Assembly (NCBI GenBank): GCA_015064155.1
Contig: SVST01000004.1
Coordinates: forward strand, 1-64,000
Direction: 5' to 3'
Length of the DNA: 64,000 nucleotides
Source: Oscillospiraceae bacterium
GTDB lineage: Bacteria; Bacillota; Clostridia; Oscillospirales; CAG-272
Both the position numbers and the translations under genes were made by a program. Positions 1 through 64,000 of the stretch are shown here, piece after piece (the first letter of the stretch is position 1; each line of letters starts with the position of its first letter). The notes below the pieces were generated by a model, which searched no databases, was not told where the DNA came from, and worked only from the letters and a program-made list of their open reading frames with translations.

Positions 1-42
1 TTCTTTTGCATATTGTTCTATGTGTCGATATTCTCTTGGCAT
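1..42 (-). CDS. IS3-type transposase, N-terminal fragment (runs off the window)
   Basis: Only the first 14 codons are present; they read MPREYRHIEQYAKE, which resembles the start of the small helix-turn-helix OrfA protein of IS3-family elements. An AGGAGG ribosome binding site lies 8 bases upstream of the ATG and sits inside a strong hairpin (see the separate entry). The rest of the element lies to the left of the window, so neither its completeness nor its group can be judged. The assignment rests on a short match recalled from the family and is moderate only. Confidence 0.5.
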   Translation of the reverse strand, partial: MPREYRHIEQYAKE

Positions 43-50
43 AAAAAATC

Positions 51-87
51 CTCCTATGGTAGATATATTTCTATTCTACCATAGGAG
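51..87 (-). promoter_or_regulatory. Hairpin burying the transposase ribosome binding site
   Basis: CTCCTATGGTAGA and TCTACCATAGGAG form a perfect 13-bp stem with an 11-base loop just upstream of the transposase start. On the minus strand the AGGAGG Shine-Dalgarno is the 3' arm of this stem, so a transcript that enters from outside would fold and hide it. Comparable protection against impinging transcription is known for some insertion sequences; its use here is inferred. Confidence 0.5.
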
Positions 88-103
88 GGCGTTTTTTTCA
101 ATT

Positions 104-120
104 GTCCGTTTTTAACGGAC
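104..120. repeat. Short perfect palindrome, possible IS end or terminator
   Basis: GTCCGTT-TTT-AACGGAC is a 7-bp perfect inverted repeat lying between the partial transposase and the hppA stop codon. It could be part of the insertion-sequence terminus or a weak terminator. No direct target duplication can be checked because the other end of the element is outside the window. Confidence 0.3.
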
Positions 121-211
121 TTGTGCATAATCGACAGCGAGTGATTTTTTGTTAACCGCCAACGCGGAATTGAGTAAAAAAGAGAATTGAACTCGTTTTT
201 TCGTTTTTGTA

Positions 212-2293
212 TCACAAAAGCGAAAGAATGAAATCCCACAAACAGGTAGCTTTCGCAAGCACGGGCACAAGAACCAATGAAACGACAGACATCAGCTTGA
301 TCAAAATATCCATCGCAGGTCCTGCAGTATCCTTAAAGGGGTCACCAACGGTATCACCGGTGATCGCCGCCTTGTGCGCGTCACTGCCCTTTCCGCCAAA
401 GTTTCCGGACTCGATGTACTTCTTGGCATTGTCCCAAGCACCGCCCGCGTTTGCCATAAAGACAGCGAGCATAATCGCCGAAACAAGACCGCCGATCAAA
501 AGTCCGCCAAGACCCTCCGAGCCGAGAACGAAGCCTGCGGCAACGGGAGAAAGCAACACAATCACACCGGGAACGATCATCTCACGCAGAGATGCCCTGG
601 TGGAAATATCAATACATCTGTTGTAGTCGGGAGCCATCTTGCCCTCAAGAATCTCGGGATGAGCCTCGTACTGCGCACGAACCTCGTCAACCATTTTGTT
701 TGCGGCACGTCCCACCGAGCCGATGGTCAACGCACTAAAAAGGTAAGGAAGCATTGCTCCGATCAGCATACCAATCAAAACCTTGGGATCTGAAAGAAGA
801 ATTTTAACTTTCGCCGCCTCAATAAAGGACATGATGAATGCAAGAGAGGTCAGTGTAGCAGAGCCAATGCAAAAGCCCTTACCGATTGCCGCGGTGGTGT
901 TGCCCACCGCATCAAGCTTATCGGTAATTTTACGCACGTCACCCGGCAGCTCACTCATCTCGGCGATACCGCCTGCATTGTCCGCGATAGGACCGTAGCC
1001 ATCAACCGAAACGGTAATACCAACTGTGGAAAGCATACCTACCGCCGCAAGAGCGATACCGTAGCTGCCGCCAAAGAAGTAAGAAACCGCAATCACCGCT
1101 GCAAGACAAGCAATGGTCAACCAAGTGGATTTCATACCAACGCCAACACCGGCAATGATATTGGTTCCGTGACCGGTGGTGGATTCCTTTGCGATCTGCT
1201 TGACGGATTTGTACTCATCGGAAGTATACAGTTCTGCAATAAATCCGACTCCGATTCCGGCAAGAAGTCCCGAAATCACACAAACCATAAGCTTCCAATC
1301 GCCAACGTAGAAAATCGACAGCAGCACCGACGCGATGACAACGATCGCGGTTGCGATATAGGTCGCAATATTGAGTGCCTTGTGGGGATCCGCCCAGGTC
1401 TTGGCACGGATGATCATAACCGAAACGATCGCCGCAAGTGCGCCGACACCGCAAAGCAGAATCGGGAACAAAAGATACTTTGCAAAGTTTGCCGATGCGT
1501 TGAGCGTCAAAAGTGCCATCGTAAGCGCAGAAAGAATCGAACCGACGTAAGATTCGGTCAGGTCAGATCCCATACCGGCAACGTCACCGACGTTGTCACC
1601 CACGTTGTCTGCGATTGTAGCGGGGTTTCTGGGGTCGTCCTCGGGAATACCCGCCTCAAGCTTACCGACAAGGTCGGCTCCAACGTCCGCCGCCTTGGTA
1701 TAAATACCGCCGCCAACACGGGCGAAGAGTGCGATCAGCGAGCAACCCAGGCTGTATCCCGTAAGAATCTGAATGGGTGCGCTGATGCTGTCCATGATAA
1801 AGTAGACCGCAAGAGTGATGCCAGAAAGTCCTAAAAGACCGAAGCCGACTACGGAAAGACCGAGAACGGCACCGCCGCTGAACGCAACCTTCAAGGCACC
1901 CGACATTCCCTCGTCACGCGCCTTAATCGCGGTACGTGCATTTGCCTTGGTGGCAATAAACATACCGATCCAGCCTGCCGCCGCGGAAAAGAGCGCACCG
2001 ATCACAAAGCAGATAGCCGATTTCCAACCAATGCCCTCTGCACCCTCCAGTGCGGGAACGAAGCCCAACACGGTAAGCAAAATGCCGATTCCCGCAACGA
2101 ACGGAATAATCAGCTTATATTCACGAACCAAGAAAGTCATTGCACCGTCGTGAATATGCCGATGAATGCCCTCAACCTTTTTGTCGTTGATCGGTTCTCT
2201 TGAAACCTTACGGAACAGCACGAAAACGTACCCAAGAGTGATCAAAGCCGCAAAAACGACAAGAATCAAAGGAAGATAAATCTCAAATTCCAT
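212..2293 (-). CDS. hppA: Membrane-bound K+-dependent-type pyrophosphatase (ion-pumping PPase)
   Basis: The 693-residue protein is of normal family length and consists mostly of hydrophobic helices. It carries the family signatures [20 protein letters not shown] and [19 protein letters not shown], whose Asp/Lys residues bind Mg2+-PPi. In the diagnostic [10 protein letters not shown] segment the position that is Lys in K+-independent enzymes is Ala, which predicts the K+-stimulated class; whether Na+ or H+ is pumped was not determined. It hydrolyses cytosolic PPi and pumps cations outward. The start has a GAGGAG ribosome binding site. It is the last gene of the minus-strand run that begins with an AMP-forming (PPi-releasing) acyl-CoA synthetase fusion, so it may recover energy from that PPi. 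Confidence 0.95.
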
Positions 2294-2379
2294 AAAAATC
2301 TCCTCATTTTGATAATAATATACGTTTTGGCATCTCCAACGGAAAAGCCATCGGTTTCAAAAGAGGGAGCTTTTTTCGC

Positions 2380-3411
2380 TTATTTTACCTTAAGCTCGTG
2401 AATCCAGCCCGCAGGAGCCTCGATTCTACCCATTTGAATACCGGTCAAGGTATCATACAGCTTCTTGGTCATAGGACCCATCTCGGTCATACCGCTGGGC
2501 AAGCAGATCTCTTCACCGTGGTCAACAATCTTTCCAACGGGAGAAATAACCGCTGCGGTGCCGCAAAGACCGCACTCTGCAAAGGTCTTGACCTCGGACA
2601 GAGGAATTTCTCTTTCCTCAACCTCCATGCCGAGATATTCCTTTGCAACGTAGCAAAGCGAACGTCTGGTAATGGACGGAAGAATGGTATCCGACTTCGG
2701 TGTTACGAGCTTGTTGTCCTTCGTAATGAAGATGAAGTTTGCACCGCCGGTTTCCTCTACGTTGGTTCTCGTTGCCGAATCCAGATACATATTTTCGTCG
2801 TATCCCTGATTATGTGCATCAACGATTGCATGCAAGCTCATTGCATAGTTAAGACCTGCCTTGATATGACCGGTTCCGCGAGGAGCTGCACGGTCAAAAT
2901 CGCATACGCGCAGAGTCAGCGGTCTTACACCGCCCTTGAAGTAAGGTCCAACGGGGGTTGCAAAAATACGGAACTGATATTCGGTAGCGGGCTTTACTCC
3001 GATAACGGGATTGCTGCCGAACATGAAAGGACGCAGGTACATGGTTGCGCCCGAGCCGTAAGGAGGAACGAAATCGGCATTTGCCGCAACGACCGCCTCA
3101 ACCGCCTCAACGAATTTATCCTCCGGGAATGCGGGCATTTCCAGTCTTCTTGCGCTGTCTGCCATACGTGCGGCGTTCAGATCGGGACGGAAGGTTACGA
3201 TGCGTCCGTCCTCCGTGCGGTATGCCTTAAGACCCTCGAAAACGGTTTGCGCATACTGGAACACACCTGCGCACTCGTTGAGCACGACGTTTGCGTCCTC
3301 GGTCAGAAATCCTTCCTCCCACGCACCGTTCTTATAATTGGCAACGTATCTTTTGTCGGTTTGGACGTATCCAAAGCCCAAATTCGACCAATCCAAATTC
3401 TTGTTACTCAT
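2380..3411 (-). CDS. ilvE: Branched-chain amino acid aminotransferase
   Basis: The 343-residue protein matches the longer (type II) class of fold-IV PLP aminotransferases. Visible signatures are the segment RGTGHIKAGLNYA, with the PLP-binding Lys, and EETGGANFIF near residue 220. It interconverts Val, Leu or Ile and their 2-oxoacids using glutamate/2-oxoglutarate. Two adjacent ATG codons are present; the second is chosen because it is 7 bases from GGAGG, the first only 4. It lies 19 bases downstream of the oxidoreductase gamma gene on the same strand, so it can transaminate 2-oxoacids made or used by that enzyme. Confidence 0.93.
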   Translation of the reverse strand: MSNKNLDWSNLGFGYVQTDKRYVANYKNGAWEEGFLTEDANVVLNECAGVFQYAQTVFEGLKAYRTEDGRIVTFRPDLNAARMADSARRLEMPAFPEDKFVEAVEAVVAANADFVPPYGSGATMYLRPFMFGSNPVIGVKPATEYQFRIFATPVGPYFKGGVRPLTLRVCDFDRAAPRGTGHIKAGLNYAMSLHAIVDAHNQGYDENMYLDSATRTNVEETGGANFIFITKDNKLVTPKSDTILPSITRRSLCYVAKEYLGMEVEEREIPLSEVKTFAECGLCGTAAVISPVGKIVDHGEEICLPSGMTEMGPMTKKLYDTLTGIQMGRIEAPAGWIHELKVK

Positions 3412-3430
3412 CATCTTTCCTCCAACAAAA

Positions 3431-3970
3431 TTATTTGTTGTAATTTTTTCCGAGGCTGAGTGCCTTCATGTTCAAATCTTTCAGAGCTGCCTTCTTAGGC
3501 GGAACCAGCTTCTCCACCACCTCTTGCGCACCGTTAAAGGAAAGCTCGGGGTGGTTCTCAAGCAGATGACCAACGATAATCATGTTGGCAAGGCTCGCAA
3601 TTCCCTCATCCTTTGCCATCTGCGTAGCGGGAATGTAGAACACCTCTACGTCCTCTCTTTCAACCTTTGCATTGATCAAAGAGGAATCCACGTAGATCTG
3701 TCCTCCCGACACAACGGTGTTTACGTACTTTTCCAGCGACGGAAGATTCATCGCAATCAGCACGTTCGGTGCGGTAATAATGGGAGAACCGACGGGGGTA
3801 TCGGAAAGGATCACGTTACAGTTTGCGGTACCGCCGCGCATCTCGGGTCCGTAGGACGGCAGCCAAGAAACCTGAAGCTCCTCCAAAAGTCCCTTATAAG
3901 CCAAGAATTTTCCGGAAAAGAGAATTCCTTGTCCTCCAAATCCTGCAATCAAAATTTCCGTGGTTTTCAT
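3431..3970 (-). CDS. 2-oxoacid:ferredoxin oxidoreductase, gamma subunit
   Basis: The 179-residue protein begins [20 protein letters not shown], the classic glycine-rich opening of the gamma (pyruvate/ketoisovalerate oxidoreductase catalytic) domain, and continues with [13 protein letters not shown], also typical. It is one of four subunits of a CoA-acylating 2-oxoacid oxidoreductase. The ATG overlaps the beta-subunit stop as ATGA and has GGAGG 9 bases upstream; a longer frame reading further into the beta gene is rejected on that basis. Expression coupled to the beta subunit is likely. Confidence 0.92.
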
Positions 3971-4725
3971 TCTGCAGCACCTCCGTCCTCGGTTCTGTCC
4001 TTGAACACGCCAAGCGGATAATAGGGGAGCATATCGCTCTCGATCCACTCAAGCGCCTGCTTGGGCGTCATACCCCAGTTGGTGGGGCAAGCCGAAACGA
4101 CCTCAACCAAAGAGAATCCCTTGCCCTCAATCTGATTCTGGAATGCCTTTTTGATTGCCTTCTTGGCATTCTTTACGTTTTTCACGTTATTCACCGCAAC
4201 GCGGGTAACGTATGCCGGCCCCTCCAGCGTTGCAAGCATCTCGCTGACTCGAATGGGCCAACCGCAATGCTTGACGTCGCGTCCGTAAGGCGAGGTTTGG
4301 GTCACCTGACCCGGAAGGCTCGTAGGAGCCATCTGTCCGCCGGTCATACCGTAAATCGCGTTGTTTACGAAAATCACCGTAATGTTTTCGTTTCTTGCCG
4401 CGGAGTGTACGGTTTCCGCCATACCGATGGAGGCAAGGTCACCGTCACCTTGATAGGTAAATACGATATTTTCGGGGCGGCAACGCTTGATACCGGTTGC
4501 AACGGCAGGCGCTCTTCCGTGAGGTGCCTCGATCATATCACAGCTAAAATAATCGTACGCCATAACTGCGCATCCAACGGGAGCTACGCCAATGGCTTTT
4601 CCCTCGATGCCAAGCTCATCCATTGCCTCGGCTACCAAACGGTGAATAATACCGTGGGGGCAACCGGGACAGTAATGAAACGGTGCATCGGTCAACGACT
4701 TCGGTTTTTCAAATACAACTGCCAT
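3967..4725 (-). CDS. 2-oxoacid:ferredoxin oxidoreductase, beta (TPP-binding) subunit
   Basis: The 252-residue protein carries the thiamine pyrophosphate motif GDGDLASIG followed by about 20 residues and the [11 protein letters not shown] segment. An N-terminal CPGCPHG motif matches the conserved cysteine region of this subunit family. The start ATG, preceded by GGAGATATCTGATT, lies 2 bases after the alpha-subunit stop; a longer in-frame start inside alpha is rejected. Together with alpha, gamma and the ferredoxin subunit it forms an enzyme that interconverts a 2-oxoacid plus CoA with acyl-CoA, CO2 and reduced ferredoxin. Confidence 0.92.
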
Positions 4726-4727
4726 AA

Positions 4728-5789
4728 TCAGATATCTCCTTTCTCTGCCTTTTGAATTGCAGAAAGTACTTCGTCGGGGGTGGGAATCATGCCGCCCGTC
4801 CGATTGCAAAGAGAAACGGGTCTTTTGCTCTCGGTTGCAAGCTTAATATCCTCGATCATCTGTCCCATGCTCAATTCAACCGAAACGAAGGACTTCACCT
4901 TGTCTGCCGCTGCACGGAGTGCCTTGGTCGGGAACGGCCACAGCGTAATGGGACGAATCAAGCCCACCTTGATGCCATTCTTTCTTGCTTCTACGACTGC
5001 ATTTTTCGCAATTCTGGACGCAATACCGAATGCAACAACACAAATCTCGGCATCGTCCATCATGTACTCTTCCCACATTGCCTCGTTCTTTTCGATCTCG
5101 GCATACTTTTCAAATCTTTCAAAATTCTTCTTTTCAAGCTCATCGGGCTTCAGATACAGCGAGTTGACCACATTGTGAGGACGCTTGCACTCGGTACCGG
5201 TCAGTGCCCACGGCTTTTCATAAACGGTAGGCTCGGTATCCTCAAAGGTGATCGGCTCCATCATCTGACCGATGGTACCGTCCGCGAGGATCATAGAGGT
5301 GATACAGTATTTATCGGCAAGATCAAAGCCCTTGATGGTCAGGCTTGCCATCTCCTGAACCGAAGCGGGAGCCAGCACGATCATGCGGTAGTCGCCGTGT
5401 CCGCCGCCCTTGGTAGCCTGGAAATAATCCGACTGCGAGGGCTGGATGCCTCCAAGTCCGGGACCTCCGCGCTGTACGTTGACAACCAATGCGGGAACGT
5501 CCGATCCCGCTATGTAGCTAAGTCCCTCTGCCTTCAGAGAAATTCCGGGGCTCGAAGAGGACGTCATAACGCGCATACCGGCAGCAGCCGCGCCGTATAC
5601 CATGTTGATAGACGCGATCTCGCTCTCTGCCTGCAGAAATACGCCGCCGATCTTAGGCATTTTCTTTGCCATGTATGCGGCAATTTCCGTTTGAGGCGTG
5701 ATGGGATAGCCAAAATAGTGACGGCAGCCTGCGCGAATCGCAGCCTCCGCAATCGCCTCATTACCCTTCATTAAAATTCTTTCTGCCAT
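4728..5789 (-). CDS. vorB: 2-oxoacid:ferredoxin oxidoreductase, alpha subunit (VorB-like)
   Basis: The 353-residue subunit has the family pattern [20 protein letters not shown], then [14 protein letters not shown], then [11 protein letters not shown] and [17 protein letters not shown]. The opening sequence is the type usually annotated as 3-methyl-2-oxobutanoate dehydrogenase subunit VorB, which handles branched-chain 2-oxoacids; a related 2-oxoglutarate specificity cannot be excluded by eye. The start at MAERIL is preferred because GGAG is 7 bases upstream, unlike an ATG 12 bases earlier. The neighbouring branched-chain aminotransferase and the Ile/Leu-like T-boxes support branched-chain substrates. 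Confidence 0.88.
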
Positions 5790-5885
5790 ATTCTTCTCCA
5801 TTCCGTCGCTCTATAGCGACTGCAAAATCCAAGCGCAAACGCATGACTCGTCATACCGCCGAGTCCTTGTCGTCCTGCGCAATTT

Positions 5886-6092
5886 TTATTTTTCAACCGT
5901 GATGATACAATCGGGACACATCGTTGCGCAGAAGGCGCAGCCGATACATTTGTCCGGTTCTTTCATAAATGCGGGAGAATATCCCTTCGGATTCAGCTTA
6001 TCCCCTGCAATTGCAAGACATTTCTTCGGGCATGCGTCTACACACAAGCCGCATCCCTTACACAGATCCGTGTTAAAAGTTACCTTTGTCAT
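5886..6092 (-). CDS. 2-oxoacid:ferredoxin oxidoreductase, delta (2x[4Fe-4S]) subunit
   Basis: This 68-residue protein has two ferredoxin cluster motifs, CKGCGLCVDACP and CIGCAFCATMCP, the size and order expected for the delta subunit of four-part oxidoreductases. It passes electrons between the TPP site and external ferredoxin. The ATG is preceded by a strong AGGAGG. About 95 bases separate it from the alpha gene; this gap contains a short inverted repeat, GTCGCT/AGCGAC. Confidence 0.93.
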   Translation of the reverse strand: MTKVTFNTDLCKGCGLCVDACPKKCLAIAGDKLNPKGYSPAFMKEPDKCIGCAFCATMCPDCIITVEK

Positions 6093-6121
6093 CCTTATCC
6101 TCCTATTTCAATGACCGTCTG

Positions 6122-6790
6122 TCAATTCGGCAGGTCAAAGTATTTTTTCTGTAGTGTCAAGGGAAGAACGGGGATTCCCGAAAGCCCCTCGGCAATGCTT
6201 TTTTCGGCGGTGTGAAGCCAAATCGGAAGCTCGGTTGCACGGCTGACCGCTTCGGCATAGCCCAGCGAATTCAAAACGGTTTCGGACGTTGTTTCGGAGC
6301 CTATATTCGAATTGTTTACGATACAGGTAAACCGAATTCCCGCCGCCGCTTCGATTTCCCGCATGATCTCAACCGTATCCTCAACGGTAGAGGTCAGCGG
6401 TCGGTGCCGATTGATCACGAAAGCCATGCGGTAGTTCCCCTCCGCCTTGATCGCATCGGCAAATCTGCCGAGCGCGTAAGCTCCTCTGTCATCTCCGCCG
6501 ATATCCAACACCCCGAACACCGAGTGATCCTGAATCGGTCGGTAGCTCTCCGCCGGCAGTGCGGGGAGATCTACGTTGGAGTTTGCATAGCGTGGGGAGA
6601 TAAGCGTGATCCCCCGTTCGGTGAGCTCCTCTTCACTGTCTTTGGTTCTGAAATACGGATTGACGATATCCAGGTCTGCAATACAAACCCTTTTTCCCTC
6701 ATCCGCAAGGAGCATTGCGTAGTTCACGGCAATATTGGTTTTGCCGCTGCCGTAATGCCCCGCAAAAAGCGTTAATCTTTTGTGTTCCAT
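6122..6790 (-). CDS. P-loop NTPase of the CobQ/MinD/ParA type, unknown role
   Basis: The 222-residue protein starts with a phosphate-binding loop, AGHYGSGKTNIAV, followed by CIADLDIVNPYFR and later VLDIGGDDRGAYALGRF, consistent with a SIMIBI-class ATPase. Similar small ATPases occur next to 2-oxoacid oxidoreductase genes in Clostridia, but I know of no proven function. It lies 29 bases before the ferredoxin-subunit gene and 44 bases after the synthetase fusion, on the same strand. Possible roles are cofactor or cluster insertion, or regulation. No good ribosome binding site precedes the ATG. Confidence 0.8.
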   Translation of the reverse strand: MEHKRLTLFAGHYGSGKTNIAVNYAMLLADEGKRVCIADLDIVNPYFRTKDSEEELTERGITLISPRYANSNVDLPALPAESYRPIQDHSVFGVLDIGGDDRGAYALGRFADAIKAEGNYRMAFVINRHRPLTSTVEDTVEIMREIEAAAGIRFTCIVNNSNIGSETTSETVLNSLGYAEAVSRATELPIWLHTAEKSIAEGLSGIPVLPLTLQKKYFDLPN

Positions 6791-6834
6791 GGTTATAATG
6801 CTTTATTCTGCTCCGAGAAACGGAAATGCCGCAC

Positions 6835-9120
6835 TCAAAGCTTCTTTCTGATAATCTTTCCGCTGACCGTTTTGGGCAGACTCTCGTGAAATTCCACAAT
6901 TCTCGGATACTTATAAGGTGCGGTACGGGATTTGACGTAATTCTGAATTTCCTTTTTCAATTCGTCGGTTCCCTCGTATCCCTTGACAAGAACGATGCTT
7001 GCTTTTACGACCTGACCGCGAATTTCATCGGGAGCAGCCGAAACACCGCACTCCAAAACGTACGGAAGCTCCATAATCACGTTCTCGATCTCAAACGGCC
7101 CGATTCGATAGCCGGACGACTTGATCACGTCATCCGCACGACCCACGTACCAAAGGAAGCCGTCCTCATCGCGCCATGCGAGGTCGCCCGTGTGGTAGTA
7201 GCCGTCGCACCAGGTTTCCGCGGTAACCTCGGCATTGCCCTCGTAGGAGTACGCAAGACCGCAAGGAAGACCGCCCGCAATATTGATACAGATCTCTCCG
7301 CTATCACCGATTCCAACCTCCTTGCCCTCGGGGCTGAGCAGATGTACGTCGTAAAGCGGTACCGGCTGACCCATCGAACCGATCTTGTAGCTGCCGCCCG
7401 CCAGATTACCGACGATCAGCGTGCTCTCGGACTGACCGAAGCCCTCCATGATCTGCAGTCCCGTATGCTTCTCGAACTGACGGAAGACCTCGGGGTTGAG
7501 TGCCTCACCCGCGGTGGATGCATGCTCGATGCTGGACAGATCAAAGCGAGACAGATCCTGCTTGATCAGCATTCTGTACATCGTGGGAGGAGCACAGAAG
7601 GTGGTGATGTTATATTTCTTAAACAAGGGGAGAATCTTTTCGGCGTCAAAGCGGTCGAAGTCGTATACGAAGATGGCCGCCTCGCACAGCCACTGACCGT
7701 ACAATTTACCCCACATTGCCTTTGCCCAGCCCGTATCGGAAATGGTCAAATGCAATCCCTCGGGGTTCACCTGATGCCAATACTTGGCGGTGATAAAATG
7801 TCCCAGCGGATACTTGCAGTTATGCGCTGCAATCTTCGGATATCCCGAGGTACCCGAGGTAAAGAACATCAGCATGGGATCGCTGCCGCAGATCGAGTCC
7901 TCGGTGCGCGCGTAATGGCTGCTGTACAGACCGTACTCGTCGTCAAAGCTGTGCCAGCCCTCGCGTGTACCGCCAACGAGGATCTTGTGAGAAAGGCAGG
8001 GACACTTCTTTGCCGCCGCTTCTACCGAATTTGCCACCTCGCCGTCTGCCGTACAAACGATTGCCTTGATATTTCCTGCCTCAAAGCGGTACTCGAAGTC
8101 CTTTTGAAGCAGCTGGTTGGGTGCCGGAATTGCCACGGCGCCAAGCTTATGCAGTGCCAATATCGAGAACCAGAACTGGTAGTGACGCTTCAGCACCAGC
8201 ATCACGCGGTCACCGCGCTTAATGCCGATGGATTTGAAGTAGTTGGCAACTCTTGCCGACTCCTTCTTCATATCCCCGAACGTGAATCTGCGCTCGGTAC
8301 CGTCCTCACTGACATGAAGCATCGCAAGCTTATCGGGCTTGCGCTTGCCCAACGTATCGATCACGTCAAACGCAAAGTTGAACTTCTCCTCATTCTTGAA
8401 CGCGATTTCGGTGAGCTTGCCGTCCTTTTCGGTGGGAATGATGAAATCCTGATAGATTCTTCTTTGTGTATCCTCGTCACGACGCTTGGTCAACGTCGTG
8501 GGTGCCGCCTCCTGCTCGCCCTCTCTTGCCGCCTGATTGCGCAGCACGATCGCGTAGAAGGAGCAATCCGCACCGCCTACGGCAACCATGCCGTGGGGGG
8601 TACCCGAATCGTAGTAAATACAATCGCCGGGGTTCAGAATTTCGGTATGCTCTCCGATCTGAATCCGCATCTGACCGGTGATCACGATGTCGCATTCCTG
8701 TCCCTCGTGGGTCACCATTTCGATCATCTCGTCCTCGGCTCCCGCATGGTATTTCATTTCCATGTAGAGGGGGAGTGCGATACGGTTCCGGAATCCCGAC
8801 GCAAGGTTGTATCCCACCATGTGATGGGCTTCCTCGATCTTTTGTCCCTCACCTCTTCTGGTCAAAGCATAGGAACGAAGCTTCGGGCTTTTTCCCTCCA
8901 GAATATCGCTCATATCGACGCCGAAGCTGAGCGCGCAGTGATAAAGAAACGCGATGCTCAGATTCTTGTTGCCGTTCTCGCACGCCTCGTACTCGCTCTC
9001 ACTCATTCCCGTACGCGCCGCCATCTCGGCAATCGACAATCCCGAGATCAATCGCAGCTCGCGAACGCGGTCTGCGATCTGCTTTAACTTATGTTCCATT
9101 TTCTCCATAGTTCTTTCCAT
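6835..9120 (-). CDS. HTH-cupin-acyl-CoA synthetase fusion (AMP-forming)
   Basis: This 761-residue protein joins three parts: an XRE-type helix-turn-helix (about residues 14-66, with GLSIAEMAARTGMSESEYE), a cupin sensor (about 120-190, with LNPGDCIYYDSGTPHGM), and an acyl/acetyl-CoA synthetase of the ANL superfamily (about 230-761). The synthetase part has the adenylate loop FFTSGTSGYPK near residue 420, GFGQSE, YHTGDLAWRDEDG, and a C-terminal SGKIIRKKL that holds the catalytic Lys. XRE-cupin proteins are normally separate regulators, so one polypeptide could both sense and activate a carboxylic acid. It is first in the operon behind a T-box leader. AAGG lies 6 bases upstream of the chosen ATG; internal ATGs 12 and 21 bases downstream are alternatives. 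Confidence 0.88.
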   Translation of the reverse strand: MERTMEKMEHKLKQIADRVRELRLISGLSIAEMAARTGMSESEYEACENGNKNLSIAFLYHCALSFGVDMSDILEGKSPKLRSYALTRRGEGQKIEEAHHMVGYNLASGFRNRIALPLYMEMKYHAGAEDEMIEMVTHEGQECDIVITGQMRIQIGEHTEILNPGDCIYYDSGTPHGMVAVGGADCSFYAIVLRNQAAREGEQEAAPTTLTKRRDEDTQRRIYQDFIIPTEKDGKLTEIAFKNEEKFNFAFDVIDTLGKRKPDKLAMLHVSEDGTERRFTFGDMKKESARVANYFKSIGIKRGDRVMLVLKRHYQFWFSILALHKLGAVAIPAPNQLLQKDFEYRFEAGNIKAIVCTADGEVANSVEAAAKKCPCLSHKILVGGTREGWHSFDDEYGLYSSHYARTEDSICGSDPMLMFFTSGTSGYPKIAAHNCKYPLGHFITAKYWHQVNPEGLHLTISDTGWAKAMWGKLYGQWLCEAAIFVYDFDRFDAEKILPLFKKYNITTFCAPPTMYRMLIKQDLSRFDLSSIEHASTAGEALNPEVFRQFEKHTGLQIMEGFGQSESTLIVGNLAGGSYKIGSMGQPVPLYDVHLLSPEGKEVGIGDSGEICINIAGGLPCGLAYSYEGNAEVTAETWCDGYYHTGDLAWRDEDGFLWYVGRADDVIKSSGYRIGPFEIENVIMELPYVLECGVSAAPDEIRGQVVKASIVLVKGYEGTDELKKEIQNYVKSRTAPYKYPRIVEFHESLPKTVSGKIIRKKL

Positions 9121-9204
9121 CCTCTACCTTTTTTCGAATGCTGACAACCGGAGCCCGTTGCGATTTTTTGACGATCCTTTCGCGGTTTGCCGCGCGGTTA
9201 AAAC

Positions 9205-9470
9205 AAAAAAGTCTCAAGAACAAGATCTTGAGACGAGCGTAACATACCCGCGGAACCACTCAAATTACGGAAAACCGCCACTTAGAACTCATGTAAGTTC
9301 TTTGCCCTTAACGCGGGGAACGTGAAACTCTAACGTCGGCTCGAATTTCCGACTCGGAAGTGATGGGTAGATCGGCTTTTTTGCAATCGGCTCGCACCAT
9401 TCACCGACTCTCTGTATGCACGTAATGCCCTACCGTCTTCGTCACAGTCTTTGCATTTCTAACTTATACA
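9205..9470 (-). promoter_or_regulatory. T-box leader, specifier reads AUC (Ile)
   Basis: On the minus strand the leader has the stem I signature AGAGAGTCGG...TGGTGCGAGCCG, the T-box GAGTGGTTCCGCGGG (complement 9247-9261), and a perfect 9-bp terminator stem GTCTCAAGA/TCTTGAGAC (9211-9234) followed by a U run. The triplet before ACUUCCGAG in the specifier loop is AUC (complement 9362-9364), an Ile codon. T-boxes allow readthrough when the matching tRNA is uncharged. It controls the synthetase fusion and probably the genes to hppA. The specifier was read by alignment with the other leaders here, not by folding. Confidence 0.88.
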
Positions 9471-9473
9471 TAT

Positions 9474-9502
9474 ATTTTATCATTTCCACGCAAAAAAGTC
9501 AA
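9474..9502 (-). promoter_or_regulatory. Promoter of the Ile-type T-box operon
   Basis: On the minus strand, TTGACT (9497-9502) and TAAAAT (9474-9479) are separated by 17 bases, close to the sigma-A consensus. Initiation would fall just before the T-box stem I. Confidence 0.6.
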
Positions 9503-9596
9503 ACATTTTCTCTCCGAAAAATGCACAAACTTTCAAAAAAATGAGCCTCTTTTTTATGCATTCTTATCAAAATTTTTGTTTTTTGGAAAAATCCAC

Positions 9597-9625
9597 TTGA
9601 CAAAACCGCCGTTTGATGGTTAAAT
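9597..9625 (+). promoter_or_regulatory. Promoter of the Leu-type T-box operon
   Basis: A perfect TTGACA (9597-9602) is followed after 17 bases by TTAAAT (9620-9625). It faces away from the minus-strand promoter about 95 bases to the left, so the two T-box operons diverge from one short region. Confidence 0.6.
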
Positions 9626-9634
9626 ATACTCGTT

Positions 9635-9912
9635 GGAAACAAAATCAGGAAAAGACATTGACGGAAATATTGCCCCATATTCGAATGTAACAGAGAGTCG
9701 GCGGTTGGTGCGAGCCGATGCGGACGTTGTGGGTGCGCTCCTTCCCGAGTCGGTCTTATCAACGCGAAAGCCAGTAATAAGACACGGTAGCCCCCGTTAT
9801 AGGGCGGAGCCCTTATTGGGGCTTTTGAGTGATTTCCCTTTTTGGGGGTAATCAGGGTGGTACCGCGAATATCGTTCGTCCCTGAGGCCGTACGTCGGCT
9901 CGGGGTCTTTTT
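9635..9912 (+). promoter_or_regulatory. T-box leader, specifier reads CUC (Leu)
   Basis: The leader shows AGAGAGTCGG...TGGTGCGAGCCGAT, the canonical T-box AGGGTGGTACCGCG (9854-9867) and a terminator stem CCCTGAGGCCG/CGGCTCGGGG followed by seven T. The triplet at the specifier position, before CUUCCCGAG, is CUC (9738-9740), a Leu codon common in leucine T-boxes; GCU in another register would be Ala, so the reading is not absolute. It precedes a gene with a LeuA regulatory domain, which fits leucine. Between stem I and the antiterminator lies an extra GC-rich segment (about 9785-9850). Confidence 0.87.
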
Positions 9913-9947
9913 TTGTTTCTTTATTTGAAAGGAGATATACACGAACT

Positions 9948-11354
9948 ATGACACGAATCGTAATCAGCGACGCAACAATGAAGCAAGCATCGGAAGAGCT
10001 GCGCTTGTCGTTCAAGGAAAAAATCGAGCTTTCCAAGCTTCTGGATAAGCTTGGCGTAGATTTGATTGAGCTTGACGGCATCAAAAATCCCCGCATCGAT
10101 GCGCTATTGATCAAATCGGTCGCAGCTGCTGTTAACAACAGCCGCATCGCGGTTCCCGTGGAGCTTTTGAATGAAGAAAATCTGGAAAAAACCTGGGCCG
10201 CTTTGAAAACCGCAAAAAATCCCCGACTGCAGGTATGCGCTTCCACAAGTGCCGTTCAAATCGAGTATCTTTTCCATAAAAAGCCCGATACCATGATAGA
10301 GGCAATCAGTCAAACGGTTCGCGCCTGCCGCGCCCTGTGCGACGACGTGGAGTTCGTTGCGGGCGACGCTACCCGCAGCGAAAGTGATTTTCTTGCCAAG
10401 GCAGTGGAAACCGCCGTTGCGGCAGGTGCCACCACCGTAACGCTTTGCGATACGGCAGGAGAAATGCTCCCGTCCGAGTTTGCCGCGTTTATTCGCAAGC
10501 AATACGACACAATTCCCGCGCTTGGCAAGGTTACCCTCGGCGTTTGCTGCTCCGACAGAATCGCAATGGCAGATGCCTGCGCCGTGATGGCAGTGGCGGA
10601 GGGTGCAGGACAGATCCGCGCGGCGGCACGCACGCTCTCCGAGGCATCGCTGGCAAACGTCATTCGCATCCTCGCAGCAAAGTCCGACGCGTTGAACGCA
10701 TGCATCGGAGCGAATACGACACAGCTCAGCAGAATCATCGCGCAGGTCGACCGTCTGTGCAATACCGGTAAAAACCAGAACGTCCCCGCCGCATCCGATC
10801 AGGACGACGGAATCTTCCTTACGGCACACGATACCGAGGAGGCGGTCGCGGCGGCAACCGTACGGCTCGGATACGATCTTTCCGAGGAGGACGCGCAGAA
10901 GGTATACGCAGCATTTAAGCAAATCGCCGACAAAAAGGAAAAGGTATCCTTCAAGGAGCTTGACGCGATCGTGGCGTCCTCCGCAATGCAGGTACCCACT
11001 ACCTACAAGCTCGATACCTACGTCATCACGTCGGGCAACACCATCTCTGCCACGGCGCACATCAAGCTTATGAAAAACGACAAGCCCGTTGAGGGTGTTT
11101 ATATCGGTGACGGATCGATCGATGCCGCGTTCCAAGCCATCGAAAAGATCACCGGCTGTCACTACGAGTTGGATGATTTCCAGCTCCAGGCGGTTACCGA
11201 GGGACGCGAGGCAATGGGACAGACCGTTGTGAAGCTTCGCTCCGACGGAAAGGTCTACTCGGGAAGAGGTATCTCTACCGACATCGTGGGCGCAGGTATT
11301 CAAGCCTACCTGAGTGCTCTGAATAAAATCGTTTATGAGGAGGAAATCGAATGA
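9948..11354 (+). CDS. LeuA-like protein with degenerate catalytic site and intact regulatory domain
   Basis: The 468-residue protein aligns with 2-isopropylmalate/homocitrate synthases: an HMGL-type TIM barrel (about 1-330) and a C-terminal LeuA allosteric domain (about 345-465, ending GRGISTDIVGAGIQAYLSAL). The barrel has lost key residues. The usual TLRDGEQ is DATMKQASE, and the metal-binding HCHND is VCCSD, so both His ligands are missing, while EFVAGDATRSE and LCDTAG are kept. Standard synthase activity is unlikely; a leucine-sensing or scaffold role is possible. It follows the Leu-like T-box, and its stop overlaps the next start as ATGA. The ribosome binding site AAGGAG is rather far (13 bases) from the ATG. 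Confidence 0.85.
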   Translation: MTRIVISDATMKQASEELRLSFKEKIELSKLLDKLGVDLIELDGIKNPRIDALLIKSVAAAVNNSRIAVPVELLNEENLEKTWAALKTAKNPRLQVCASTSAVQIEYLFHKKPDTMIEAISQTVRACRALCDDVEFVAGDATRSESDFLAKAVETAVAAGATTVTLCDTAGEMLPSEFAAFIRKQYDTIPALGKVTLGVCCSDRIAMADACAVMAVAEGAGQIRAAARTLSEASLANVIRILAAKSDALNACIGANTTQLSRIIAQVDRLCNTGKNQNVPAASDQDDGIFLTAHDTEEAVAAATVRLGYDLSEEDAQKVYAAFKQIADKKEKVSFKELDAIVASSAMQVPTTYKLDTYVITSGNTISATAHIKLMKNDKPVEGVYIGDGSIDAAFQAIEKITGCHYELDDFQLQAVTEGREAMGQTVVKLRSDGKVYSGRGISTDIVGAGIQAYLSALNKIVYEEEIE

Positions 11355-13864
11355 AACTCTCCTTTTCTACAAGAGGCTGGCCGAACCTTTCTTTCGACGA
11401 AATGCTCGAGGTCGCCATCGACATGGGCTTTTCGGGAGTTGAGGTCTACAACCTTGCAAAATTTGACCCATTGATGGAAAAAGGCGGTCCCTTCCACAAA
11501 TACAACACCGCAGCCACGGTTCGCCGGCTGCGCGAAAGAGGACTCTCTATTCCCTGCTTTGATACGTCCTTGGACATCTCGTCCGATGAAACCGCAATCC
11601 CCACCGTCAAAAATCTGCTTGAGATCGCACACGACGCAAAGGTTCCTTACGTTGTGGTGTGTGCGCTGTGCGATGACGAGGCCGCGGTTTCGTCCGCATT
11701 GACCGAGCTGTTACCGATCGCAGAGGAAAAAGAAGTCAGCATTCTGATCAAAACCAGCGGAATCTATGCCGATACGGCAAGATTGCGCGCAATGCTTGAT
11801 AAGTTTGCCAGTGACAATCTGGCGGCTCTTTGGGACGTTCACCACCCGTACAGAGATCACGGGGAATCGGGGGACCAAACCATCAAGAATCTCGGTGCGT
11901 ACGTTTCGCACGTCCACATGCGCGACTCCGACGATCAGGGCGCATATCAGCTCATCGGCGAAGGAACCATGCCGATTGAGGACGTCATGCGCGCACTCTC
12001 TTCGGTCAACTACGATGCGTTTATTTCGCTGGAATGGAAGCCGGAATGGCTTGACGACCTGCAGGATCCCGAGGTTATTTTCCCGCATTTCGTCAACTAC
12101 ATGTCGCATTTTCACTCGACACGCGATATGAAAAAGAGCCTTTACTTCAACCATGACGGCTCGGGACAGTACGTTTGGAAGAAAGACGAACTGATCGACC
12201 TGACTTTCTCCGAGGTGCTGGACAGAGTGGCTGACGAGTTCCCCGACCAGTATTGCTTCAAATACACGACGCTTGACTACACCCGTACCTATGCGGAATT
12301 CCGCGAAGACGTAGACCGTTTTGCAAGAGCACTCGTTTCGATGGGCGTAAAAGCAGGCTCTAAGGTTGCCGTTTGGGCAACCAACCTCCCCGCTTGGTAT
12401 ATTACGTTCTGGGCAACCACCAAGATCGGTGCCGTTTTGGTAACCGTCAACACGGCATATAAGATCCACGAGGCGGAATATCTGCTCCGTCAGTCCGACA
12501 CGCACACGCTGGTGATGATCGAAAGTTGCCTGGATTCGAACTACAAGGAAATTATCAACGAGCTCTGCCCCGAGCTGAAGACCACCGTTCCGGGTCAGCC
12601 TCTGCACGCAAAAAAGCTGCCCTTTTTGCGCAACGTCATCACCGTCGGCTTCAAGCAGGAGGGCTCGCTCACCTTTGACGAGGCGATGGCACGCTACAAG
12701 CTGGTCAGCCGAGAGCAGGTTGCCAGAATGGCGGCGGCAGTCAAGCCGAGCGACGTTTGCAATATGCAGTATACCTCGGGTACAACGGGCTTCCCCAAGG
12801 GCGTTATGCTCACACACTACAACGTGGTAAACAACGGAAAATGTATCGGTGACCGCATGGGTCTTTCCACGGCGGACAGAATGATGATCCAGGTTCCGAT
12901 GTTCCATTGCTTCGGCATGACGCTTTCGATGACCTCGTCGATGACGCACGGCACCACCATGTGTCCCATGCCCTACTTCTCGGCAAAATCCTCCCTGGCT
13001 TGCATCAACCAGGAAAAGATCACCTGCTTCAACGGCGTTCCCACCATGTTCATCGCAATGTTCAATCACCCCAACTACCGCGCCACCGATTTCTCGCACA
13101 TGAGAACCGGTATTATGGCGGGTGCCGGCTGTCCCCCCGAATTGATGAAACGCGCCGCACGTCCCGACGAAATGAATATGACGGGTATCGTCAGCGTATA
13201 CGGACAGACCGAGTGCGCACCCGGTAACACGATGAGCTCCTGGACCGACACGCTGGAGGTTCGCACCGAAACGGTCGGATACGCGTTCCCGCACGTCATG
13301 TGCAAGATCATCGATCCCGAAACCGGAAAAGAAGTGGGTCCCGGTGTCAACGGAGAGTTCTGCGCCAAGGGCTACAACACCATGAAGGGCTACTACAAAA
13401 TGCCCTATGCGACCAAGGAAACCATCGATGAGGACGGTTGGCTCCACTCGGGCGACCTTGCTTGCCGTGACGAGGACGGAAACTATAAGATCACGGGTCG
13501 CTTGAAGGACATGATTATCCGCGGCGGTGAAAACATTTATCCCAAGGAAATCGAGGAGTTTATTTACACGCACCCGATGACGAAGGACGTTCAGGTAATC
13601 GGCGTTCCCGATAAAAAATACGGCGAGGAGATCATGGCTTGCATCATCCTCAAGGAGCCCGGTAGCGTAACGGTTGACGAAATGACGGCATATATCAAGG
13701 CCAGCATGGCGCGTCACAAGGTTCCCAAGTATATCGAATTCGTGGACAGCTTCCCGATGAACGCAGCAGGTAAGGTCCTCAAATACAAAATGCGCGAGGA
13801 CGCTGCAAAAAGGCTGGGTCTTGTCGGTGACGGAAGCGACACCGCAGGTCCGAAAAAGGATTGA
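11351..13864 (+). CDS. TIM-barrel isomerase-like / acyl-CoA synthetase fusion
   Basis: The 837-residue protein begins with a sugar phosphate isomerase/epimerase-like barrel (about residues 1-260; MKLSFSTRGWPNLSFDEML, LWDVHHPYRDHGE, HVHMRD, ISLEWKPEW) and continues with a full AMP-forming acyl-CoA synthetase (about 265-825). The synthetase has the adenylate loop MQYTSGTTGFPKG near residue 472, YGQTECAPG, WLHSGDLACRDEDG, GRLKDMIIRGGENIYPKEIE and a C-terminal AAGKVLKYKM with the catalytic Lys. It resembles medium/short-chain fatty acyl-CoA ligases. Why an isomerase-like barrel is attached is unknown. It is translationally coupled to the LeuA-like gene and is therefore under the Leu-type T-box. 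A strong terminator follows. Confidence 0.88.
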   Translation: MKLSFSTRGWPNLSFDEMLEVAIDMGFSGVEVYNLAKFDPLMEKGGPFHKYNTAATVRRLRERGLSIPCFDTSLDISSDETAIPTVKNLLEIAHDAKVPYVVVCALCDDEAAVSSALTELLPIAEEKEVSILIKTSGIYADTARLRAMLDKFASDNLAALWDVHHPYRDHGESGDQTIKNLGAYVSHVHMRDSDDQGAYQLIGEGTMPIEDVMRALSSVNYDAFISLEWKPEWLDDLQDPEVIFPHFVNYMSHFHSTRDMKKSLYFNHDGSGQYVWKKDELIDLTFSEVLDRVADEFPDQYCFKYTTLDYTRTYAEFREDVDRFARALVSMGVKAGSKVAVWATNLPAWYITFWATTKIGAVLVTVNTAYKIHEAEYLLRQSDTHTLVMIESCLDSNYKEIINELCPELKTTVPGQPLHAKKLPFLRNVITVGFKQEGSLTFDEAMARYKLVSREQVARMAAAVKPSDVCNMQYTSGTTGFPKGVMLTHYNVVNNGKCIGDRMGLSTADRMMIQVPMFHCFGMTLSMTSSMTHGTTMCPMPYFSAKSSLACINQEKITCFNGVPTMFIAMFNHPNYRATDFSHMRTGIMAGAGCPPELMKRAARPDEMNMTGIVSVYGQTECAPGNTMSSWTDTLEVRTETVGYAFPHVMCKIIDPETGKEVGPGVNGEFCAKGYNTMKGYYKMPYATKETIDEDGWLHSGDLACRDEDGNYKITGRLKDMIIRGGENIYPKEIEEFIYTHPMTKDVQVIGVPDKKYGEEIMACIILKEPGSVTVDEMTAYIKASMARHKVPKYIEFVDSFPMNAAGKVLKYKMREDAAKRLGLVGDGSDTAGPKKD

Positions 13865-13877
13865 ATAACACAAAAAA

Positions 13878-13913
13878 ACACCGATGGGATTTCGATTTCC
13901 CGTCGGTGTTTTG
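13878..13913 (+). terminator. Rho-independent terminator after the synthetase fusion
   Basis: AACACCGATGGGA and TCCCGTCGGTGTT form a near-perfect stem around TTTCGATT, followed by TTTTG. It closes the Leu-type T-box operon. Confidence 0.8.
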
Positions 13914-13969
13914 TATATTCGCATCGGTTTTTGAATACAATGGTGGTGAGAATTTTTTTGAGGTGCGCT

Positions 13970-14494
13970 ATGAAACGATCGATCGGACTGTGGCAGTTGA
14001 TGGGATTCTCCGTCACGTCGCTTGCGGGAACACTGTTGCATTTTTTATACGATTGGCTGAAAAAGGCGGCATGGATCGCGCCGTTTTCGGGAGTCAACGA
14101 ATCTACCTGGGAGCACATGAAGCTGCTCTTTTGGCCGATGCTTCTTTATGCCGCGGTACAGAGTCGGTTCTTTCGCGAGCGCAACGATTTTTGGTGTGTC
14201 AAGGCAAAAGGAACGCTTTTGGGGCTGTCCTTAATCCCCGTGCTGTTTTACACGTATAACGGCGTCATCGGGCATTCCCCCGATTGGATCAACATCACCA
14301 TCTTTTTCATTGCCGCAGCAATCTCCTATCTCTACGAAACACGGCAGTTTAACGGAGAATCGACGTCTTGCAAAAGACCCACGTATGCACTCGCTCTGCT
14401 CTGTGTCATTGCGGTTTTGTTCGTCGTATTCACCTTTCAAGCCCCCAAGATCGGAATCTTCAAGGATCCGCTAACCAGCACGTATGGAATATAA
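13970..14494 (+). CDS. DUF6512-like integral membrane protein
   Basis: This 174-residue protein has about five hydrophobic segments and the phrases LLHFLYDWLKKAAWIAPFSG, VNESTWEHMKLLFWP and YTYNGVIGHSPDW, which I associate with the DUF6512 family of uncharacterised Clostridia membrane proteins. The ATG at 13970 is chosen for the GAGG 6 bases upstream; the frame stays open further up without a good start. It stands alone between two terminators. No function can be assigned. Confidence 0.75.
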   Translation: MKRSIGLWQLMGFSVTSLAGTLLHFLYDWLKKAAWIAPFSGVNESTWEHMKLLFWPMLLYAAVQSRFFRERNDFWCVKAKGTLLGLSLIPVLFYTYNGVIGHSPDWINITIFFIAAAISYLYETRQFNGESTSCKRPTYALALLCVIAVLFVVFTFQAPKIGIFKDPLTSTYGI

Positions 14495-14498
14495 AAAC

Positions 14499-14535
14499 AG
14501 CCGATGAGAGATCAAAAGGTCCCTCATCGGCTTTC
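14499..14535. terminator. Hairpin terminator between DUF6512 gene and GH20 gene
   Basis: AGCCGATGAG and CTCATCGGCT pair around GATCAAAAGGTC, followed by TTTCC. It lies between a plus-strand gene ending at 14494 and a minus-strand gene ending at 14590, and may act in both directions. Confidence 0.7.
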
Positions 14536-14589
14536 CTGATTGCGTCACCCGTTCCGTCGGATCGGGGTACGTTGTCGTTTTTCTTTCCG

Positions 14590-16479
14590 TTATGCGCGGG
14601 GGTCAATGCGGCTGGGAGATACGTAACGGCCGTAGTGATTCAATTCGTACGGACCCTCGCGGTCAAGGTACAAGCGCTCGGCATCCAGCTCCTCGATGGT
14701 TTCCAGCTTGCCGTCAAGGTATGCCCGAACCTCTCGGATCGCACTGTCAATGCGAGCCAGGAGCGAGCCGTAACGCATATCCAGGATATCCCATCCAAAG
14801 GGCTTGTAGAGCTCCATCCAGTTCTCCATGTGAGCAAGTCTTTGTGTCTTGACACGCTCGAACAATTCGGGAAGCTCTACCTCAACAAATCTTCTCAACG
14901 CCTCCTTGTCCCCTGCCCGATAAGCCGCGGTCAGGCGCAAGCCCATCTCGGATTTCATCGACAGCGTATGGGAAACCAACGCGGAATAGGCAAACAGACT
15001 GTCAAAGCGTCCGTTTCTGCCAACCGCGCTCTCCAAAACGGGAGTTAACGCGCGATAGTGTGCATCCAGATTTGCGTTCTCGTAGTTCTTGTCTGCAAGA
15101 CCCGTCAGAATATCCTGCCACATCATAATTTTAGAGGTGTTGCAATGGTGACGCTTGGGATGGTTCAGGCTCTTGATCCAATCGGTGAGATCCAACCGCT
15201 GCAGGTTTTCGAAATCCTCCAGATTACCGCCCGTGCAGAATTTGAAACGGCGGGCGAAGCGATCGCGGTCGTAGCCGTCGGCATAACCGAGCTCGGCAAA
15301 CAGCTGACATCCGATCAGGTTAACGGTTGCCAACGATTCGGTACCGTTATCTCCCCAGGTTGTCATAAAGATATCCTTGACGCCGCACGCACGGCAAGCA
15401 CTCAATGCGTCCAGCGTAGATCGCAACGTGTGATCCCATGCCAAGCCAAATCCGCGCCAAGCCCAGCAGCCGCCGGCAAAGACCAAATCCTTGTCCAAAA
15501 GCAGATGCTTTCTGAGAAGTGCCTCGTACTCCCCTTGACCGACGGTATAGTAATCCCAATAGATGCAATTCATGCCCTTGGGAAGCGATTCGTACGCATC
15601 GTCGGGAACCGGTGCATACGGATCGTGGTACTTCTGCCCTGCCGTACGGAAGAACATATCGTCCCACATCATCGGGGTAAGCCCCAATTCACGCACCAGC
15701 TCCATCACGCGTGCAAGATGCTTTTTCATGATCGCATTGGGTTTTTCGTAGCCGTTTTGATCAATATATTTGCCTCTGCCGAGATTCCAAGCCTCATCCA
15801 GACCTACGTGAATCCGTTTGGTGCGGAACGGTGCGCTTGCCGCAACCAACAGGTCACGGATAAAGTCGTAGGTTTCCTCCTTGCCGACGAGCAAGCAGGC
15901 ATCGTAATCGCGAATGTCGTCGAAGCAAGCCCAGCGAAGTCCGTCGGGCATGTGTGCAAGCGTTTGGATGCAGGGAATCATTTCGATGCCCAAGGTCCAT
16001 GCGTACTCATCCAGCTCGGAAAGCTCCTTTTGCGTATAGGTCGGGCGCATGTATCCGAAATACGGACGTCCCGGAACCTCATAGTTATCCTCGGTATAAA
16101 GCATCAGGGTGTTCAAGCCCATAAGCGCAAGAGAACGAATCACGTCCTTGAGCGTTTTGACGTGAAATGCCGCATTGCCCTGCGACATATCAAACATGGG
16201 ACCGTTCATACGGAACGCGGGCTTCTCCTCCAAGCAAAAGCTCTGTTTCCCGTCGTTCATCGCCTCCACGGCAAGACCGAACGCACGGAAAAATTGGCAA
16301 CGCTCACAGTAAACGATTTCCAGTGCGTTTCCGTCGAGCGTGACGCGCAGAGTTGGTGCTTCCACGCGCTTTGCCGTCAATACGTAACCGCCGTCGGCAA
16401 GCTCAATTCCAAGCTCGGGGGCAAGCAGTGCAACACCCTCTTGAAGTTGGTCAAGATCACCCTTTAATATAAATCTCAC
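14590..16479 (-). CDS. GH20 beta-N-acetylhexosaminidase, cytoplasmic type
   Basis: The 629-residue protein has a small N-terminal alpha/beta domain (about 1-85), then a TIM barrel with KRIHVGLDEAWNLGRG near residue 220, in which Asp-Glu is the GH20 catalytic pair, and a helical C-terminal region. It resembles GcnA-type hexosaminidases of similar length. There is no signal peptide, so it probably removes terminal GlcNAc or GalNAc from imported oligosaccharides in the cytoplasm. The start is GTG with GGAGG 8 bases upstream. It is transcribed alone, convergent with the preceding gene. Confidence 0.85.
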   Translation of the reverse strand: MRFILKGDLDQLQEGVALLAPELGIELADGGYVLTAKRVEAPTLRVTLDGNALEIVYCERCQFFRAFGLAVEAMNDGKQSFCLEEKPAFRMNGPMFDMSQGNAAFHVKTLKDVIRSLALMGLNTLMLYTEDNYEVPGRPYFGYMRPTYTQKELSELDEYAWTLGIEMIPCIQTLAHMPDGLRWACFDDIRDYDACLLVGKEETYDFIRDLLVAASAPFRTKRIHVGLDEAWNLGRGKYIDQNGYEKPNAIMKKHLARVMELVRELGLTPMMWDDMFFRTAGQKYHDPYAPVPDDAYESLPKGMNCIYWDYYTVGQGEYEALLRKHLLLDKDLVFAGGCWAWRGFGLAWDHTLRSTLDALSACRACGVKDIFMTTWGDNGTESLATVNLIGCQLFAELGYADGYDRDRFARRFKFCTGGNLEDFENLQRLDLTDWIKSLNHPKRHHCNTSKIMMWQDILTGLADKNYENANLDAHYRALTPVLESAVGRNGRFDSLFAYSALVSHTLSMKSEMGLRLTAAYRAGDKEALRRFVEVELPELFERVKTQRLAHMENWMELYKPFGWDILDMRYGSLLARIDSAIREVRAYLDGKLETIEELDAERLYLDREGPYELNHYGRYVSPSRIDPRA

Positions 16480-16626
16480 AAGTAAGACCTCCGTTTGTGT
16501 TCATGATTGCAAACTCTCTCTCCGATAAAGGGGCTTCGAAGGATCGAATCTATATCCATAGTATCACTTTTTGCAGAAAAAATCAAGTCCCTTTTCAAAT
16601 AATGCCGAGCAAAACCGGAAAAGCTG

Positions 16627-16655
16627 TTGACAGTACGCAAGGCATGGTATATAAT
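16627..16655 (+). promoter_or_regulatory. Promoter of the asparaginase gene
   Basis: TTGACA (16627-16632), a 17-base spacer and TATAAT (16650-16655) form an essentially consensus sigma-A promoter 33 bases before the coding start. Confidence 0.75.
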
Positions 16656-16687
16656 AGCCTCGTAAGTATTCCTGAAAGGAGCGAACC

Positions 16688-17761
16688 ATGCGCACAAAGA
16701 AGATCCTTTTGATCCTGACGGGCGGCACCGTCTGTTCCTTTGCAAACGAACAAGGCGAACAAGCCTCGGACACCAAAAAAGCCCAAGCCCTAATCGTAGA
16801 TCATTTCAGAAAAGGGAACAGCCGCTATAGCAGCGAGGATTGCGTGCGGTTTACCTCGGTATCTCCGCTGAACGTACTGAGCGAAAACATGACCGTTGCA
16901 CACTGGGACGTTTTGATTGGCGCGTTGAGAACCTATGATTACTCGCAATATGACGGTGTGATCCTTTTGCACGGTACGGATACGCTGGCTTATACCGCCT
17001 CGCTCCTCTCCTTACTCCTTGCGGGTCTTCCGATTCCCGTTCTTCTGGTGTCCAGTCAACTTCCTCTCTCCAACCCGCAGGCAAACGGAAACCGCAATTT
17101 CCAAGCGGCGGTGGAACTGATCGCAAACGGAATCCAACCGAACGTCTATGCCGTGTACGAGAACGAAGAGATCACCCGAGGCACACCCTCAAGGGTCATG
17201 TACGTGCATTTCGGAGCGCACCTTTTGCAATGCGCCAACCGTTCCAACAATTTCTACAGCTGCGATATGACCGCCGTTGATACGCAAAACGCAAGCTTCA
17301 AGGGCATAGCCGCCAAAAAAGCGACGCCGCTTTTGTTCGACGACCGCTTAAAGGCTCTCAACGCAAGAATTTTGAAAATCCAACCCTACGTGGGTCTTGA
17401 CTACAGCACCCTTTCGATTGACGGCATCGATGCGGTGATACACGGCACCTATCATTCAAGCACGGTGGCAACCGATACCGATCTGCCGACAAAGGACGGC
17501 AGGTGCTCTTCGGTTCTGCACTTTGCGGCTCGCTGTCGAAATCATACTCCGCCGATTCCGCTGTTTCTTGAGCCGTATGAAAAAACGACCTACGAAACCA
17601 CGGGAGATGCCCTGCGAAACGGCATTTTGCCGATCGAAAATCTGACGTCGGAAACGGCGTACGTCAAAGCCCTGGTCGGCTGCTCCCTGGGGCTGTCGCA
17701 AGAGGAGCTGTATGACTTTATCAACAGTGACGTGAACCGAGAACGGCTTCCCCCGTGCTGA
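16688..17761 (+). CDS. ansA: Type I-like L-asparaginase
   Basis: The 357-residue protein has both threonine active-site motifs: ILLILTGGTVCS at the N-terminus and ILLHGTDTLAYTAS near residue 100, with the expected GTDT. It hydrolyses asparagine to aspartate and ammonia. No signal peptide is seen, so it is cytoplasmic. GAAAGGAG lies upstream of the ATG. Downstream, an Asn-type T-box controls the Asp/Asn-tRNA operon, so genes for asparagine breakdown and for Asn-tRNA formation lie side by side; they have separate promoters. Confidence 0.88.
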   Translation: MRTKKILLILTGGTVCSFANEQGEQASDTKKAQALIVDHFRKGNSRYSSEDCVRFTSVSPLNVLSENMTVAHWDVLIGALRTYDYSQYDGVILLHGTDTLAYTASLLSLLLAGLPIPVLLVSSQLPLSNPQANGNRNFQAAVELIANGIQPNVYAVYENEEITRGTPSRVMYVHFGAHLLQCANRSNNFYSCDMTAVDTQNASFKGIAAKKATPLLFDDRLKALNARILKIQPYVGLDYSTLSIDGIDAVIHGTYHSSTVATDTDLPTKDGRCSSVLHFAARCRNHTPPIPLFLEPYEKTTYETTGDALRNGILPIENLTSETAYVKALVGCSLGLSQEELYDFINSDVNRERLPPC

Positions 17762-17797
17762 TTTTTCGTAAAAATTTTGAAAAATTCGCTTCAAGTA

Positions 17798-17826
17798 TTG
17801 ACTTTGCGTTTTTTTTGTGATATAAT
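17798..17826 (+). promoter_or_regulatory. Promoter of the aspS-gatCAB operon
   Basis: TTGACT (17798-17803) and TATAAT (17821-17826) are spaced by 17 bases, immediately before the T-box leader. Confidence 0.7.
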
Positions 17827-17833
17827 ACACTGT

Positions 17834-18082
17834 AAATATTCGGCATTGATGAAGAGAGTACTGCAGCATCCTCATTTCCAGAGAGCCGTCGGTTGCTGAA
17901 AGCACGGCATTGAGCGTTGCACGAAAAACACTTCGGAGCCCGCGGAAGAAAGCCCTCGGTGGTGATTAGAACCGCGCGTTCATCGCGTCAAGATGTAAAT
18001 GAAGCGGATCGCCTCAGGCGGTCAATTTGGGTGGTATCGCGGAAGCAAGCCTTTCGTCCCATACGGGGCGAAAGGCATTTTT
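17834..18082 (+). promoter_or_regulatory. T-box leader, specifier reads AAC (Asn)
   Basis: Stem I signature CAGAGAGCCGTCGGTTGCTG, the T-box GGGTGGTATCGCGG (18029-18042) and a terminator GCCTTTCGTCCC/GGGGCGAAAGGC with a T run are all present. The triplet in the specifier position (17927-17929), between GAA and ACUUCGGAG, is AAC, an Asn codon. An Asn-responsive leader fits a non-discriminating AspS plus GatCAB that make Asn-tRNA(Asn) by transamidation. Confidence 0.9.
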
Positions 18083-18150
18083 TGTTTTTTGCCGCGACTT
18101 ACAAACCAAGAAAACGAAAATACTAAGTATCTCTTAAGGAGGATAAAACC

Positions 18151-19926
18151 ATGTTGAGAACACATACTTGTAACGAACTGAGAAAGGATCACATCGGTCA
18201 GAACGTCGTACTCACGGGCTGGCTCGACACGGTACGCGACCACGGCGGCGTTCTTTTCGTCGACCTGCGCGACCACTACGGAGTGACCCAGATCGTCTTT
18301 TCCGACGATGCCATGCTCGCAGGCATTGCCAAAGAAACCGTCGTACTCGTCGAAGGCATCGTTGCAAAGCGTGACGACGAAACCGTAAACCCCAAAATCG
18401 ACACCGGTATGATCGAGGTCAAGGCGCAAAAGATCGAAGTGCTGGGACCTTGCCAGCTCGGTCTGCCCTTTGAAATCGACACCTCTACCCAAACCCGCGA
18501 GGAGGTCAGACTCAAGTACCGCTATCTGGACCTCCGAAACAGAAAGATTCACGACAACATCGTGCTTCGTTCGAAGATTCTCAGCTATCTCCGTGCGCAG
18601 ATGGAGGAGCTTGGATTTATGGAAATCCAAACGCCCATCCTCACCGCATCCTCTCCCGAGGGTGCTCGCGACTATCTCGTACCCAGCCGTAAGCACAAGG
18701 GCAAATTCTATGCGCTTCCCCAGGCACCCCAGCAGTTCAAGCAGCTTTTGATGGCATCGGGCTTCGACCGCTATTTCCAGATCGCCCCCTGCTTCCGTGA
18801 CGAGGACGCACGTCAGGACCGTTCGCCCGGAGAATTCTATCAGCTCGACTTTGAGATGTCCTTTGCAACGCAGGAGGACGTGTTCGAGGTTGCTGAAACC
18901 GTTATCTACAACACTTTCACCAAATTTACCGATAAAAAGGTTTCCAAGCCTCCTTTCAGAAGAATCACCTTTGCCGAGTCGATGCTCAAATACGGCTCCG
19001 ACAAGCCCGATCTGCGCAACCCTTTGGAGATCAAGGATCTGACCGAGTTTTTTGCAAAGCACGAGTTCCTCAATATCAACGGCAGAACCGTTCCCTTCAA
19101 GAACAAGCTGGTTCGCGGTATCGTTGCCAACTATTTGGTTAAGAAGGACGGAGAGGGCGACGGAAAGAAAGCCTTCGAAAAGGCAATCGACACCTATTCC
19201 AGAAGCATCGGCATGAAATTCGGATGCGGCTATATTACGCTGGAGGACGGAGAGTTTAAAGGTCCCATTGCAAAGTTCCTCACCGAGGAGCAAAAGGCAG
19301 AGCTGTGCGAATCGTGCGGCATCAAGGACGGTGATTCGCTGTTCTTCATCAGTGACGCAGCCTCCGTGATCAACAAGCTGGCAGGTGAAATGAGAACCTG
19401 GATCGGCAACGAATTGGGACTTATCAGAAAGGATGCCTTTGAATTTTGCTTCATCGTTGACTTCCCGATGTACGAGCTGAATGCGGAAACCGGAAAGATC
19501 GACTTCACGCATAACCCCTTCTCCATGCCCCAGGGCGGTATGGATGCACTTTTGAATAAGGATCCCCTGGAGATCTTCGCTTACCAGTACGACATCGTCT
19601 GTAACGGTGTTGAGCTTTCCTCGGGCGCGGTTCGAAACCATAACCCCGAGATCATGAGAAAGGCATTCGAAATTGCAGGCTACGGGGAAGAAGACCTCAA
19701 GGCAAAGTTCGGTGCTTTGTACACGGCATTCGCTTACGGCGCACCGCCTCACGCAGGCATGGCTCCCGGCGTTGACCGTATGATCATGCTGATTGCCGAA
19801 GAGGATACCATCCGCGACGTCATTGCCTTCCCCTTGAATGGCAACGCGCAGGATTTGATGATGGGCGCGCCCGGCGGTGTTACCGAACAGCAGCTCCGCG
19901 AGGTGCATATCAAGGTACGCGATTGA
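18151..19926 (+). CDS. aspS: Aspartyl-tRNA synthetase (probably non-discriminating)
   Basis: At 591 residues it is a full bacterial-type AspRS: an OB-fold anticodon domain (about 1-110; GWLDTVRDHGGVLFVDLRDH), class II motif 2 (FRDEDARQDRSPGEFYQLD near 210-230), the bacterial GAD insertion (about 290-420) and motif 3 (GMAPGVDRMIML near 545). It charges tRNA(Asp), and probably also tRNA(Asn) with Asp, because gatC, gatA and gatB follow directly and the leader specifies Asn. A strong AAGGAGG precedes the ATG. Confidence 0.95.
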   Translation: MLRTHTCNELRKDHIGQNVVLTGWLDTVRDHGGVLFVDLRDHYGVTQIVFSDDAMLAGIAKETVVLVEGIVAKRDDETVNPKIDTGMIEVKAQKIEVLGPCQLGLPFEIDTSTQTREEVRLKYRYLDLRNRKIHDNIVLRSKILSYLRAQMEELGFMEIQTPILTASSPEGARDYLVPSRKHKGKFYALPQAPQQFKQLLMASGFDRYFQIAPCFRDEDARQDRSPGEFYQLDFEMSFATQEDVFEVAETVIYNTFTKFTDKKVSKPPFRRITFAESMLKYGSDKPDLRNPLEIKDLTEFFAKHEFLNINGRTVPFKNKLVRGIVANYLVKKDGEGDGKKAFEKAIDTYSRSIGMKFGCGYITLEDGEFKGPIAKFLTEEQKAELCESCGIKDGDSLFFISDAASVINKLAGEMRTWIGNELGLIRKDAFEFCFIVDFPMYELNAETGKIDFTHNPFSMPQGGMDALLNKDPLEIFAYQYDIVCNGVELSSGAVRNHNPEIMRKAFEIAGYGEEDLKAKFGALYTAFAYGAPPHAGMAPGVDRMIMLIAEEDTIRDVIAFPLNGNAQDLMMGAPGGVTEQQLREVHIKVRD

Positions 19927-19950
19927 TCTCGCGTGTTTAAAGGAGTTTTT

Positions 19951-20232
19951 ATGGATAGAGAAACACTTAGAAGACTTGAGATGTTGAATCAGCTCAGCCT
20001 TACCGAGGCGCAAAAGGACAGTGTCATTGCCTTTTTTGCGGATCGGGAAAAGGATTTGGAGGCACTGGATGCCATCGACACCTCAAGCACGGAAAGAATG
20101 GTACACGTAATGCCCATTATGACGGTCGTTCGCGAGGACAAGGTGGTACAAGCCTTCTCGCGCGAGGATCTTCAAAAGGGTGCGCCCGAAACCGACGAGG
20201 GCTACTGGTGCGTCCCCAAGGTCATGGAGTAA
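19951..20232 (+). CDS. gatC: Asp-tRNA(Asn) amidotransferase subunit C
   Basis: The 93-residue protein has the GatC layout: a helical N-terminal half (LEMLNQLSLTEAQKDSVIAF) and a C-terminal stretch VREDKVVQAFSREDLQKGAP ending in WCVPKVME. GatC wraps around GatA and GatB. The ATG at 19951, with AAGGAG 6 bases upstream, is chosen over an earlier in-frame codon. It follows aspS by 24 bases. Confidence 0.85.
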   Translation: MDRETLRRLEMLNQLSLTEAQKDSVIAFFADREKDLEALDAIDTSSTERMVHVMPIMTVVREDKVVQAFSREDLQKGAPETDEGYWCVPKVME

Positions 20233-20247
20233 CGGGAGGATAGGATC

Positions 20248-21450
20248 ATGAATGCTTACACTGTAAAGAATACCGTATCCTCGGATAAGGTCATCGTAGC
20301 AGACGATATGCTGCTGACCAAAGAGCTCCCCACCGCGGCGGGCTCCAAGATGCTGGACGGCTACGTCAGCCTATTCGAGGCGGAAGCACTGACGCGTGCA
20401 ACCGCTGCCGGCTATACGCTCGGCGGAAAAGCCGACGTTGGCGAATTTTCCATCGACCTGTTGGGAGAAACCTCCAAAAACGGTGCGTTGATCGTTGACG
20501 GAGTACTCAAAAACGCAGCCGCAGAAATCGTCAAATCGGGAGATGCCGTCGCAGCTCTCACGCTGGACGTCAACGGCTCGGTCAGACGTGCAGCGGCACA
20601 AAACGGTCTGGTCAGCATAAAGCCCACCTACGGCACCGTTTCCCGCTTCGGCACGATCCCCGTGGTTTGCTCGGGCGAAACGGTCAGCATCCTTGCCAAA
20701 GGCGTGGATGCTTGCCGCGATCTGTTGGATGCCGTTGCAGGACACGACGACAAGGATGGCACCAGCCACTCGGACGCTGTTTGCGACGCAATGAAAAAAG
20801 ACGCAACGCACGCAAAGCTTCGCCGTGTTGCCGTCATCGCTTCTATGGAAAAGGGAGTTGACGGGGACGTGAAAGAAAAGCTTGCTCTCGCAACCGCCGC
20901 ACTCAAGGAAAACGGCGCGGAGGTCGTCACGGTTGACGGAAATACCGTCTCCTTGGCAAGAGCCGCTTGGAACGTCCTGATGTGCGCGGAGCTGTGCAAC
21001 AACGTATCGCGCTATGACGGTGTGAAATACGGATATCGCGCCGAGAATTTCTCGGGAATCGACGAGCTTTATACCAACAGCCGCACCGAGGCGTTCGGTG
21101 ACCTGCTCAAAACCGCTATTCTCTTCGGCTCGGAAACGCTTTCCACCGAGAACTATATGAAGGTGTACGATAAGTGTCAAAGAATCCGTCGCGTAATTGC
21201 GGAGGAATTTGCCAAGCTGTTTGCAGAGTTTGATGCGGTCATGATGCCGGCTTGCTCCGCGCTCGCGTACAAAGAAGAGGCGGTGTCCGAAAACCGACAC
21301 CTTGCATTTGAAGAAAACTTCTATACGGCTCCCGCTTCGATCACGGGTCTTCCCGCCGTTGTTGCGGGCGGTGTTCAACTGGTCGGCAAAGCGTTTTCCG
21401 AGCAAACGCTGTTGGATGCGGCACGGATTCTGACAAAGGAGGAGAGATAA
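20248..21450 (+). CDS. gatA: GatA-like amidotransferase subunit, short, with degenerate active site
   Basis: The 400-residue protein aligns with GatA (usually about 485 residues) from the region just before the catalytic Lys, so the N-terminal 60-70 residues are absent. The triad looks broken. The usual IKDNI segment with catalytic Lys is VADDM, the GGSSGGSA segment with the cis-Ser is not recognisable, and only a Ser resembling the nucleophile remains (VNGSVRR against TGGSIRQ). VSIKPTYGTVSRFG is well kept, as is the C-terminal ASITGLPAVV. No upstream start can add the missing part, since gatC ends 15 bases before. It may be a structural subunit that relies on free ammonia or another amidase. 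Sequence error is unlikely because the frame is open throughout. Confidence 0.8.
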   Translation: MNAYTVKNTVSSDKVIVADDMLLTKELPTAAGSKMLDGYVSLFEAEALTRATAAGYTLGGKADVGEFSIDLLGETSKNGALIVDGVLKNAAAEIVKSGDAVAALTLDVNGSVRRAAAQNGLVSIKPTYGTVSRFGTIPVVCSGETVSILAKGVDACRDLLDAVAGHDDKDGTSHSDAVCDAMKKDATHAKLRRVAVIASMEKGVDGDVKEKLALATAALKENGAEVVTVDGNTVSLARAAWNVLMCAELCNNVSRYDGVKYGYRAENFSGIDELYTNSRTEAFGDLLKTAILFGSETLSTENYMKVYDKCQRIRRVIAEEFAKLFAEFDAVMMPACSALAYKEEAVSENRHLAFEENFYTAPASITGLPAVVAGGVQLVGKAFSEQTLLDAARILTKEER

Positions 21451-21451
21451 G

Positions 21452-22891
21452 ATGAGATACGAAACAGTCATCGGACTTGAGGTTCACGTTGAGCTTGCAA
21501 CCAACTCCAAGATCTTCTGCTCCTGCTCCGCACATTCGTTTGGAGCCGATCCCAACTCGCACGTCTGCCCCGCTTGCTGCGGTATGCCCGGCATGCTGCC
21601 CGTCGTCAACAAACGCGTGGTTGACTTCGGTATGAAGGCGGGCATGATGCTGGGCTGCCACATCAACCGCACCACCACCTTTGATAAAAAAAGCTACTAC
21701 TACCCCGATCTCCCCGCCGCTTATCAGACCACGCAGTGGTTTGCACCCGTTGCGGTCAACGGCGTGGTTGAAATCGAAACCTCCAAGGGCAAGAAAAGCG
21801 TTCGCATCAAGCAGATCCACATGGAGGAGGATGCGGGCAAGCTGGTTCACGATATTCGCGAGGACACTACCCACGTGGACTTCAACCGTACCAGCGTGCC
21901 GTTGATTGAAATTGTCAGCCAGCCCGATCTTTCAAGCGCGGAAGAGGTGGAAGCGTATCTGGAAAGACTCAAAACGCTGCTCCGTTACGCAAGAGTTGCC
22001 GAGTGCGAAATGGCACACGGCACCATGCGCTGTGACGTCAACCTTTCGGTTCGTCCCGAGGGAAGCGACAAGCTGGGTGTCCGAGCCGAGATGAAAAACA
22101 TGAACTCGATCGAGGCAATCAAGAGAGCCATCGAATACGAAACGGCAAGACACATCGACGCCTTGGAAAACGGCACCGAGGTGCTCCGTCAGGAAACGCG
22201 CCGTTGGGATGATATCAAGGGCAAGAGCTACGCGATGAGAACCAAGGAAACGGCGGGAGATTACCGCTACTTCCCCGACCCGAACGTCATGCCCGTTGTC
22301 ATCGACGACGAGTGGTTTGATTCGATTCAAAGGTCACTTCCCGAATTTCCCGAGGTCAAGCGCGACCGTTATATCAGCGAATACGGTCTTTCGGAATACG
22401 ATGCCGAGCAGCTCACCAAGAGCATTGCGCTTTGCGATTGCTTTGAGGGCGCGTTTGAGGTTTGTAAGTCGGCAAAGGATGCCGCAAACTGGATGATGTC
22501 CGAAATCATGAGCATTCTCAACGCAAGAAAAATGACCTACGATATGCTGCAGATCAACGGCAAGTCGCTGGGTGAATTGATCCTTTTGGTTTCGGGCGGA
22601 AAAGTTGGACGCGCAAACGCAAAGAAAATTTTGTTTGCGATGTTTGACGATGTCTCCATCGATCCCGCCGCATACGCAGAAGCCAACGGATATGTGATGT
22701 CCAACGATACGGGCAAGGTGGAAGCGGTTGTAAAAGCCGCGATCGAAGCCGATCCCAAGGCGGTTGCCGACTACAAGAGTGGAAAAGAAAAGGCTCTTAT
22801 GGCACTCTTCGGCAAATGCATGAAGGAATTGAAGGGCAACTGTGACCCGCAAACGCTCAAAACCATCCTCGTTGAAATGATCAACAAATAA
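21452..22891 (+). CDS. gatB: Asp-tRNA(Asn) amidotransferase subunit B
   Basis: The 479-residue protein opens with ETVIGLEVHVELATNSKIFC and CPACCGMPGMLPVVN, the GatB cradle-domain signatures with Zn-binding cysteines, and contains QIHMEEDAGKLVHD and FNRTSVPLIEIVS. The C-terminal helical/YqeY-like tail that grips tRNA is present. GatB phosphorylates Asp-tRNA(Asn) (or Glu-tRNA(Gln)) and transfers ammonia to it. It starts 1 base after the gatA stop and is the last gene of the operon. Unlike GatA here, it looks fully conserved. Confidence 0.93.
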   Translation: MRYETVIGLEVHVELATNSKIFCSCSAHSFGADPNSHVCPACCGMPGMLPVVNKRVVDFGMKAGMMLGCHINRTTTFDKKSYYYPDLPAAYQTTQWFAPVAVNGVVEIETSKGKKSVRIKQIHMEEDAGKLVHDIREDTTHVDFNRTSVPLIEIVSQPDLSSAEEVEAYLERLKTLLRYARVAECEMAHGTMRCDVNLSVRPEGSDKLGVRAEMKNMNSIEAIKRAIEYETARHIDALENGTEVLRQETRRWDDIKGKSYAMRTKETAGDYRYFPDPNVMPVVIDDEWFDSIQRSLPEFPEVKRDRYISEYGLSEYDAEQLTKSIALCDCFEGAFEVCKSAKDAANWMMSEIMSILNARKMTYDMLQINGKSLGELILLVSGGKVGRANAKKILFAMFDDVSIDPAAYAEANGYVMSNDTGKVEAVVKAAIEADPKAVADYKSGKEKALMALFGKCMKELKGNCDPQTLKTILVEMINK

Positions 22892-22897
22892 AAATTC

Positions 22898-22937
22898 GAC
22901 CTCCCGCAGCGAGCAACGCATCGCGGGAGGTCTTTTT
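22898..22937 (+). terminator. Terminator of the aspS-gatCAB operon
   Basis: GACCTCCCGC and GCGGGAGGTC form a perfect 10-bp stem followed by TTTTT. Confidence 0.85.
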
Positions 22938-23034
22938 ATCGCTTTATTTCCGATAAAAGCGCAAAAACATCGTGTACTTTCCAAAAAGCATAGCATTCCT
23001 TTGGCAAAACTGCTTACGGATTCTCAAATTGCAA

Positions 23035-23634
23035 TCAACAATCGTCCGAAAGCAACACCGCACGGCAGGGGGCGCCGTCACACCCGCCAAGCTTCAGCGG
23101 TGCGGCATGCAAGCAATATACACCGTCCTCTACGGCTTCCAAACGAAGACCCTCCAAGAGAACAACTCCCCTGCCCAGCAGCGTGCGATGCACCGCCATG
23201 GGAGCCTCCTCGGGTCCCACGCTTTGCGATTCCACACCCAGCAAAAGAATCCCCGCCTCTGCGAACACCTCGGCTGCCGCCTGTGACACAACGGCATTGC
23301 CTTTGAGCAGAATCCGTTGGGCAGATGCACTTGATGCAAGACGCGCGCGCTTCAAAAGATCGGTTGCAAGTGCCGCATCCAATTCGCCTTGACACGATGC
23401 TACGAATGCCGCACCGATACAAGCCTCTAACCGAACAGCGTCCACCGCGTCGCCGTTTTCAAAAAAATGCAAGGGCGCGTCCACGTGCGTTCCGTTGTGG
23501 GCGCACATCGAAAAAGCGGTCAAATTGTAAAGTGAACCTGACCCCATCGATTGCAAAACTTCTTTTTGCGGCTTGGGGTCACCGGGATACACCGCGCACG
23601 AAAAAACCTCTTGTGAAATATCGTAAATCCGCAT
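23035..23634 (-). CDS. Cyclase-family hydrolase (kynurenine formamidase-like)
   Basis: The 199-residue protein opens with YDISQEVFSCAVYPGDP and has the metal-binding motif HNGTHVDAPLHFF, the HxGTHxDxPxH signature of the cyclase family (Pfam cyclase). Members include kynurenine formamidases and other metal-dependent amide hydrolases; the substrate is not predictable here. It begins 3 bases after the flavoprotein gene stop on the same strand, so the two are co-transcribed. Confidence 0.85.
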   Translation of the reverse strand: MRIYDISQEVFSCAVYPGDPKPQKEVLQSMGSGSLYNLTAFSMCAHNGTHVDAPLHFFENGDAVDAVRLEACIGAAFVASCQGELDAALATDLLKRARLASSASAQRILLKGNAVVSQAAAEVFAEAGILLLGVESQSVGPEEAPMAVHRTLLGRGVVLLEGLRLEAVEDGVYCLHAAPLKLGGCDGAPCRAVLLSDDC

Positions 23635-23637
23635 CGG

Positions 23638-24867
23638 TCACTCTTCCTTCAGCCCCTGCATATACCGATGCATGGTTTCGGCAACCACCTTGCTGTGCGC
23701 CACCGCTTCCACCACGGTACGCGCACCGTGTACCACGTCACCGCTGGCAAAAATACCCGGACGTGAGGTGTTGCCGTACTCGTCCGCGTGCAAAAGCCCC
23801 TGCGCGTTGGTAACCAATCCCTCGGTGGAGTTGACGATCACGTTCTGCGGTCCTTGGCTGATCGAAACGATCACGCTGTCGGCTTCGTACAGCCGCGCAC
23901 TGCCCTGCACGTCGGTAAAGCTTCCGTCCTCATGCTCGATAACGTCACAGAAAATCACACCGTCATCCGTGATTTCCACGGGACGCTTGTTGTATTCAAA
24001 CTCCACGCCCTCCAGCTTTGCATAGCTAAATTCATACTGACTTGCCGCCACACGCTTGGTAATCGAGAAGCAGGTGAGATACTCGGTTTCATGGCGGAGC
24101 GCGGTTCTGGCAACGTCCATTGCGGCATTTCCCGCACCGATCACGATCACGCGCTGTCCGAGCTTAAAGGAATCGGGACTGTTGAGATAATTGATGCCGA
24201 AATGCACGTGCCCGAGCGTTTCTCCCTTGATATGCAGGGCGTTGGGCTTCCAAACCCCCGTTCCGACAAAGATTGCCTTGTATCCGTCGCGGAACAGATC
24301 CTCCACACCGATCGACCCTCCGATATGAGTATTGGGACGGATCTTGATGCCCTTCATTTCCAAATGACGGTATTGAATATCGTCCAGCACCGTTTTGGGA
24401 AGACGAAAATCGGGGATTCCGTAGCGCAAAACACCGCCGATCTCGCTTTTGTTTTCAAAAATGGTGACCTGATAGCCGTATCTTGCCAAAATAATGGCAA
24501 TGGTTAACCCTGCGGGTCCCGAGCCGACGATTGCCACACGCATCCCGTTCCATTCCTTGGGTCCCTGCACCATTTTCGGCGCGTAGGCGCGCGAAATGTA
24601 CTGCTCAATCGAAGAAAAATGCACGGGAACGCCCTTTTTACCCAGCACACAGTGCCCCTCACACTGCTTTTCATGGTTACAGATCAAGGAGCAAACGGTG
24701 GTTAAGGGATTGTTTTCGAACAAAAGCCTGCCGGCATTGTCCAACCGATTTTCCTTTAAAAGACGAATCGCCTCGGGAATCGGTGTGTTGATGGGACAGC
24801 CCTTGACGCATTGCGGATTCTTACATTGCAGGCAACGGTTCGCCTCGTCCATAACGTGCAGTGCCAT
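23638..24867 (-). CDS. GltD-like NAD(P)H flavoprotein oxidoreductase
   Basis: The 409-residue protein has an N-terminal cysteine-rich Fe-S domain (CLQCKNPQCVKGCPINTPIP and CSLICNHEKQCEGHCVLG), then an FAD-binding GSGPAGLTIAIILARYG near residue 115 and an NAD(P)-binding VIGAGNAAMDVART near residue 245, and ends with GIFASGDVVHGARTVVEAVA. This is the layout of the glutamate synthase small subunit and related proteins such as NfnB-type subunits. No large glutamate synthase gene lies nearby, so it may serve another electron-transfer partner. Confidence 0.88.
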   Translation of the reverse strand: MALHVMDEANRCLQCKNPQCVKGCPINTPIPEAIRLLKENRLDNAGRLLFENNPLTTVCSLICNHEKQCEGHCVLGKKGVPVHFSSIEQYISRAYAPKMVQGPKEWNGMRVAIVGSGPAGLTIAIILARYGYQVTIFENKSEIGGVLRYGIPDFRLPKTVLDDIQYRHLEMKGIKIRPNTHIGGSIGVEDLFRDGYKAIFVGTGVWKPNALHIKGETLGHVHFGINYLNSPDSFKLGQRVIVIGAGNAAMDVARTALRHETEYLTCFSITKRVAASQYEFSYAKLEGVEFEYNKRPVEITDDGVIFCDVIEHEDGSFTDVQGSARLYEADSVIVSISQGPQNVIVNSTEGLVTNAQGLLHADEYGNTSRPGIFASGDVVHGARTVVEAVAHSKVVAETMHRYMQGLKEE

Positions 24868-24905
24868 TTTCGTGTTTCTCCGTTCCTTGAGTAATAGATG
24901 TATTT

Positions 24906-24934
24906 ATTTTACCATACCGCTTGCGGATTGTCAA
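24906..24934 (-). promoter_or_regulatory. Promoter of the flavoprotein-cyclase operon
   Basis: On the minus strand TTGACA (24929-24934), 17 bases and TAAAAT (24906-24911) stand about 40 bases before the flavoprotein ATG. Confidence 0.7.
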
Positions 24935-25000
24935 GTACGGCAGCCGAGATATCTCCTTGTAAAAATCAGGTACAATTCCGTCTTTTTTCTCGTTTTTCTG

Positions 25001-25029
25001 TTGCAAAACGAAAGCCTATATGGTATAAT
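25001..25029 (+). promoter_or_regulatory. Promoter of the DeoR-isomerase operon
   Basis: TTGCAA (25001-25006), a 17-base spacer and TATAAT (25024-25029) precede the DeoR-type gene. Confidence 0.6.
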
Positions 25030-25068
25030 GCAAGCGAAAAGGGCAACGAAAGAACGGAGGACGCGCCG

Positions 25069-25806
25069 ATGCTGATGATCAGCCGACAGCTTGAAATTTT
25101 AGAGATTCTGAAAAAGCAAAAAAGCGTAAGTGTGGCAGAGCTCTCGCGGAAGCTGTTTGCCAGCGAGCCGACCGTTCGCCGCGACCTTGCTTATCTGGAA
25201 AAGCAAGGGTATCTCAAACGGGTCTACGGCGGTGCGATTCTCGGAGGTGCCCCCGACAGAGAGATTCCTTACGAAATCCGTTCGGGAGAGCAGGAGGATG
25301 CCAAAGCGATGATCGCACGGCGCGCCGCAGCCTATCTGCACAAGGGGGACGTGGTCTTTTTGGACGGTTCTTCGTCCGCTGCGCGCATGGTAGAGCCGAT
25401 CAAGGAAATCGGAGATATCTTGGTGGTCACAAGCGGTGCCAAAACCGCAATTGCGCTTGCAGAAGCCGGCATTCGCGTCATCTCCACGGGCGGACAGATG
25501 CGTACTCGCTCCTTTACCTACGTCGGAAATCACGCCGAGGCCTGCGTGCGCTCGATGCGTGCCGACACCGTCTTCTTCTCCTGCAGAGGCTTGTCCGACG
25601 ACGGAGAAATGACCGACGTTTCCATCGATGAGATCAATTTGCGCCGCGCTATGCTGGAACGCGCGCGTGTGAAAATTCTGCTGTGTGACAGCAGTAAATT
25701 CGGCAAACAGTATATGTATTCGCTCGGCTACCGCGAAAATCTGGATGCCGTGATATCCGAAACGACAGAAACAAATTCAAAAAGCAGAAAAGGAGACGCA
25801 CCGTGA
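25069..25806 (+). CDS. DeoR-family transcriptional regulator
   Basis: The 245-residue protein has an N-terminal DeoR helix-turn-helix (SVAELSRKLFASEPTVRRDL, about residues 20-40) and a sugar-phosphate sensor domain (DEINLRRAMLERARVKILLCDSSKFG near the C-terminus). The ATG at 25069 follows GGAGG by 8 bases; the long upstream extension of the frame has no start signal. Its stop overlaps the GTG start of the first isomerase (GTGA), so it probably controls the two TIM-barrel genes, using a phosphorylated sugar as signal. It resembles the DeoR protein at 47.2 kb. Confidence 0.9.
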   Translation: MLMISRQLEILEILKKQKSVSVAELSRKLFASEPTVRRDLAYLEKQGYLKRVYGGAILGGAPDREIPYEIRSGEQEDAKAMIARRAAAYLHKGDVVFLDGSSSAARMVEPIKEIGDILVVTSGAKTAIALAEAGIRVISTGGQMRTRSFTYVGNHAEACVRSMRADTVFFSCRGLSDDGEMTDVSIDEINLRRAMLERARVKILLCDSSKFGKQYMYSLGYRENLDAVISETTETNSKSRKGDAP

Positions 25807-26738
25807 AGCTCAGTATTCAAAACGAAACCCTGATGAAGTATTACGGGATGGAGGACACCTATTCGATGATCCGCGAAGCGGGATTTGAAGCCATCGATTG
25901 GGATCTCTCTGGCACTTGGGATTTCGACGAGGTCAAAAAAGCCAAAAAATTGGAGGGGCTTTCTCTGTTTGATAAGTCCCCCGAGGAGGTTCGTAACTAT
26001 TACGAGAAAGAGTTCGCCATCATCAAAAAGAACGGGCTGACCATCGAGCAGGCACACGCACCCATGGAATGCTATGCGCCGGGGCGTCCCGACGTTTTGG
26101 AATATGCCATCTCGATTTACAAAAAGATCATCCCCTTTTTGGACGAGATCGGATGTAAGTACCTGATTGTACACGGACTGACCAAAAACGAACAGATGGA
26201 GGATCTTACGCCCGAGGAAGCCGTCAGACTCAACCTGCATCTGTATGAGAGCCTGATTCCCGAATTGCAACAGGCAAAGCAGCTCAAGGTCTGTCTGGAA
26301 AATCTGCCCACCGACTCCATGCTGCTCGGCAGATGCTTTTGGATCGGATGCTGTTCAAACCCGTACATTGCCGCCGAATGGATCGATCGGCTCAACGAAA
26401 AGGCAGGCAAACAATGCTTTGGTCTTTGCCTTGACACGGGGCATTTGAACGTGCTTCGCATTCCTTTCCACGACTACATCCCGATTCTCGGTAAGCGTAT
26501 CCTTTGCGTCCATATTCACGATAACAACCAGAATTCCGACAGCCATCTGGCACCCTACGCAGGCTCGATCTTTTGGAAGGATTTCCTGATCGAATTGAAG
26601 AAAGTGGGATATTCCGGCAACATCAATTTCGAAACCTGCGCGCAGACCAGCGCAAACCGCGTACCGCGCGAGCTGACCCCCACCTTCCTGCGTCTGTTCA
26701 ATTCCGTGGGACAGTATTTCCGCGCACAGCTGCAATAA
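25803..26738 (+). CDS. Sugar phosphate isomerase/epimerase-like TIM-barrel protein, copy 1
   Basis: The 311-residue protein has the xylose-isomerase-like (AP endonuclease 2) fold pattern: MIREAGFEAIDWDLS, ITIEQ-type substrate strand AHAPMECYAPG, VCLENLP, GLCLDTGHLNVL, CVHIHDNNQNSDSHL and INFETCAQ, with the His, Asp and Glu metal ligands retained. It starts with GTG, overlapping the DeoR stop. The substrate is unknown. It is paralogous to the next gene along its whole length. Confidence 0.85.
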   Translation: MKLSIQNETLMKYYGMEDTYSMIREAGFEAIDWDLSGTWDFDEVKKAKKLEGLSLFDKSPEEVRNYYEKEFAIIKKNGLTIEQAHAPMECYAPGRPDVLEYAISIYKKIIPFLDEIGCKYLIVHGLTKNEQMEDLTPEEAVRLNLHLYESLIPELQQAKQLKVCLENLPTDSMLLGRCFWIGCCSNPYIAAEWIDRLNEKAGKQCFGLCLDTGHLNVLRIPFHDYIPILGKRILCVHIHDNNQNSDSHLAPYAGSIFWKDFLIELKKVGYSGNINFETCAQTSANRVPRELTPTFLRLFNSVGQYFRAQLQ

Positions 26739-26751
26739 GGAGGAGAATGGC

Positions 26752-27687
26752 ATGAAAATCAGTGTACAGTCGCAACGTCTGACCGGTCAGTACGGCATCG
26801 AAAAGGCATACCGCTACATTCGCGAGGCGGGATTTGAAGCCATCGATTGGAACATCGATACCGAATGGAAATTCGAAGCGGTAAAGACGGCAAAAGAACT
26901 CCAAAATCTTTGTATTTTTGAAAAATCCCAAGAGGAAATCGACGCATATTTTGCCGCCGAGCTTGCCGAGATCCGCAAAAACGGGCTTGCAATCACGCAG
27001 GCGCACGCACCGTTCGGATGCTATGAGTCGCGCCGCCCCGACATTTTGGAATATGCCATCTCAATCTACAAAAACATGATTCTGTTTTTGGATCGCGTGG
27101 GCTGTCAATACGTCGTCATCCACGGCATTTCCAAGCGAGAGCTGTGGGAGGAAACGCAGGAGGAGATTGATGCGCTCAACCGTCACCTCTACGAAAGCCT
27201 GATTCCCACCCTGCAACAAACCAAGCAGATCACGGTCTGCCTGGAAAATCTCTTTTCGGGTACGATCAAACTGGCGCGCGGTGTTTGGGAGGGACATTGC
27301 TCCGACCCGCACCTTGCCGCCGCGGAAATTGACCGCCTCAACAGCTTGGCAGGCAAAAAGTGCTTCGGACTTTGCCTGGATACGGGACACCTCAACCTCT
27401 TGCGCAAGCCGATGCATTCCTATATTCCGATCGTCGGAGATCGCATCGTATGCCTGCACATCCACGACAATCTGCAAAATGCCGACAGCCACATGATGCC
27501 CTACGTCGGCTCGATCTGGTGGAAGTACTTCCTGGAGGAAATGAAAAAGATCGGATACGCGGGTGACCTCAGCTTTGAAACCTTTGCACAGGTCGATCAA
27601 AAGCGACTGCCCGAAGAGCTGCTCCCCGCATTCCTCTGCGCCATTGCCGATATCGGAAAGTATTTCAAAACGCAATTGGAGCAATAA
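26752..27687 (+). CDS. Sugar phosphate isomerase/epimerase-like TIM-barrel protein, copy 2
   Basis: Also 311 residues and clearly a tandem duplicate of the previous gene (YIREAGFEAIDWNID, AHAPFGCYESRRPDILEY, VCLENLF, FGLCLDTGHLNLL, CLHIHDNLQNADSHM, SFETFAQ). It starts 13 bases after copy 1, with AAGGAGG upstream. Equal length and shared metal ligands suggest both are active, possibly on related substrates. It ends the operon, followed by a terminator. Confidence 0.85.
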   Translation: MKISVQSQRLTGQYGIEKAYRYIREAGFEAIDWNIDTEWKFEAVKTAKELQNLCIFEKSQEEIDAYFAAELAEIRKNGLAITQAHAPFGCYESRRPDILEYAISIYKNMILFLDRVGCQYVVIHGISKRELWEETQEEIDALNRHLYESLIPTLQQTKQITVCLENLFSGTIKLARGVWEGHCSDPHLAAAEIDRLNSLAGKKCFGLCLDTGHLNLLRKPMHSYIPIVGDRIVCLHIHDNLQNADSHMMPYVGSIWWKYFLEEMKKIGYAGDLSFETFAQVDQKRLPEELLPAFLCAIADIGKYFKTQLEQ

Positions 27688-27694
27688 AGACAAC

Positions 27695-27738
27695 ACCGCC
27701 GAGCGCAACCGAACGGTTACACTCGGCGGTATTTTTTG
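27695..27738 (+). terminator. Terminator after the isomerase pair
   Basis: ACCGCCGAG and CTCGGCGGT pair across an 18-base loop that itself holds CGAACGGTT, followed by ATTTTTTG. It marks the last clearly chromosomal feature before the integrase. Confidence 0.75.
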
Positions 27739-27957
27739 CAATCGTCACTCCAAGGGCATGTTATCATCGCAGCCAAAATCATCCTTCAACAAAAGATCCC
27801 AAGCAAAAGCTGTAATTTCGATGAATTGTCAATGATTACGAAAAGTCTGCGCACTTATTTTCAGTGAACGTACATAACAATGGTATAATGTTTAGCAGTG
27901 GTTATCTTACTAAAAAACGGTGACCGCTGTTATATTTTTATCAAAGGAAGTGGAACA

Positions 27958-28887
27958 ATGTTATACAAAGAATGGCTGTCAAATTGGCTTGAAAACTATG
28001 TGAAACCGTCGGCAAAAAGGCGGACTTATACTCGTTATAAGGAGATTGTGGAACAACATATAAATCCGCAACTTGGTTATTTGGAACTATCTGAAATGAC
28101 ACCGTATGTGCTCCAATGTTATATAACAAGCCTGTTGAAAAACGGTAATTTACGCACAAGCAAAGGGTTGTCTGCAAACTCCGTAAATTCGATTATTACA
28201 GTCATACAGAACACCTTAAAAACGGCATACTCGCTCGGTCTGATTGGTGAATATGTGGGAGATAAGATTAAACGCCCGCGAGTAAGCGAAAAGAAAGTTG
28301 AGTGCTTTTCTATCAGCGAGCAAAAGAAGATCGAACAATTTATTTTGAATGAAAAAAACACGAGATTCTTTGGCGTTTTGCTCTGCTTGTATACAGGGCT
28401 TCGAATCGGTGAACTGTTAGCGTTGGAATGGTCGGATATTGATATGAGCAAGGGTGAGCTTCAAGTAAACAAGACATGCCATTATGGAAAAGATGAGAAC
28501 GGTGTGTTCCGTCGGATTACCGATGTTCCAAAAACACAAGCCTCCATTCGCACCATACCAATCCCAAAGCAGTTGATGCCGTATTTGCGGGAGGCAAAGA
28601 AAAAGAGCTGTTCAACACACATCGTATCAAACGGCTCAACCCCTATGTCAACCAGATCGTATCAACGCAGCTTTGCTTCGATACTCCAAAAACTCAACAT
28701 TCAACACCGTGGGTTTCACTCCTTGCGGCATACATTCGCAACGCGCGCGTTAGAATGCGGAATGGATGTCAAAACCTTGGCGGAGATCCTCGGTCATAAA
28801 AATCCGACAGTAACGCTGAATCGGTACGCACACTCTTTAATGGATCATAAAAAGGAAATGATGAACAAGCTGGGGAAGATTTTATAG
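27958..28887 (+). CDS. Tyrosine recombinase (phage-type integrase)
   Basis: The 309-residue protein has an N-terminal SAM-like core-binding domain (about 1-110; LYKEWLSNWLENYVKPSAKRR) and a C-terminal catalytic domain with all signature residues: Arg in YTGLRIGELLALEW, HSLRHTFATRALE (His-x-x-Arg), LGHKNPTVTLNRYAH (His and the Tyr nucleophile). It would integrate or excise the island that follows. The ATG at 27958 with AAGGAAG upstream is preferred to an upstream GTG. An extended -10 TGGTATAAT lies at 27881-27889. Base composition drops to AT-rich from here on. Confidence 0.93.
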   Translation: MLYKEWLSNWLENYVKPSAKRRTYTRYKEIVEQHINPQLGYLELSEMTPYVLQCYITSLLKNGNLRTSKGLSANSVNSIITVIQNTLKTAYSLGLIGEYVGDKIKRPRVSEKKVECFSISEQKKIEQFILNEKNTRFFGVLLCLYTGLRIGELLALEWSDIDMSKGELQVNKTCHYGKDENGVFRRITDVPKTQASIRTIPIPKQLMPYLREAKKKSCSTHIVSNGSTPMSTRSYQRSFASILQKLNIQHRGFHSLRHTFATRALECGMDVKTLAEILGHKNPTVTLNRYAHSLMDHKKEMMNKLGKIL

Positions 28888-28904
28888 GGTTTTTGGTCAC
28901 CGAA

Positions 28905-29059
28905 TGGTATAATAGGCGTAAAAATGTATATAGACATTATATCATAAATATGTGAATAAGGCAACATTTTTGTGAAAAAAAGTCGAATTTTTTGTGAATT
29001 TATCAGTTTCTCTTTTTATGGATGAACTTTTCCTCAAAATATGATCACCTATTATACCA
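28905..29059. repeat. 12-bp inverted repeat bounding the gap before the island operon
   Basis: TGGTATAATAGG (28905-28916) and CCTATTATACCA (29048-29059) are perfect inverted copies 131 bases apart; each is also followed by a copy of the AATAGGCG motif on the plus strand. The left copy contains an extended -10 facing right. Between them lies AT-rich DNA without a gene. They could be binding sites for the integrase or a regulator, or two opposing -10 elements. Confidence 0.4.
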
Positions 29060-29114
29060 ATAGGCGAACAGAAATAAAACGGAGTTGTTCATCTATGGAA
29101 AGGAACTTTTTATT

Positions 29115-29705
29115 ATGACACAAGCAGTTGCAATTACTTGTCCCGGATGCGGCGAAAGATTAACACTTGAAATGAAAAAATGTCCCTCTTGTCACGGTCC
29201 TGTTACGATTTCAACGTTCAATAGCGTATATTCCATGTCACCATTAGACACCAATAAATATGCTAACACCTACAGAAAGGCCTTGAGTGAGAACCCGGAC
29301 GATAAAAGACTCCATATTTCCGTTGCCATGTGCTATTTGAAGTTGAACTTATACGATAAGGCACTGCCCGCTTTTGAAAAGGCAATAGAGGATAATTTTG
29401 ATAATTCCGAGGCTTTCTTCTACGCGGCCGTTTGCCTTCTGAAAGGTAAAAAGGCGTTTTTACAACCCCGCCCTATCATTGACAAAATCATGGAATACAT
29501 TGATGCCGCGATAATGATAGAACCCAAAGGGATTTATTATTACTTTTTGGCTTACATCAAGTACGATTTTTTTGCACGGAAATCGTACATTACCTCTCCC
29601 AATTACGAAGAAACCTTGATTATGGCAAAGCAAGCGGGATTCACCGATCTTGATACTGCCCAACTTTTCGATATTTTGCGCGTAGAAAAGCCCGGTTGCT
29701 TGTAA
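29115..29705 (+). CDS. Zinc-ribbon and TPR-like helical protein (island gene 1)
   Basis: The 196-residue protein has an N-terminal zinc ribbon with two CxxC pairs (CPGCGERLTLEMKKCPSC, residues about 9-26), then helical repeats of TPR type (LHISVAMCYLKLNLYDKALP, AFEKAIEDNFDNSEAFFYAA). There is no membrane segment. It is the first gene of the island operon, 45 bases before the HerA-like ATPase, and may act as an adaptor. The ATG follows AAGGAAC; an upstream TTG is less likely. I do not recognise the full-length family. Confidence 0.7.
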   Translation: MTQAVAITCPGCGERLTLEMKKCPSCHGPVTISTFNSVYSMSPLDTNKYANTYRKALSENPDDKRLHISVAMCYLKLNLYDKALPAFEKAIEDNFDNSEAFFYAAVCLLKGKKAFLQPRPIIDKIMEYIDAAIMIEPKGIYYYFLAYIKYDFFARKSYITSPNYEETLIMAKQAGFTDLDTAQLFDILRVEKPGCL

Positions 29706-29750
29706 TTTCAAAATTTTACCACCCTCGCTACGATGGAAGGAGAATCTATT

Positions 29751-32438
29751 ATGGAAAACCGTATTTCTTTTGAACCACTAACAAACGGCGAAGGTGTTGC
29801 CTTGGGAGTAATTGAAATTACGTCTATCCCTCACATTTCTATCATTGATCCCCGTGCAAAGGCTGATGACATTGTAGAGAGATACAAAAATGAAATAAAT
29901 GGATTGCTTACCGAAGTTCATCAGATCTACAAAGATGTAAGCGTAAAAGACCAATCCTATAAAGATATTGCTTTGGAACTTTTGTGGACAACCCACGAGG
30001 TAAAAAACCAACCCTACAATGCGGAAATCAAGCTTTTTATAATTGTGAGAAGCATTGATGCAAATGAGAAAAAAGCAAAAGGGTTGGTGTCAAGCCTTCT
30101 GAAAATATTCAAGACTACACTTCATTCTCAGCGATATGAAATCAAAGAAAGCTCGTATAACGATATTTCGCCAATTATATCGAATATAAATGACAATAGT
30201 ATAACGGCCATTGTCAAAGATGAGAAAGTTTCTAACCTTCAAAATGCCGCGTTGCCTTATTGCTATGCATTTGATAAAATCTCGTCATCAAACAACTTTA
30301 GTAAAATCGTTGGCTCACTGATTGACTATTCCAATTGTGCAATATCCGTTCAGTTGATGCCCACCACCTTCACAGCCCAAGAATCAACCGAGTTAGATAG
30401 AATCACACAGGTATTGGATACGTTGAGCCACGGTGTAATGGAACACGGTATCGGACACGTCAGCTTCACCTTGGCAAAAAAGCATTCTGATACTTATCGC
30501 TATTACGCATCGCACAAATCAATGCCGTTATATCTTTTTAACGTCTTGATTTACGGCGACCAAGAGGCTGTAACTCATATTGCCGCCCAGCTCTCGGGAT
30601 TTTTAGCAACAAGCGGCGACCAAACAACAAGCTTGAAGCTTGTTTCGTTACAAAAAAATGAGGTAAATAAAGATAACAATTTCTATCCTTTACCGTGGGC
30701 TATCAATGAAGTTTTGATGCAAATTAAGCATCGCAACTCTCCGCTTTGGAACTCCCGTCAATTCTCTAAAGCTTTATATCGTTTACCTTATGTTATTGGA
30801 GGCGATGAGGCTGCTTCTTTCTTTAGACTTCCCGTTGGAAGCATGAACGTTTCTGCCGGGTTACAGATAAATCAGTCCAACAAAGGCGAGAAAAAATACA
30901 CCGATAATATCATTAACTCCGGTGATATTATCGTGGGCAAATTAAGATCCTCTTCAAACGGTGATACGATTGGTTTTTCTCTTAAAGATCTTGCCAAGCA
31001 TATGCTCGTTGTAGGCACTCCCGGTTCAGGAAAAACAACCTTCTCCGTCAGCTTGCTTGATAGACTTTGGAAAGACCATCATATTCCGTTCTTGGTAATA
31101 GAACCTGCAAAAAATGAATACCGAGCGTTGGTTCAAAGCATTCCCGAATTACAAGTGTTTACCCCCGGGAAAAATTTTATATCCCCTTTCGTATTCAATC
31201 CCTTTGTTCCTCCCAAAAACGTAAAACTTGAAACATATAAATCCACACTGAAAACAGCATTCGCAGCCGCCGTTTCGATGTCAACCCCTCTGGATAAGAT
31301 TTTCGAAGAATCCATCAATAACTGCTATTCTGATTTCAGATGGGTGGATACATATACAGTTGATGATAAAGGCAAAACATTCAACATCGCAGACTTCATC
31401 AAATGTTTCCAACAAACATTTGATGAAATCGGATATACAGGTGATGCAAAAAACATTGGACGCGCAGGCGTAGTTCGTTTGAATAGCCTTGTGAATCTTT
31501 TCGATAATTATCACTCTATTCCTATCGAAGATCTGTTGCAAAAGCCTACGATTATTGAACTTGCTGCGATTGAAAATTCAGATCAAAAGGCTTTGATTAT
31601 CTCTTTGTTGCTTTTGTCAATTTTGGCTTATGTAAATGCTAACTATGTTGGCGAAGGCGGCTTGAAAAATGTGATTATGCTTGAAGAAGCACACGTCCTT
31701 TTGGATTCTGATAGCAACAAAGGCGAAGGCGAAGCCAATCCAAGTGCAATAGCGCAAGGGCTTGTCAAACGAATGTTGGCAGAAATTCGGTCTTATGGTG
31801 TTGGATTGGTAATAGCCGATCAATCACCGCGGAAAGTGACAACCGATGTTGTGGCACTCACGGATATGAAGATGGTGTTCCGATTAGTTGAAGGTGCCGA
31901 CAAGCAAATCATGAGTGACAGTACCAATATGTCCGAGGCGCAGAGCCAACGAATGTCCAAATTAAAGCCCGGCGAAGCATTCTTGTTCTTCAACAAATTG
32001 GACGAGCCGGAAGAAGTGATAACACCCGATTACAGGCTTGAAAACAACATAAGCATATCGCTCTCCGATGCAGGTATAAAAGAATTAACAACCTATTGGA
32101 ACGATAAATCGGACAAATTAAGACCTTATCCCCAATGTGCATATTGTCAAAGTTGTTCAAACGGTTGTGACTACTATAGGCGTGTTCTTGCTCGTGAAGT
32201 TGCACGGCGTATTTTTGTGAGAAACTTTAAGCCAGCCGATGATAAATTTGACGTAGTTATAAAAGTGTTTGGTCGAATAAGCAAACTTGTATGCGACGAA
32301 CTCAATGATGAACCGTTCACTCCCGAATTGTTGTCTTGTGTAAAGTTGCATTTATGGCGAAAAATCAAATACGGTACAAAAATACCAATTAAAGACATTC
32401 AAATCGAAAACTCTTTGAAAAAGGTTAAGGAGAAATAA
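29751..32438 (+). CDS. HerA-like (DUF87) ATPase with a C-terminal Cys cluster (island gene 2)
   Basis: The 895-residue protein has an N-terminal region of about 370 residues without recognised motifs, then a HerA/FtsK-type ATPase: Walker A VVGTPGSGKTTFS (about residue 420), Walker B NVIMLEEAHVLLD (about 640), and a downstream sensor-type segment VIADQSPRKVTTDVV. Near residue 796 is CAYCQSCSNGC, a CxxCxxCxxxC cluster that could hold Fe-S or zinc. HerA-type hexamers move DNA or other polymers; no NurA-type nuclease is nearby, so a DNA role is not established. The second ATG is chosen for the GGAAGGAG 8 bases upstream. Confidence 0.8.
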   Translation: MENRISFEPLTNGEGVALGVIEITSIPHISIIDPRAKADDIVERYKNEINGLLTEVHQIYKDVSVKDQSYKDIALELLWTTHEVKNQPYNAEIKLFIIVRSIDANEKKAKGLVSSLLKIFKTTLHSQRYEIKESSYNDISPIISNINDNSITAIVKDEKVSNLQNAALPYCYAFDKISSSNNFSKIVGSLIDYSNCAISVQLMPTTFTAQESTELDRITQVLDTLSHGVMEHGIGHVSFTLAKKHSDTYRYYASHKSMPLYLFNVLIYGDQEAVTHIAAQLSGFLATSGDQTTSLKLVSLQKNEVNKDNNFYPLPWAINEVLMQIKHRNSPLWNSRQFSKALYRLPYVIGGDEAASFFRLPVGSMNVSAGLQINQSNKGEKKYTDNIINSGDIIVGKLRSSSNGDTIGFSLKDLAKHMLVVGTPGSGKTTFSVSLLDRLWKDHHIPFLVIEPAKNEYRALVQSIPELQVFTPGKNFISPFVFNPFVPPKNVKLETYKSTLKTAFAAAVSMSTPLDKIFEESINNCYSDFRWVDTYTVDDKGKTFNIADFIKCFQQTFDEIGYTGDAKNIGRAGVVRLNSLVNLFDNYHSIPIEDLLQKPTIIELAAIENSDQKALIISLLLLSILAYVNANYVGEGGLKNVIMLEEAHVLLDSDSNKGEGEANPSAIAQGLVKRMLAEIRSYGVGLVIADQSPRKVTTDVVALTDMKMVFRLVEGADKQIMSDSTNMSEAQSQRMSKLKPGEAFLFFNKLDEPEEVITPDYRLENNISISLSDAGIKELTTYWNDKSDKLRPYPQCAYCQSCSNGCDYYRRVLAREVARRIFVRNFKPADDKFDVVIKVFGRISKLVCDELNDEPFTPELLSCVKLHLWRKIKYGTKIPIKDIQIENSLKKVKEK

Positions 32439-32440
32439 AA

Positions 32441-34159
32441 ATGGGTGACGAATACGATAGCTCCGTAGATGTATCAGACATTGATACATCGAGCGATTCG
32501 TCGGCTGATGATTCCGTTGATACTCCTTCCGATGATTATTCGGAAAGCACAGATGATTTTTCCGAGGATACATCAAGCAATGATGATGAAGAAATAACGG
32601 ATGCCATACCAGACGAAATAACCGAAGATACATATGATGACTCAACAACTGACCTTGCCGAGGATAATTTTGATGTTCCCGAAGATATTGAAGAAAATAT
32701 ATCTTCTGAAAACTTTGAAGAAACGACGGAAGATATACCCGAGGATATTTTGGAGGACACGGAAGAAGAGATCGTTGAGGAGTCCCAAGAAAGCACCGAC
32801 GACAGTTTTGATGACATACCCGAAGATACTGAATCGGATGAAACCGAAGTTGAAGTATCCTCTGATATTCCCGAAGAAGTTGAAGAAGACGTTGAACCTG
32901 AAGTTACCGATGAGATTGTGGAAGAAGCCGAAGTTGTTGATGAACCTGACGAAGCAGAACCTACTGACGATCTTACAGAGCAAGAAACCGGGGCAGTTGA
33001 TGAAACCACCGAGATAGAACCTGCCGAAGAAGTTGCAGAGGAAGATGCTGAGGTCGTTGATGAAATCGAAGAAGCGGAAACCGCTGACGAACTTGCCGAG
33101 GAAGAAACCGAGGTGGTTGAAGAAACCGCCGAAGCCGAAACCGCTGACGAACTCGCGGAGGAAGAAGCTGAGGTTGTTGATGAATCCACCGAAGCAGAAA
33201 CCGCTGATGAACTCGCCGATGAAGAAACCGAAGTGGTTGAAGAAACCGCAAAAGCGGAAACCGCTGACGAATTTGCCGAGGAAGAAGCCGAGATTGTTGA
33301 CGAAACGACTCAAGCAAAAACTACCGATGAATTATTGAAAGAGGAAGCCGAGGTCGTTGATGAAGTTGACGAAGTAGAACCTGCCGAGAAGCTTACAGAG
33401 GAAGAAACCAAGGTCGTTGATGAAACCGCCGAAGCCGAAACCGCTAACGAACTTACAGAGGAAGAGGCAGAGGTTGTGGATGAATCCGTCGAAGCGGAAC
33501 CCGCCGACGAACTCGCTGAGAAAGAAGATCTCACCAAAGCAGTTTCAAGCAATACACATTTTGGAACCACTATTGATGGTGGCAAATCAAGTGGCGGTGG
33601 AGGCAATTTTGTATGTCCTGCGTGTCAACAATCGCCGTGTGTATGTAACGAAAATGCTGATGGTGGCAAAAATCTTAAAGAGATCAACAATGACCGGCCC
33701 AACTTCTTTAAAAGAATATGGGATAAAACAAAACCAATTCGAACGTTCGGTAATGTTGTAGCCACGGTTGCATCCGCGGCGATACCATCTGCGACGGAAG
33801 CTCCAAAAAATCAGTATGTAGATACAATTCCTAAAACGGAAATTGTCCGTCCCATAGAGAATTATAAAACCGATAGCAGAAAAACAAAGCAAGAAAAGCT
33901 CAACGAGGATTTCTCAAAAATGGAATCCAAGAAAAAAAGCAACAATGATGTAATACCACAGACGGCAGAGCGCGCAGGCAGCAGTGGCGATACTCCCAAT
34001 TCTTCTCCGGATTTTGAAATTATCGAGGATGAAGATGGATTGCCAACAGAAATTATCGTACATGCAAAATCACAGCAAGGATTGAAATCCGTGTCGGAGG
34101 ATGGTGTTCCGATATATCGCAGAAAAGCAAATGCAGACCACCTTGACGTCAGCGATTGA
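32441..34159 (+). CDS. Highly acidic repeat protein with a Cys-rich motif (island gene 3)
   Basis: This 572-residue protein has an N-terminal half almost entirely Glu/Asp/Ser/Thr/Val, with about ten 20-residue repeats (EEAEVVDE..EAE.ADEL pattern) at residues 159-358. The C-terminal part has a Gly-rich linker, CPACQQSPCVC (possible zinc site, about residue 388), a basic stretch NFFKRIWDKTKP, a short hydrophobic segment and a charged tail. No signal peptide is visible. It starts 2 bases after the ATPase stop with AAGGAG upstream. Function is unknown; such an acidic chain could act as a spacer, DNA mimic or ion binder, but these are guesses. Confidence 0.7.
   Translation: MGDEYDSSVDVSDIDTSSDSSADDSVDTPSDDYSESTDDFSEDTSSNDDEEITDAIPDEITEDTYDDSTTDLAEDNFDVPEDIEENISSENFEETTEDIPEDILEDTEEEIVEESQESTDDSFDDIPEDTESDETEVEVSSDIPEEVEEDVEPEVTDEIVEEAEVVDEPDEAEPTDDLTEQETGAVDETTEIEPAEEVAEEDAEVVDEIEEAETADELAEEETEVVEETAEAETADELAEEEAEVVDESTEAETADELADEETEVVEETAKAETADEFAEEEAEIVDETTQAKTTDELLKEEAEVVDEVDEVEPAEKLTEEETKVVDETAEAETANELTEEEAEVVDESVEAEPADELAEKEDLTKAVSSNTHFGTTIDGGKSSGGGGNFVCPACQQSPCVCNENADGGKNLKEINNDRPNFFKRIWDKTKPIRTFGNVVATVASAAIPSATEAPKNQYVDTIPKTEIVRPIENYKTDSRKTKQEKLNEDFSKMESKKKSNNDVIPQTAERAGSSGDTPNSSPDFEIIEDEDGLPTEIIVHAKSQQGLKSVSEDGVPIYRRKANADHLDVSD
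32915..33514 (+). repeat. Ten tandem 60-bp in-frame repeats
   Basis: Units of exactly 60 bases encode 20-residue acidic repeats, with starts at 32915, 32975 and so on to 33455. Units 4-7 are most alike, while outer units diverge, as expected for expansion by recombination or slippage. The unit count may vary between strains. Confidence 0.8.
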
Positions 34160-34236
34160 AACGGAGGCGCGACGGAAGATTTGTTAAGAAAAGCAATAGA
34201 TAAAAAGTTCAAAATATAAAACGGAGGTAAGACTAA

Positions 34237-35433
34237 ATGGGACTTTTTAAGAAAAACCCCAATGAAGCAGCTTATCACGAAGGGCAAAAGCATTTTACCG
34301 ACGTGATAAAAAACACCGCACCCGGTGAGCTGCTGCTTTGGAGGCAACCCGAGGAGGATTTTAATACAAATTCTACCCTCATTGTTATGCCCGGAGAAAA
34401 GGCAATCTTTATCAAAGGCGGTACGGTTGAGCAAGTATTTGAAAATGGTACATATAAGCTCTCAACCGAGAACTATCCGTTCATTAGCAGACTGCGCAAC
34501 ATTCTTACGGGTGGTATCAGCACGTTCAATTGTGTTGTTTATTTCGTTAGAACGGCACATAGCATTGAAATTCGTTGGGGGACCGATTCACCGATTCAAG
34601 TACGCGATAAGATGCTTGGCATTGCTACGAAGCTTCGTTGCAGAGGTTCGTATAAAGTTGCTATCGAAAACCCTGCAAAATTCCTTGAAAAGCTGGTTGG
34701 AAACAATATTCCTTTTCAGTTTCAAGAGCAGTTGGATGATTATTTCATATCGGAATTCCAAAGCAAAATCAAATCTATTATTGCAAGAGCATTAAATGAA
34801 TCCAACACCGAGCTGTTGGGAATAGATGCTCGTTTAGACGAGTTCTCCGATATGATTCAGCCGTATATGCAAGAAACGCTTGATCATTACGGCTTGCGTT
34901 GTGTGAAATTCGTGGTTTCTGCGATTGACGTTGACGATGACGTTCTTCGTAGAAGATACGATGAAATCGGAATGAACGCATACGAGGAAAGAAGGATGGC
35001 AAATGCCAAGACTATGAGCCAACGTGAGTCGATGGATGTTCTTGGTGACGATTGGGGGAAACAGCAATCGGCTGAAATTCTTCGTGATTTAGCAAACAAT
35101 CCCGGCGCAGGTGGAATCGGTGCTATGGGTGCGGGAATGGGGATGGGTATGGCGGCAGGTTCGGTTTTCGGCAATATGGCCAACCAAATGTTCGAGCCGA
35201 TGGCAAACAGTCCTCGTCAAAGCGCTACCCCTTTGGCAACACCTGTTGGAGCTCCTTCGGGTAGGTTTACTCAACAATCGGCTGCCCCGCAACCGACAGC
35301 AGAAGCTTCAATGCCCGCTGCAACAGAAGACCCCGTTGAAACGCTTGCCAAGCTAAAACGTATGTTGGACGCAGACTTGATCAATCAAAGCGAATACGAT
35401 GCTAAAAAAGCAGAAATATTGAGCCGTATATGA
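34237..35433 (+). CDS. SPFH/band-7 protein with C-terminal SHOCT motif (island gene 4)
   Basis: The 398-residue protein resembles YdjI-type SPFH proteins: an N-terminal GLFKKNPNEA, LLWRQPEEDFNTNSTLIVMP near residue 35, the SPFH core (about 45-240), a helical stretch, a Gly/Met-rich low-complexity segment (about 288-310; GAMGAGMGMGMAAGSVFG), and a C-terminal SHOCT motif ETLAKLKRMLDADLINQSEY. SPFH proteins form membrane-associated ring-like oligomers and often scaffold partner complexes. AACGGAGG precedes the start. It suggests that the island system assembles at the membrane. Confidence 0.85.
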   Translation: MGLFKKNPNEAAYHEGQKHFTDVIKNTAPGELLLWRQPEEDFNTNSTLIVMPGEKAIFIKGGTVEQVFENGTYKLSTENYPFISRLRNILTGGISTFNCVVYFVRTAHSIEIRWGTDSPIQVRDKMLGIATKLRCRGSYKVAIENPAKFLEKLVGNNIPFQFQEQLDDYFISEFQSKIKSIIARALNESNTELLGIDARLDEFSDMIQPYMQETLDHYGLRCVKFVVSAIDVDDDVLRRRYDEIGMNAYEERRMANAKTMSQRESMDVLGDDWGKQQSAEILRDLANNPGAGGIGAMGAGMGMGMAAGSVFGNMANQMFEPMANSPRQSATPLATPVGAPSGRFTQQSAAPQPTAEASMPAATEDPVETLAKLKRMLDADLINQSEYDAKKAEILSRI

Positions 35434-35444
35434 GGTGAATGAGT

Positions 35445-36122
35445 ATGAGAAAAAATATTATAAAAGGTACTCTTTGCGCGATATTTCCGTTTTTATTCAA
35501 CGTAATCTTTTTTGCGTTTGGAGGCACCCACCATCCCGCGTCGGTTTGGATTTCTTATGCTTGGATACACGTTGCGTATCTTATCATGATTGCGACTCCA
35601 TTGCTTTCCGGAAAAGCAAAAAGTGCAATGATTTACAATTTTGCTACCGGTCAAATATCCACGCTGTACTTCGGAGTTGAATTGATTATCGGACTGATTT
35701 TTATTTTCATCGGTGTAAACAGTGTCAAGGTGCCGATTATCATCCAATTAATTCCTTTCTGCTTGTTTTTGCTTATCTTTTTAAGCATCCTGCTACACAA
35801 CGAACATAGCGCAGACAACGAGAAAAGAAGAATGGTTGAGATTGCCTTTATCAAATCAGCAGCCTCTCAGACCAAAATTTTGATGGAACATACTTCAGAT
35901 CCGACTTTGAAAAATAAGATCGAAAAGATTTACGATTTGATTCATTCAAGTCCTTCCAGATCAAACCCCTCTGCAAAAGCACTTGAAACCAATGTTATGA
36001 TGATGTTGAATGACTTGGAATTGCTTTTAGAGGAAAACAAGCTTGATGATGCAAACCGGCTCATCGGTAAAATTCACTACACAATGGAAAAACGCAACCA
36101 AATCGTTGCCTTTTCAAATTAA
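35445..36122 (+). CDS. Four-helix membrane protein with cytoplasmic tail (island gene 5)
   Basis: The 225-residue protein has four hydrophobic segments in the first 120 residues and a soluble helical C-terminal half of about 105 residues (SAASQTKILMEHTSDPTLKN, LNDLELLLEENKLDDANRLI). The ATG at 35445 has GAGGTG about 7 bases upstream; an ATG 6 bases earlier is possible. I do not recognise the family. It starts 11 bases after the SPFH gene, so co-translation is likely. Confidence 0.65.
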   Translation: MRKNIIKGTLCAIFPFLFNVIFFAFGGTHHPASVWISYAWIHVAYLIMIATPLLSGKAKSAMIYNFATGQISTLYFGVELIIGLIFIFIGVNSVKVPIIIQLIPFCLFLLIFLSILLHNEHSADNEKRRMVEIAFIKSAASQTKILMEHTSDPTLKNKIEKIYDLIHSSPSRSNPSAKALETNVMMMLNDLELLLEENKLDDANRLIGKIHYTMEKRNQIVAFSN

Positions 36123-36150
36123 AATTTTTTAACAAAAGGAGAGTAAGAAA

Positions 36151-37215
36151 ATGGAAAAATTGTTGGATTGGATTTCGGAAAATCCGTTATGGCTGTTTGT
36201 TATTATTTTATTCATAGCAATCACTTTCATTTCCAGCATCAAAAAAGAAAGTGCTAACGCAAGTAGCGGTTCTTCTAACGGAAACCAAAACGGAAACCAA
36301 AACGGAAATAAAATGCCCGGTACGAATGCCGCAACCGCCAATATCGGTGACACGGATAAAACCGAAGTTGTATACGGCTATTACCGTCAACAGGAAAATG
36401 AGCAAGTTGTCGTTAAAAGAACCGATGAGCAACAACGCATTGTTGACGAATATTTCATTGTTCGAAACATCAAAACTACCACGTGCAATTCTGCATTGAA
36501 GAAAAGAGCCAAGAGCCTCAAAACAGCTTCTAATTTTTTGCTTTTACCCGGTTTGGCAGTTACCGTATTGGGCTTTATCGGATCCAAGATGCCCCTTATT
36601 TTGATCGGCGTTGTTGCCGTTATTACAGCGATTATTCTCAAATATCTCAGCAGCGATTCGATGAAAAAATTCGAAGAAAGCATTAAGGTTTCGGTTGCGC
36701 CTAAAAAGCTGATGACAGACGAGGAATACGAAAAGCTGGTTGACAAAAAAATTCAGGACATGAATATTGAGCAGCTTGGATTGGAGAAATTAGGGTTGGA
36801 TCCCGACCAAGTCAAGGAAATTCGTCCCATCGTTCTCAGAGATAAGTCATTGACCAAGCATTCTTTTAGGGTATATAGTGAAAAAGGGCGTTCCGTTCAT
36901 TCTTCCACACAATATGTTACGTATCTTTATTTTACCGACGATCAGTTGTTTGTATATAAGATCCAGTTTGACATGTGCTGCAATATGCAGGATGAGTGGG
37001 CTCATGAATTCTTCTATAAGGATATTTGTGATATCCAATCGTATACATATAAAAACATTTTGAAGTTTGATTCGTTCAGCTACGAATACAGCACGGTATC
37101 GTTTAACATCGTTTCGTCCAACTCTAAAATCGGTTTTGAAATCGACGGAGCTAATGAAAATGTTGGTTCTATCCAAGCAATGAAACAAAAAATCCGAGAG
37201 AAGAAGGCTCAGTAA
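36151..37215 (+). CDS. Membrane protein with central helix pair and beta-rich C-terminus (island gene 6)
   Basis: The 354-residue protein has one N-terminal membrane helix (WLFVIILFIAITFISSI), an Asn/Gly-rich linker with a repeated GNQN motif (about residue 45), two central hydrophobic segments (about 127-165), then a soluble domain of about 190 residues with alternating strands and helices (STQYVTYLYFTDDQLFVYKI). The C-terminal domain resembles PH-like folds only loosely. AAAGGAGAG lies upstream. No known family is recognised. Confidence 0.65.
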   Translation: MEKLLDWISENPLWLFVIILFIAITFISSIKKESANASSGSSNGNQNGNQNGNKMPGTNAATANIGDTDKTEVVYGYYRQQENEQVVVKRTDEQQRIVDEYFIVRNIKTTTCNSALKKRAKSLKTASNFLLLPGLAVTVLGFIGSKMPLILIGVVAVITAIILKYLSSDSMKKFEESIKVSVAPKKLMTDEEYEKLVDKKIQDMNIEQLGLEKLGLDPDQVKEIRPIVLRDKSLTKHSFRVYSEKGRSVHSSTQYVTYLYFTDDQLFVYKIQFDMCCNMQDEWAHEFFYKDICDIQSYTYKNILKFDSFSYEYSTVSFNIVSSNSKIGFEIDGANENVGSIQAMKQKIREKKAQ

Positions 37216-37236
37216 TTTTGCCGTTAGAGGAGTAAC

Positions 37237-37704
37237 ATGGATGCTTTCATAGATGCTTTAACAGATGCTTTTCCTTTCATAGCAATAGCCGCAATCGGGT
37301 TCCTATTTCTTACGGTAATGGAGATATTTTTATTTTCAAAATTTGATAACAACAAAAATATTTCTACGAACGACGTAAATTCCGATTCACTCGCCGAACC
37401 TCATTCTCAAGATGCTAATTGGGGTAAAATGGTAATGCGTGTGGATGGCGTGATGAACATAACGGGACGAGGCATTGTAGCAACGGGAACCATTCAAAAC
37501 ATTCCGATTAACGTAAATGAGCGTCTGAATATTTTCGACGAGGAAGGAAATATTCTTGAAGTAAACGTACTTGTCAAAGAAATTTTGAAATTTTGTACAA
37601 TCGTTGTTAACCGTGCAGAGCCCGGCGAATTTGTTGGCATATTGCTTGACGTAGAGGAGGGTTTACTTCGCGAAGGACTCATTCTGAAAAAACGTAACGG
37701 GTAA
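37237..37704 (+). CDS. Membrane-anchored protein with EF-Tu domain-2-like barrel (island gene 7)
   Basis: The 155-residue protein has one N-terminal membrane helix (FPFIAIAAIGFLFLTVMEIF) and a soluble domain that reads like the second beta-barrel of translation GTPases: VDGVMNITGRGIVATGTIQN, then a strand pair, EFVGILLDVEEGLLREGLIL. Compare the EF-Tu pattern ITGRGTVATGRV...AGDNVGVLLRG...RGQVL. No GTPase domain is present. The similarity is seen by eye and also resembles NfeD-type OB folds in layout. Function is unknown. Confidence 0.65.
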   Translation: MDAFIDALTDAFPFIAIAAIGFLFLTVMEIFLFSKFDNNKNISTNDVNSDSLAEPHSQDANWGKMVMRVDGVMNITGRGIVATGTIQNIPINVNERLNIFDEEGNILEVNVLVKEILKFCTIVVNRAEPGEFVGILLDVEEGLLREGLILKKRNG

Positions 37705-37718
37705 TATTGGAGGTAACT

Positions 37719-38085
37719 ATGGACGGTTTCATGTATATTTTGCCCGCGATCTTAATCGTGGCAATGGTAAATTCCTCGTTTTCAAGCTAAAAGGCAACGG
37801 AAGCAGTTCCGCTACTCCTGATCGAGTAGCGGCTGCCGTGCCGATTACAGCGGACCCAAAAAGGATGTCGTTATTCAAGATTTTGGCTCAAAAAAGCTTG
37901 ATGTTATTAAGTATGTAAGAGAAGCAACGGGTTATAGTCTTAAAGAAGTTAAAGAAGTTGTTGAAAGCAGAGGAACAATCAAAGGGCTCCCCATTGAAGC
38001 CGCCGAAGGATTGGTTTCAACTTTGAACAGTATCGGTGCTTCAGCGGAAATGAAACAATTGATTACGAGGTGTTTATATGAATAA
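37719..38085 (+). pseudogene. Frameshifted membrane protein with L7/L12 C-terminal-like domain (island gene 8)
   Basis: A start with GGAGG at 37719 opens MDGFMYILPAILIVAMV, one membrane helix, then stops early. Continuation in another frame gives FLVFKLKGNGSSSATPDRVA, and a third frame from about 37860 gives SKKLDVIKYVREATGYSLKE and EVVESRGTIKGLPIEAAEGL, matching the ribosomal L7/L12 C-terminal domain pattern. One missing base near 37770 and one in the CCCAAAAA run near 37855 would restore a protein of about 121 residues. Either a decayed gene or two sequencing deletions. The next gene start overlaps its end. Confidence 0.7.
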
Positions 38086-38911
38086 TATTATGGATATTTT
38101 GCCTATAATTATCATTGTAATTATGGTATTCATTCTAATAGGCAAATTCAAGGGAAACGGTGTTACGAACAGTGCATCCGAAAACAGCTACAAAACAGCA
38201 AACGATATCTATATGCGCTGGAGTAAGGACAGCATAGCAGCTAAAATAGAACTTGCTTTTTCGACTATATACCTCCTTGGTATCATTCTTTTGGTGCTTT
38301 ACCTGGGATTCGGTGATAAGTTTGGTTTAGAGCCATTGATAGACCTTAAAGAGATGTTTGATTTTAAAAATAAGGATGACGAGGAAATCCTGGCATTCTT
38401 AACGAATGATTTGATCAAATATGTCATTTGGTTCCTTGGGGCATATATGGCATGCGGTCTTATAGCGATGATTTTAGGAACCAACTCGTTCTTTGATCAG
38501 GCAAAATGGTTGTCAAGAAATCAAGTGGATTGCTATGCTGTTTTGAAGAACGGAAACGGTAATAAAACATTTAACTTCCTTATCGGTAACGGATTTTTGA
38601 TTAAGGAAAGACCGGCAACCAAGAATATTTTTTACATCAGAATTGGAGCTCAGGTTGTAATTGATGTGTTAATGATTCTGTCCGTTTCTAAATTCCTTAA
38701 GAGCTTGATTTCTCAAACGTATGAAGCCTTTAAGGTATATGGAATGAAACCGGGTGAATGGGCAAAACAAGTTTTCACGTCATCAGAGGCACTTTTCTTC
38801 TATGCCGTGGTGATAGCTTCCTGGTCGTTGAATATTGGTATTAACAGAATTCTTCGTAACAAGCAAGCCGAACTGCTCAGTTCAGTTCCTCAAAATACGA
38901 ACGAAGAATAA
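38078..38911 (+). CDS. Multi-pass membrane protein (island gene 9)
   Basis: The 277-residue protein starts MNNIMDILPIIIIVIMVFIL, much like the N-terminal anchor of the preceding broken gene, so the two may share an origin. Further hydrophobic segments lie near residues 65-85, 118-138, 192-215 and 237-260, giving about five membrane helices. Its ATG overlaps the end of the previous gene. I do not recognise the family. It is the last gene of the island operon. Confidence 0.65.
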   Translation: MNNIMDILPIIIIVIMVFILIGKFKGNGVTNSASENSYKTANDIYMRWSKDSIAAKIELAFSTIYLLGIILLVLYLGFGDKFGLEPLIDLKEMFDFKNKDDEEILAFLTNDLIKYVIWFLGAYMACGLIAMILGTNSFFDQAKWLSRNQVDCYAVLKNGNGNKTFNFLIGNGFLIKERPATKNIFYIRIGAQVVIDVLMILSVSKFLKSLISQTYEAFKVYGMKPGEWAKQVFTSSEALFFYAVVIASWSLNIGINRILRNKQAELLSSVPQNTNEE

Positions 38912-38927
38912 AATCGAATAAGTACAA

Positions 38928-38971
38928 AAGGTCAATGAATCGTAGATTTTGAGTTACGATTCATTGACCTT
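38928..38971 (+). terminator. Strong hairpin at the right end of the island
   Basis: A perfect 17-bp stem, AAGGTCAATGAATCGTA paired with its complement, encloses a 10-base loop. Only a short T-rich tail follows, so it may stop transcription from both sides, separating the island operon from ddh. It could also be part of the attachment region. Confidence 0.65.
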
Positions 38972-39000
38972 CTTGTATAACACTACAAACAACCTATCCG

Positions 39001-39987
39001 TCAAAGCAGATTTTTTCTCAAATCCTCGGCAGCAGCGGGATGCAGAAGCGCGGGAGCAATATCAAACACGGTCTTGCAGCCGAAATCGCCCTTTTGGGCA
39101 AGTCTTGCCGCTGCACGCGCGTAGGCGACGATCACAGATGCGGTAAACTCGGGGTTGGAATCCAGCTTCAGGCTGTATTCGATCACGTGGTTATGCTCAC
39201 CCGAAAAGCCGGTCTTTCCCGTGCGGATTACAAATCCGCCGTGCGGGATTCCTTTGTGATCACGCAGAAAGGTTTCGGCATCGATAAAATGCACCGTGGT
39301 ATCGTAGTCGGCAAAATAGTTGGGCATTTCTTTGATTTCGCGCTCGATCCGTGCAAGATCCGCGCCCTCCTTGGCAACCACAAAGCACTCGCGCGTATGC
39401 TTCTCACGCACTCCGAGATCGGGGCACGAACCGCTTCGAACCGCCTCCAGTGCAGCGTCCACGGGAATGGTATACTGCTTGGCATCGGCAACCCCCTCTA
39501 CGCGACGAATCGCATCCGAATGTCCCTGGCTGACCCCCTTACCCCAAAAGGTATAGTCCTTGCCGTCGGGCAACACCGCGCTTGCGTACAAGCGGTTCAA
39601 GGAAAACATCCCGGGATCCCAGCCCGCGGAGATCACGGCAACCTTGTCACCCTGCTTTGCGGCATCATCCACCTTGGCAAAATGCTCGGGGATGCGCGCG
39701 TGTGTATCAAAGCTGTCCACCACGTTGAAAAGCTTTGCAAGCATCGGGGTTTGCACGGGAAGATCGGTGGCACTGCCTCCGCACAGGATCATCACGTCGA
39801 TCCGATCGGTATATTGGTCTGCCTCTTGGGCAGAGATCACGGGAACGCCCTCGGTGCGAATCGAAAGTGATGCGGGGTCGCGCCGCGTGAAAACGGCAAC
39901 CAACTCCATATCGGGATTCTGACGAATCGCAGACTCAATGCCGCGTCCCAAATTTCCGTATCCGAAAATGCCAATTCTAATGCTCAT
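39001..39987 (-). CDS. ddh: meso-Diaminopimelate dehydrogenase
   Basis: The 328-residue protein has an N-terminal NADP-binding Rossmann motif IGIFGYGNLGRGIE and family motifs LCGGSATDLPVQTP, SAGWDPGMFSLNRL and FWGKGVSQGHSDAIRR. It makes meso-DAP from tetrahydrodipicolinate in one step, giving cell-wall cross-linker and lysine precursor. It is convergent with the island operon and intact, so the island did not disrupt it. Aspartokinase at the right edge of the window belongs to the same pathway. Confidence 0.95.
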   Translation of the reverse strand: MSIRIGIFGYGNLGRGIESAIRQNPDMELVAVFTRRDPASLSIRTEGVPVISAQEADQYTDRIDVMILCGGSATDLPVQTPMLAKLFNVVDSFDTHARIPEHFAKVDDAAKQGDKVAVISAGWDPGMFSLNRLYASAVLPDGKDYTFWGKGVSQGHSDAIRRVEGVADAKQYTIPVDAALEAVRSGSCPDLGVREKHTRECFVVAKEGADLARIEREIKEMPNYFADYDTTVHFIDAETFLRDHKGIPHGGFVIRTGKTGFSGEHNHVIEYSLKLDSNPEFTASVIVAYARAAARLAQKGDFGCKTVFDIAPALLHPAAAEDLRKNLL

Positions 39988-40032
39988 AATTTACCTTACC
40001 TTATCTGATGTATCAACTTTTTTAACAACAAG

Positions 40033-40061
40033 ATTATAGCACATTTTTTTTCGTATTACAA
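40033..40061 (-). promoter_or_regulatory. Promoter of ddh
   Basis: On the minus strand TTGTAA (40056-40061), 17 bases and TATAAT (40033-40038) stand about 45 bases before the ddh start. Confidence 0.6.
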
Positions 40062-40091
40062 GACGTCCAACGCAGAAAAATACAAAAAAAT

Positions 40092-40135
40092 GAACGGGAG
40101 ATCCGAATTTTTTCGGCAATCTCCCGTTCTTTTTT
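40092..40135 (-). terminator. Terminator after the lipoprotein gene
   Basis: GAACGGGAGAT and ATCTCCCGTTC form a perfect 11-bp stem with T runs on both sides. It separates the lipoprotein gene from the ddh promoter. Confidence 0.8.
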
Positions 40136-40136
40136 A

Positions 40137-40832
40137 TTACATCCTATCCAACGTATAGATGAAGCAGCTTCCGTCCTCACGCTTGACGAACACCGCACGG
40201 TACTGCTCGGATATCGCGTCACCGTCCGAGAGGCGGAAGGTCAAACGAAAGGTATGCTCGGTTTCCTCCAAGCCGTCTGCCAAGACCTGAACTCTTGAAG
40301 TCCAAGCCTGCACGGGCGCGGTATAGCCCCCCTCACGGCTGACGTAATCAAACAGCTCCCCGTCCTTGTGCCGCGGCGAGCTGACCCCGAAATAACGAAA
40401 GGCTTCGTCTGCGAAATCCTTTTTCGGAATCAGGGTTGTGATCGCCCCCATGGAATAGGCCGTGGATGACGTAGAAAGGACGTTTCCGGTATACAAAACG
40501 TAATGGTCGCGCAAAAGATTATTCAAGAGCGCATCCCGATAGGCATTGACCGCCTGCGAGGGCTTGCGGAAGGTACGGAGTGAAAGACTGTTGGCACTCG
40601 TCAAATCACCGATCATCTGACAAAGCTGCTCTGCCTGCTCGCCGTCGGGTTCGCAGACCTGAAGAGTGGGCTCGGTGTCGTAATGTACGACGTCAACACC
40701 GAACACGCTGCGAATCCAAAGAGGGTCGGAGCCTGCCATGCACGACACCAGAAAGACTGCCACCAAGAGCAGCAATAGCACCAGCATGCCGCGATTGACA
40801 CGCCGTTTCCGTCTGCGATAAGAATGTCGCAT
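40137..40832 (-). CDS. Putative lipoprotein of unknown function
   Basis: The 231-residue protein has a basic N-terminus (RRRKRR), a hydrophobic run and a lipobox ending FLVSC with Cys 31, so it is probably a membrane-anchored exported lipoprotein. The mature part is a mixed alpha/beta domain without recognised motifs. AGGGGGAG precedes the ATG. It stands as a single gene between a terminator and an AT-rich gap. Confidence 0.7.
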   Translation of the reverse strand: MRHSYRRRKRRVNRGMLVLLLLLVAVFLVSCMAGSDPLWIRSVFGVDVVHYDTEPTLQVCEPDGEQAEQLCQMIGDLTSANSLSLRTFRKPSQAVNAYRDALLNNLLRDHYVLYTGNVLSTSSTAYSMGAITTLIPKKDFADEAFRYFGVSSPRHKDGELFDYVSREGGYTAPVQAWTSRVQVLADGLEETEHTFRLTFRLSDGDAISEQYRAVFVKREDGSCFIYTLDRM

Positions 40833-40986
40833 ATCAGTTCTCTCCCCCTTTTTCGTATATTCGGTTTTATTTTACCAAAACCGCAATAGTTTGTCAAGAG
40901 GGTTTTACAAAAAATATCACAATATGTTGTATTCTGCAGGGATATTTTATCACAATATCTTTGATTTTGTCGTAGGTTATTGGATT

Positions 40987-41012
40987 TTTGTCGTATAAGA
41001 CAGAATATACGA
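40987..41012. repeat. Short inverted repeat in the gap
   Basis: GTCGTAT and ATACGAC flank AAGACAGA-like sequence in the 204-base gap between the lipoprotein and ferritin-like genes. The gap also contains repeated TATTTTATCACAATAT-like AT-rich motifs. It may be an operator or a weak hairpin; no gene is seen there. Confidence 0.35.
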
Positions 41013-41036
41013 CATTTTCATTCTGTTATCGCAAAA

Positions 41037-41552
41037 TTATTCGTACTGCCGAGCATACTCACGCAACCGTTCGGCATGACGCTGCTCCTCGTCAATCATC
41101 TGCGACAAAAAGGAACGAACCACGCGATCCTGCGTGCGCCCAAGCATGGTCTGGTAACGGTCAACGCTTCGTTTTTTATCGGCAAGCGCTACGCACAAAA
41201 CGGTTTTCGGAAGATGACAGCGATCCGGGTCGAGATCCCCCGTTCGCGTAAGCGGATCAACACGAATCTGCATGCGGACACACGGATTTCCGCCAAGCGA
41301 AAGAATCAATTCGCCAACGAAGCGAAAATGTCGGATCTCGTCGCGCATCTGTCGGTGCAAAAGCTCGGATAGCTCTCGGTCGCACGCGGCACACAGCATA
41401 GCACGGTAGGAAGCCGCAGCAATGGCGGTCAATTCGTCTACGTAAAGCTCCTGCATTGCGCGCGCCAAGCGAAGATCGCGTGTCACACATCCGTCGGGAG
41501 TGGGGTGAAAGCTCGGAATATCTTGGGATTCGTAAAATCGGTCTTGTTGCAT
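41037..41552 (-). CDS. Ferritin-like di-iron domain protein
   Basis: The 171-residue protein has four helices with the carboxylate/His pattern of ferritin-like proteins: ELYVDELTAIAAASY, RDEIRHFRFVGELIL and IDEEQRHAERLREY, in which E and ExxH pairs could bind two metals. It could act in oxidative stress or metal handling, as rubrerythrin relatives do, but it lacks a rubredoxin domain. The start at 41552 follows GAAAGGAG; a longer upstream frame has no signal. Confidence 0.75.
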   Translation of the reverse strand: MQQDRFYESQDIPSFHPTPDGCVTRDLRLARAMQELYVDELTAIAAASYRAMLCAACDRELSELLHRQMRDEIRHFRFVGELILSLGGNPCVRMQIRVDPLTRTGDLDPDRCHLPKTVLCVALADKKRSVDRYQTMLGRTQDRVVRSFLSQMIDEEQRHAERLREYARQYE

Positions 41553-41666
41553 ATCTTCTCCTTTCAAAAAACGGCATTTTTTCCAGTCTATGCATAAAAT
41601 CATGCAAACGTGCCTGTCCATATCAAAAAAAGAAAAGCCCCATCGCGGGCTTTCTGAAAAAAAGAC

Positions 41667-41695
41667 TTTACATTTACGCAAAAATGTGATATATT
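41667..41695 (+). promoter_or_regulatory. Promoter of the membrane zinc-ribbon gene
   Basis: TTTACA (41667-41672), 17 bases and TATATT (41690-41695) lie 31 bases before the coding start. Confidence 0.5.
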
Positions 41696-41726
41696 GTAGG
41701 TAGAAAATACGGAAAGGATACCACCG

Positions 41727-42359
41727 ATGCACAAAATTCCAAAACAAAACCGCGATCTTTCACGATACGTTCTGAAAAAAGACCTGCTGCGCCTTTTGGG
41801 ACTTGCCACGTGGCTCGTCTTCTGGCTGGGCGGCGCGTTGCTGTATAACCATAACCATAGAACCTACCGGCCCGACCAACGCATGGTCGGCTGGCGGCTT
41901 GGACTTTGGATCGGAATCGCGTTCGTAACGGGATTTTTCCTGTTTCGCGTTTCGAAATCACTGTTTGACCGCAGCTTTTTGGGAACCATCACCGCCAACC
42001 AAAACTCGCGCGGATATACTCCCTCGCAGGACCCCGGGAAAAATGCGGTAGGCAGCTATGATTTCCGCGTGCATACAAGCCTGCGCGTAAAAGGTCCAAA
42101 GGGCGGTCGTCACCGAATCCGCTTTGAGCAAAAGGACGGCTTTTACAACTACTATCACGAGGGCAACGAGATCCTGCATCTGCGCGGACTTCCCTATCCC
42201 ATCAATCTTGACCCCGACCGTAAATGCGGAACCGTCTGCTCCGCCTGCGGCACGTGGTACAAGGACAAGGTAACCCATTGCGACATCTGCCGTCATACAG
42301 TAATCGACCCTGCGGCACTTGCAGCTGCCGACAGCGAAAGGAATAAGGAACAACCGTGA
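41727..42359 (+). CDS. Two-helix membrane protein with C-terminal zinc ribbon
   Basis: The 210-residue protein has two hydrophobic segments (about residues 22-40 and 57-74), a middle region of unknown fold, and a C-terminal CSACGTWYKDKVTHCDIC motif, a zinc ribbon with two CxxC pairs. GGAAAGGA stands before the ATG. No family is recognised; it appears monocistronic and is divergent from the ferritin-like gene. Confidence 0.65.
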   Translation: MHKIPKQNRDLSRYVLKKDLLRLLGLATWLVFWLGGALLYNHNHRTYRPDQRMVGWRLGLWIGIAFVTGFFLFRVSKSLFDRSFLGTITANQNSRGYTPSQDPGKNAVGSYDFRVHTSLRVKGPKGGRHRIRFEQKDGFYNYYHEGNEILHLRGLPYPINLDPDRKCGTVCSACGTWYKDKVTHCDICRHTVIDPAALAAADSERNKEQP

Positions 42360-42362
42360 ACC

Positions 42363-42610
42363 GTTTCATGGGAAAAACTTCTTTCAAGAAGTTTTCCCCA
42401 TACCCCTTTCAAGAACTTTCACAGCAATTTTTGTTTTTCCTGGGAAAACTTTTGGAAAAGTTTTCCCAAACCCTTTCAAAACTTTCACAGCATTTTTATT
42501 GCGTGAGAGTTTTTATTTTTTGTCGGACGCTCGGTACTGCCGTTAGTTTTCAGGTGCCACCACCCTGAAAACTCTGCCGATGAAGTAACATTCCCATGCA
42601 AACGTGTGAG
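42363..42610 (+). repeat. Dispersed hairpin-rich repeat, copy A
   Basis: The sequence contains GGGAAAACTT...AAGTTTTCCC hairpins, CTTTCAAAACTTTCACAGCA, GTGAGAGTTTTTATTTTTTG and a GCCGTTAGTTTTCAGG-type tail. The same order of motifs recurs in inverted orientation at 43.96-44.21 kb and directly at 47.91-48.09 kb. No coding potential is seen. It may be a small non-autonomous mobile element, and its hairpins can act as terminators. Confidence 0.65.
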
Positions 42611-42660
42611 GGTAGGAACCGTCCGGGACACCGCCCCCTACAAACGTACATTCCCTACAA

Positions 42661-42690
42661 AAAAGCCGCCCTACACACAAGGCGGCTTTT
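42661..42690 (-). terminator. Terminator of the XRE gene
   Basis: AAAAGCCGCC and GGCGGCTTTT make a perfect 10-bp stem around CTACACACAA, overlapping the stop codon of the XRE gene. Confidence 0.8.
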
Positions 42691-42934
42691 ACTGTTCAAC
42701 TTCTAAATTTTCCGAACTGAAAATCTCGTCATCCAAAAACTCGGTCAGAGACATATGGAACCCTCTTGCAAGCATAATCACGGTACTCAAGGTTACCGTT
42801 TTGTTTCGACCATTCATAATACATTGCATACTTCCGTGTTGTATTCCCGATTCCTGCTCCAAACGGTATTGGGACATACCTTTTTCTTGCAACAACTTGG
42901 AAATACGCATTGCAACCGCGTCATTTACCGTCAA
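42689..42934 (-). CDS. XRE-family transcriptional regulator
   Basis: The 81-residue protein is a single helix-turn-helix domain (ISKLLQEKGMSQYRLEQESG, HGSMQCIMNGRNKTVTLSTV). A TTG start fits with GGGGGG 6 bases upstream. It is divergent from the SLOG-like gene, and the intergenic region carries repeated TATGTAGG/CCTACATA half-sites that overlap the other gene's promoter. Repression of both genes is likely. Confidence 0.85.
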   Translation of the reverse strand: MTVNDAVAMRISKLLQEKGMSQYRLEQESGIQHGSMQCIMNGRNKTVTLSTVIMLARGFHMSLTEFLDDEIFSSENLEVEQ

Positions 42935-42959
42935 GTTGATCCCCCCTAAGAATCTTTAA

Positions 42960-43080
42960 CTCCGTAGTTTTACCTACGTATGTATTCTACCAAGAAATTC
43001 AAAAAAATATAAGAAGGTGTGCCTACATACTCTTGATTTTTTTGAATAACCGTGGTATAATATGTAGGCATACCTACATA
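42960..43080. promoter_or_regulatory. Promoter and repeated operator between XRE and SLOG-like genes
   Basis: TTGATT (43033-43038), 17 bases and TATAAT (43056-43061) form the plus-strand promoter. A near-perfect palindrome, TATGTAGGCATACCTACATA (43061-43080), overlaps its -10 and start site. Half-site variants TACCTACGTATGTA (about 42970) and GCCTACATACT (about 43021) occur closer to the XRE gene, suggesting three operator sites. Confidence 0.6.
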
Positions 43081-43100
43081 CAAAAGAGGGGGATTAAGCT

Positions 43101-43556
43101 ATGATTGTGACTTTTTGCGGACACGCTCATTTCTCTAAATCAGAGGAATACGAACGAAAAATCCTGACTTTTTTGAAAGAAAAGGTAGGAGATCAGCCCG
43201 CTGATATGTTTTTGGGCGGTTACGGTGCTTTTGATAGTTTTGCATACGACTGTTGCAAGAAATATAAGGGAACACACCCAAACATATCTCTTGTATTTGT
43301 TACACCATATCTATCCGTAGAATACCAAAAGAATCATTTGTACTACCAACAGACAAGATACGATTCAATTCTCTATCCTGAAATTGAAGATAAACCGCCA
43401 AGATTTGCCATTATCTACCGTAATAGGTGGATGATTGAGCAAGCTGATTACGTCATCTGCGGAATTACCCACGATTGGGGCGGAGCTTATCAAACGTATC
43501 AATATGCAAAGCGTAAGAAAAAGCACATCTTCAACGTTACCGAAAAAAATATTTAA
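43101..43556 (+). CDS. SLOG-like nucleotide-binding-fold protein
   Basis: The 151-residue protein begins MIVTFCGHAHF, has a glycine-rich FLGGYGAFDSFAYDCC segment and later YVICGITHDWGGAYQTYQYA. This is the overall pattern of SLOG (Smf/LOG, YpsA-like) proteins that bind nucleotide-type ligands. No effector domain is attached. Its divergent XRE neighbour and the flanking inverted repeats suggest a small accessory cassette; a role in signalling or defence is only a guess. Confidence 0.6.
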   Translation: MIVTFCGHAHFSKSEEYERKILTFLKEKVGDQPADMFLGGYGAFDSFAYDCCKKYKGTHPNISLVFVTPYLSVEYQKNHLYYQQTRYDSILYPEIEDKPPRFAIIYRNRWMIEQADYVICGITHDWGGAYQTYQYAKRKKKHIFNVTEKNI

Positions 43557-43594
43557 TTTTTGTATCAACAACAAAACACCTCTCAAACAAGCAA

Positions 43595-43640
43595 CGGGCT
43601 CCGCAAAATCGCGGAGCCCGAAATCGCGGAGCCCGTTTTT
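43595..43640 (+). terminator. Terminator of the SLOG-like gene, with duplicated arm
   Basis: CGGGCTCCGC pairs with GCGGAGCCCG, which is present twice in a row (43611-43620 and 43626-43635), followed by TTTTT. Either copy can complete the stem. Confidence 0.75.
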
Positions 43641-43680
43641 GTGTGCTTTTATCACGAGATTTTCGTAAAACACGCGTACC

Positions 43681-43960
43681 TGTAGGGACCGGCGTCCCCG
43701 ACGGTCCGTGATACCGTTTGTTTGAACAGAAAAAGAGGCGTTTTTGCAATGTGTAAAATCGGATGACTTTCGGTCATATTTCATTCATTGCTACAACCCG
43801 CACATTTTTTTGAAAACCGGAATGATTTTCTTTTCATATCACGGACGCTTCGCGTCCTACCCCTCATCCGTCACCTACGGTGACACCTGTCTCGCTGCGG
43901 CTCGGTCACGCTCGGGTTCTGACAGCCCACCGGGCTGTCATTCATTGCCCTCGCGCCGCT
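43681..43960. other. Intergenic stretch without a gene
   Basis: This part of the 660-base gap contains a GGGACCGGCGTCCCCGACGGTCC hairpin-like segment, T-rich DNA and a GC-rich segment with short inverted motifs (ACGGACGCTTCGCGTCC, GACAGCCCACCGGGCTGTC). No start codon with a ribosome binding site or convincing frame is seen. It looks like repeat debris. Confidence 0.5.
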
Positions 43961-43961
43961 T

Positions 43962-44212
43962 CGCTACCCCGGGGGGAAGGCTTCTTTTTCCGCCGGAGCG
44001 TTTTGGCAACGGCAAAATGCTATCGGTAGTACCGAAAGTTCGACACAAAAAATAAAAACTCTCACGCAACAAAACTCTCTGTGAAAGTTTTGAAAGGGTT
44101 TGGGAAAACTTTTTCAAAAGTTTTCCCAAGAAAACCTAATTGCTGTGAAAGTTTTTGGAGGGTGTGTGGGAGAAACATTTCCCAAAAACGTTCCTCCCAC
44201 AAAAAGATCACT
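43962..44212 (-). repeat. Dispersed hairpin-rich repeat, copy B (inverted)
   Basis: Read on the minus strand it gives GGGAAAACTTTTGAAAAAGT, CTTTCAAAACTTTCACAG, GCGTGAGAGTTTTTATTTTT and GATAGCATTTTGCCGTTGCC in the same order as copies A and C. With copy A it encloses the XRE/SLOG pair as inverted repeats. The terminal hairpin may end transcription of the ABC exporter gene. Confidence 0.65.
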
Positions 44213-44216
44213 CTTC

Positions 44217-45932
44217 TCATTCCTCTCGGAACTGCTGACTGTAGAGCGTTGCGTAGGTGCCGCCCAGAGCGATCAGCTCGTCGTGTGTTCCCTGCTCGGT
44301 GATCTCGCCGTTGTCAATCACCGCGATTTCGTCGGCATTCTTGATGGTGGACAGCCGGTGTGCCACCACCAGCGTGGTACGTCCGCGGCACAGCTCGTCC
44401 AACGCCTGCTGAATCAAAATCTCGGTGGTGTTGTCCAAGGCACTGGTCGCCTCGTCCAAGATCAGAATCGGCGGATTTTTCAGGAATACCCGCGCGATGC
44501 AAAGCCTCTGCTTTTGTCCGCCCGACAGACGCACGCCGCGCTCGCCGATTACGGTGTCGTACCCCTCGGGCATCGACAGAATATAGTCGTGAATATTGGC
44601 GCGCTTTGCCGCCTCGATCACCTCTTCGTCGCTCGCGTCCAAACGACCGTACAGAATATTCTCACGCACGCTCGCATTAAACAGATAAATATCCTGCTGG
44701 ACGATTCCGATATTGCGACGGAGGGATGCCAGCGTAATGTCACCGATCTCCTTACCGTCAATGCGGATCGAGCCCGATTTGACGTTGTAAAAATGCGGAA
44801 TCAGATGACAGATCGTGGTCTTTCCGCCACCGCTGGGACCAACCAGCGCAAAGGTCTTCCCCGCCTCAATGTGCAAATCGACGTTTTTCAGCACGTCCCC
44901 CTCCTCGCCATAGGCAGAGGTCACACCCGAAAACTCGATCTCCCCCTGCAACCGTTCCACGTCCTCGGCACCTGCAGGGTCGCACTCGGGGGCGGTGTCC
45001 ATGATCTCCACAAAGCGCGTAAAGCCCGCAACGCCGTCCTGAAAGCTCTCCATAAAGCGAATCAGTGTGTTCACGGGGCTCAAAAAGAGGTTCACCGACA
45101 CGATAAACGCCGAATACTCGGCAAAGTTGATGCGTCCGTTATACAAAAAGATACCGCCCGCAACCAAGATTACCACGTTGAATACGTCGGTGATAAAGGT
45201 GGTGGCAGAATGGAAAATCCCCATCGCGCGGTAGGCATCGCGGCTTGCCTCGCGGAACTGCGCGTTTCCCACCTCAAACTTTTCGGCTTCCTTTCGGGCA
45301 TTGGTGAATGCCTTGGTCACGCGGATGCCCGAAATGCTGTTTTCCAACGATGCGTTGATGATCGCCACCGATTGACGGCGCTCCTGAAATGCCTTGCGCA
45401 TTTTTTGACGCGTAAAGCTTGCAATCACGATCAGAATCGGCACGCAAGCAAAAATGATCAGAGTCAGCCACACGTCGATGGTACACAGATACACAAACGA
45501 CAAAATGATTGAAATGCCCGAGATAATCAGATTTTCGGGTCCGTGGTGCGCAAGCTCCACCACGTCAAAAAGGTCTGTGGTCATGCGCGACATGATCTTC
45601 CCCGTTTCGTTGTTGTCATAAAACGAAAACGGCAGCTTTTCCAAATGGTTAAAAAGATCGCTGCGCATCTGCGATTGCATTCGCACACCCATCATGTGTC
45701 CGTAGAATTGAATAAAATAGTTGAGCAGCATCCGCACGAAATACAGTGCCAGCAGCCCACACCCCACCAGCACGATCATGCGGTATTTCCGCGTGGGAAT
45801 CAGGTCGTTGAGCATCGTCCGCGTGGCGATCGGATACAGAATGGCAATGGCAGACACCAAAAAGGATGCCGCAAGATCCATCGCAAGCAGCTTTTTGTGG
45901 GGCTTGTAGTAGCTTAAAAATCGTTTAATCAT
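44217..45932 (-). CDS. ABC exporter, fused membrane and ATPase domains
   Basis: The 571-residue half-transporter has six membrane helices (about 1-310) and an ATPase domain with Walker A GPSGGGKTTICHLI, signature LSGGQKQRLCIAR and Walker B ILDEATSALD. It is of the MsbA/multidrug type and would work as a homodimer or with a partner not seen here. The ATG at 45932 overlaps the end of the phosphopantetheinyl transferase gene (ATGATTAA), so the two are coupled. The cargo is unknown. Confidence 0.88.
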   Translation of the reverse strand: MIKRFLSYYKPHKKLLAMDLAASFLVSAIAILYPIATRTMLNDLIPTRKYRMIVLVGCGLLALYFVRMLLNYFIQFYGHMMGVRMQSQMRSDLFNHLEKLPFSFYDNNETGKIMSRMTTDLFDVVELAHHGPENLIISGISIILSFVYLCTIDVWLTLIIFACVPILIVIASFTRQKMRKAFQERRQSVAIINASLENSISGIRVTKAFTNARKEAEKFEVGNAQFREASRDAYRAMGIFHSATTFITDVFNVVILVAGGIFLYNGRINFAEYSAFIVSVNLFLSPVNTLIRFMESFQDGVAGFTRFVEIMDTAPECDPAGAEDVERLQGEIEFSGVTSAYGEEGDVLKNVDLHIEAGKTFALVGPSGGGKTTICHLIPHFYNVKSGSIRIDGKEIGDITLASLRRNIGIVQQDIYLFNASVRENILYGRLDASDEEVIEAAKRANIHDYILSMPEGYDTVIGERGVRLSGGQKQRLCIARVFLKNPPILILDEATSALDNTTEILIQQALDELCRGRTTLVVAHRLSTIKNADEIAVIDNGEITEQGTHDELIALGGTYATLYSQQFREE

Positions 45933-46614
45933 CGGGGTTCTCGTTTCTCCTTGTTTTTTTCTCGGACAGACGCTCCAAAAGCTCGTGTCGCGCCAGCATC
46001 CGAATTTGCTTTGGCATGGCAAGCTCCCGACGCGCGCAAACCGAAATCACCGAATTCTCTTCTCGGTAGTCCCAAAATCGAATGCCGTACTGCGCAGTCG
46101 CCGTGCAGGTGTCGCTCTTTTGCAAGACTCGCAGTCCGTCGCCCTGCCATTTTGCGAATGCCTCTTTTTTCGTCCAAATGCGAAGAAAAGCCTCCAACGT
46201 GCCTCCCTCTTCTTCATAGGCTTGCCGTTCGCCCTCGGTAAACCAACGCATTACCATGCGTTCGGGCTCGATGCGCGACTCGCGCCCCGTGTCCTCGGCA
46301 TCGATCCCGATACGGGGGGATACCCCGTCGGCATCGGCGCGGTCAATCGCCAGGAAAACGTGCGTGGCTGTGTGCGTGTAGTTAAAATCGATCGGCAAGT
46401 CGCACAAATACGGTCGTCCGAGCGCGGTATAGGCAAGCTTTCCGGTATAGCCCGCCGCCTCCAACAGCAACAGCCCGCCAAGGCTTGCCAAGGTACTCGA
46501 TTCGGCTACACATCTCGGGTGTTGCGCGTGCCACGCGTCGAAGAAGGCACACCGCGAGGCCGTTTTCTCAACCGGGGGAAGCTCCGACAGACGAATCCCG
46601 TATAGCTCGACCAT
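45925..46614 (-). CDS. 4'-Phosphopantetheinyl transferase (Sfp-type)
   Basis: The 229-residue protein has the Sfp-family Mg-binding and catalytic motifs IGIDAED and RIWTKKEAFAKWQGDG. It transfers phosphopantetheine from CoA to carrier proteins. Its overlap with an ABC exporter gene might hint at a natural product, but no synthase is present in the window; it may simply serve fatty acid synthesis. No clear ribosome binding site precedes the ATG. Confidence 0.85.
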   Translation of the reverse strand: MVELYGIRLSELPPVEKTASRCAFFDAWHAQHPRCVAESSTLASLGGLLLLEAAGYTGKLAYTALGRPYLCDLPIDFNYTHTATHVFLAIDRADADGVSPRIGIDAEDTGRESRIEPERMVMRWFTEGERQAYEEEGGTLEAFLRIWTKKEAFAKWQGDGLRVLQKSDTCTATAQYGIRFWDYREENSVISVCARRELAMPKQIRMLARHELLERLSEKKTRRNENPDD

Positions 46615-46717
46615 GCAGTTTTCCTCTCTTTCTTGAAGATTCGTCTATATTTTACCACAAAAGAGGGGCTTTGTAAACCAAAAAAAGACTTTTCTTGAAA
46701 AAAACGGAAAAAATCTC

Positions 46718-46762
46718 TTGACTTTTTTTGCAAAAAAAGTATAATAGAATTAGAATTATTCT
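46718..46762 (+). promoter_or_regulatory. Promoter and palindrome before the Fur-family gene
   Basis: TTGACT (46718-46723), 16 bases and TATAAT (46740-46745) form the promoter. AGAAT-T-ATTCT (46752-46762) is a 5-1-5 palindrome just downstream, a plausible autoregulatory Fur/PerR-type site. Confidence 0.55.
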
Positions 46763-46782
46763 TTTTCAAGGAGAAATCAAGC

Positions 46783-47169
46783 ATGACCAAACAAAGAGAA
46801 CTGATTTTAAGCATTCTGAAGCAGTCCGACCGCCACCTGACCGCCGACGAAATTTTCTTTCTTGCCAAGCTGAAAATGCCCAGCATTGCCATGGCAACCA
46901 TTTATAACAACCTCAATGCCATGCACGAGGCGGGAATGATCAACCGTTTGCACATCGACGGCGTTGCCGATTGCTTTGACAAGATCACCGATGCGCACGA
47001 CCACCTGCTTTGCGACCGTTGCGGAAAGATCACCGATATTCGTCTTCCCCACCTTGCCGAGGAGCTGGAGCGCGAGCTTGCCACCGAGATTGAGGATTAT
47101 GAATTGACCGTTCATTACGTTTGCGCCGAGTGCCGCCGCGCGCCCAAAAGACGCGCCGTACAGCAATAA
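46783..47169 (+). CDS. Fur-family metalloregulator (PerR/Fur-like)
   Basis: The 128-residue protein has the winged helix of Fur proteins (RHLTADEIFFLAKLKMPSIA, MATIYNNLNAMHEAGMI), the metal-site motif DAHDHLLCDRCGKI and a second CAEC pair for structural zinc. It probably represses metal or peroxide stress genes. AAGGAG precedes the ATG. The next gene begins 5 bases after its stop, so they form an operon. Confidence 0.9.
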   Translation: MTKQRELILSILKQSDRHLTADEIFFLAKLKMPSIAMATIYNNLNAMHEAGMINRLHIDGVADCFDKITDAHDHLLCDRCGKITDIRLPHLAEELERELATEIEDYELTVHYVCAECRRAPKRRAVQQ

Positions 47170-47174
47170 AGCGC

Positions 47175-47894
47175 ATGGCACAGATGCAATTTGACCGTCA
47201 GCAGGCGATTCTTGCCCTGCTGGAAAGCAAAAAAAGCGCAACCGTTCGCGAGCTTGCACGGGCGGTGTTTGCCAGCGAGGCTTCGGTGCGCCGCGATTTG
47301 GAGGCAATGGAGGCGCAGGGCTACCTCCACCGTGTTTACGGCGGTGCGGTCCTTTCTCAGCAGGCAAATGCCATTACCCCCTTGGTTCTGCGCGACGGGG
47401 AGCATGCCGCCCAAAAGGAGGAGGTTGCACGCGCGGCGGCGGACATGGTGCAGGACGGCTCCACGCTGATTCTTGACGCGTCGTCCACCACGCGCCGTAT
47501 GCTGAAGCACCTGGAGCATCGGCACGGCTTGCGGATTTTTACCAACAACGTGCGCGCCTTGGAGCAGCTTGCCAATTCCGATGCCGAGATCTACCTCACG
47601 GGCGGACTTTACGACCGAAAAAACCACGCGCTCGTGGGTCCCGCGGCGGAACGGTTTCTCCAAACGGTCACAGCGGATATGCTCTTCTTTTCCAGCCAAG
47701 GGCTTTCGGAAAGCGGAGAAATCAGTGACGTATCGGCAATCGACAATTCACTCCGCCGCGTGATGCTCTCGCGCGCCAAGCAAAAGATTTTTCTGTGCGA
47801 CAGCTCCAAGGTGGGGCTGCGCCGCGACTTCGTCCTCTGCACCCGCCACGAGGTCGATTGCATTCTCTGCGACCAAAAATTGCCTTGGGAATGA
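47175..47894 (+). CDS. DeoR-family transcriptional regulator
   Basis: The 239-residue protein has a DeoR helix-turn-helix (TVRELARAVFASEASVRRDL) and a sugar-phosphate sensor domain ending SRAKQKIFLCDSSKVG. It is paralogous to the DeoR protein at 25.1 kb. The ribosome binding site is weak; translation is probably coupled to the Fur-type gene 5 bases upstream. An ATG 9 bases later is an alternative start. Its target genes are not evident. Confidence 0.87.
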   Translation: MAQMQFDRQQAILALLESKKSATVRELARAVFASEASVRRDLEAMEAQGYLHRVYGGAVLSQQANAITPLVLRDGEHAAQKEEVARAAADMVQDGSTLILDASSTTRRMLKHLEHRHGLRIFTNNVRALEQLANSDAEIYLTGGLYDRKNHALVGPAAERFLQTVTADMLFFSSQGLSESGEISDVSAIDNSLRRVMLSRAKQKIFLCDSSKVGLRRDFVLCTRHEVDCILCDQKLPWE

Positions 47895-47907
47895 ATGGTA
47901 TAGAGAT

Positions 47908-48095
47908 TTACGGGGGAGGAACTTTTGAAAAAGTTCCTCCCCGCACCCCTCTTCAAAACTTTCACAGCATTTTTTTGTGTGTGAAAGTTTTTGTTTTTGG
48001 ACTTCGATATACTGCCGATAGCATTTTGCCGTTGCCAAAACGCTCTGCCGAAAAAGCAACATTTTCCACGAAAATGTGTGGGTGTAATCATGCGC
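47908..48095 (+). repeat. Dispersed hairpin-rich repeat, copy C, and 400-base gap
   Basis: GAGGAACTTTTGAAAAAGTTCCTC, CTTTCACAGCATTTTTTTG and GATAGCATTTTGCCGTTGCC follow the order of copies A and B. The remainder of the gap (48096-48295) holds AATTCATGCAACCCGGGGGTTGCAATTCAT-type inverted motifs and, near 48240-48270, a CCCCCACCGG...GGTGGGGG-like hairpin that may terminate the minus-strand gene. No gene is seen. Confidence 0.6.
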
Positions 48096-48295
48096 CAAAG
48101 TCGCAATTCATGGCGCAGCCAATTCATGAGCGTTTACGCTCAATTCATGCAACCCGGGGGTTGCAATTCATTCCCCCTGTCGTCCGCTGTCAAACCAAAC
48201 AGTTGAGGTGTAGGATGCTTCGCATCCGTGATATGCCACAAAAATCCCCCACCGGTTTTCCGATGGGGGACGTTTGTTCCGTATACGGTCTTCAA

Positions 48296-49315
48296 TCAAT
48301 AAATGATGGGCTCGGGCTTGCCGGTTTCCGAGGACTTGATGATTGCCTCGCAAGCGGCAACGGTACGTGCGCCCTCCTCTGCCGAAATTCTGGGCTGGGT
48401 GTTGGTGAGAATGCACTCTACGAACTCGTCGATCTCTGCCGCTACGTTGTGGTTTGCGATCTTTACGGGAATCTTATGCTCGATGTTGATCAGCTTCGTG
48501 CCGAACATCTTCTTCTCGCCGTTATATTCGTCCAGGAACAACGACATCGTGGGAGAGGTGTTGTCAACGATGATGGTACCCTTGGTTCCGTAGATTACGG
48601 TGCGCATGGTGTAGTTTCTCTTGCATCCCGTGGAAACCAAAACCTTACCCGACAGCTTCTCATCGAATTTCATCAGCGCGATGGTGCAGTCATCGCAGGG
48701 CCAATCCTTGAGTGCCTCGTGCGTGGAGTAGGAGAATGCCTCAACCGGCTCTCTGCCTGCCAGCCAACGAACCAGGTCAACCGCATGACAGCCGCCGCCC
48801 GTTACGGGATGACGCTTGTTTGCGGGATCCTTACGCCAGCCTTGAATGTCAACGTAGTCGTGTGCGTACTCGGACTCGATGAAGTAAACGTCGCCAAGGA
48901 GTCCCTCCTCGATAAAGCTCTTTGCCTTTGCAAAGCCGGGAGCCACGCGGCAAACCTGACCTACCATCAACAATTTACCCGTTTCCTCGGAAACACGGAT
49001 CATCTCCTTGCACTCGTCGGCATGCAACGCCAGGGGCTTCTCGCACAATACGTGCTTGCCTGCGCGCAAAGCCGCTACTACCATTTCCAGGTGGAAGTGG
49101 TCGGGAGAGGTGACGCAAACGGCATCGATCTCGGGATCTGCCAGCATATCGCGGTAATCGGTGCTGATCTTGGTAACACCGTACTCCTCTGCACGCATTT
49201 TCAGCTTCTCTTCGTCAACGTCGCAAAGAGCAGCCAGGCGAGCCTTGGAGGAACGAACGATACCGTCGGCATGCGATTTGCCGATACCCAGCGAAATAAC
49301 ACCAATGTTTAACAT
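48296..49315 (-). CDS. Gfo/Idh/MocA-family oxidoreductase 1
   Basis: The 339-residue protein has an N-terminal Rossmann domain (NIGVISLGIGKSHADGIVRS) and the family motifs VTSPDHFHLEMVVAALRAGK and HVLCEKPLALHADECKEM, with GGGCHAVDLVRWLAG further on. Such enzymes oxidise or reduce sugars and cyclitols with NAD(P). The substrate is unknown. It is divergent from the PocR-AraC regulator gene, which probably controls it. Confidence 0.88.
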   Translation of the reverse strand: MLNIGVISLGIGKSHADGIVRSSKARLAALCDVDEEKLKMRAEEYGVTKISTDYRDMLADPEIDAVCVTSPDHFHLEMVVAALRAGKHVLCEKPLALHADECKEMIRVSEETGKLLMVGQVCRVAPGFAKAKSFIEEGLLGDVYFIESEYAHDYVDIQGWRKDPANKRHPVTGGGCHAVDLVRWLAGREPVEAFSYSTHEALKDWPCDDCTIALMKFDEKLSGKVLVSTGCKRNYTMRTVIYGTKGTIIVDNTSPTMSLFLDEYNGEKKMFGTKLINIEHKIPVKIANHNVAAEIDEFVECILTNTQPRISAEEGARTVAACEAIIKSSETGKPEPIIY

Positions 49316-49356
49316 GATTCAGTCTTCCTTTCGTGATTAAAATTCCATACAGTATG

Positions 49357-49385
49357 ATTATAACAAATATCGACCGCCATTTCAA
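49357..49385 (-). promoter_or_regulatory. Promoter of oxidoreductase 1
   Basis: On the minus strand TTGAAA (49380-49385), 17 bases and TATAAT (49357-49362) precede the gene by about 40 bases. Confidence 0.65.
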
Positions 49386-49409
49386 TGAAAGATACAAAAA
49401 ATAATTTGA

Positions 49410-49457
49410 AAAATCCATAAAAAAAGACTTGCATTTTATGGATTTTTGGGATATAAT
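49410..49457 (+). promoter_or_regulatory. Promoter and 13-bp inverted repeat before the AraC gene
   Basis: TTGCAT (49429-49434) and TATAAT (49452-49457) are spaced by 17 bases. AAAATCCATAAAA (49410-49422) and TTTTATGGATTTT (49434-49446) are perfect inverted repeats that bracket the -35 element, a likely regulator site shared by the divergent genes. Confidence 0.6.
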
Positions 49458-49493
49458 GAGAGCAATCCAAAAAAAAGCAGAGGAGGGGACGCT

Positions 49494-50333
49494 ATGAAGC
49501 AATGGAAAACCGAAGAGCTTTTGCAAAATTTTTATGCGATCTCAGGCGTTAAGGTCGCGCTGTTTGACAGCCGCTTCCACTGCGTTGCCGTTGCGGGACA
49601 AAACGAGGGCTACTGCCATTTTCTGCACCGTTCGCGCCACTGCCTCGATACCTGCATGCAATCCGACATCGACGCCTTCCGCCACGTCAGGGAAACCGGA
49701 AAGCCCTACGTTTACAAATGCCCGTTTGGGCTGTTTGAGGCAATCGCGCCCGTGATGATCAACGAAGAGGTACGCGCATATTTGATTTTGGGTCCCGTTG
49801 CCGAGCCGACCAAGGACGGGGATCGGGACTTGCTCGACTGTGCCAAGCGGATTTCGCCCGAATGGAGCGAGGAGATCCTGCGCGCAAAGCTGAAAAAAAT
49901 GATCCGTCTGCACGAAAAAGAGGTCTATGCACTGTGTGACGCGCTAACCGTCTACGCGGCATATTTTGAGAACAGCACGCAGCTGCTCAGCAACGAAAAG
50001 ACCATCGGGCAAATGGTAAAATCCTACGTCGTTCACAACATTTCCAAAAAAATCACCCTCTCCGAGCTAAGCCTGCACGCGCATTGCAGCACGGTAACGC
50101 TCACCGAGCATTTTCGCCGTGAGTACGGAATGACCATCATGCAATACGTTCTCAAAAAGCGAATGCAGCTTGCCGAACAGCTGCTCATCGATAACGTGCT
50201 GTCGATCACCGACATTTCCATCAAGTGCGGTTTTTCCGACGTGGAATATTTCTCCCGTTGCTTTAAAGATACGCACGGACTTCCGCCCAGCGAATGGCGT
50301 GGGAAGCAGACCGACGAACAAAAAAACAAGTAA
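49494..50333 (+). CDS. AraC-family regulator with PocR sensor domain
   Basis: The 279-residue protein has an N-terminal PocR-type ligand domain (about 1-165; LQNFYAISGVKVALFDSRFH, CHFLHRSRHCLDTC, YKCPFGLFEAIAPV) and a C-terminal AraC double helix-turn-helix (SLHAHCSTVTLTEHFRREYG, SITDISIKCGFSDVEYFSRC). PocR domains are thought to bind small hydrocarbon-type ligands. The start with GAGGGG upstream is chosen. It most likely regulates the divergent oxidoreductase. Confidence 0.88.
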   Translation: MKQWKTEELLQNFYAISGVKVALFDSRFHCVAVAGQNEGYCHFLHRSRHCLDTCMQSDIDAFRHVRETGKPYVYKCPFGLFEAIAPVMINEEVRAYLILGPVAEPTKDGDRDLLDCAKRISPEWSEEILRAKLKKMIRLHEKEVYALCDALTVYAAYFENSTQLLSNEKTIGQMVKSYVVHNISKKITLSELSLHAHCSTVTLTEHFRREYGMTIMQYVLKKRMQLAEQLLIDNVLSITDISIKCGFSDVEYFSRCFKDTHGLPPSEWRGKQTDEQKNK

Positions 50334-50394
50334 ACAAAAGCCGTGCATCGTTCCCTTATGGAAAAATGCACGGTTTTGTTATTGTGATTCAAAA

Positions 50395-51738
50395 TTACGG
50401 CTCCTTTACCACGCTGCAGGATTCGATCCCATAATACGAAAATGCTTTTACGGCATTTTCGTCAATCAACTCGCCCGACACCACGATCGGAACGGCGGGC
50501 GGGCAGGAAACCGACGGAGAGGCCAAAATCCGACCGACCGCCTCCTTGGGTGATACCTGTTCAAAGGGAGAAAGCATTGCCTCGCGCACCGACATCACCG
50601 CACGACCTACCGTCGGCCTCGGCGGTTGCTCTCGGATCACGGCACGGCTCGGAATGGCATCCAGTGCCGTTTCCAAGCGCTCCAATCCGAGCGTCCCGAT
50701 TTCGGGAGTCAGCATCAGCACCAGATAATCACGGTCGGCAAACTCGCACACGATTCCCGTGCGACGAAGCAATTCTGCCAGCTCCGTACCGAGATATCCC
50801 CTCTTTTTGGCATCGACCGTCCATTTCAACGGCTCGTTACCGCAAAAGACGTATCCGTTTCGGCAAAGTCTTGCTTTTGCGTCGTTGGCAAGCCTTCCAA
50901 ACTCCTGCAAGCGGTGGGAATACCCCTCGTCAAGCGTTCGATTCAAGGCATCCAACGATTGCAGAATCAAATAGGAGGGGCTGGTTGACGCAAAGGTTGC
51001 AAGTGCCTCCTTGGCACCGATGCAAAAAGCTGACGGCGCACGGTGTGAAAGATGCAGATACGCGCTCCCCGTGAGTGCCGAAAGCGTTTTGTGTGCAGAA
51101 TCGGCGCAGGCATCGGCTCCAAGGTCGATGGGATGACGCGAGGGATTTAAAAATTTCAAATATGCGCCGTGCGCGTTGTCGATCAGGAGCAGTACCCCGA
51201 ATCGGTGACAGACCTCGGCAATCGATGCAACGTCAACGGTATTTCCCAAATAATCGGGAGAGGTCAGATAAACCGCCACGGGAAGCGTCGGAGAAGCTTT
51301 TAAAAAGGCTTCCACGTCATCGGCAGTCACACGACACGAAAGATAGCCGTCCGACTCCTTTTGCGGCAACCAACGAAGCGGAAAATCCAACAGCGCGGCG
51401 GCGGTCAAAAAGGTCTTGTGTGCATTTCTTCCTGCCGCAATCAAGGGAGGACGCGCCTGACTTTTGGCATACCGAACGGCAAGCATCAGCATCGCGCGAA
51501 TGGCAAGCGACGACCCCTCGGTGGAATAATAGGTATCGGCACCGAACAAGCGTCCCGCGTTTTCCTCACTTTCGCGGATAATGCCGTCAGCCTCAAACAA
51601 GCTGTCTGCTCCGTCGATTTCGGTCAGATCCAGTGACTCGACCCCCAAAGGACCGCTTCCCTTATGTCCCGGCATGTGTAACCGTAGGGCATCCTGCTGT
51701 GCATACCTGCGCACGAACTCGCAAATCGGGGTCGTCAT
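50395..51738 (-). CDS. Orn/Lys/Arg decarboxylase-family PLP enzyme
   Basis: The 447-residue protein has ALRLHMPGHKGSGPLG near the N-terminus, DIDG-like LTEIDGADSLFE, and the PLP site SAHKTLSALTGSAYLH with the Schiff-base Lys, typical of the short Gram-positive decarboxylases related to SpeA. It would make a polyamine precursor from a basic amino acid. Its ATG overlaps the stop of the SCIFF maturase gene (ATGA), an odd but probably simple operon link. Confidence 0.87.
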   Translation of the reverse strand: MTTPICEFVRRYAQQDALRLHMPGHKGSGPLGVESLDLTEIDGADSLFEADGIIRESEENAGRLFGADTYYSTEGSSLAIRAMLMLAVRYAKSQARPPLIAAGRNAHKTFLTAAALLDFPLRWLPQKESDGYLSCRVTADDVEAFLKASPTLPVAVYLTSPDYLGNTVDVASIAEVCHRFGVLLLIDNAHGAYLKFLNPSRHPIDLGADACADSAHKTLSALTGSAYLHLSHRAPSAFCIGAKEALATFASTSPSYLILQSLDALNRTLDEGYSHRLQEFGRLANDAKARLCRNGYVFCGNEPLKWTVDAKKRGYLGTELAELLRRTGIVCEFADRDYLVLMLTPEIGTLGLERLETALDAIPSRAVIREQPPRPTVGRAVMSVREAMLSPFEQVSPKEAVGRILASPSVSCPPAVPIVVSGELIDENAVKAFSYYGIESCSVVKEP

Positions 51739-53126
51739 GCCTTTTGTTGCTCGCCAAGCTGCCGTGCGATTGCGACCATGATGGCACATTCCATGCGCTT
51801 GCGGAACAGCTCACAGCCATATTTGTAAACACCCGTAACCGATCCCGTAGCATGGTATGCGTTGGCGGCACATCCGCCCGAGCAATACAGCCTTGCCCAA
51901 CAATCCCGACACTCGGGACGCGCGTAGACGTTGCAGCTTGCAAAATCGCACTGTGTCTTGGTGTTGGTCACACCCTGCCAAATATCACCAAGCTTGAAGG
52001 CTTCCTCCCCAACGAACTGATGGCAAGGATAAAGATCTCCCCACGGTGTCACCGCCATGTACTCGGTTCCCGAGCCGCAGCCCGAAATCCGCTTGTAGAT
52101 GCAGGGACCTCCGGTGAGATCGATCATGTAGTGATAGAAGGTAAAGGGCTTTCCTGCGCGGTCGCGCTCCAGCATCAGTTCGGCAAGCTTTTCGTATTGC
52201 TCAAGCACAATGGGAAGATCCTCCGCAGTCAATTCCGAGGGGTCCCCCGCCGCACAAACCACCGGCTCCATGCTCAGCTCGGTAAAGCCGAGGTCCAGCA
52301 TCACCTGAATATCCTTGAGGAAATCGGGGTTTGCATGGGTAAAGGTACCGCGCATATAGTAATCCTTGCCGCCGCGCGCCTCGACCAGCTTTTGGAACTT
52401 GGGAACGATCTTTTCCCAGCTTCCGTTTCCTGCATAGTCGATGCGGAAGCGGTCGTGAATTTCTTTCCGTCCGTCCAGACTCAGCACCACGTTGGCACAC
52501 TCACGGTTTGCAAAATCAATGACGTCATCGTCGATCAGGATCCCGTTGGTGGTCAAGGTAAAGCGGAAATTCTTGTTGTGTTTCTTTTCAATGCTGCGCG
52601 CATAAGCCACAAGCTCCTTGACAACGTCAAAGTTCATCAAGGGCTCACCGCCGAAAAAGTCCACCTCAAGATTGCGGCGGCTTCCCGAGTTGGCAACCAA
52701 AAAATCAAGTGCCTGCTTGCCTACCTCAAAGCTCATCACGGCACGGTCGCCGTGGTACTTTCCTTGGCTGGCAAAGCAATAGGAGCAGTTCAGATTGCAG
52801 GTGTGCGCGATGTGCAGGCAAAGAGCCTTCACCACACCCGAGGTTTTTTCCTTCAGGTGCCCCGCCATCGGCTCAAAGGAATCCGAGGAAAACAGCTTCC
52901 CGTTCTCCTTGAGCGAAAGAATCTGCTCGTAACACTCCTCTAAGTCGGCAGGGGTAACGTCCTCGCGGTCTGCATATTTCTCTTTTGCGGCAGCAATAAC
53001 GCTTTCGCGGTCGTTGTTTTCAAACATGGCGATCATATCGTACGCAACCTCGTCCACAACGTGAACCGAGCCCGAGCAAACGTCAAGCACGATATGGTAG
53101 CCGCCAAGCCGGTATTGATGGATCAT
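51735..53126 (-). CDS. Radical SAM maturase of the SCIFF peptide
   Basis: The 463-residue protein has an N-terminal recognition region (IHQYRLGGYHIVLDVCSGSV), the radical SAM motif CNLNCSYCFA near residue 113, FFGGEPLMNF, and a C-terminal SPASM-type domain with CGSGTEYMAV, CNVYARPECRDCWARLYC and SGGCA. This layout and the adjacent Cys-rich peptide gene identify the thioether-forming SCIFF maturase family of Clostridia. The start at 53126 has GAAGGAGA upstream. It cross-links Cys to other residues in the peptide. Confidence 0.93.
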   Translation of the reverse strand: MIHQYRLGGYHIVLDVCSGSVHVVDEVAYDMIAMFENNDRESVIAAAKEKYADREDVTPADLEECYEQILSLKENGKLFSSDSFEPMAGHLKEKTSGVVKALCLHIAHTCNLNCSYCFASQGKYHGDRAVMSFEVGKQALDFLVANSGSRRNLEVDFFGGEPLMNFDVVKELVAYARSIEKKHNKNFRFTLTTNGILIDDDVIDFANRECANVVLSLDGRKEIHDRFRIDYAGNGSWEKIVPKFQKLVEARGGKDYYMRGTFTHANPDFLKDIQVMLDLGFTELSMEPVVCAAGDPSELTAEDLPIVLEQYEKLAELMLERDRAGKPFTFYHYMIDLTGGPCIYKRISGCGSGTEYMAVTPWGDLYPCHQFVGEEAFKLGDIWQGVTNTKTQCDFASCNVYARPECRDCWARLYCSGGCAANAYHATGSVTGVYKYGCELFRKRMECAIMVAIARQLGEQQKA

Positions 53127-53156
53127 TGATATTCTCCTTCGTATGTTCAATCACTA

Positions 53157-53190
53157 AAAATGCCGCCGAATACGGCGGCATTTTTTGGTT
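53157..53190 (-). terminator. Attenuating hairpin between SCIFF peptide and maturase
   Basis: AAAATGCCGCCG and CGGCGGCATTTT pair around AATA, with T runs on both sides. It would let the short peptide message end here while a fraction continues into the maturase. Confidence 0.75.
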
Positions 53191-53196
53191 CGCAAA

Positions 53197-53349
53197 TTAC
53201 TTGCTTTCCTTGGTATTCTCGCACTGCTGGTTCGCGATGCCGCAGCTGGTCTTGCAAGCGGACTGGCAAGAGGTCTGGCACTCGCCGCAACCGCCGTTCT
53301 TTGCGCTCTCGCACAGATTGCGAGTTTCGATGGTTTGGATATGTTTCAT
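53197..53349 (-). CDS. scfA: SCIFF ribosomal peptide precursor
   Basis: The 50-residue peptide begins MKHIQTIETRNLCESAKNGG and has seven Cys, at 13, 21, 24, 28, 32, 36 and 43, the evenly spaced core of the 'six Cys in forty-five' family. GGAGGTAAAAATC precedes the ATG. The maturase follows on the same strand behind a terminator-like hairpin. The mature product carries thioether cross-links; its biological role is not known. Confidence 0.95.
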   Translation of the reverse strand: MKHIQTIETRNLCESAKNGGCGECQTSCQSACKTSCGIANQQCENTKESK

Positions 53350-53382
53350 GATTTTTACCTCCATGAAGTATTCGATACCAAT

Positions 53383-53411
53383 ATTATATCACTTTTTCCC
53401 GATTAAGTCAA
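53383..53411 (-). promoter_or_regulatory. Promoter of the SCIFF operon
   Basis: On the minus strand TTGACT (53406-53411), 17 bases and TATAAT (53383-53388) stand 33 bases before the SCIFF start. Confidence 0.75.
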
Positions 53412-53565
53412 TAGGCAACAAAAATTTTTCTTGCTGTCGAATCAAATATTTTATCTGCGTTTTTGCAAAAATATTGAAATGCACCTTTACATTCCCCGAA
53501 TTTCATGATAAAATAAAAGAAAGAAGTGACAAGCTATGCAAAAAAGCACAAGAAAGGGTTGTATT

Positions 53566-54174
53566 ATGACCAATCAAGAACGTTTTTTGGAAATTTATAA
53601 AAACAACATTACCAGAGAGGGTGCCGATCGCCTCTTGACCTTTTTGCAGGAGGAAAGTGATTTTTTCACGGCACCTGCCAGCACACGGTATCACGGTGCC
53701 CATGAAGGCGGACTTTTAGCGCACAGTTTGAACGTATACGACTGCTTGGTCGATATGCTCAACCGTCCTCGGATGAAGGAACTGTACGGACTCAGCTACA
53801 GCGATGAAAGCATCGCCATTGCTGCACTTTTACATGATATCTGTAAAATCAACTTCTATAAAACGAGCTACCGTAATGTCAAGGATGAAACCGGCAGATG
53901 GACCAGCGTCCCCTATTATACCATTGAGGACACCCTCCCCTACGGTCACGGCGAAAAATCGGTGTACATCATCTCGGGCTTCATGCGCCTGACCCGCGAG
54001 GAAGCCTTTGCCATCCGCTATCACATGGGCTTTTCGGGGACAGAGGACACCAACAACGTGGGAAGAGCCTTGGAAATGTTCCCCTTGGCGTATGCCGTCT
54101 GCTGTGCCGATATGGAAGCGGCATTTTTGATGGAAGGCAAGCTGGAGGGCAAGCTGCCGGGAGCCGAGAAATGA
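53566..54174 (+). CDS. HD-domain hydrolase
   Basis: The 202-residue protein has metal-binding HD motifs: GAHEGGLLAHSLNVYD (about 46-61), ALLHDICKINFYK (about 87-99) and RYHMGFSG. HD proteins of this type hydrolyse nucleotides or phosphodiesters; the 'hydrolase' annotation is general and the substrate is unknown. The ATG at 53566 follows AAAGGG. Its stop overlaps the next start (ATGA). Confidence 0.82.
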   Translation: MTNQERFLEIYKNNITREGADRLLTFLQEESDFFTAPASTRYHGAHEGGLLAHSLNVYDCLVDMLNRPRMKELYGLSYSDESIAIAALLHDICKINFYKTSYRNVKDETGRWTSVPYYTIEDTLPYGHGEKSVYIISGFMRLTREEAFAIRYHMGFSGTEDTNNVGRALEMFPLAYAVCCADMEAAFLMEGKLEGKLPGAEK

Positions 54175-54839
54175 AAAAAATACCGTCCTCGCTCGCGCGT
54201 CCCCTCATCCGCATCACCTACCTTTTGCCGCTGGTGTTCGGAATCGTGATGCTGATCTATGCAACAATCCCTCATATTTTTTACGTGATCATGCAAGATA
54301 ACGTCCCAAGTCTTGGGGAAAGTCAAAGCCTGTTCGACCTGATGTCGTCCACGTGGGAGCTTTGCACCAAACAGGTCAGCGGTGCCACCGAGGGAACCCC
54401 CAACGCATTTTACTTTTCCTATTTGATGCTTGCCGTGGTGGTGATCTCCTGGATCTGCATCGTGCTGTACGCGCTGACGGCAATCCCCGTGGCGGTTTGC
54501 ACCTTTATCGCGTTCTCGTACCCCCCTGCCACACGCGCAGCAAACCAAACCAAGCGTTGGATGCAATTCTTTTGTCCCAACCGCGTGCTGTACGTCCTTT
54601 CGATGCTCTTGCCGCTGCTTCCCGCCTCCTTTTCGCTGATCTTGAATCTTGCCTACCGCAAGATCATGCATTACGACGTGGACGTACACTACGATGGAAT
54701 CTCCGATATTCTCCTCGCAGCCATCTTTTCGGCAATCTCCATCGCGGCATTTCTCCTCCTGCTCCCCGCACAGAACGACGAGCAGATGGATATGTACCGG
54801 TTGTATCATCCCAACGAAAAAAACAAATTGCAAAAATAA
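54171..54839 (+). CDS. Integral membrane protein of unknown function
   Basis: The 222-residue protein has four hydrophobic segments (about 12-35, 85-115, 140-165 and 180-202) and no recognised motif. It is translationally coupled to the HD hydrolase gene, so the two may work together. A strong terminator follows. Confidence 0.7.
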   Translation: MKKIPSSLARPLIRITYLLPLVFGIVMLIYATIPHIFYVIMQDNVPSLGESQSLFDLMSSTWELCTKQVSGATEGTPNAFYFSYLMLAVVVISWICIVLYALTAIPVAVCTFIAFSYPPATRAANQTKRWMQFFCPNRVLYVLSMLLPLLPASFSLILNLAYRKIMHYDVDVHYDGISDILLAAIFSAISIAAFLLLLPAQNDEQMDMYRLYHPNEKNKLQK

Positions 54840-54875
54840 ACCGCACCTTGCACAAACGCCAAGCGTTTGCAAAGC

Positions 54876-54993
54876 CCCGAGGAGGCGCGCCGTGTTTAGC
54901 GGTGCGCCTCCTCGGGGCTTCTTTGTGAGCGTTTTGGGGAACGGGGGAGGCACGGAGGGGGAGAGAGACTTTTGCAAAAGTCCCTCTCCCCCT
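54876..54993. terminator. Strong hairpin terminators between convergent genes
   Basis: AAGCCCCGAGGAGGCGCGCC pairs with its near complement ending at 54926. A second stem, GGGGGAGAGAGACTTTTGC paired with GCAAAAGTCCCTCTCCCCC (about 54957-54993), follows. The second resembles the GGGAAAACTT-type hairpins of the dispersed repeats and that at 58.17 kb. Confidence 0.7.
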
Positions 54994-55015
54994 CCGAATA
55001 TTCTCTCTCAATCCA

Positions 55016-56059
55016 TCAAATCTCAATCGGCATGCCCTTTTCGTCGGACTCGAATGCCGCAAGAATGATCTTGAGGTCGGTGCGCATCTGGTCATAGGTC
55101 ACGTCCTGCTCACCGCCCGTGCGGATCGCGTTGACGTAGTGACGGTAGAAATCGTGAACGTCAGACTTCGGACGTGCAACGGTATAGGTATCGGTCGTCA
55201 CCTCGTCACGCGGTGCCATGGTCTTGGTCAATCCCGCCGCGGTTTTGACCGGCAATACGTCGTTTTCATGCCAATGCTTGCACTTGACAACCTGCGCGTC
55301 CTCGCGCCAGTCGGTAATCAGCGCGGTTCCTTTCTCGGCACGGAGATAGAAACGCGGCATTGCAATAAAGTTATACGTCCCCAGCTCCACCGTTGCGCGC
55401 TGTCCGCTTGCAAAGGTCAATTCCAGGCGGAAGCCGTCGTCCACCTCTTTGTTGGTGATGTGGTCGCAAACGCAGTAAACGCGCTTGACGTCCCAACCGA
55501 AAATCATCAGAATCTGGTCGATCAGGTGGATACCCCAGTCGTACAGCATACCGCCGCCGTGCTCCTTTTCGCCTCTCCAGTCGGAGGGAATGCCACGGCT
55601 GCCGTGTACGCGCGACTCAATATTGAGCACCTTGCCGATCTCGCCCGAATCGTAGATCTGCTTCATCGAAAGATAGTCAACGTCCCAACGGCGATTCTGG
55701 TGCGTGGTAAAGCGCACACCGTTCTTCTCGGCAGCGGCGATCATACGCTCCAGGGACTCCAAGGACAGCGTGACGGGCTTCTCACAAATCACGTTCTTGC
55801 CCGCGTTCAATGCGGCAATCACAACCTCCTCGTGGCTGTCGTTGGGGATGGCTACCGTGATCAACTCAACCGTTTCGTCTGCCAAAAGCTCCTCGTAGGA
55901 TGCATAAGCATGAATCCCGCGGCTCTGTGCCAGCTCGGTACGCTCCTTGCGAATATCGTATATACCGGCAAGCTCGCAAACGTCACTTTTCAGCAAATGC
56001 TCCACGTGCCAACCGCCCATTCCGCCGTATCCGACAACGGCTGCTCTCATCTTTTTCAT
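55016..56059 (-). CDS. Gfo/Idh/MocA-family oxidoreductase 2
   Basis: The 347-residue protein has a Rossmann motif AAVVGYGGMGGWHVEHLL, the family motif NVICEKPVTLSLESLERM and GGGMLYDWGIHLIDQI. It is an NAD(P)-dependent sugar-type dehydrogenase of unknown substrate and clearly distinct from the one at 48.3 kb. The start at 56059 is chosen for nearby GGATCGG and because the Rossmann strand begins here. Confidence 0.87.
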   Translation of the reverse strand: MKKMRAAVVGYGGMGGWHVEHLLKSDVCELAGIYDIRKERTELAQSRGIHAYASYEELLADETVELITVAIPNDSHEEVVIAALNAGKNVICEKPVTLSLESLERMIAAAEKNGVRFTTHQNRRWDVDYLSMKQIYDSGEIGKVLNIESRVHGSRGIPSDWRGEKEHGGGMLYDWGIHLIDQILMIFGWDVKRVYCVCDHITNKEVDDGFRLELTFASGQRATVELGTYNFIAMPRFYLRAEKGTALITDWREDAQVVKCKHWHENDVLPVKTAAGLTKTMAPRDEVTTDTYTVARPKSDVHDFYRHYVNAIRTGGEQDVTYDQMRTDLKIILAAFESDEKGMPIEI

Positions 56060-56237
56060 GATCCGATCCTTTCTGTATCCTGCATGCTTGGTAAAATCGG
56101 AGTACGTCGCATACTCCCGTGCATACAGTATATGCTTTTTAGTTGCTTTTTTCAAGACACTTTTTGCTCATTTCAAGACAAATATTGCGATTGACAGCAG
56201 AATTCGGACATTTTATGAGAAAAATGTGGGAAAGCTC

Positions 56238-56266
56238 TTGCCACGGGCGCGAAAATATAGTATAAT
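56238..56266 (+). promoter_or_regulatory. Promoter of lepA
   Basis: TTGCCA (56238-56243), 17 bases and TATAAT (56261-56266) stand about 58 bases before the lepA start. Confidence 0.6.
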
Positions 56267-56323
56267 ATATTATCTATGGAAGCATAACATTGAGAAGCAT
56301 TTTTTGGAAAGGTCGGTTGTAAG

Positions 56324-58147
56324 ATGGCGCAAAAATCCCAACGACAGGAGCATATTCGCAATTTTTCTATCATTGCTCACATTGACCACGGCAAATCCAC
56401 GCTGGCAGACCGTATTTTAGAGCACACCCAAACCGTTGCCAAGCGCGACATGGAGGAGCAGATCCTTGACAACATGGATCTGGAGCGTGAGCGCGGCATT
56501 ACCATCAAGGCGCGCGCGGTCAAGCTGGATTATCTGGCAGATAACGGCGAAACGTATACCTTTAATTTGATCGACACCCCCGGTCACGTGGACTTCAACT
56601 ACGAGGTTTCGCGCTCGCTGAATGCTTGCGACGGAGCCCTTTTGGTGGTGGATGCCACGCAAGGGATCGAAGCGCAAACGCTGGCAAACGCCTATCTTGC
56701 AGTAGACGCAAACCTGGAGATCATCCCCGTCATCAACAAAATCGATCTGCCCTCGGCAGATATCGACCGTTGCCGCAACGAAATCGAGGACGTCATCGGC
56801 ATCCCTGCAGAGGATTGCCCCGCCGTATCGGCGAAAACCGGCTTGAATATCCACGACGTGCTGGAAGCCGTCGTGCGCGATATTCCCTCCCCCGAGGGCG
56901 ACGAAAACGCGCCCTTGAAGGCTTTGATCTTCGATTCCTATTACGACAGCTATCTCGGTGTTGTCGTCAACATCCGCGTCATCGACGGCTCGGTCAAAAC
57001 CGGCGACCGCATCCAGCTGATGAGTACGGGTGCTGTGTTCGACGTCGTAGACGTTGGAACGATGGAGCCGTTTGGCTTGAAAAAAGGCGACTGTCTGTCC
57101 GCCGGTGAGGTTGGATATATCACGGCATCGATCAAAAGCGTCAGTGACACGCGCGTGGGTGATACCGTTACGCTTGCCGCAACCCCCACCGACACCCCCC
57201 TGCCCGGCTTCAAGGCGGTTCAGCCGATGGTTTATGCCGGTATCTATCCCGCAGACGGCGCTCGCTACGGAGATCTGCGTGAAGCGTTGGAAAAGCTGCA
57301 GCTCAACGATGCCGCACTGATCTTCGAGCCCGAAACCTCCATCGCGCTCGGCTTCGGCTTCCGTTGCGGATTCTTGGGGCTTTTACACATGGAGATCATC
57401 GAGGAACGCTTGGAGCGTGAATTCAATCTGGATCTCATCACCACGGCTCCCAGCGTTATCTACAAAATCAAGCTGAAAAACGGAGAAACGGTTCGCATCG
57501 ATAACCCCTCCAACTACCCGCAGCCCGACACCATCGACACGGCATACGAGCCGCTTGTGAAAGCCAATATCATCACCCCCGTGGAATACGTGGGAGGCCT
57601 CATGGAGCTTTGCCAAAACCGCCGCGGTGTTTTCATCGATATGAAATATCTCGACCCCACACGTGTGGAGTTGCACTATAATCTGCCGCTGAACGAGATC
57701 ATCTACGACTTTTTCGACGCACTCAAGAGCCGTTCGCGCGGCTATGCGTCACTTGACTACGAGCTGGGAAGCTACGAGCCCTCCAAGCTTGTCAAGCTCG
57801 ATTTCTTGCTCAACGGTGAGCAGGTAGACGCGCTCTCCTTTATCGTCCACGAGGAAAAAGCCTACGGACGTGCGCGTAAAATCGCAGAAAAGCTCAAGGA
57901 AAATATTCCGCGTCAGCTCTTTGAGGTTCCGATCCAAGCGGCAATCGGTGCAAAGGTCATCGCACGCGAAACCGTCAAGGCGGTTCGCAAGGACGTGCTT
58001 GCAAAATGCTACGGCGGTGATATCACCCGTAAGAAAAAGCTTTTGGAAAAGCAAAAGGAAGGAAAGAAAAAGATGCGTCAGCTCGGCTCGGTGCAGGTTT
58101 CCCCCGAAGCCTTTATGGCTGTCCTCAAGCTCGACGACGATCAGTAA
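56324..58147 (+). CDS. lepA: Elongation factor 4 (LepA)
   Basis: The 607-residue protein has the full LepA domain set: GTPase motifs [28 protein letters not shown] and [12 protein letters not shown], the beta-barrel domain II, EF-G-like domains III and V, and the LepA-specific C-terminal domain ([37 protein letters not shown]). It acts on stalled or misassembled ribosomes. AAGATGGCG follows a weak ribosome binding site; the protein length agrees with the family. Confidence 0.96.
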
Positions 58148-58163
58148 TCGGTTATGGAATGAT

Positions 58164-58212
58164 CGGGGGAAGGAAAAGACTCTTGCAAGAAGTCTTCTCC
58201 TTCCCCCGAACC
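58164..58212. terminator. Hairpin terminator after lepA
   Basis: GGGGGAAGGAAAAGACT and AGTCTTCTCCTTCCCCC pair around CTTGCAAGA. It has the same style as the hairpins at 54.96 kb and in the dispersed repeats. Confidence 0.65.
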
Positions 58213-58251
58213 CCTATTCTCCCTTAAAAATCCTCTCAAAAAGAAAGACGG

Positions 58252-58812
58252 TCATCCCAAATATTCAACAATGCCGTTATAAATCCCGCGTGCAAACAGC
58301 TCGGGATTTTGGTTCATCAATGCCGCCTCCTCGGGGTTGGTAATAAACCCGATCTCCACCAAAACAGCAGGCATATTGGTTCTGCGCAATACGTATAGCC
58401 CCGGGCGGATTTTCATCCCACGGTTCAAAAATCCCGTGGCTTCGGAAAGATTTTCAACAATGTCCTCCCCCAAAGAAAACGCGCGTGACGGCTCGGAGTA
58501 AGCAAATGCCTCAACCCCTCTTGCCTGCGGATTTGACGAGGCATTGGTGTGAATGCTGATAAAATAATCCGCCCCCCACGCATTTGCGTCCTCTACTCTT
58601 GCGCGCAGACTGGTGGAATTGGAATTCCCCAACGAGGTCGTTGGAGTCGGACGTGAGAGCCGTACCTCGTAGTTGGGATTCTGCCGCAACAGCTCGGCAA
58701 GCTCGATTCCTACGCGGTAAGTGATATTCTGCTCCAAAAGACCGTTGCCCTCGGCACCCGCATTGGGATTTTCGGGATTGTGACCTTGGTCGATGTATAT
58801 TTTCGTTGCCAT
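58252..58812 (-). CDS. N-acetylmuramoyl-L-alanine amidase (amidase 3)
   Basis: The 186-residue protein is a bare amidase-3 catalytic domain: IYIDQGHNPENPNAG with the first zinc His, FISIHTNASSNPQARGVEAF with the second, and PAVLVEIGFITNPEE with the catalytic Glu. It cleaves the amide bond between MurNAc and the peptide stem. It has no signal peptide or wall-binding domain, so it may be released by lysis, act in a forespore-type compartment, or come from a phage or spore gene. GGAGGG precedes the ATG. Confidence 0.88.
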   Translation of the reverse strand: MATKIYIDQGHNPENPNAGAEGNGLLEQNITYRVGIELAELLRQNPNYEVRLSRPTPTTSLGNSNSTSLRARVEDANAWGADYFISIHTNASSNPQARGVEAFAYSEPSRAFSLGEDIVENLSEATGFLNRGMKIRPGLYVLRRTNMPAVLVEIGFITNPEEAALMNQNPELFARGIYNGIVEYLG

Positions 58813-58906
58813 AATTCCCTCCGAAAAGTAATCTCATATACAGACTATGCACGCAACCTGCCAATTGGAACCGCTATTTTAGAATTCTGCAGAAAGGAGC
58901 CCACTC

Positions 58907-59788
58907 ATGAGCTCTGTCAAACAAATTGAGATCAACGCCCGCGAAAAAAACCGTGTCAACAGCGGCACCTTGTATCTCGTTGCCACACCGATCGGAAACC
59001 TCTCCGATCTGTCCGAACGCGCCGTCAAGGTGCTGTCAGACGTCGATTTTATTGCCGCCGAGGACACCCGCAACTCGATGCGCTTGCTCTCTCATTTGGG
59101 GATCAGCAAGCCGATGGTGTCTTATTTTGAGCATAACAAGCGCGAGCGCGGAGAACAGATTGCCGCACGCCTGGAGGCAGGAGAGTCCTGCGCGTTGATC
59201 ACCGATGCGGGAACCCCCGCGATCAGTGACCCGGGCGAGGATATGGTGGCCCTTTGTGCCGAGCGAGGGATTCCCGTTTCGTCGATTCCGGGTCCCGTTG
59301 CATCGATCGTTGCGCTCACGCTGTCGGGGCTTCCCACGGGACGCTTTACCTTTGAGGGCTTTTTATCGGTCAACAAGGCAGAACGTCGCACGCGTCTTGA
59401 CGAGCTGAAGACCGAAAACCGCACCATGCTCTTTCACGAGGCACCGCACAAGCTCCGTGCCACGCTGAAAGACTTTGCCGCAGCCTTTGGCAACAGCCGC
59501 CGCATTGCCATCTGCCGTGAGCTGACCAAGCTCAACGAGGAGGTGCTGCGCATGACACTCGGGGAGGCTGTGACCTACTACGAGGAACACGAGCCGCGCG
59601 GCGAATACGTACTGGTCGTAGAGGGTGCCACCGATGTACCGACCGCAAAAGCCTTTTGGGAGAACATGGACATCCCCACGCACGTATCCTACTACATGGA
59701 ACGCGGCATGACGAAAAAAGACGCCATCAAGGAAGCCGCCAAGGATCGGGGTGTGCCGAAAAATGAAGTGTATCAAGAAATGATTTAA
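58907..59788 (+). CDS. rsmI: 16S rRNA 2'-O-ribose C1402 methyltransferase
   Basis: The 293-residue protein has the RsmI signature GTLYLVATPIGNLSDLSERA, AAEDTRNSMRLLSHLG and DAGTPAISDPGEDMV. It 2'-O-methylates C1402 of 16S rRNA with SAM. AGAAAGGAG precedes the ATG. It is monocistronic and divergent from the amidase gene. Confidence 0.93.
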   Translation: MSSVKQIEINAREKNRVNSGTLYLVATPIGNLSDLSERAVKVLSDVDFIAAEDTRNSMRLLSHLGISKPMVSYFEHNKRERGEQIAARLEAGESCALITDAGTPAISDPGEDMVALCAERGIPVSSIPGPVASIVALTLSGLPTGRFTFEGFLSVNKAERRTRLDELKTENRTMLFHEAPHKLRATLKDFAAAFGNSRRIAICRELTKLNEEVLRMTLGEAVTYYEEHEPRGEYVLVVEGATDVPTAKAFWENMDIPTHVSYYMERGMTKKDAIKEAAKDRGVPKNEVYQEMI

Positions 59789-59794
59789 TCACTT

Positions 59795-59990
59795 AGTGAA
59801 AAAATCAAGGCCTTAGCCTTGTATCTCATCAGCCCGCAGGGCTGTATATCATCCGACGCAAGTCGGTATATCATCAAGCCGCCGGAAAATGCACGCCGGC
59901 GCGTGATGAGATACAAGGGCGGCAATGCCACCCTTGATGATATGCACCGCACTTCGTGCGGTGATGTAAGGAGCGAAGCGACGGAATAGC
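59795..59990. repeat. Array of small hairpins with TATATCATC/GATGATAT spacers
   Basis: Short GC hairpins (AGCCCGCAGGGCT, CCGACGCAAGTCGG, ACCGCACTTCGTGCGGT and others) are separated by repeated TATATCATC, or by its complement in the right half. The halves are inverted around about 59890. Such interspersed palindromic units are common in intergenic DNA of gut Clostridia. No gene is seen. Confidence 0.6.
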
Positions 59991-60009
59991 GAGTTTGCGA
60001 GCGTCTATA

Positions 60010-60070
60010 CCAAGCCTACGGGGTTCCCCAAAACTCGCAAGCTCGTTTCGAGGAACCCCGTAGGCTTGGA
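60010..60070. repeat. Long inverted repeat
   Basis: CAAGCCTACGGGGTTCC and GGAACCCCGTAGGCTTG are perfect inverted arms around a 27-base loop that holds ACTCGCAAGCTCG. It may be a terminator for rsmI or a small mobile unit. Confidence 0.55.
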
Positions 60071-60072
60071 TA

Positions 60073-60103
60073 AAAAAAACGATGCCTAAGCATCGTTTTT
60101 TTT
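60073..60103 (-). terminator. Terminator of the tRNA operon
   Basis: AAAAAACGATGC and GCATCGTTTTTT pair around CTAA immediately downstream of tRNA-Tyr. Confidence 0.75.
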
Positions 60104-60187
60104 GGTGGGAGATGGTGGATTCGGACCACCGAAGCGAAACGCAACAGATTTACAGTCTGCCCCCTTTGGCCACTCGGGAAATCTCCC
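60103..60187 (-). tRNA. tRNA-Tyr (GTA)
   Basis: On the minus strand it begins GGGAGATTTCCCGAGTGGCC and folds with acceptor GGGAGAT/ATCTCCC, discriminator A and encoded CCA. The anticodon loop CTGTAAA gives GTA. A long variable arm (GTTTCGCTTCGG region) is present, as expected for bacterial tRNA-Tyr. Confidence 0.95.
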
Positions 60188-60213
60188 ATATAGAGGTCCA
60201 TTTGTGTGGACCC

Positions 60214-60288
60214 TGGAGCTGGTGAACGGAGTCGAACCATCAACCTGCTGATTACAAATCAGCTGCTCTGCCATTGAGCCACACCAGC
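60214..60288 (-). tRNA. tRNA-Thr (TGT)
   Basis: On the minus strand it begins GCTGGTGTGGCTCAATGGCA, with acceptor GCTGGTG/CACCAGC, discriminator T and encoded CCA. The anticodon stem-loop CTGATTTGTAATCAG gives TGT. It lies 26 bases before tRNA-Tyr under the same promoter. Confidence 0.95.
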
Positions 60289-60330
60289 GATTTTGTTCTG
60301 CGCGAACGCGGTCGCCACTGGAACGTTGAT

Positions 60331-60359
60331 ATTATATCACAACGTCCCCTATTTGTCAA
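60331..60359 (-). promoter_or_regulatory. Promoter of the tRNA-Thr/tRNA-Tyr operon
   Basis: On the minus strand a perfect TTGACA (60354-60359), 17 bases and TATAAT (60331-60336) make a consensus promoter, typical for stable RNA genes. Confidence 0.85.
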
Positions 60360-60445
60360 GTCTTTTTTTCAAAAAAATAAACTTTTCTTAATTCATCAAG
60401 GCAATCGGCGCTTTTTGTTGCTTTTTCGGTAAAAATCCCCAAAGA

Positions 60446-60488
60446 AGCCCGACCGCCGCACAATTTTTGGCACAGCGGTCGGACTTTT
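60446..60488 (-). terminator. Terminator of the PHP gene
   Basis: GTCCGACCGC and GCGGTCGGGC pair around a loop with AATTTTTGGC-like sequence, with T-rich flanks, directly after the PHP stop. Confidence 0.7.
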
Positions 60489-60498
60489 CTCTTTTCGA

Positions 60499-61536
60499 TC
60501 AACCAAGCAAATCCTTCATAAAATACGCATTGGTGCAGGCATGTCTGCCCTTTTCATCCACCACGGTGATGCGGAAATAGCCGCACGTTTCGGAAACGGT
60601 AAAGCTTGCCTCGGTAATGGGTTGTCCCTCTGCATAGACCACCTGCGCACTTCGGATTCCGCAAGTACAAATCACGCGATCGGCATCCGAGCATTTCACC
60701 GTCACCACACCGTCCTCGTAATACAATTCAAAAATTTCGGGGGCTTCAGAGGCATAGAAATGACCGTCCTGCAGTGCCTTGGTCACCGTGCGGTAATCGA
60801 GTGACTCGGCTTTGATCACCGTAAAGGCAACGCCCGAATCCCAATGGCGGTCGGTTTCGCGCCGTCCGTTGTGATTGTCATCGGCACCGATGCAATAGAT
60901 CTGCTTTCCACCGCGCAAAAGATCGTCATACACGCGCGGATTGTAATCGTCAAAGCCCTCGGCCAAGCATCCGCCGTTCATGATCTCAAAGGCATGCATC
61001 CCCTCGTAGCGGATGTAGTCACCGTAGCTTTCCAGTGACCACGTAGGATGGTTATAGGTCACGAAAAAGCCCTTTTGCCGTGCGGTCTTCATGAATGCAT
61101 TGATGCAGGCAGGGGAAAAATCGCGCTCAAAATCGGGCTCGGATTCGTCAAATTTCACCTCTTTTGCGTGATCCTTTGCGTTTCCGTAAAAATAATGCTT
61201 TTGATAAAGCGTTCTGTGCCAGCAGGGCTGTACGACGGTTTCGGGCTCCAAGCCGATACAGCAGATGTGGCAGGTTCTGCGGGTTTCGCTGGTTACCCCC
61301 TCCGAATAGTCACTCATTTCGATTTCAAAGCCGTGCAAAGCCAGAAAGTCATCATCGGTCAATTCGTCGTGCGGAATCAGAATATCGTGATCGGTATACG
61401 CAACGATCGAATAGCCAAGCCTTTGATAAATTTCCTTGACCTCGGCAGGTGTTTTTTTACCGTCCGAAAAATTGGTGTGACAATGCAGATTGGCTTTGTA
61501 AAAGTGTCCGTCCTTCGGCAACAAATAGGTTTTCAT
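60499..61536 (-). CDS. PHP-domain phosphoesterase
   Basis: The 345-residue protein has PHP metal-binding motifs: KANLHCHTNFSDGKKTP, IVAYTDHDILIPH, TYNHPTW and GADDNHNGRR. PHP enzymes cleave phosphate esters with two or three metals. The C-terminal part (FTVSETCGYFRITVVDEKGR) is beta-rich. The ATG at 61536 follows GGGAGG by 7 bases. It lies 16 bases after the methyltransferase gene, in one operon. Substrate unknown. Confidence 0.85.
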   Translation of the reverse strand: MKTYLLPKDGHFYKANLHCHTNFSDGKKTPAEVKEIYQRLGYSIVAYTDHDILIPHDELTDDDFLALHGFEIEMSDYSEGVTSETRRTCHICCIGLEPETVVQPCWHRTLYQKHYFYGNAKDHAKEVKFDESEPDFERDFSPACINAFMKTARQKGFFVTYNHPTWSLESYGDYIRYEGMHAFEIMNGGCLAEGFDDYNPRVYDDLLRGGKQIYCIGADDNHNGRRETDRHWDSGVAFTVIKAESLDYRTVTKALQDGHFYASEAPEIFELYYEDGVVTVKCSDADRVICTCGIRSAQVVYAEGQPITEASFTVSETCGYFRITVVDEKGRHACTNAYFMKDLLG

Positions 61537-61552
61537 CTCAAGTCCTCCCACA

Positions 61553-62665
61553 TCATTCGTTTTCTTTTCGAATATACAAATTCAGATCCCACGCAGGGAT
61601 TCCGCGCTTTCTGCGCAGGTAGTATCGGTTATACGACGGAAACAGATCATGCACCAAAAGCGGCAGATCAAACAGATCCTCGTTGCGGTGATACAAAGAA
61701 ACCATCAACGCAGGAAAGCATTGCCCGATCGTTTTTTTCGACCCGAGAATCGCTTCCCGTTCCGCCCCCTCTACGTCATATTTGATATAGTCAACCGTCG
61801 CGCCGTTCAAAACCGCATCCAACGGCTCGGCATGGATCTCTTTCCACTTCACGGGGCGGTCACCAAGCGTTTCCGAACGGTTTTCTCCAAACGATGCGTT
61901 GCGGTTTCCGCTGGCATCGAAGCGTAGAACTTCGGAGCTTGACCATGCCCCCGCGAAAATCGGGATCACCTCGGCACGCGTTTCGCGTTCGGCATACGCC
62001 TGCAGCTTTTTCTGATTTCTTGCATCGGGCTCCATCGCGTAAACGCTTCGAATACTGCCGTTTGCCGCATCCAAAAGCTCGCGCACGGTGTCCCCATTGT
62101 AGGCACCGAGGTCGGCAACGGCACCGAGCGCAGACGGACGAACCAATTCGCGCAAGGCACACTCCATATCCGACTCGGCATCATATAAAAACTCCAATCT
62201 GCCCGACAGCTTGAACGAGATCACGTTTTCAAAGATACGTCTGGACTCCTCGTCCGACAAAAGCCCGTACGCTTGCTCCAATTCGTCTTGATGCTCCAAA
62301 AAATACGCATCATCAAACAAGCCGTCACCAAATGCGGGAACGTCGGGAGCATACAGCTCCGCCTCCCCTGCAACTCGCGCAATCAGCTCCAGGACGTCCT
62401 CTCGCGAGCTGCCGAACGAAAGCAGCACGATGACGTTTTCCGCACCGTATTTTTCCTTGATCGCGCTCCAAGAAAGCACGGGCTTTCCGTGAAACGTATG
62501 ACCGCGCACAAACCCGTCACTGGCAAAGAAATCAGCGACCTCGATTCCCTTTTGCGCACACGCCGCCAAAATTTTGTCGGCACCGTTTCCCATGCCGTAC
62601 ATCACAACCGTTTTGGTCGTTTCATGCAGGTACGACCATAAGTCGCTCGTTACCGAAATCCGCAT
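61553..62665 (-). CDS. FkbM-family methyltransferase with N-terminal Rossmann-like domain
   Basis: The 370-residue protein has an N-terminal domain with VVMYGMGNGADKILAAC (nucleotide-binding-like, often seen in sugar-processing proteins), then a SAM methyltransferase domain: AVADLGAYNGDTVRELLDAA, VYAMEPDARNQKKL and DYIKYDVEGAEREAILGSKK, the FkbM pattern. It may O-methylate a glycan or glycolipid. AAGGG precedes the chosen ATG; the longer frame upstream overlaps the HIT promoter and is rejected. Confidence 0.83.
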   Translation of the reverse strand: MRISVTSDLWSYLHETTKTVVMYGMGNGADKILAACAQKGIEVADFFASDGFVRGHTFHGKPVLSWSAIKEKYGAENVIVLLSFGSSREDVLELIARVAGEAELYAPDVPAFGDGLFDDAYFLEHQDELEQAYGLLSDEESRRIFENVISFKLSGRLEFLYDAESDMECALRELVRPSALGAVADLGAYNGDTVRELLDAANGSIRSVYAMEPDARNQKKLQAYAERETRAEVIPIFAGAWSSSEVLRFDASGNRNASFGENRSETLGDRPVKWKEIHAEPLDAVLNGATVDYIKYDVEGAEREAILGSKKTIGQCFPALMVSLYHRNEDLFDLPLLVHDLFPSYNRYYLRRKRGIPAWDLNLYIRKENE

Positions 62666-62694
62666 CGTAAGCCCTTGAAAATCCTTTCTTTCTC

Positions 62695-62723
62695 TTGACA
62701 AGCGTACTCTTTTGTTGTATACT
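62695..62723 (+). promoter_or_regulatory. Promoter of the HIT gene
   Basis: TTGACA (62695-62700), 17 bases and TATACT (62718-62723) stand 30 bases before the ATG. Confidence 0.75.
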
Positions 62724-62753
62724 GAAAGCAACCCACAGAAAGGAAGTACGCTT

Positions 62754-63095
62754 ATGTCAAACTGTATTTTTTGTAAAATCATCGCAGGGGAGATCCCGTC
62801 CTCCAAGGTTTATGAGGACGATGCCGTTTACGCATTCCGCGACATCAATCCCATGGCTCCCGTGCATATCCTGATCGTTCCCAAGGTACACGTGGCGAGT
62901 GCCAACGACGTCACCGCCGAAAATGCGGCATCCGTCGCACGCATCTTTGAAGCCATTCCCAAGATTGCGGCATCCGAGGGACTTGTGAACGGATACCGTG
63001 TGATCACCAACTGCGGCGAGGACGGCTGTCAATCGGTCAAGCACCTGCATTTCCATCTGCTCGGCGGCAAAAAGCTGCCCGAGAGCATGGCATAA
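62754..63095 (+). CDS. HIT-family nucleotide hydrolase
   Basis: The 113-residue protein begins CIFCKIIAGEIPSSKVYEDD and ends with the histidine triad KHLHFHLLGGKKL, as in HinT-type enzymes that cleave AMP from phosphoramidates. AAAGGAAG precedes the ATG. It is monocistronic, convergent with aspartokinase. Confidence 0.93.
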   Translation: MSNCIFCKIIAGEIPSSKVYEDDAVYAFRDINPMAPVHILIVPKVHVASANDVTAENAASVARIFEAIPKIAASEGLVNGYRVITNCGEDGCQSVKHLHFHLLGGKKLPESMA

Positions 63096-63106
63096 CGAAA
63101 ATTTTG

Positions 63107-63142
63107 AAAAACGGGGTCAGCGTCAGGCTGACCCCGTTTTTA
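63107..63142. terminator. Bidirectional terminator between HIT and lysC
   Basis: AAAACGGGGTCAGC and GCTGACCCCGTTTT pair around GTCAG, with A and T runs on both sides, and would stop both convergent genes. Confidence 0.85.
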
Positions 63143-63147
63143 TCTTT

Positions 63148-64000
63148 TTATTTTGCAAATTCGTCGTAAATCGCAATCAAAGCACGATGCAGATCATTCT
63201 CCTCTACACCGACGATAATATTCAATTCACTTGAACCCTGGTCGATCATGCGGATGTTGACATCTGCCTTGGAAATCGCCGAGAACACACGCACGGCAGT
63301 TCCCTTTGCCTTTACCATACCGCGTCCCACAACCGCCAACAACGCAAGACCGTCCTCAATCACAATGCTGTCGGGGCGCACTCTCTTCTGAATCGAAGCC
63401 AGAATGCGCTCGCGACGATCTGCAAGATAAGCGGTTCCAACCACCACGCTCATGGTGTCAACGCCCGAGGGAAGATGCTCAAAGGGCATATCGTTGTCCT
63501 CCAGCACATCGAGGATCTTACGTCCAAAGCCGATCTCGGAGTTCATCATATCCTTTTCCACCGAAAGAACCGAAAATCCGGGCTTGCCGGCAATACCCGT
63601 GATGATCATCTCGGAATCGTACTCGTCGGTTTCGGAAACGATCATGGTACCGGGTGCTTCGGGCTCGTTGGTGTTTCTGATATTGATCGGAATGCCCGCA
63701 TAACGAACCGGGAAAATCGCATCCTCATGCAGAACCGACGCACCCATGTACGAAAGCTCGCGAAGCTCACGGTAGGTAATGGTCTTGATCGGCTTGGGAT
63801 TCTTGACGATACGGGGGTCTGCCATCAGGCAACCCGAAACGTCGGTCCAGTTCTCGTACAGCTCAGCACCCGCAGCGCGCGCAACGATCGAACCCGTGAT
63901 GTCGGATCCACCGCGGCTAAAGGTCTTAATGGTGCCGTTTGGCATCACGCCGTAAAAGCCGGGAATGACCGCATATTTGTGTTTTTTCAGCTCACGCGAC
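63148..64000 (-). CDS. lysC: Aspartate kinase, C-terminal part (gene continues beyond the window)
   Basis: The visible 283 codons open, at the window edge, with SRELKKHKYAVIPGFYGVMP and include the substrate-loop TFSRGGSDITGSIVARAAGA, PRIVKNPKPIKTITYRELRE and LSYMGASVLHEDAIFP, followed by two ACT regulatory domains (about the last 150 residues; SVEKDMMNSEIGFG, MIDQGSSELNIIVG). It phosphorylates aspartate at the start of Lys/Thr/Met synthesis and is probably inhibited by lysine or threonine. The N-terminus lies outside the window. Confidence 0.93.
   Translation of the reverse strand, partial: SRELKKHKYAVIPGFYGVMPNGTIKTFSRGGSDITGSIVARAAGAELYENWTDVSGCLMADPRIVKNPKPIKTITYRELRELSYMGASVLHEDAIFPVRYAGIPINIRNTNEPEAPGTMIVSETDEYDSEMIITGIAGKPGFSVLSVEKDMMNSEIGFGRKILDVLEDNDMPFEHLPSGVDTMSVVVGTAYLADRRERILASIQKRVRPDSIVIEDGLALLAVVGRGMVKAKGTAVRVFSAISKADVNIRMIDQGSSELNIIVGVEENDLHRALIAIYDEFAK

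Follow-up and report, generated by a model that had tools for sequence, protein, structure and literature searches.

A candidate polymorphic-toxin system with a VirB4-like ATPase and an SPFH protein on an integrase-associated island of an Oscillospiraceae bacterium and in its relatives

What kind of machine is encoded by the nine-gene operon that follows an integrase gene in the genome of an Oscillospiraceae bacterium? The operon (29115..38911, + strand) is located in a 64,000-nucleotide stretch of DNA, analysed here as a whole and referred to as the window, downstream of the tyrosine recombinase/integrase gene of the island (27898..28887, + strand; PF00589, E 3.9e-28). Its genes are separated by 27, 2, 77, 5, 28, 21, 14 and -1 bases, and the GC content over 28-39 kb is 0.37-0.47 per kb, compared with 0.44-0.57 in the rest of the window. 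The original prediction had described an AT-rich stretch in which nine tightly spaced genes on one strand follow a recombinase; composition, recombinase, strand and spacing are as described, but eight rather than nine of the genes are intact. Directly 3' of the operon lies a long hairpin, a possible terminator (38922..38978, + strand; fold of -30.7 kcal/mol for 38906-38985), for which a terminator scan gave no entry, and a promoter scan of the window performed at chance (24 found, 25.7 expected). A 12-base direct repeat, TTCCTCAAAATA, occurs at 29030 and 38886, close to both operon ends; as the ends of an element it was judged weak and was set aside, as the integrase would fall outside. Two neighbouring genes to the left of the island (25803-27687), sugar-isomerase-like by reading, are 58% identical to each other. 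When 25 relatives were searched for an empty site (E 1e-30 or better), the right-hand flanking gene was present in 17 and the left-hand one in eight, the window's genome included, these counts recording gene presence alone.

The second gene (29733..32438, + strand) encodes an ATPase of 901 aa, which comprises a VirB4-like N-domain (approximately residues 8-390), a HerA/FtsK-type motor and C-terminal cysteines. The motor matches DUF87/HerA in Pfam (E 3e-10) and the solved HerA structure 4d2i (E 5.4e-9), and its Walker A (GTPGSGKT) and Walker B (LEEAH) motifs, like the cysteines C802, C808 and C812, are invariant in 13 aligned sequences. The earlier description of a HerA-like ATPase with a Cys cluster is therefore correct for the motor and the cysteines but not for the N-domain, for which the best structural match of the predicted model is VirB4; a VirB4-type (secretion-ATPase) fold is predicted for this domain from a model that is poor in the motor (pLDDT under 50 over most of 382-798). 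In a PADLOC scan the ATPase motor matched two kinds of defence-system protein, HerA and mads_8 (best E 1.3e-16), and there was no match for the eight other proteins scanned (the integrase among them, the broken gene described below left out). As these were motor-domain matches only, a known defence system was rejected as a candidate. No named system was matched in the Pfam, NCBIfam, PADLOC or PHROGs scans or among the open-access literature matches listed, and to that extent the original term unrecognised holds.

The remaining proteins of the operon are, with one exception, much as first described. The first gene (29115..29705, + strand) encodes a zinc-ribbon and TPR protein of 196 aa (TPR_16, E 1.2e-8; double zinc ribbon, DZR, weak at 8.3e-4). 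The SPFH protein (34237..35433, + strand) is a Band_7_1 protein (PF13421, E 2.4e-37) with a SHOCT-like end, the SHOCT match (E 6e-6) being just below its cut-off; it is 48-74% identical to ten relatives and found no match in a sequence search of solved structures. It is followed by a four-TM protein with four hydrophobic stretches and a helical tail (35439..36122, + strand) and by a membrane-anchored protein with a predicted PH-like domain (36151..37215, + strand), for which the same structure search gave four matches, none below E 0.15. The next gene (37237..37704, + strand) encodes a membrane anchor and an EF-Tu domain-2-like domain (NCBIfam EF-Tu models, E 1e-6, far below cut-off). At 37719..38078 (+ strand) a membrane-anchor start and a ribosomal L12 C-terminal-like domain (37861-38070; PF00542, E 9.2e-15) lie in different frames, so that either the gene is disrupted or the assembly is faulty at this point; the genome's other L12-like place (contig 16, 46% identical) is presumably the ribosomal gene. 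The operon ends with a further four-TM protein, recognised by its hydrophobic stretches (38078..38911, + strand). Of the five small membrane proteins predicted, four are thus intact and the fifth is frame-broken. The adjacent anchored genes at 37237-38078 carry EF-Tu domain-2-like (weak) and L12-like domains, the parent proteins of which meet on the ribosome. Among the loci described below, the last three operon genes have no relative in L006-L022, and the EF-Tu-like anchor protein has none in L006-L022 or L065. The last four-TM protein was also unmatched in the 146 further genomes of a set of 147 relatives.

A pattern search covering one genome per species in 84,980 species matched 48 stretches, of which 17 were confirmed as loci (L006-L022), numbers that give no frequency estimate. 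Their ATPases are 57-72% identical to that of the window, and they originate from Lachnospiraceae, Oscillospiraceae, other Clostridia, Paludibacter, Azobacteroides and Treponema; a scan of viral contigs added one further ATPase locus (54% identical), and these 18 are referred to here as the close loci. Wherever a close locus continues for at least 4 kb beyond the ATPase gene (11 loci), an SPFH gene is found downstream; the other seven (L008, L009, L012, L013, L016, L019 and L065) have at most 1.65 kb there and do not enter this count. The co-occurrence of HerA-like and SPFH proteins that the original prediction proposed to look for in other genomes is therefore found, and a conserved multi-gene set built on the ATPase and the SPFH protein is what would be expected of the multi-part membrane machine that it envisaged. 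The four-TM family follows the SPFH gene in 9/10 close loci whose contig continues that far, and the 17 close loci with upstream sequence include 12 with a PH-like protein and ten with a YidD-domain protein (two of these were scanned with Pfam, giving E 5.2e-14 and 4.5e-20), which is absent from the window operon. The zinc-ribbon/TPR family is represented in 12 of the 18. In L016, where the sequence covers 3 kb before and 1.6 kb after the ATPase gene, none of the partner genes was seen.

The genomes sampled contain few close members: 147 relatives, 391 class genomes and 398 phylum genomes yielded the window's own copy only, with distant ATPase matches in three further genomes of the 147 and 14 further genomes of the 391. 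The broad SPFH family is common (74/391 class genomes, whereas an ATPase match of any kind was present in 15); 33 pattern matches to SPFH in viral contigs included no relative. In L046, the 19.5 kb read contains a close relative of the SPFH protein (8456-9517; profile E 1.8e-147) but no ATPase of this kind; beside it are genes for three zinc-ribbon proteins and others that, by reading only, look DUF262-like or like type I restriction genes. In a tree of the ATPases, the Bacillota are separate from a clade of Bacteroidota and Treponema, the window's own position not being settled; since the tree keeps the phyla apart, recent exchange between phyla is not demonstrated, and we do not invoke it. 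Integrases like that of the window are located directly upstream of the system in 3/17 loci (L010, L011 and L019, by Pfam), and L010, L011 and L022 have relaxase genes nearby (PF03432, E 4.7e-34, 2.7e-32 and 3.6e-32). At least some copies therefore ride on integrative elements, which are probably mobilisable.

The clue to function comes from the slot between the ATPase and SPFH genes. In the window this is occupied by the acidic protein that had been noted as third in the operon (32441..34159, + strand; 572 aa), with 45% D/E and 2% K/R by composition in an acidic leader of residues 1-375, followed by a C-terminal tip. In the slot proteins of 13 relatives, Asp/Glu make up 22-48% of the first 250 residues, and none of 11 effectors tested, the window's included, has a hydrophobic N-terminus. 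The original prediction saw no nuclease or toxin; that holds for the window copy but not for its relatives, in which the slot has toxin-like peptidases, a nuclease and co-varying small genes. A whole effector gene is present in 11 close loci, all scanned with Pfam (for L010, where the gene is partly masked and was left out of the leader measurements, the tip only), and a Pfam tip at E below 1e-5 was obtained in only four of these. By Pfam, L014 and L018 carry zinc-peptidase tips (L018 just under cut-off), the L017 tip is a WHH nuclease and that of L020 a papain-fold glutamine deamidase. The L006 tip has an HExxH motif, matches DUF6782 at E 0.0016 and matches the tip of the distant locus L062 at 1.9e-31; HExxH is present in 7/7 tips of two zinc-peptidase groups, compared with 0.45-1.65% of shuffles of each. 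One tip common to L007, L010 and L021 is absent from Pfam, and is read as cysteine-peptidase-like from its pattern of Cys and His. Pfam assigned no family to the L022 tip, and neither reading nor Pfam gave a tip in L011 or L015 (two of three small acidic genes scanned in L015). In L065 a zinc peptidase has a gene to itself (DUF6782 at E 4.5e-5, below the cut-off), with a small gene next and then another acidic protein; in L017 no small gene precedes the SPFH gene. Taken together, the domains predict that the ATPase-SPFH slot of the relatives is a toxin slot.

Two further features of the slot region were observed. In L014, five tandem multi-TM proteins are encoded between the ATPase and the acidic protein (12721-15834), and the two scanned gave no Pfam family above cut-off. 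By reading, the acidic proteins of L006, L012 and L014 have in common a stretch of approximately 75 residues between leader and tip (DAIN..ADDYRDKG...FLDDAFPG), which is possibly a pre-toxin domain.

Loci with distant ATPases (L047-L064) present a similar picture: in 12/18, the three genes after the ATPase include a toxin-like gene or an immunity gene. Ten of these pass the Pfam cut-off, and L057 and L062 were recognised by tip similarity. The genes comprise a papain fold in L050 (1.1e-5), LHH with SUKH in L051 (1.2e-22), a nuclease with a YezG-like gene in L052 (1.9e-34), colicin DNases with SUKH in L053 and L063, WHH with SUKH in L054, GH-E in L055 and L058, a zinc peptidase in L056 (3.6e-7) and WHH in L061. 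The other six lack a clear toxin: L059 and L064 have weak zinc-peptidase matches under cut-off, and no toxin domain was found by Pfam in L047, L048, L049 or L060.

Tip and small gene also co-vary. We compared 21 tips that have a following small gene, a set which excludes L011, L015, L017, L022 and the window, with tip boundaries cut by eye and similarity defined as blastp E below 1e-5. Among the 210 pairs, 16 are similar in tip and 12 in small gene, all 12 falling within the 16; label permutations never reached 12 (0/20,000; highest 7). The four tip-similar pairs that do not have a similar small gene are L007/L021, L014/L057, L053/L054 and L053/L061. In seven of the 12 pairs, such as L006/L062, L020/L050 and L014/L056, the ATPases are just 24-30% identical, and tip and small gene therefore move between backbones as cassettes, a habit by which polymorphic toxins are defined (PMC3482391). 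The relatives thus have both exchangeable C-terminal tips on a conserved N-terminal part and an adjacent small gene that co-varies with the tip (12/16 pairs). The constant N-terminal part, the exchangeable tip and the adjacent small gene are as in known polymorphic toxins, as is the SUKH or YezG-like immunity of the distant relatives (2012 survey, PMC3482391).

The window's own copy has neither a recognisable tip nor an immunity gene. Its tip (residues 376-572) has no significant Pfam match, no match among 147 relatives save the window itself and none in 72,556 plasmids; compared with all other tips, its best E was 0.011 (to L056a), which was not accepted as real. The acidic and SPFH genes are separated by 77 bases only, with no adjacent immunity gene. 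The window copy may therefore carry an unknown toxin or be unarmed, and with its tip matchless and one accessory gene broken, the case for a toxin is weaker for this copy than for the family. Pfam found no match to a known trafficking domain (such as WXG, LXG, PAAR, signal peptide or PrsW) in the acidic gene, which may carry an export signal of a new kind.

We hypothesize that this family consists of polymorphic-toxin systems with a VirB4-like motor and an SPFH scaffold, of which several are carried by integrative elements and in which the motor exports the tip-bearing effector; we consider this reading probable. We infer export, the leader as signal, the roles of the partners, toxicity and killing from gene linkage, the variability of the tips, their co-variation with the small genes and the predicted VirB4-type fold of the N-domain. 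Our working model is that the ATPase would dock at the membrane through its N-domain, on a platform formed by the SPFH, four-TM and PH-like proteins, plus the YidD-type protein in many relatives. The zinc-ribbon/TPR protein may serve as adaptor or chaperone. The motor would then grip the acidic, unstructured leader of the effector and push the effector into or across the membrane so that it reaches competitors, the C-terminal tip being the putative toxin and the small gene behind it encoding a candidate immunity protein that would guard the producer. A role in defence, transport or stress had been left open by the original prediction; toxin export is now favoured, because the slot holds toxin-like peptidases and a nuclease with small genes and because the N-domain is VirB4-like. 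No complete conduit is visible, since no channel subunit was recognised and the relatives include diderm phyla.

One alternative explanation is intracellular conflict, in which the ATPase would sense an invader such as phage or plasmid DNA and release the tip within its own cell; the small protein would serve as antitoxin and the membrane proteins would anchor the complex. Such a role would fit the resemblance of the motor to HerA and mads_8 defence proteins in PADLOC, the lack of a recognised export channel or of a hydrophobic N-terminus in the 11 effectors, and the position of the window copy and several relatives beside integrases or relaxases. HerA is partnered by the effectors SIR2, DUF4297 and NurA, yet none of these was found by Pfam or PADLOC among the window genes. 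The system has the motor domain in common with HerA of DNA repair and antiphage systems but differs in its partners, in an N-domain best matching VirB4 and in its C-terminal Cys cluster. Moreover, secreted polymorphic toxins are marked by SUKH/YezG-like immunity and by tip/immunity cassettes that can be exchanged (PMC3482391), and with the predicted VirB4-type N-domain these features make release within the producing cell an unlikely function.

We regard as improbable the idea that these loci encode a stripped-down conjugation or injection apparatus, with acidic proteins of polyvalent type that would enter the recipient with DNA and act there through their peptidase or nuclease domains. The predicted VirB4 fold, the relaxase genes near L010, L011 and L022 and weak MPTase-PolyVal matches (L006, E 0.014; L059, E 0.0036) are consistent with it, but the relaxases accompany only three close loci, no relaxase or coupling protein was found by Pfam among the genes of the window island, and paired immunity genes would be unexpected for polyvalent proteins. 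Least credible of all is the idea that the operon serves membrane stress or lipid domains, like Bacillus YdjGHI, and has picked up toxin genes by chance: although the SPFH protein belongs to PF13421, which we take to be the YdjI family of Bacillus-type stress operons, and SPFH relatives far outnumber ATPase matches in the class, the nine window proteins scanned with Pfam contain neither the TPM (YdjH) nor the PspA domain that marks YdjGHI and PSP stress operons, SPFH follows the ATPase in every close locus long enough to tell, and tip and small gene co-vary far above chance.

How, then, does an SPFH-scaffolded toxin exporter compare with known machines? The type IV secretion systems known to kill bacteria are complete type IV machines. 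Here, by its predicted N-domain fold, the ATPase resembles the VirB4 of type IV systems (VirB4/TrwK), but neither a pilin nor VirB10 was recognised, nor, with Pfam and NCBIfam sequence models, were VirB3, VirB6, VirB8, a coupling protein or an outer channel in the window, and the partners are instead SPFH, PH-like, YidD and zinc-ribbon/TPR proteins. The bacteria-killing systems of Xanthomonas and Stenotrophomonas likewise combine a VirB4-type ATPase with toxins against other bacteria (PMC6759196); the system described here differs in having no other recognised VirB subunit. In the portion of the 2012 survey at hand, the trafficking routes given for polymorphic toxins are T2SS, T5SS, T6SS, T7SS, PVC, TcdB/TcaC, PrsW and MuF, none being a lone VirB4-like ATPase with SPFH, conjugation-derived T4SS are mentioned as co-opted for toxins, and the words SPFH, YidD, VirB4 and dynamin do not occur (PMC3482391). 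The leader described here differs too, being acidic and having no recognised trafficking domain. Polymorphic toxins are thus known, but we could not find the present apparatus described; among the full-text matches listed from 5.39 million open-access papers, none was recognised as describing an ATPase/SPFH/YidD toxin system, subscription papers being mostly out of reach.

It is tempting to speculate, more tentatively than for the export reading itself, that the family represents a new export class, in which a VirB4-type ATPase outside a conjugation machine, on a platform of SPFH, PH-like and YidD-type proteins, would export acidic-leader polymorphic toxins in Bacillota, Bacteroidota and Spirochaetota, with sister versions that use dynamin or Hsp70/DnaJ. 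If so, polymorphic toxins would have a further delivery route in anaerobic gut, rumen and termite lineages, SPFH and YidD proteins would gain a concrete partner machine, and a VirB4-like motor would apparently be working apart from the remaining type IV apparatus. The pairs of tip and small gene are directly testable in laboratory strains.

Candidate sister versions are seen among the distant loci and on plasmids. The annotation of the E. coli plasmid pTW10590_133 gives a pair of dynamin-family genes and a hypothetical gene, together with an ATP-binding protein that belongs to this superfamily, a nuclease of the HNH/ENDO VII kind and SMI1/KNR4; its ATPase is 27.5% identical to that of the window over the motor part only. 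In L051, a dynamin (Pfam, E 8.1e-19) is the partner where close loci have SPFH. Both have a HerA-like ATPase directly before nuclease and SUKH/SMI1 genes, a likeness to the present system, but differ from it in that the membrane partner is dynamin-like rather than SPFH. A Priestia plasmid encodes an ATPase with 32% identity over 84% and, after it, a long Asp/Glu-rich repeat protein. Finally, in L047 (6073-16001) a distant ATPase occurs with a 960-aa protein that has an acidic start, followed by Hsp70 (E 9.5e-130), DnaJ-TPR and AAA-TPR proteins, and this is possibly a chaperone-coupled version of the system.
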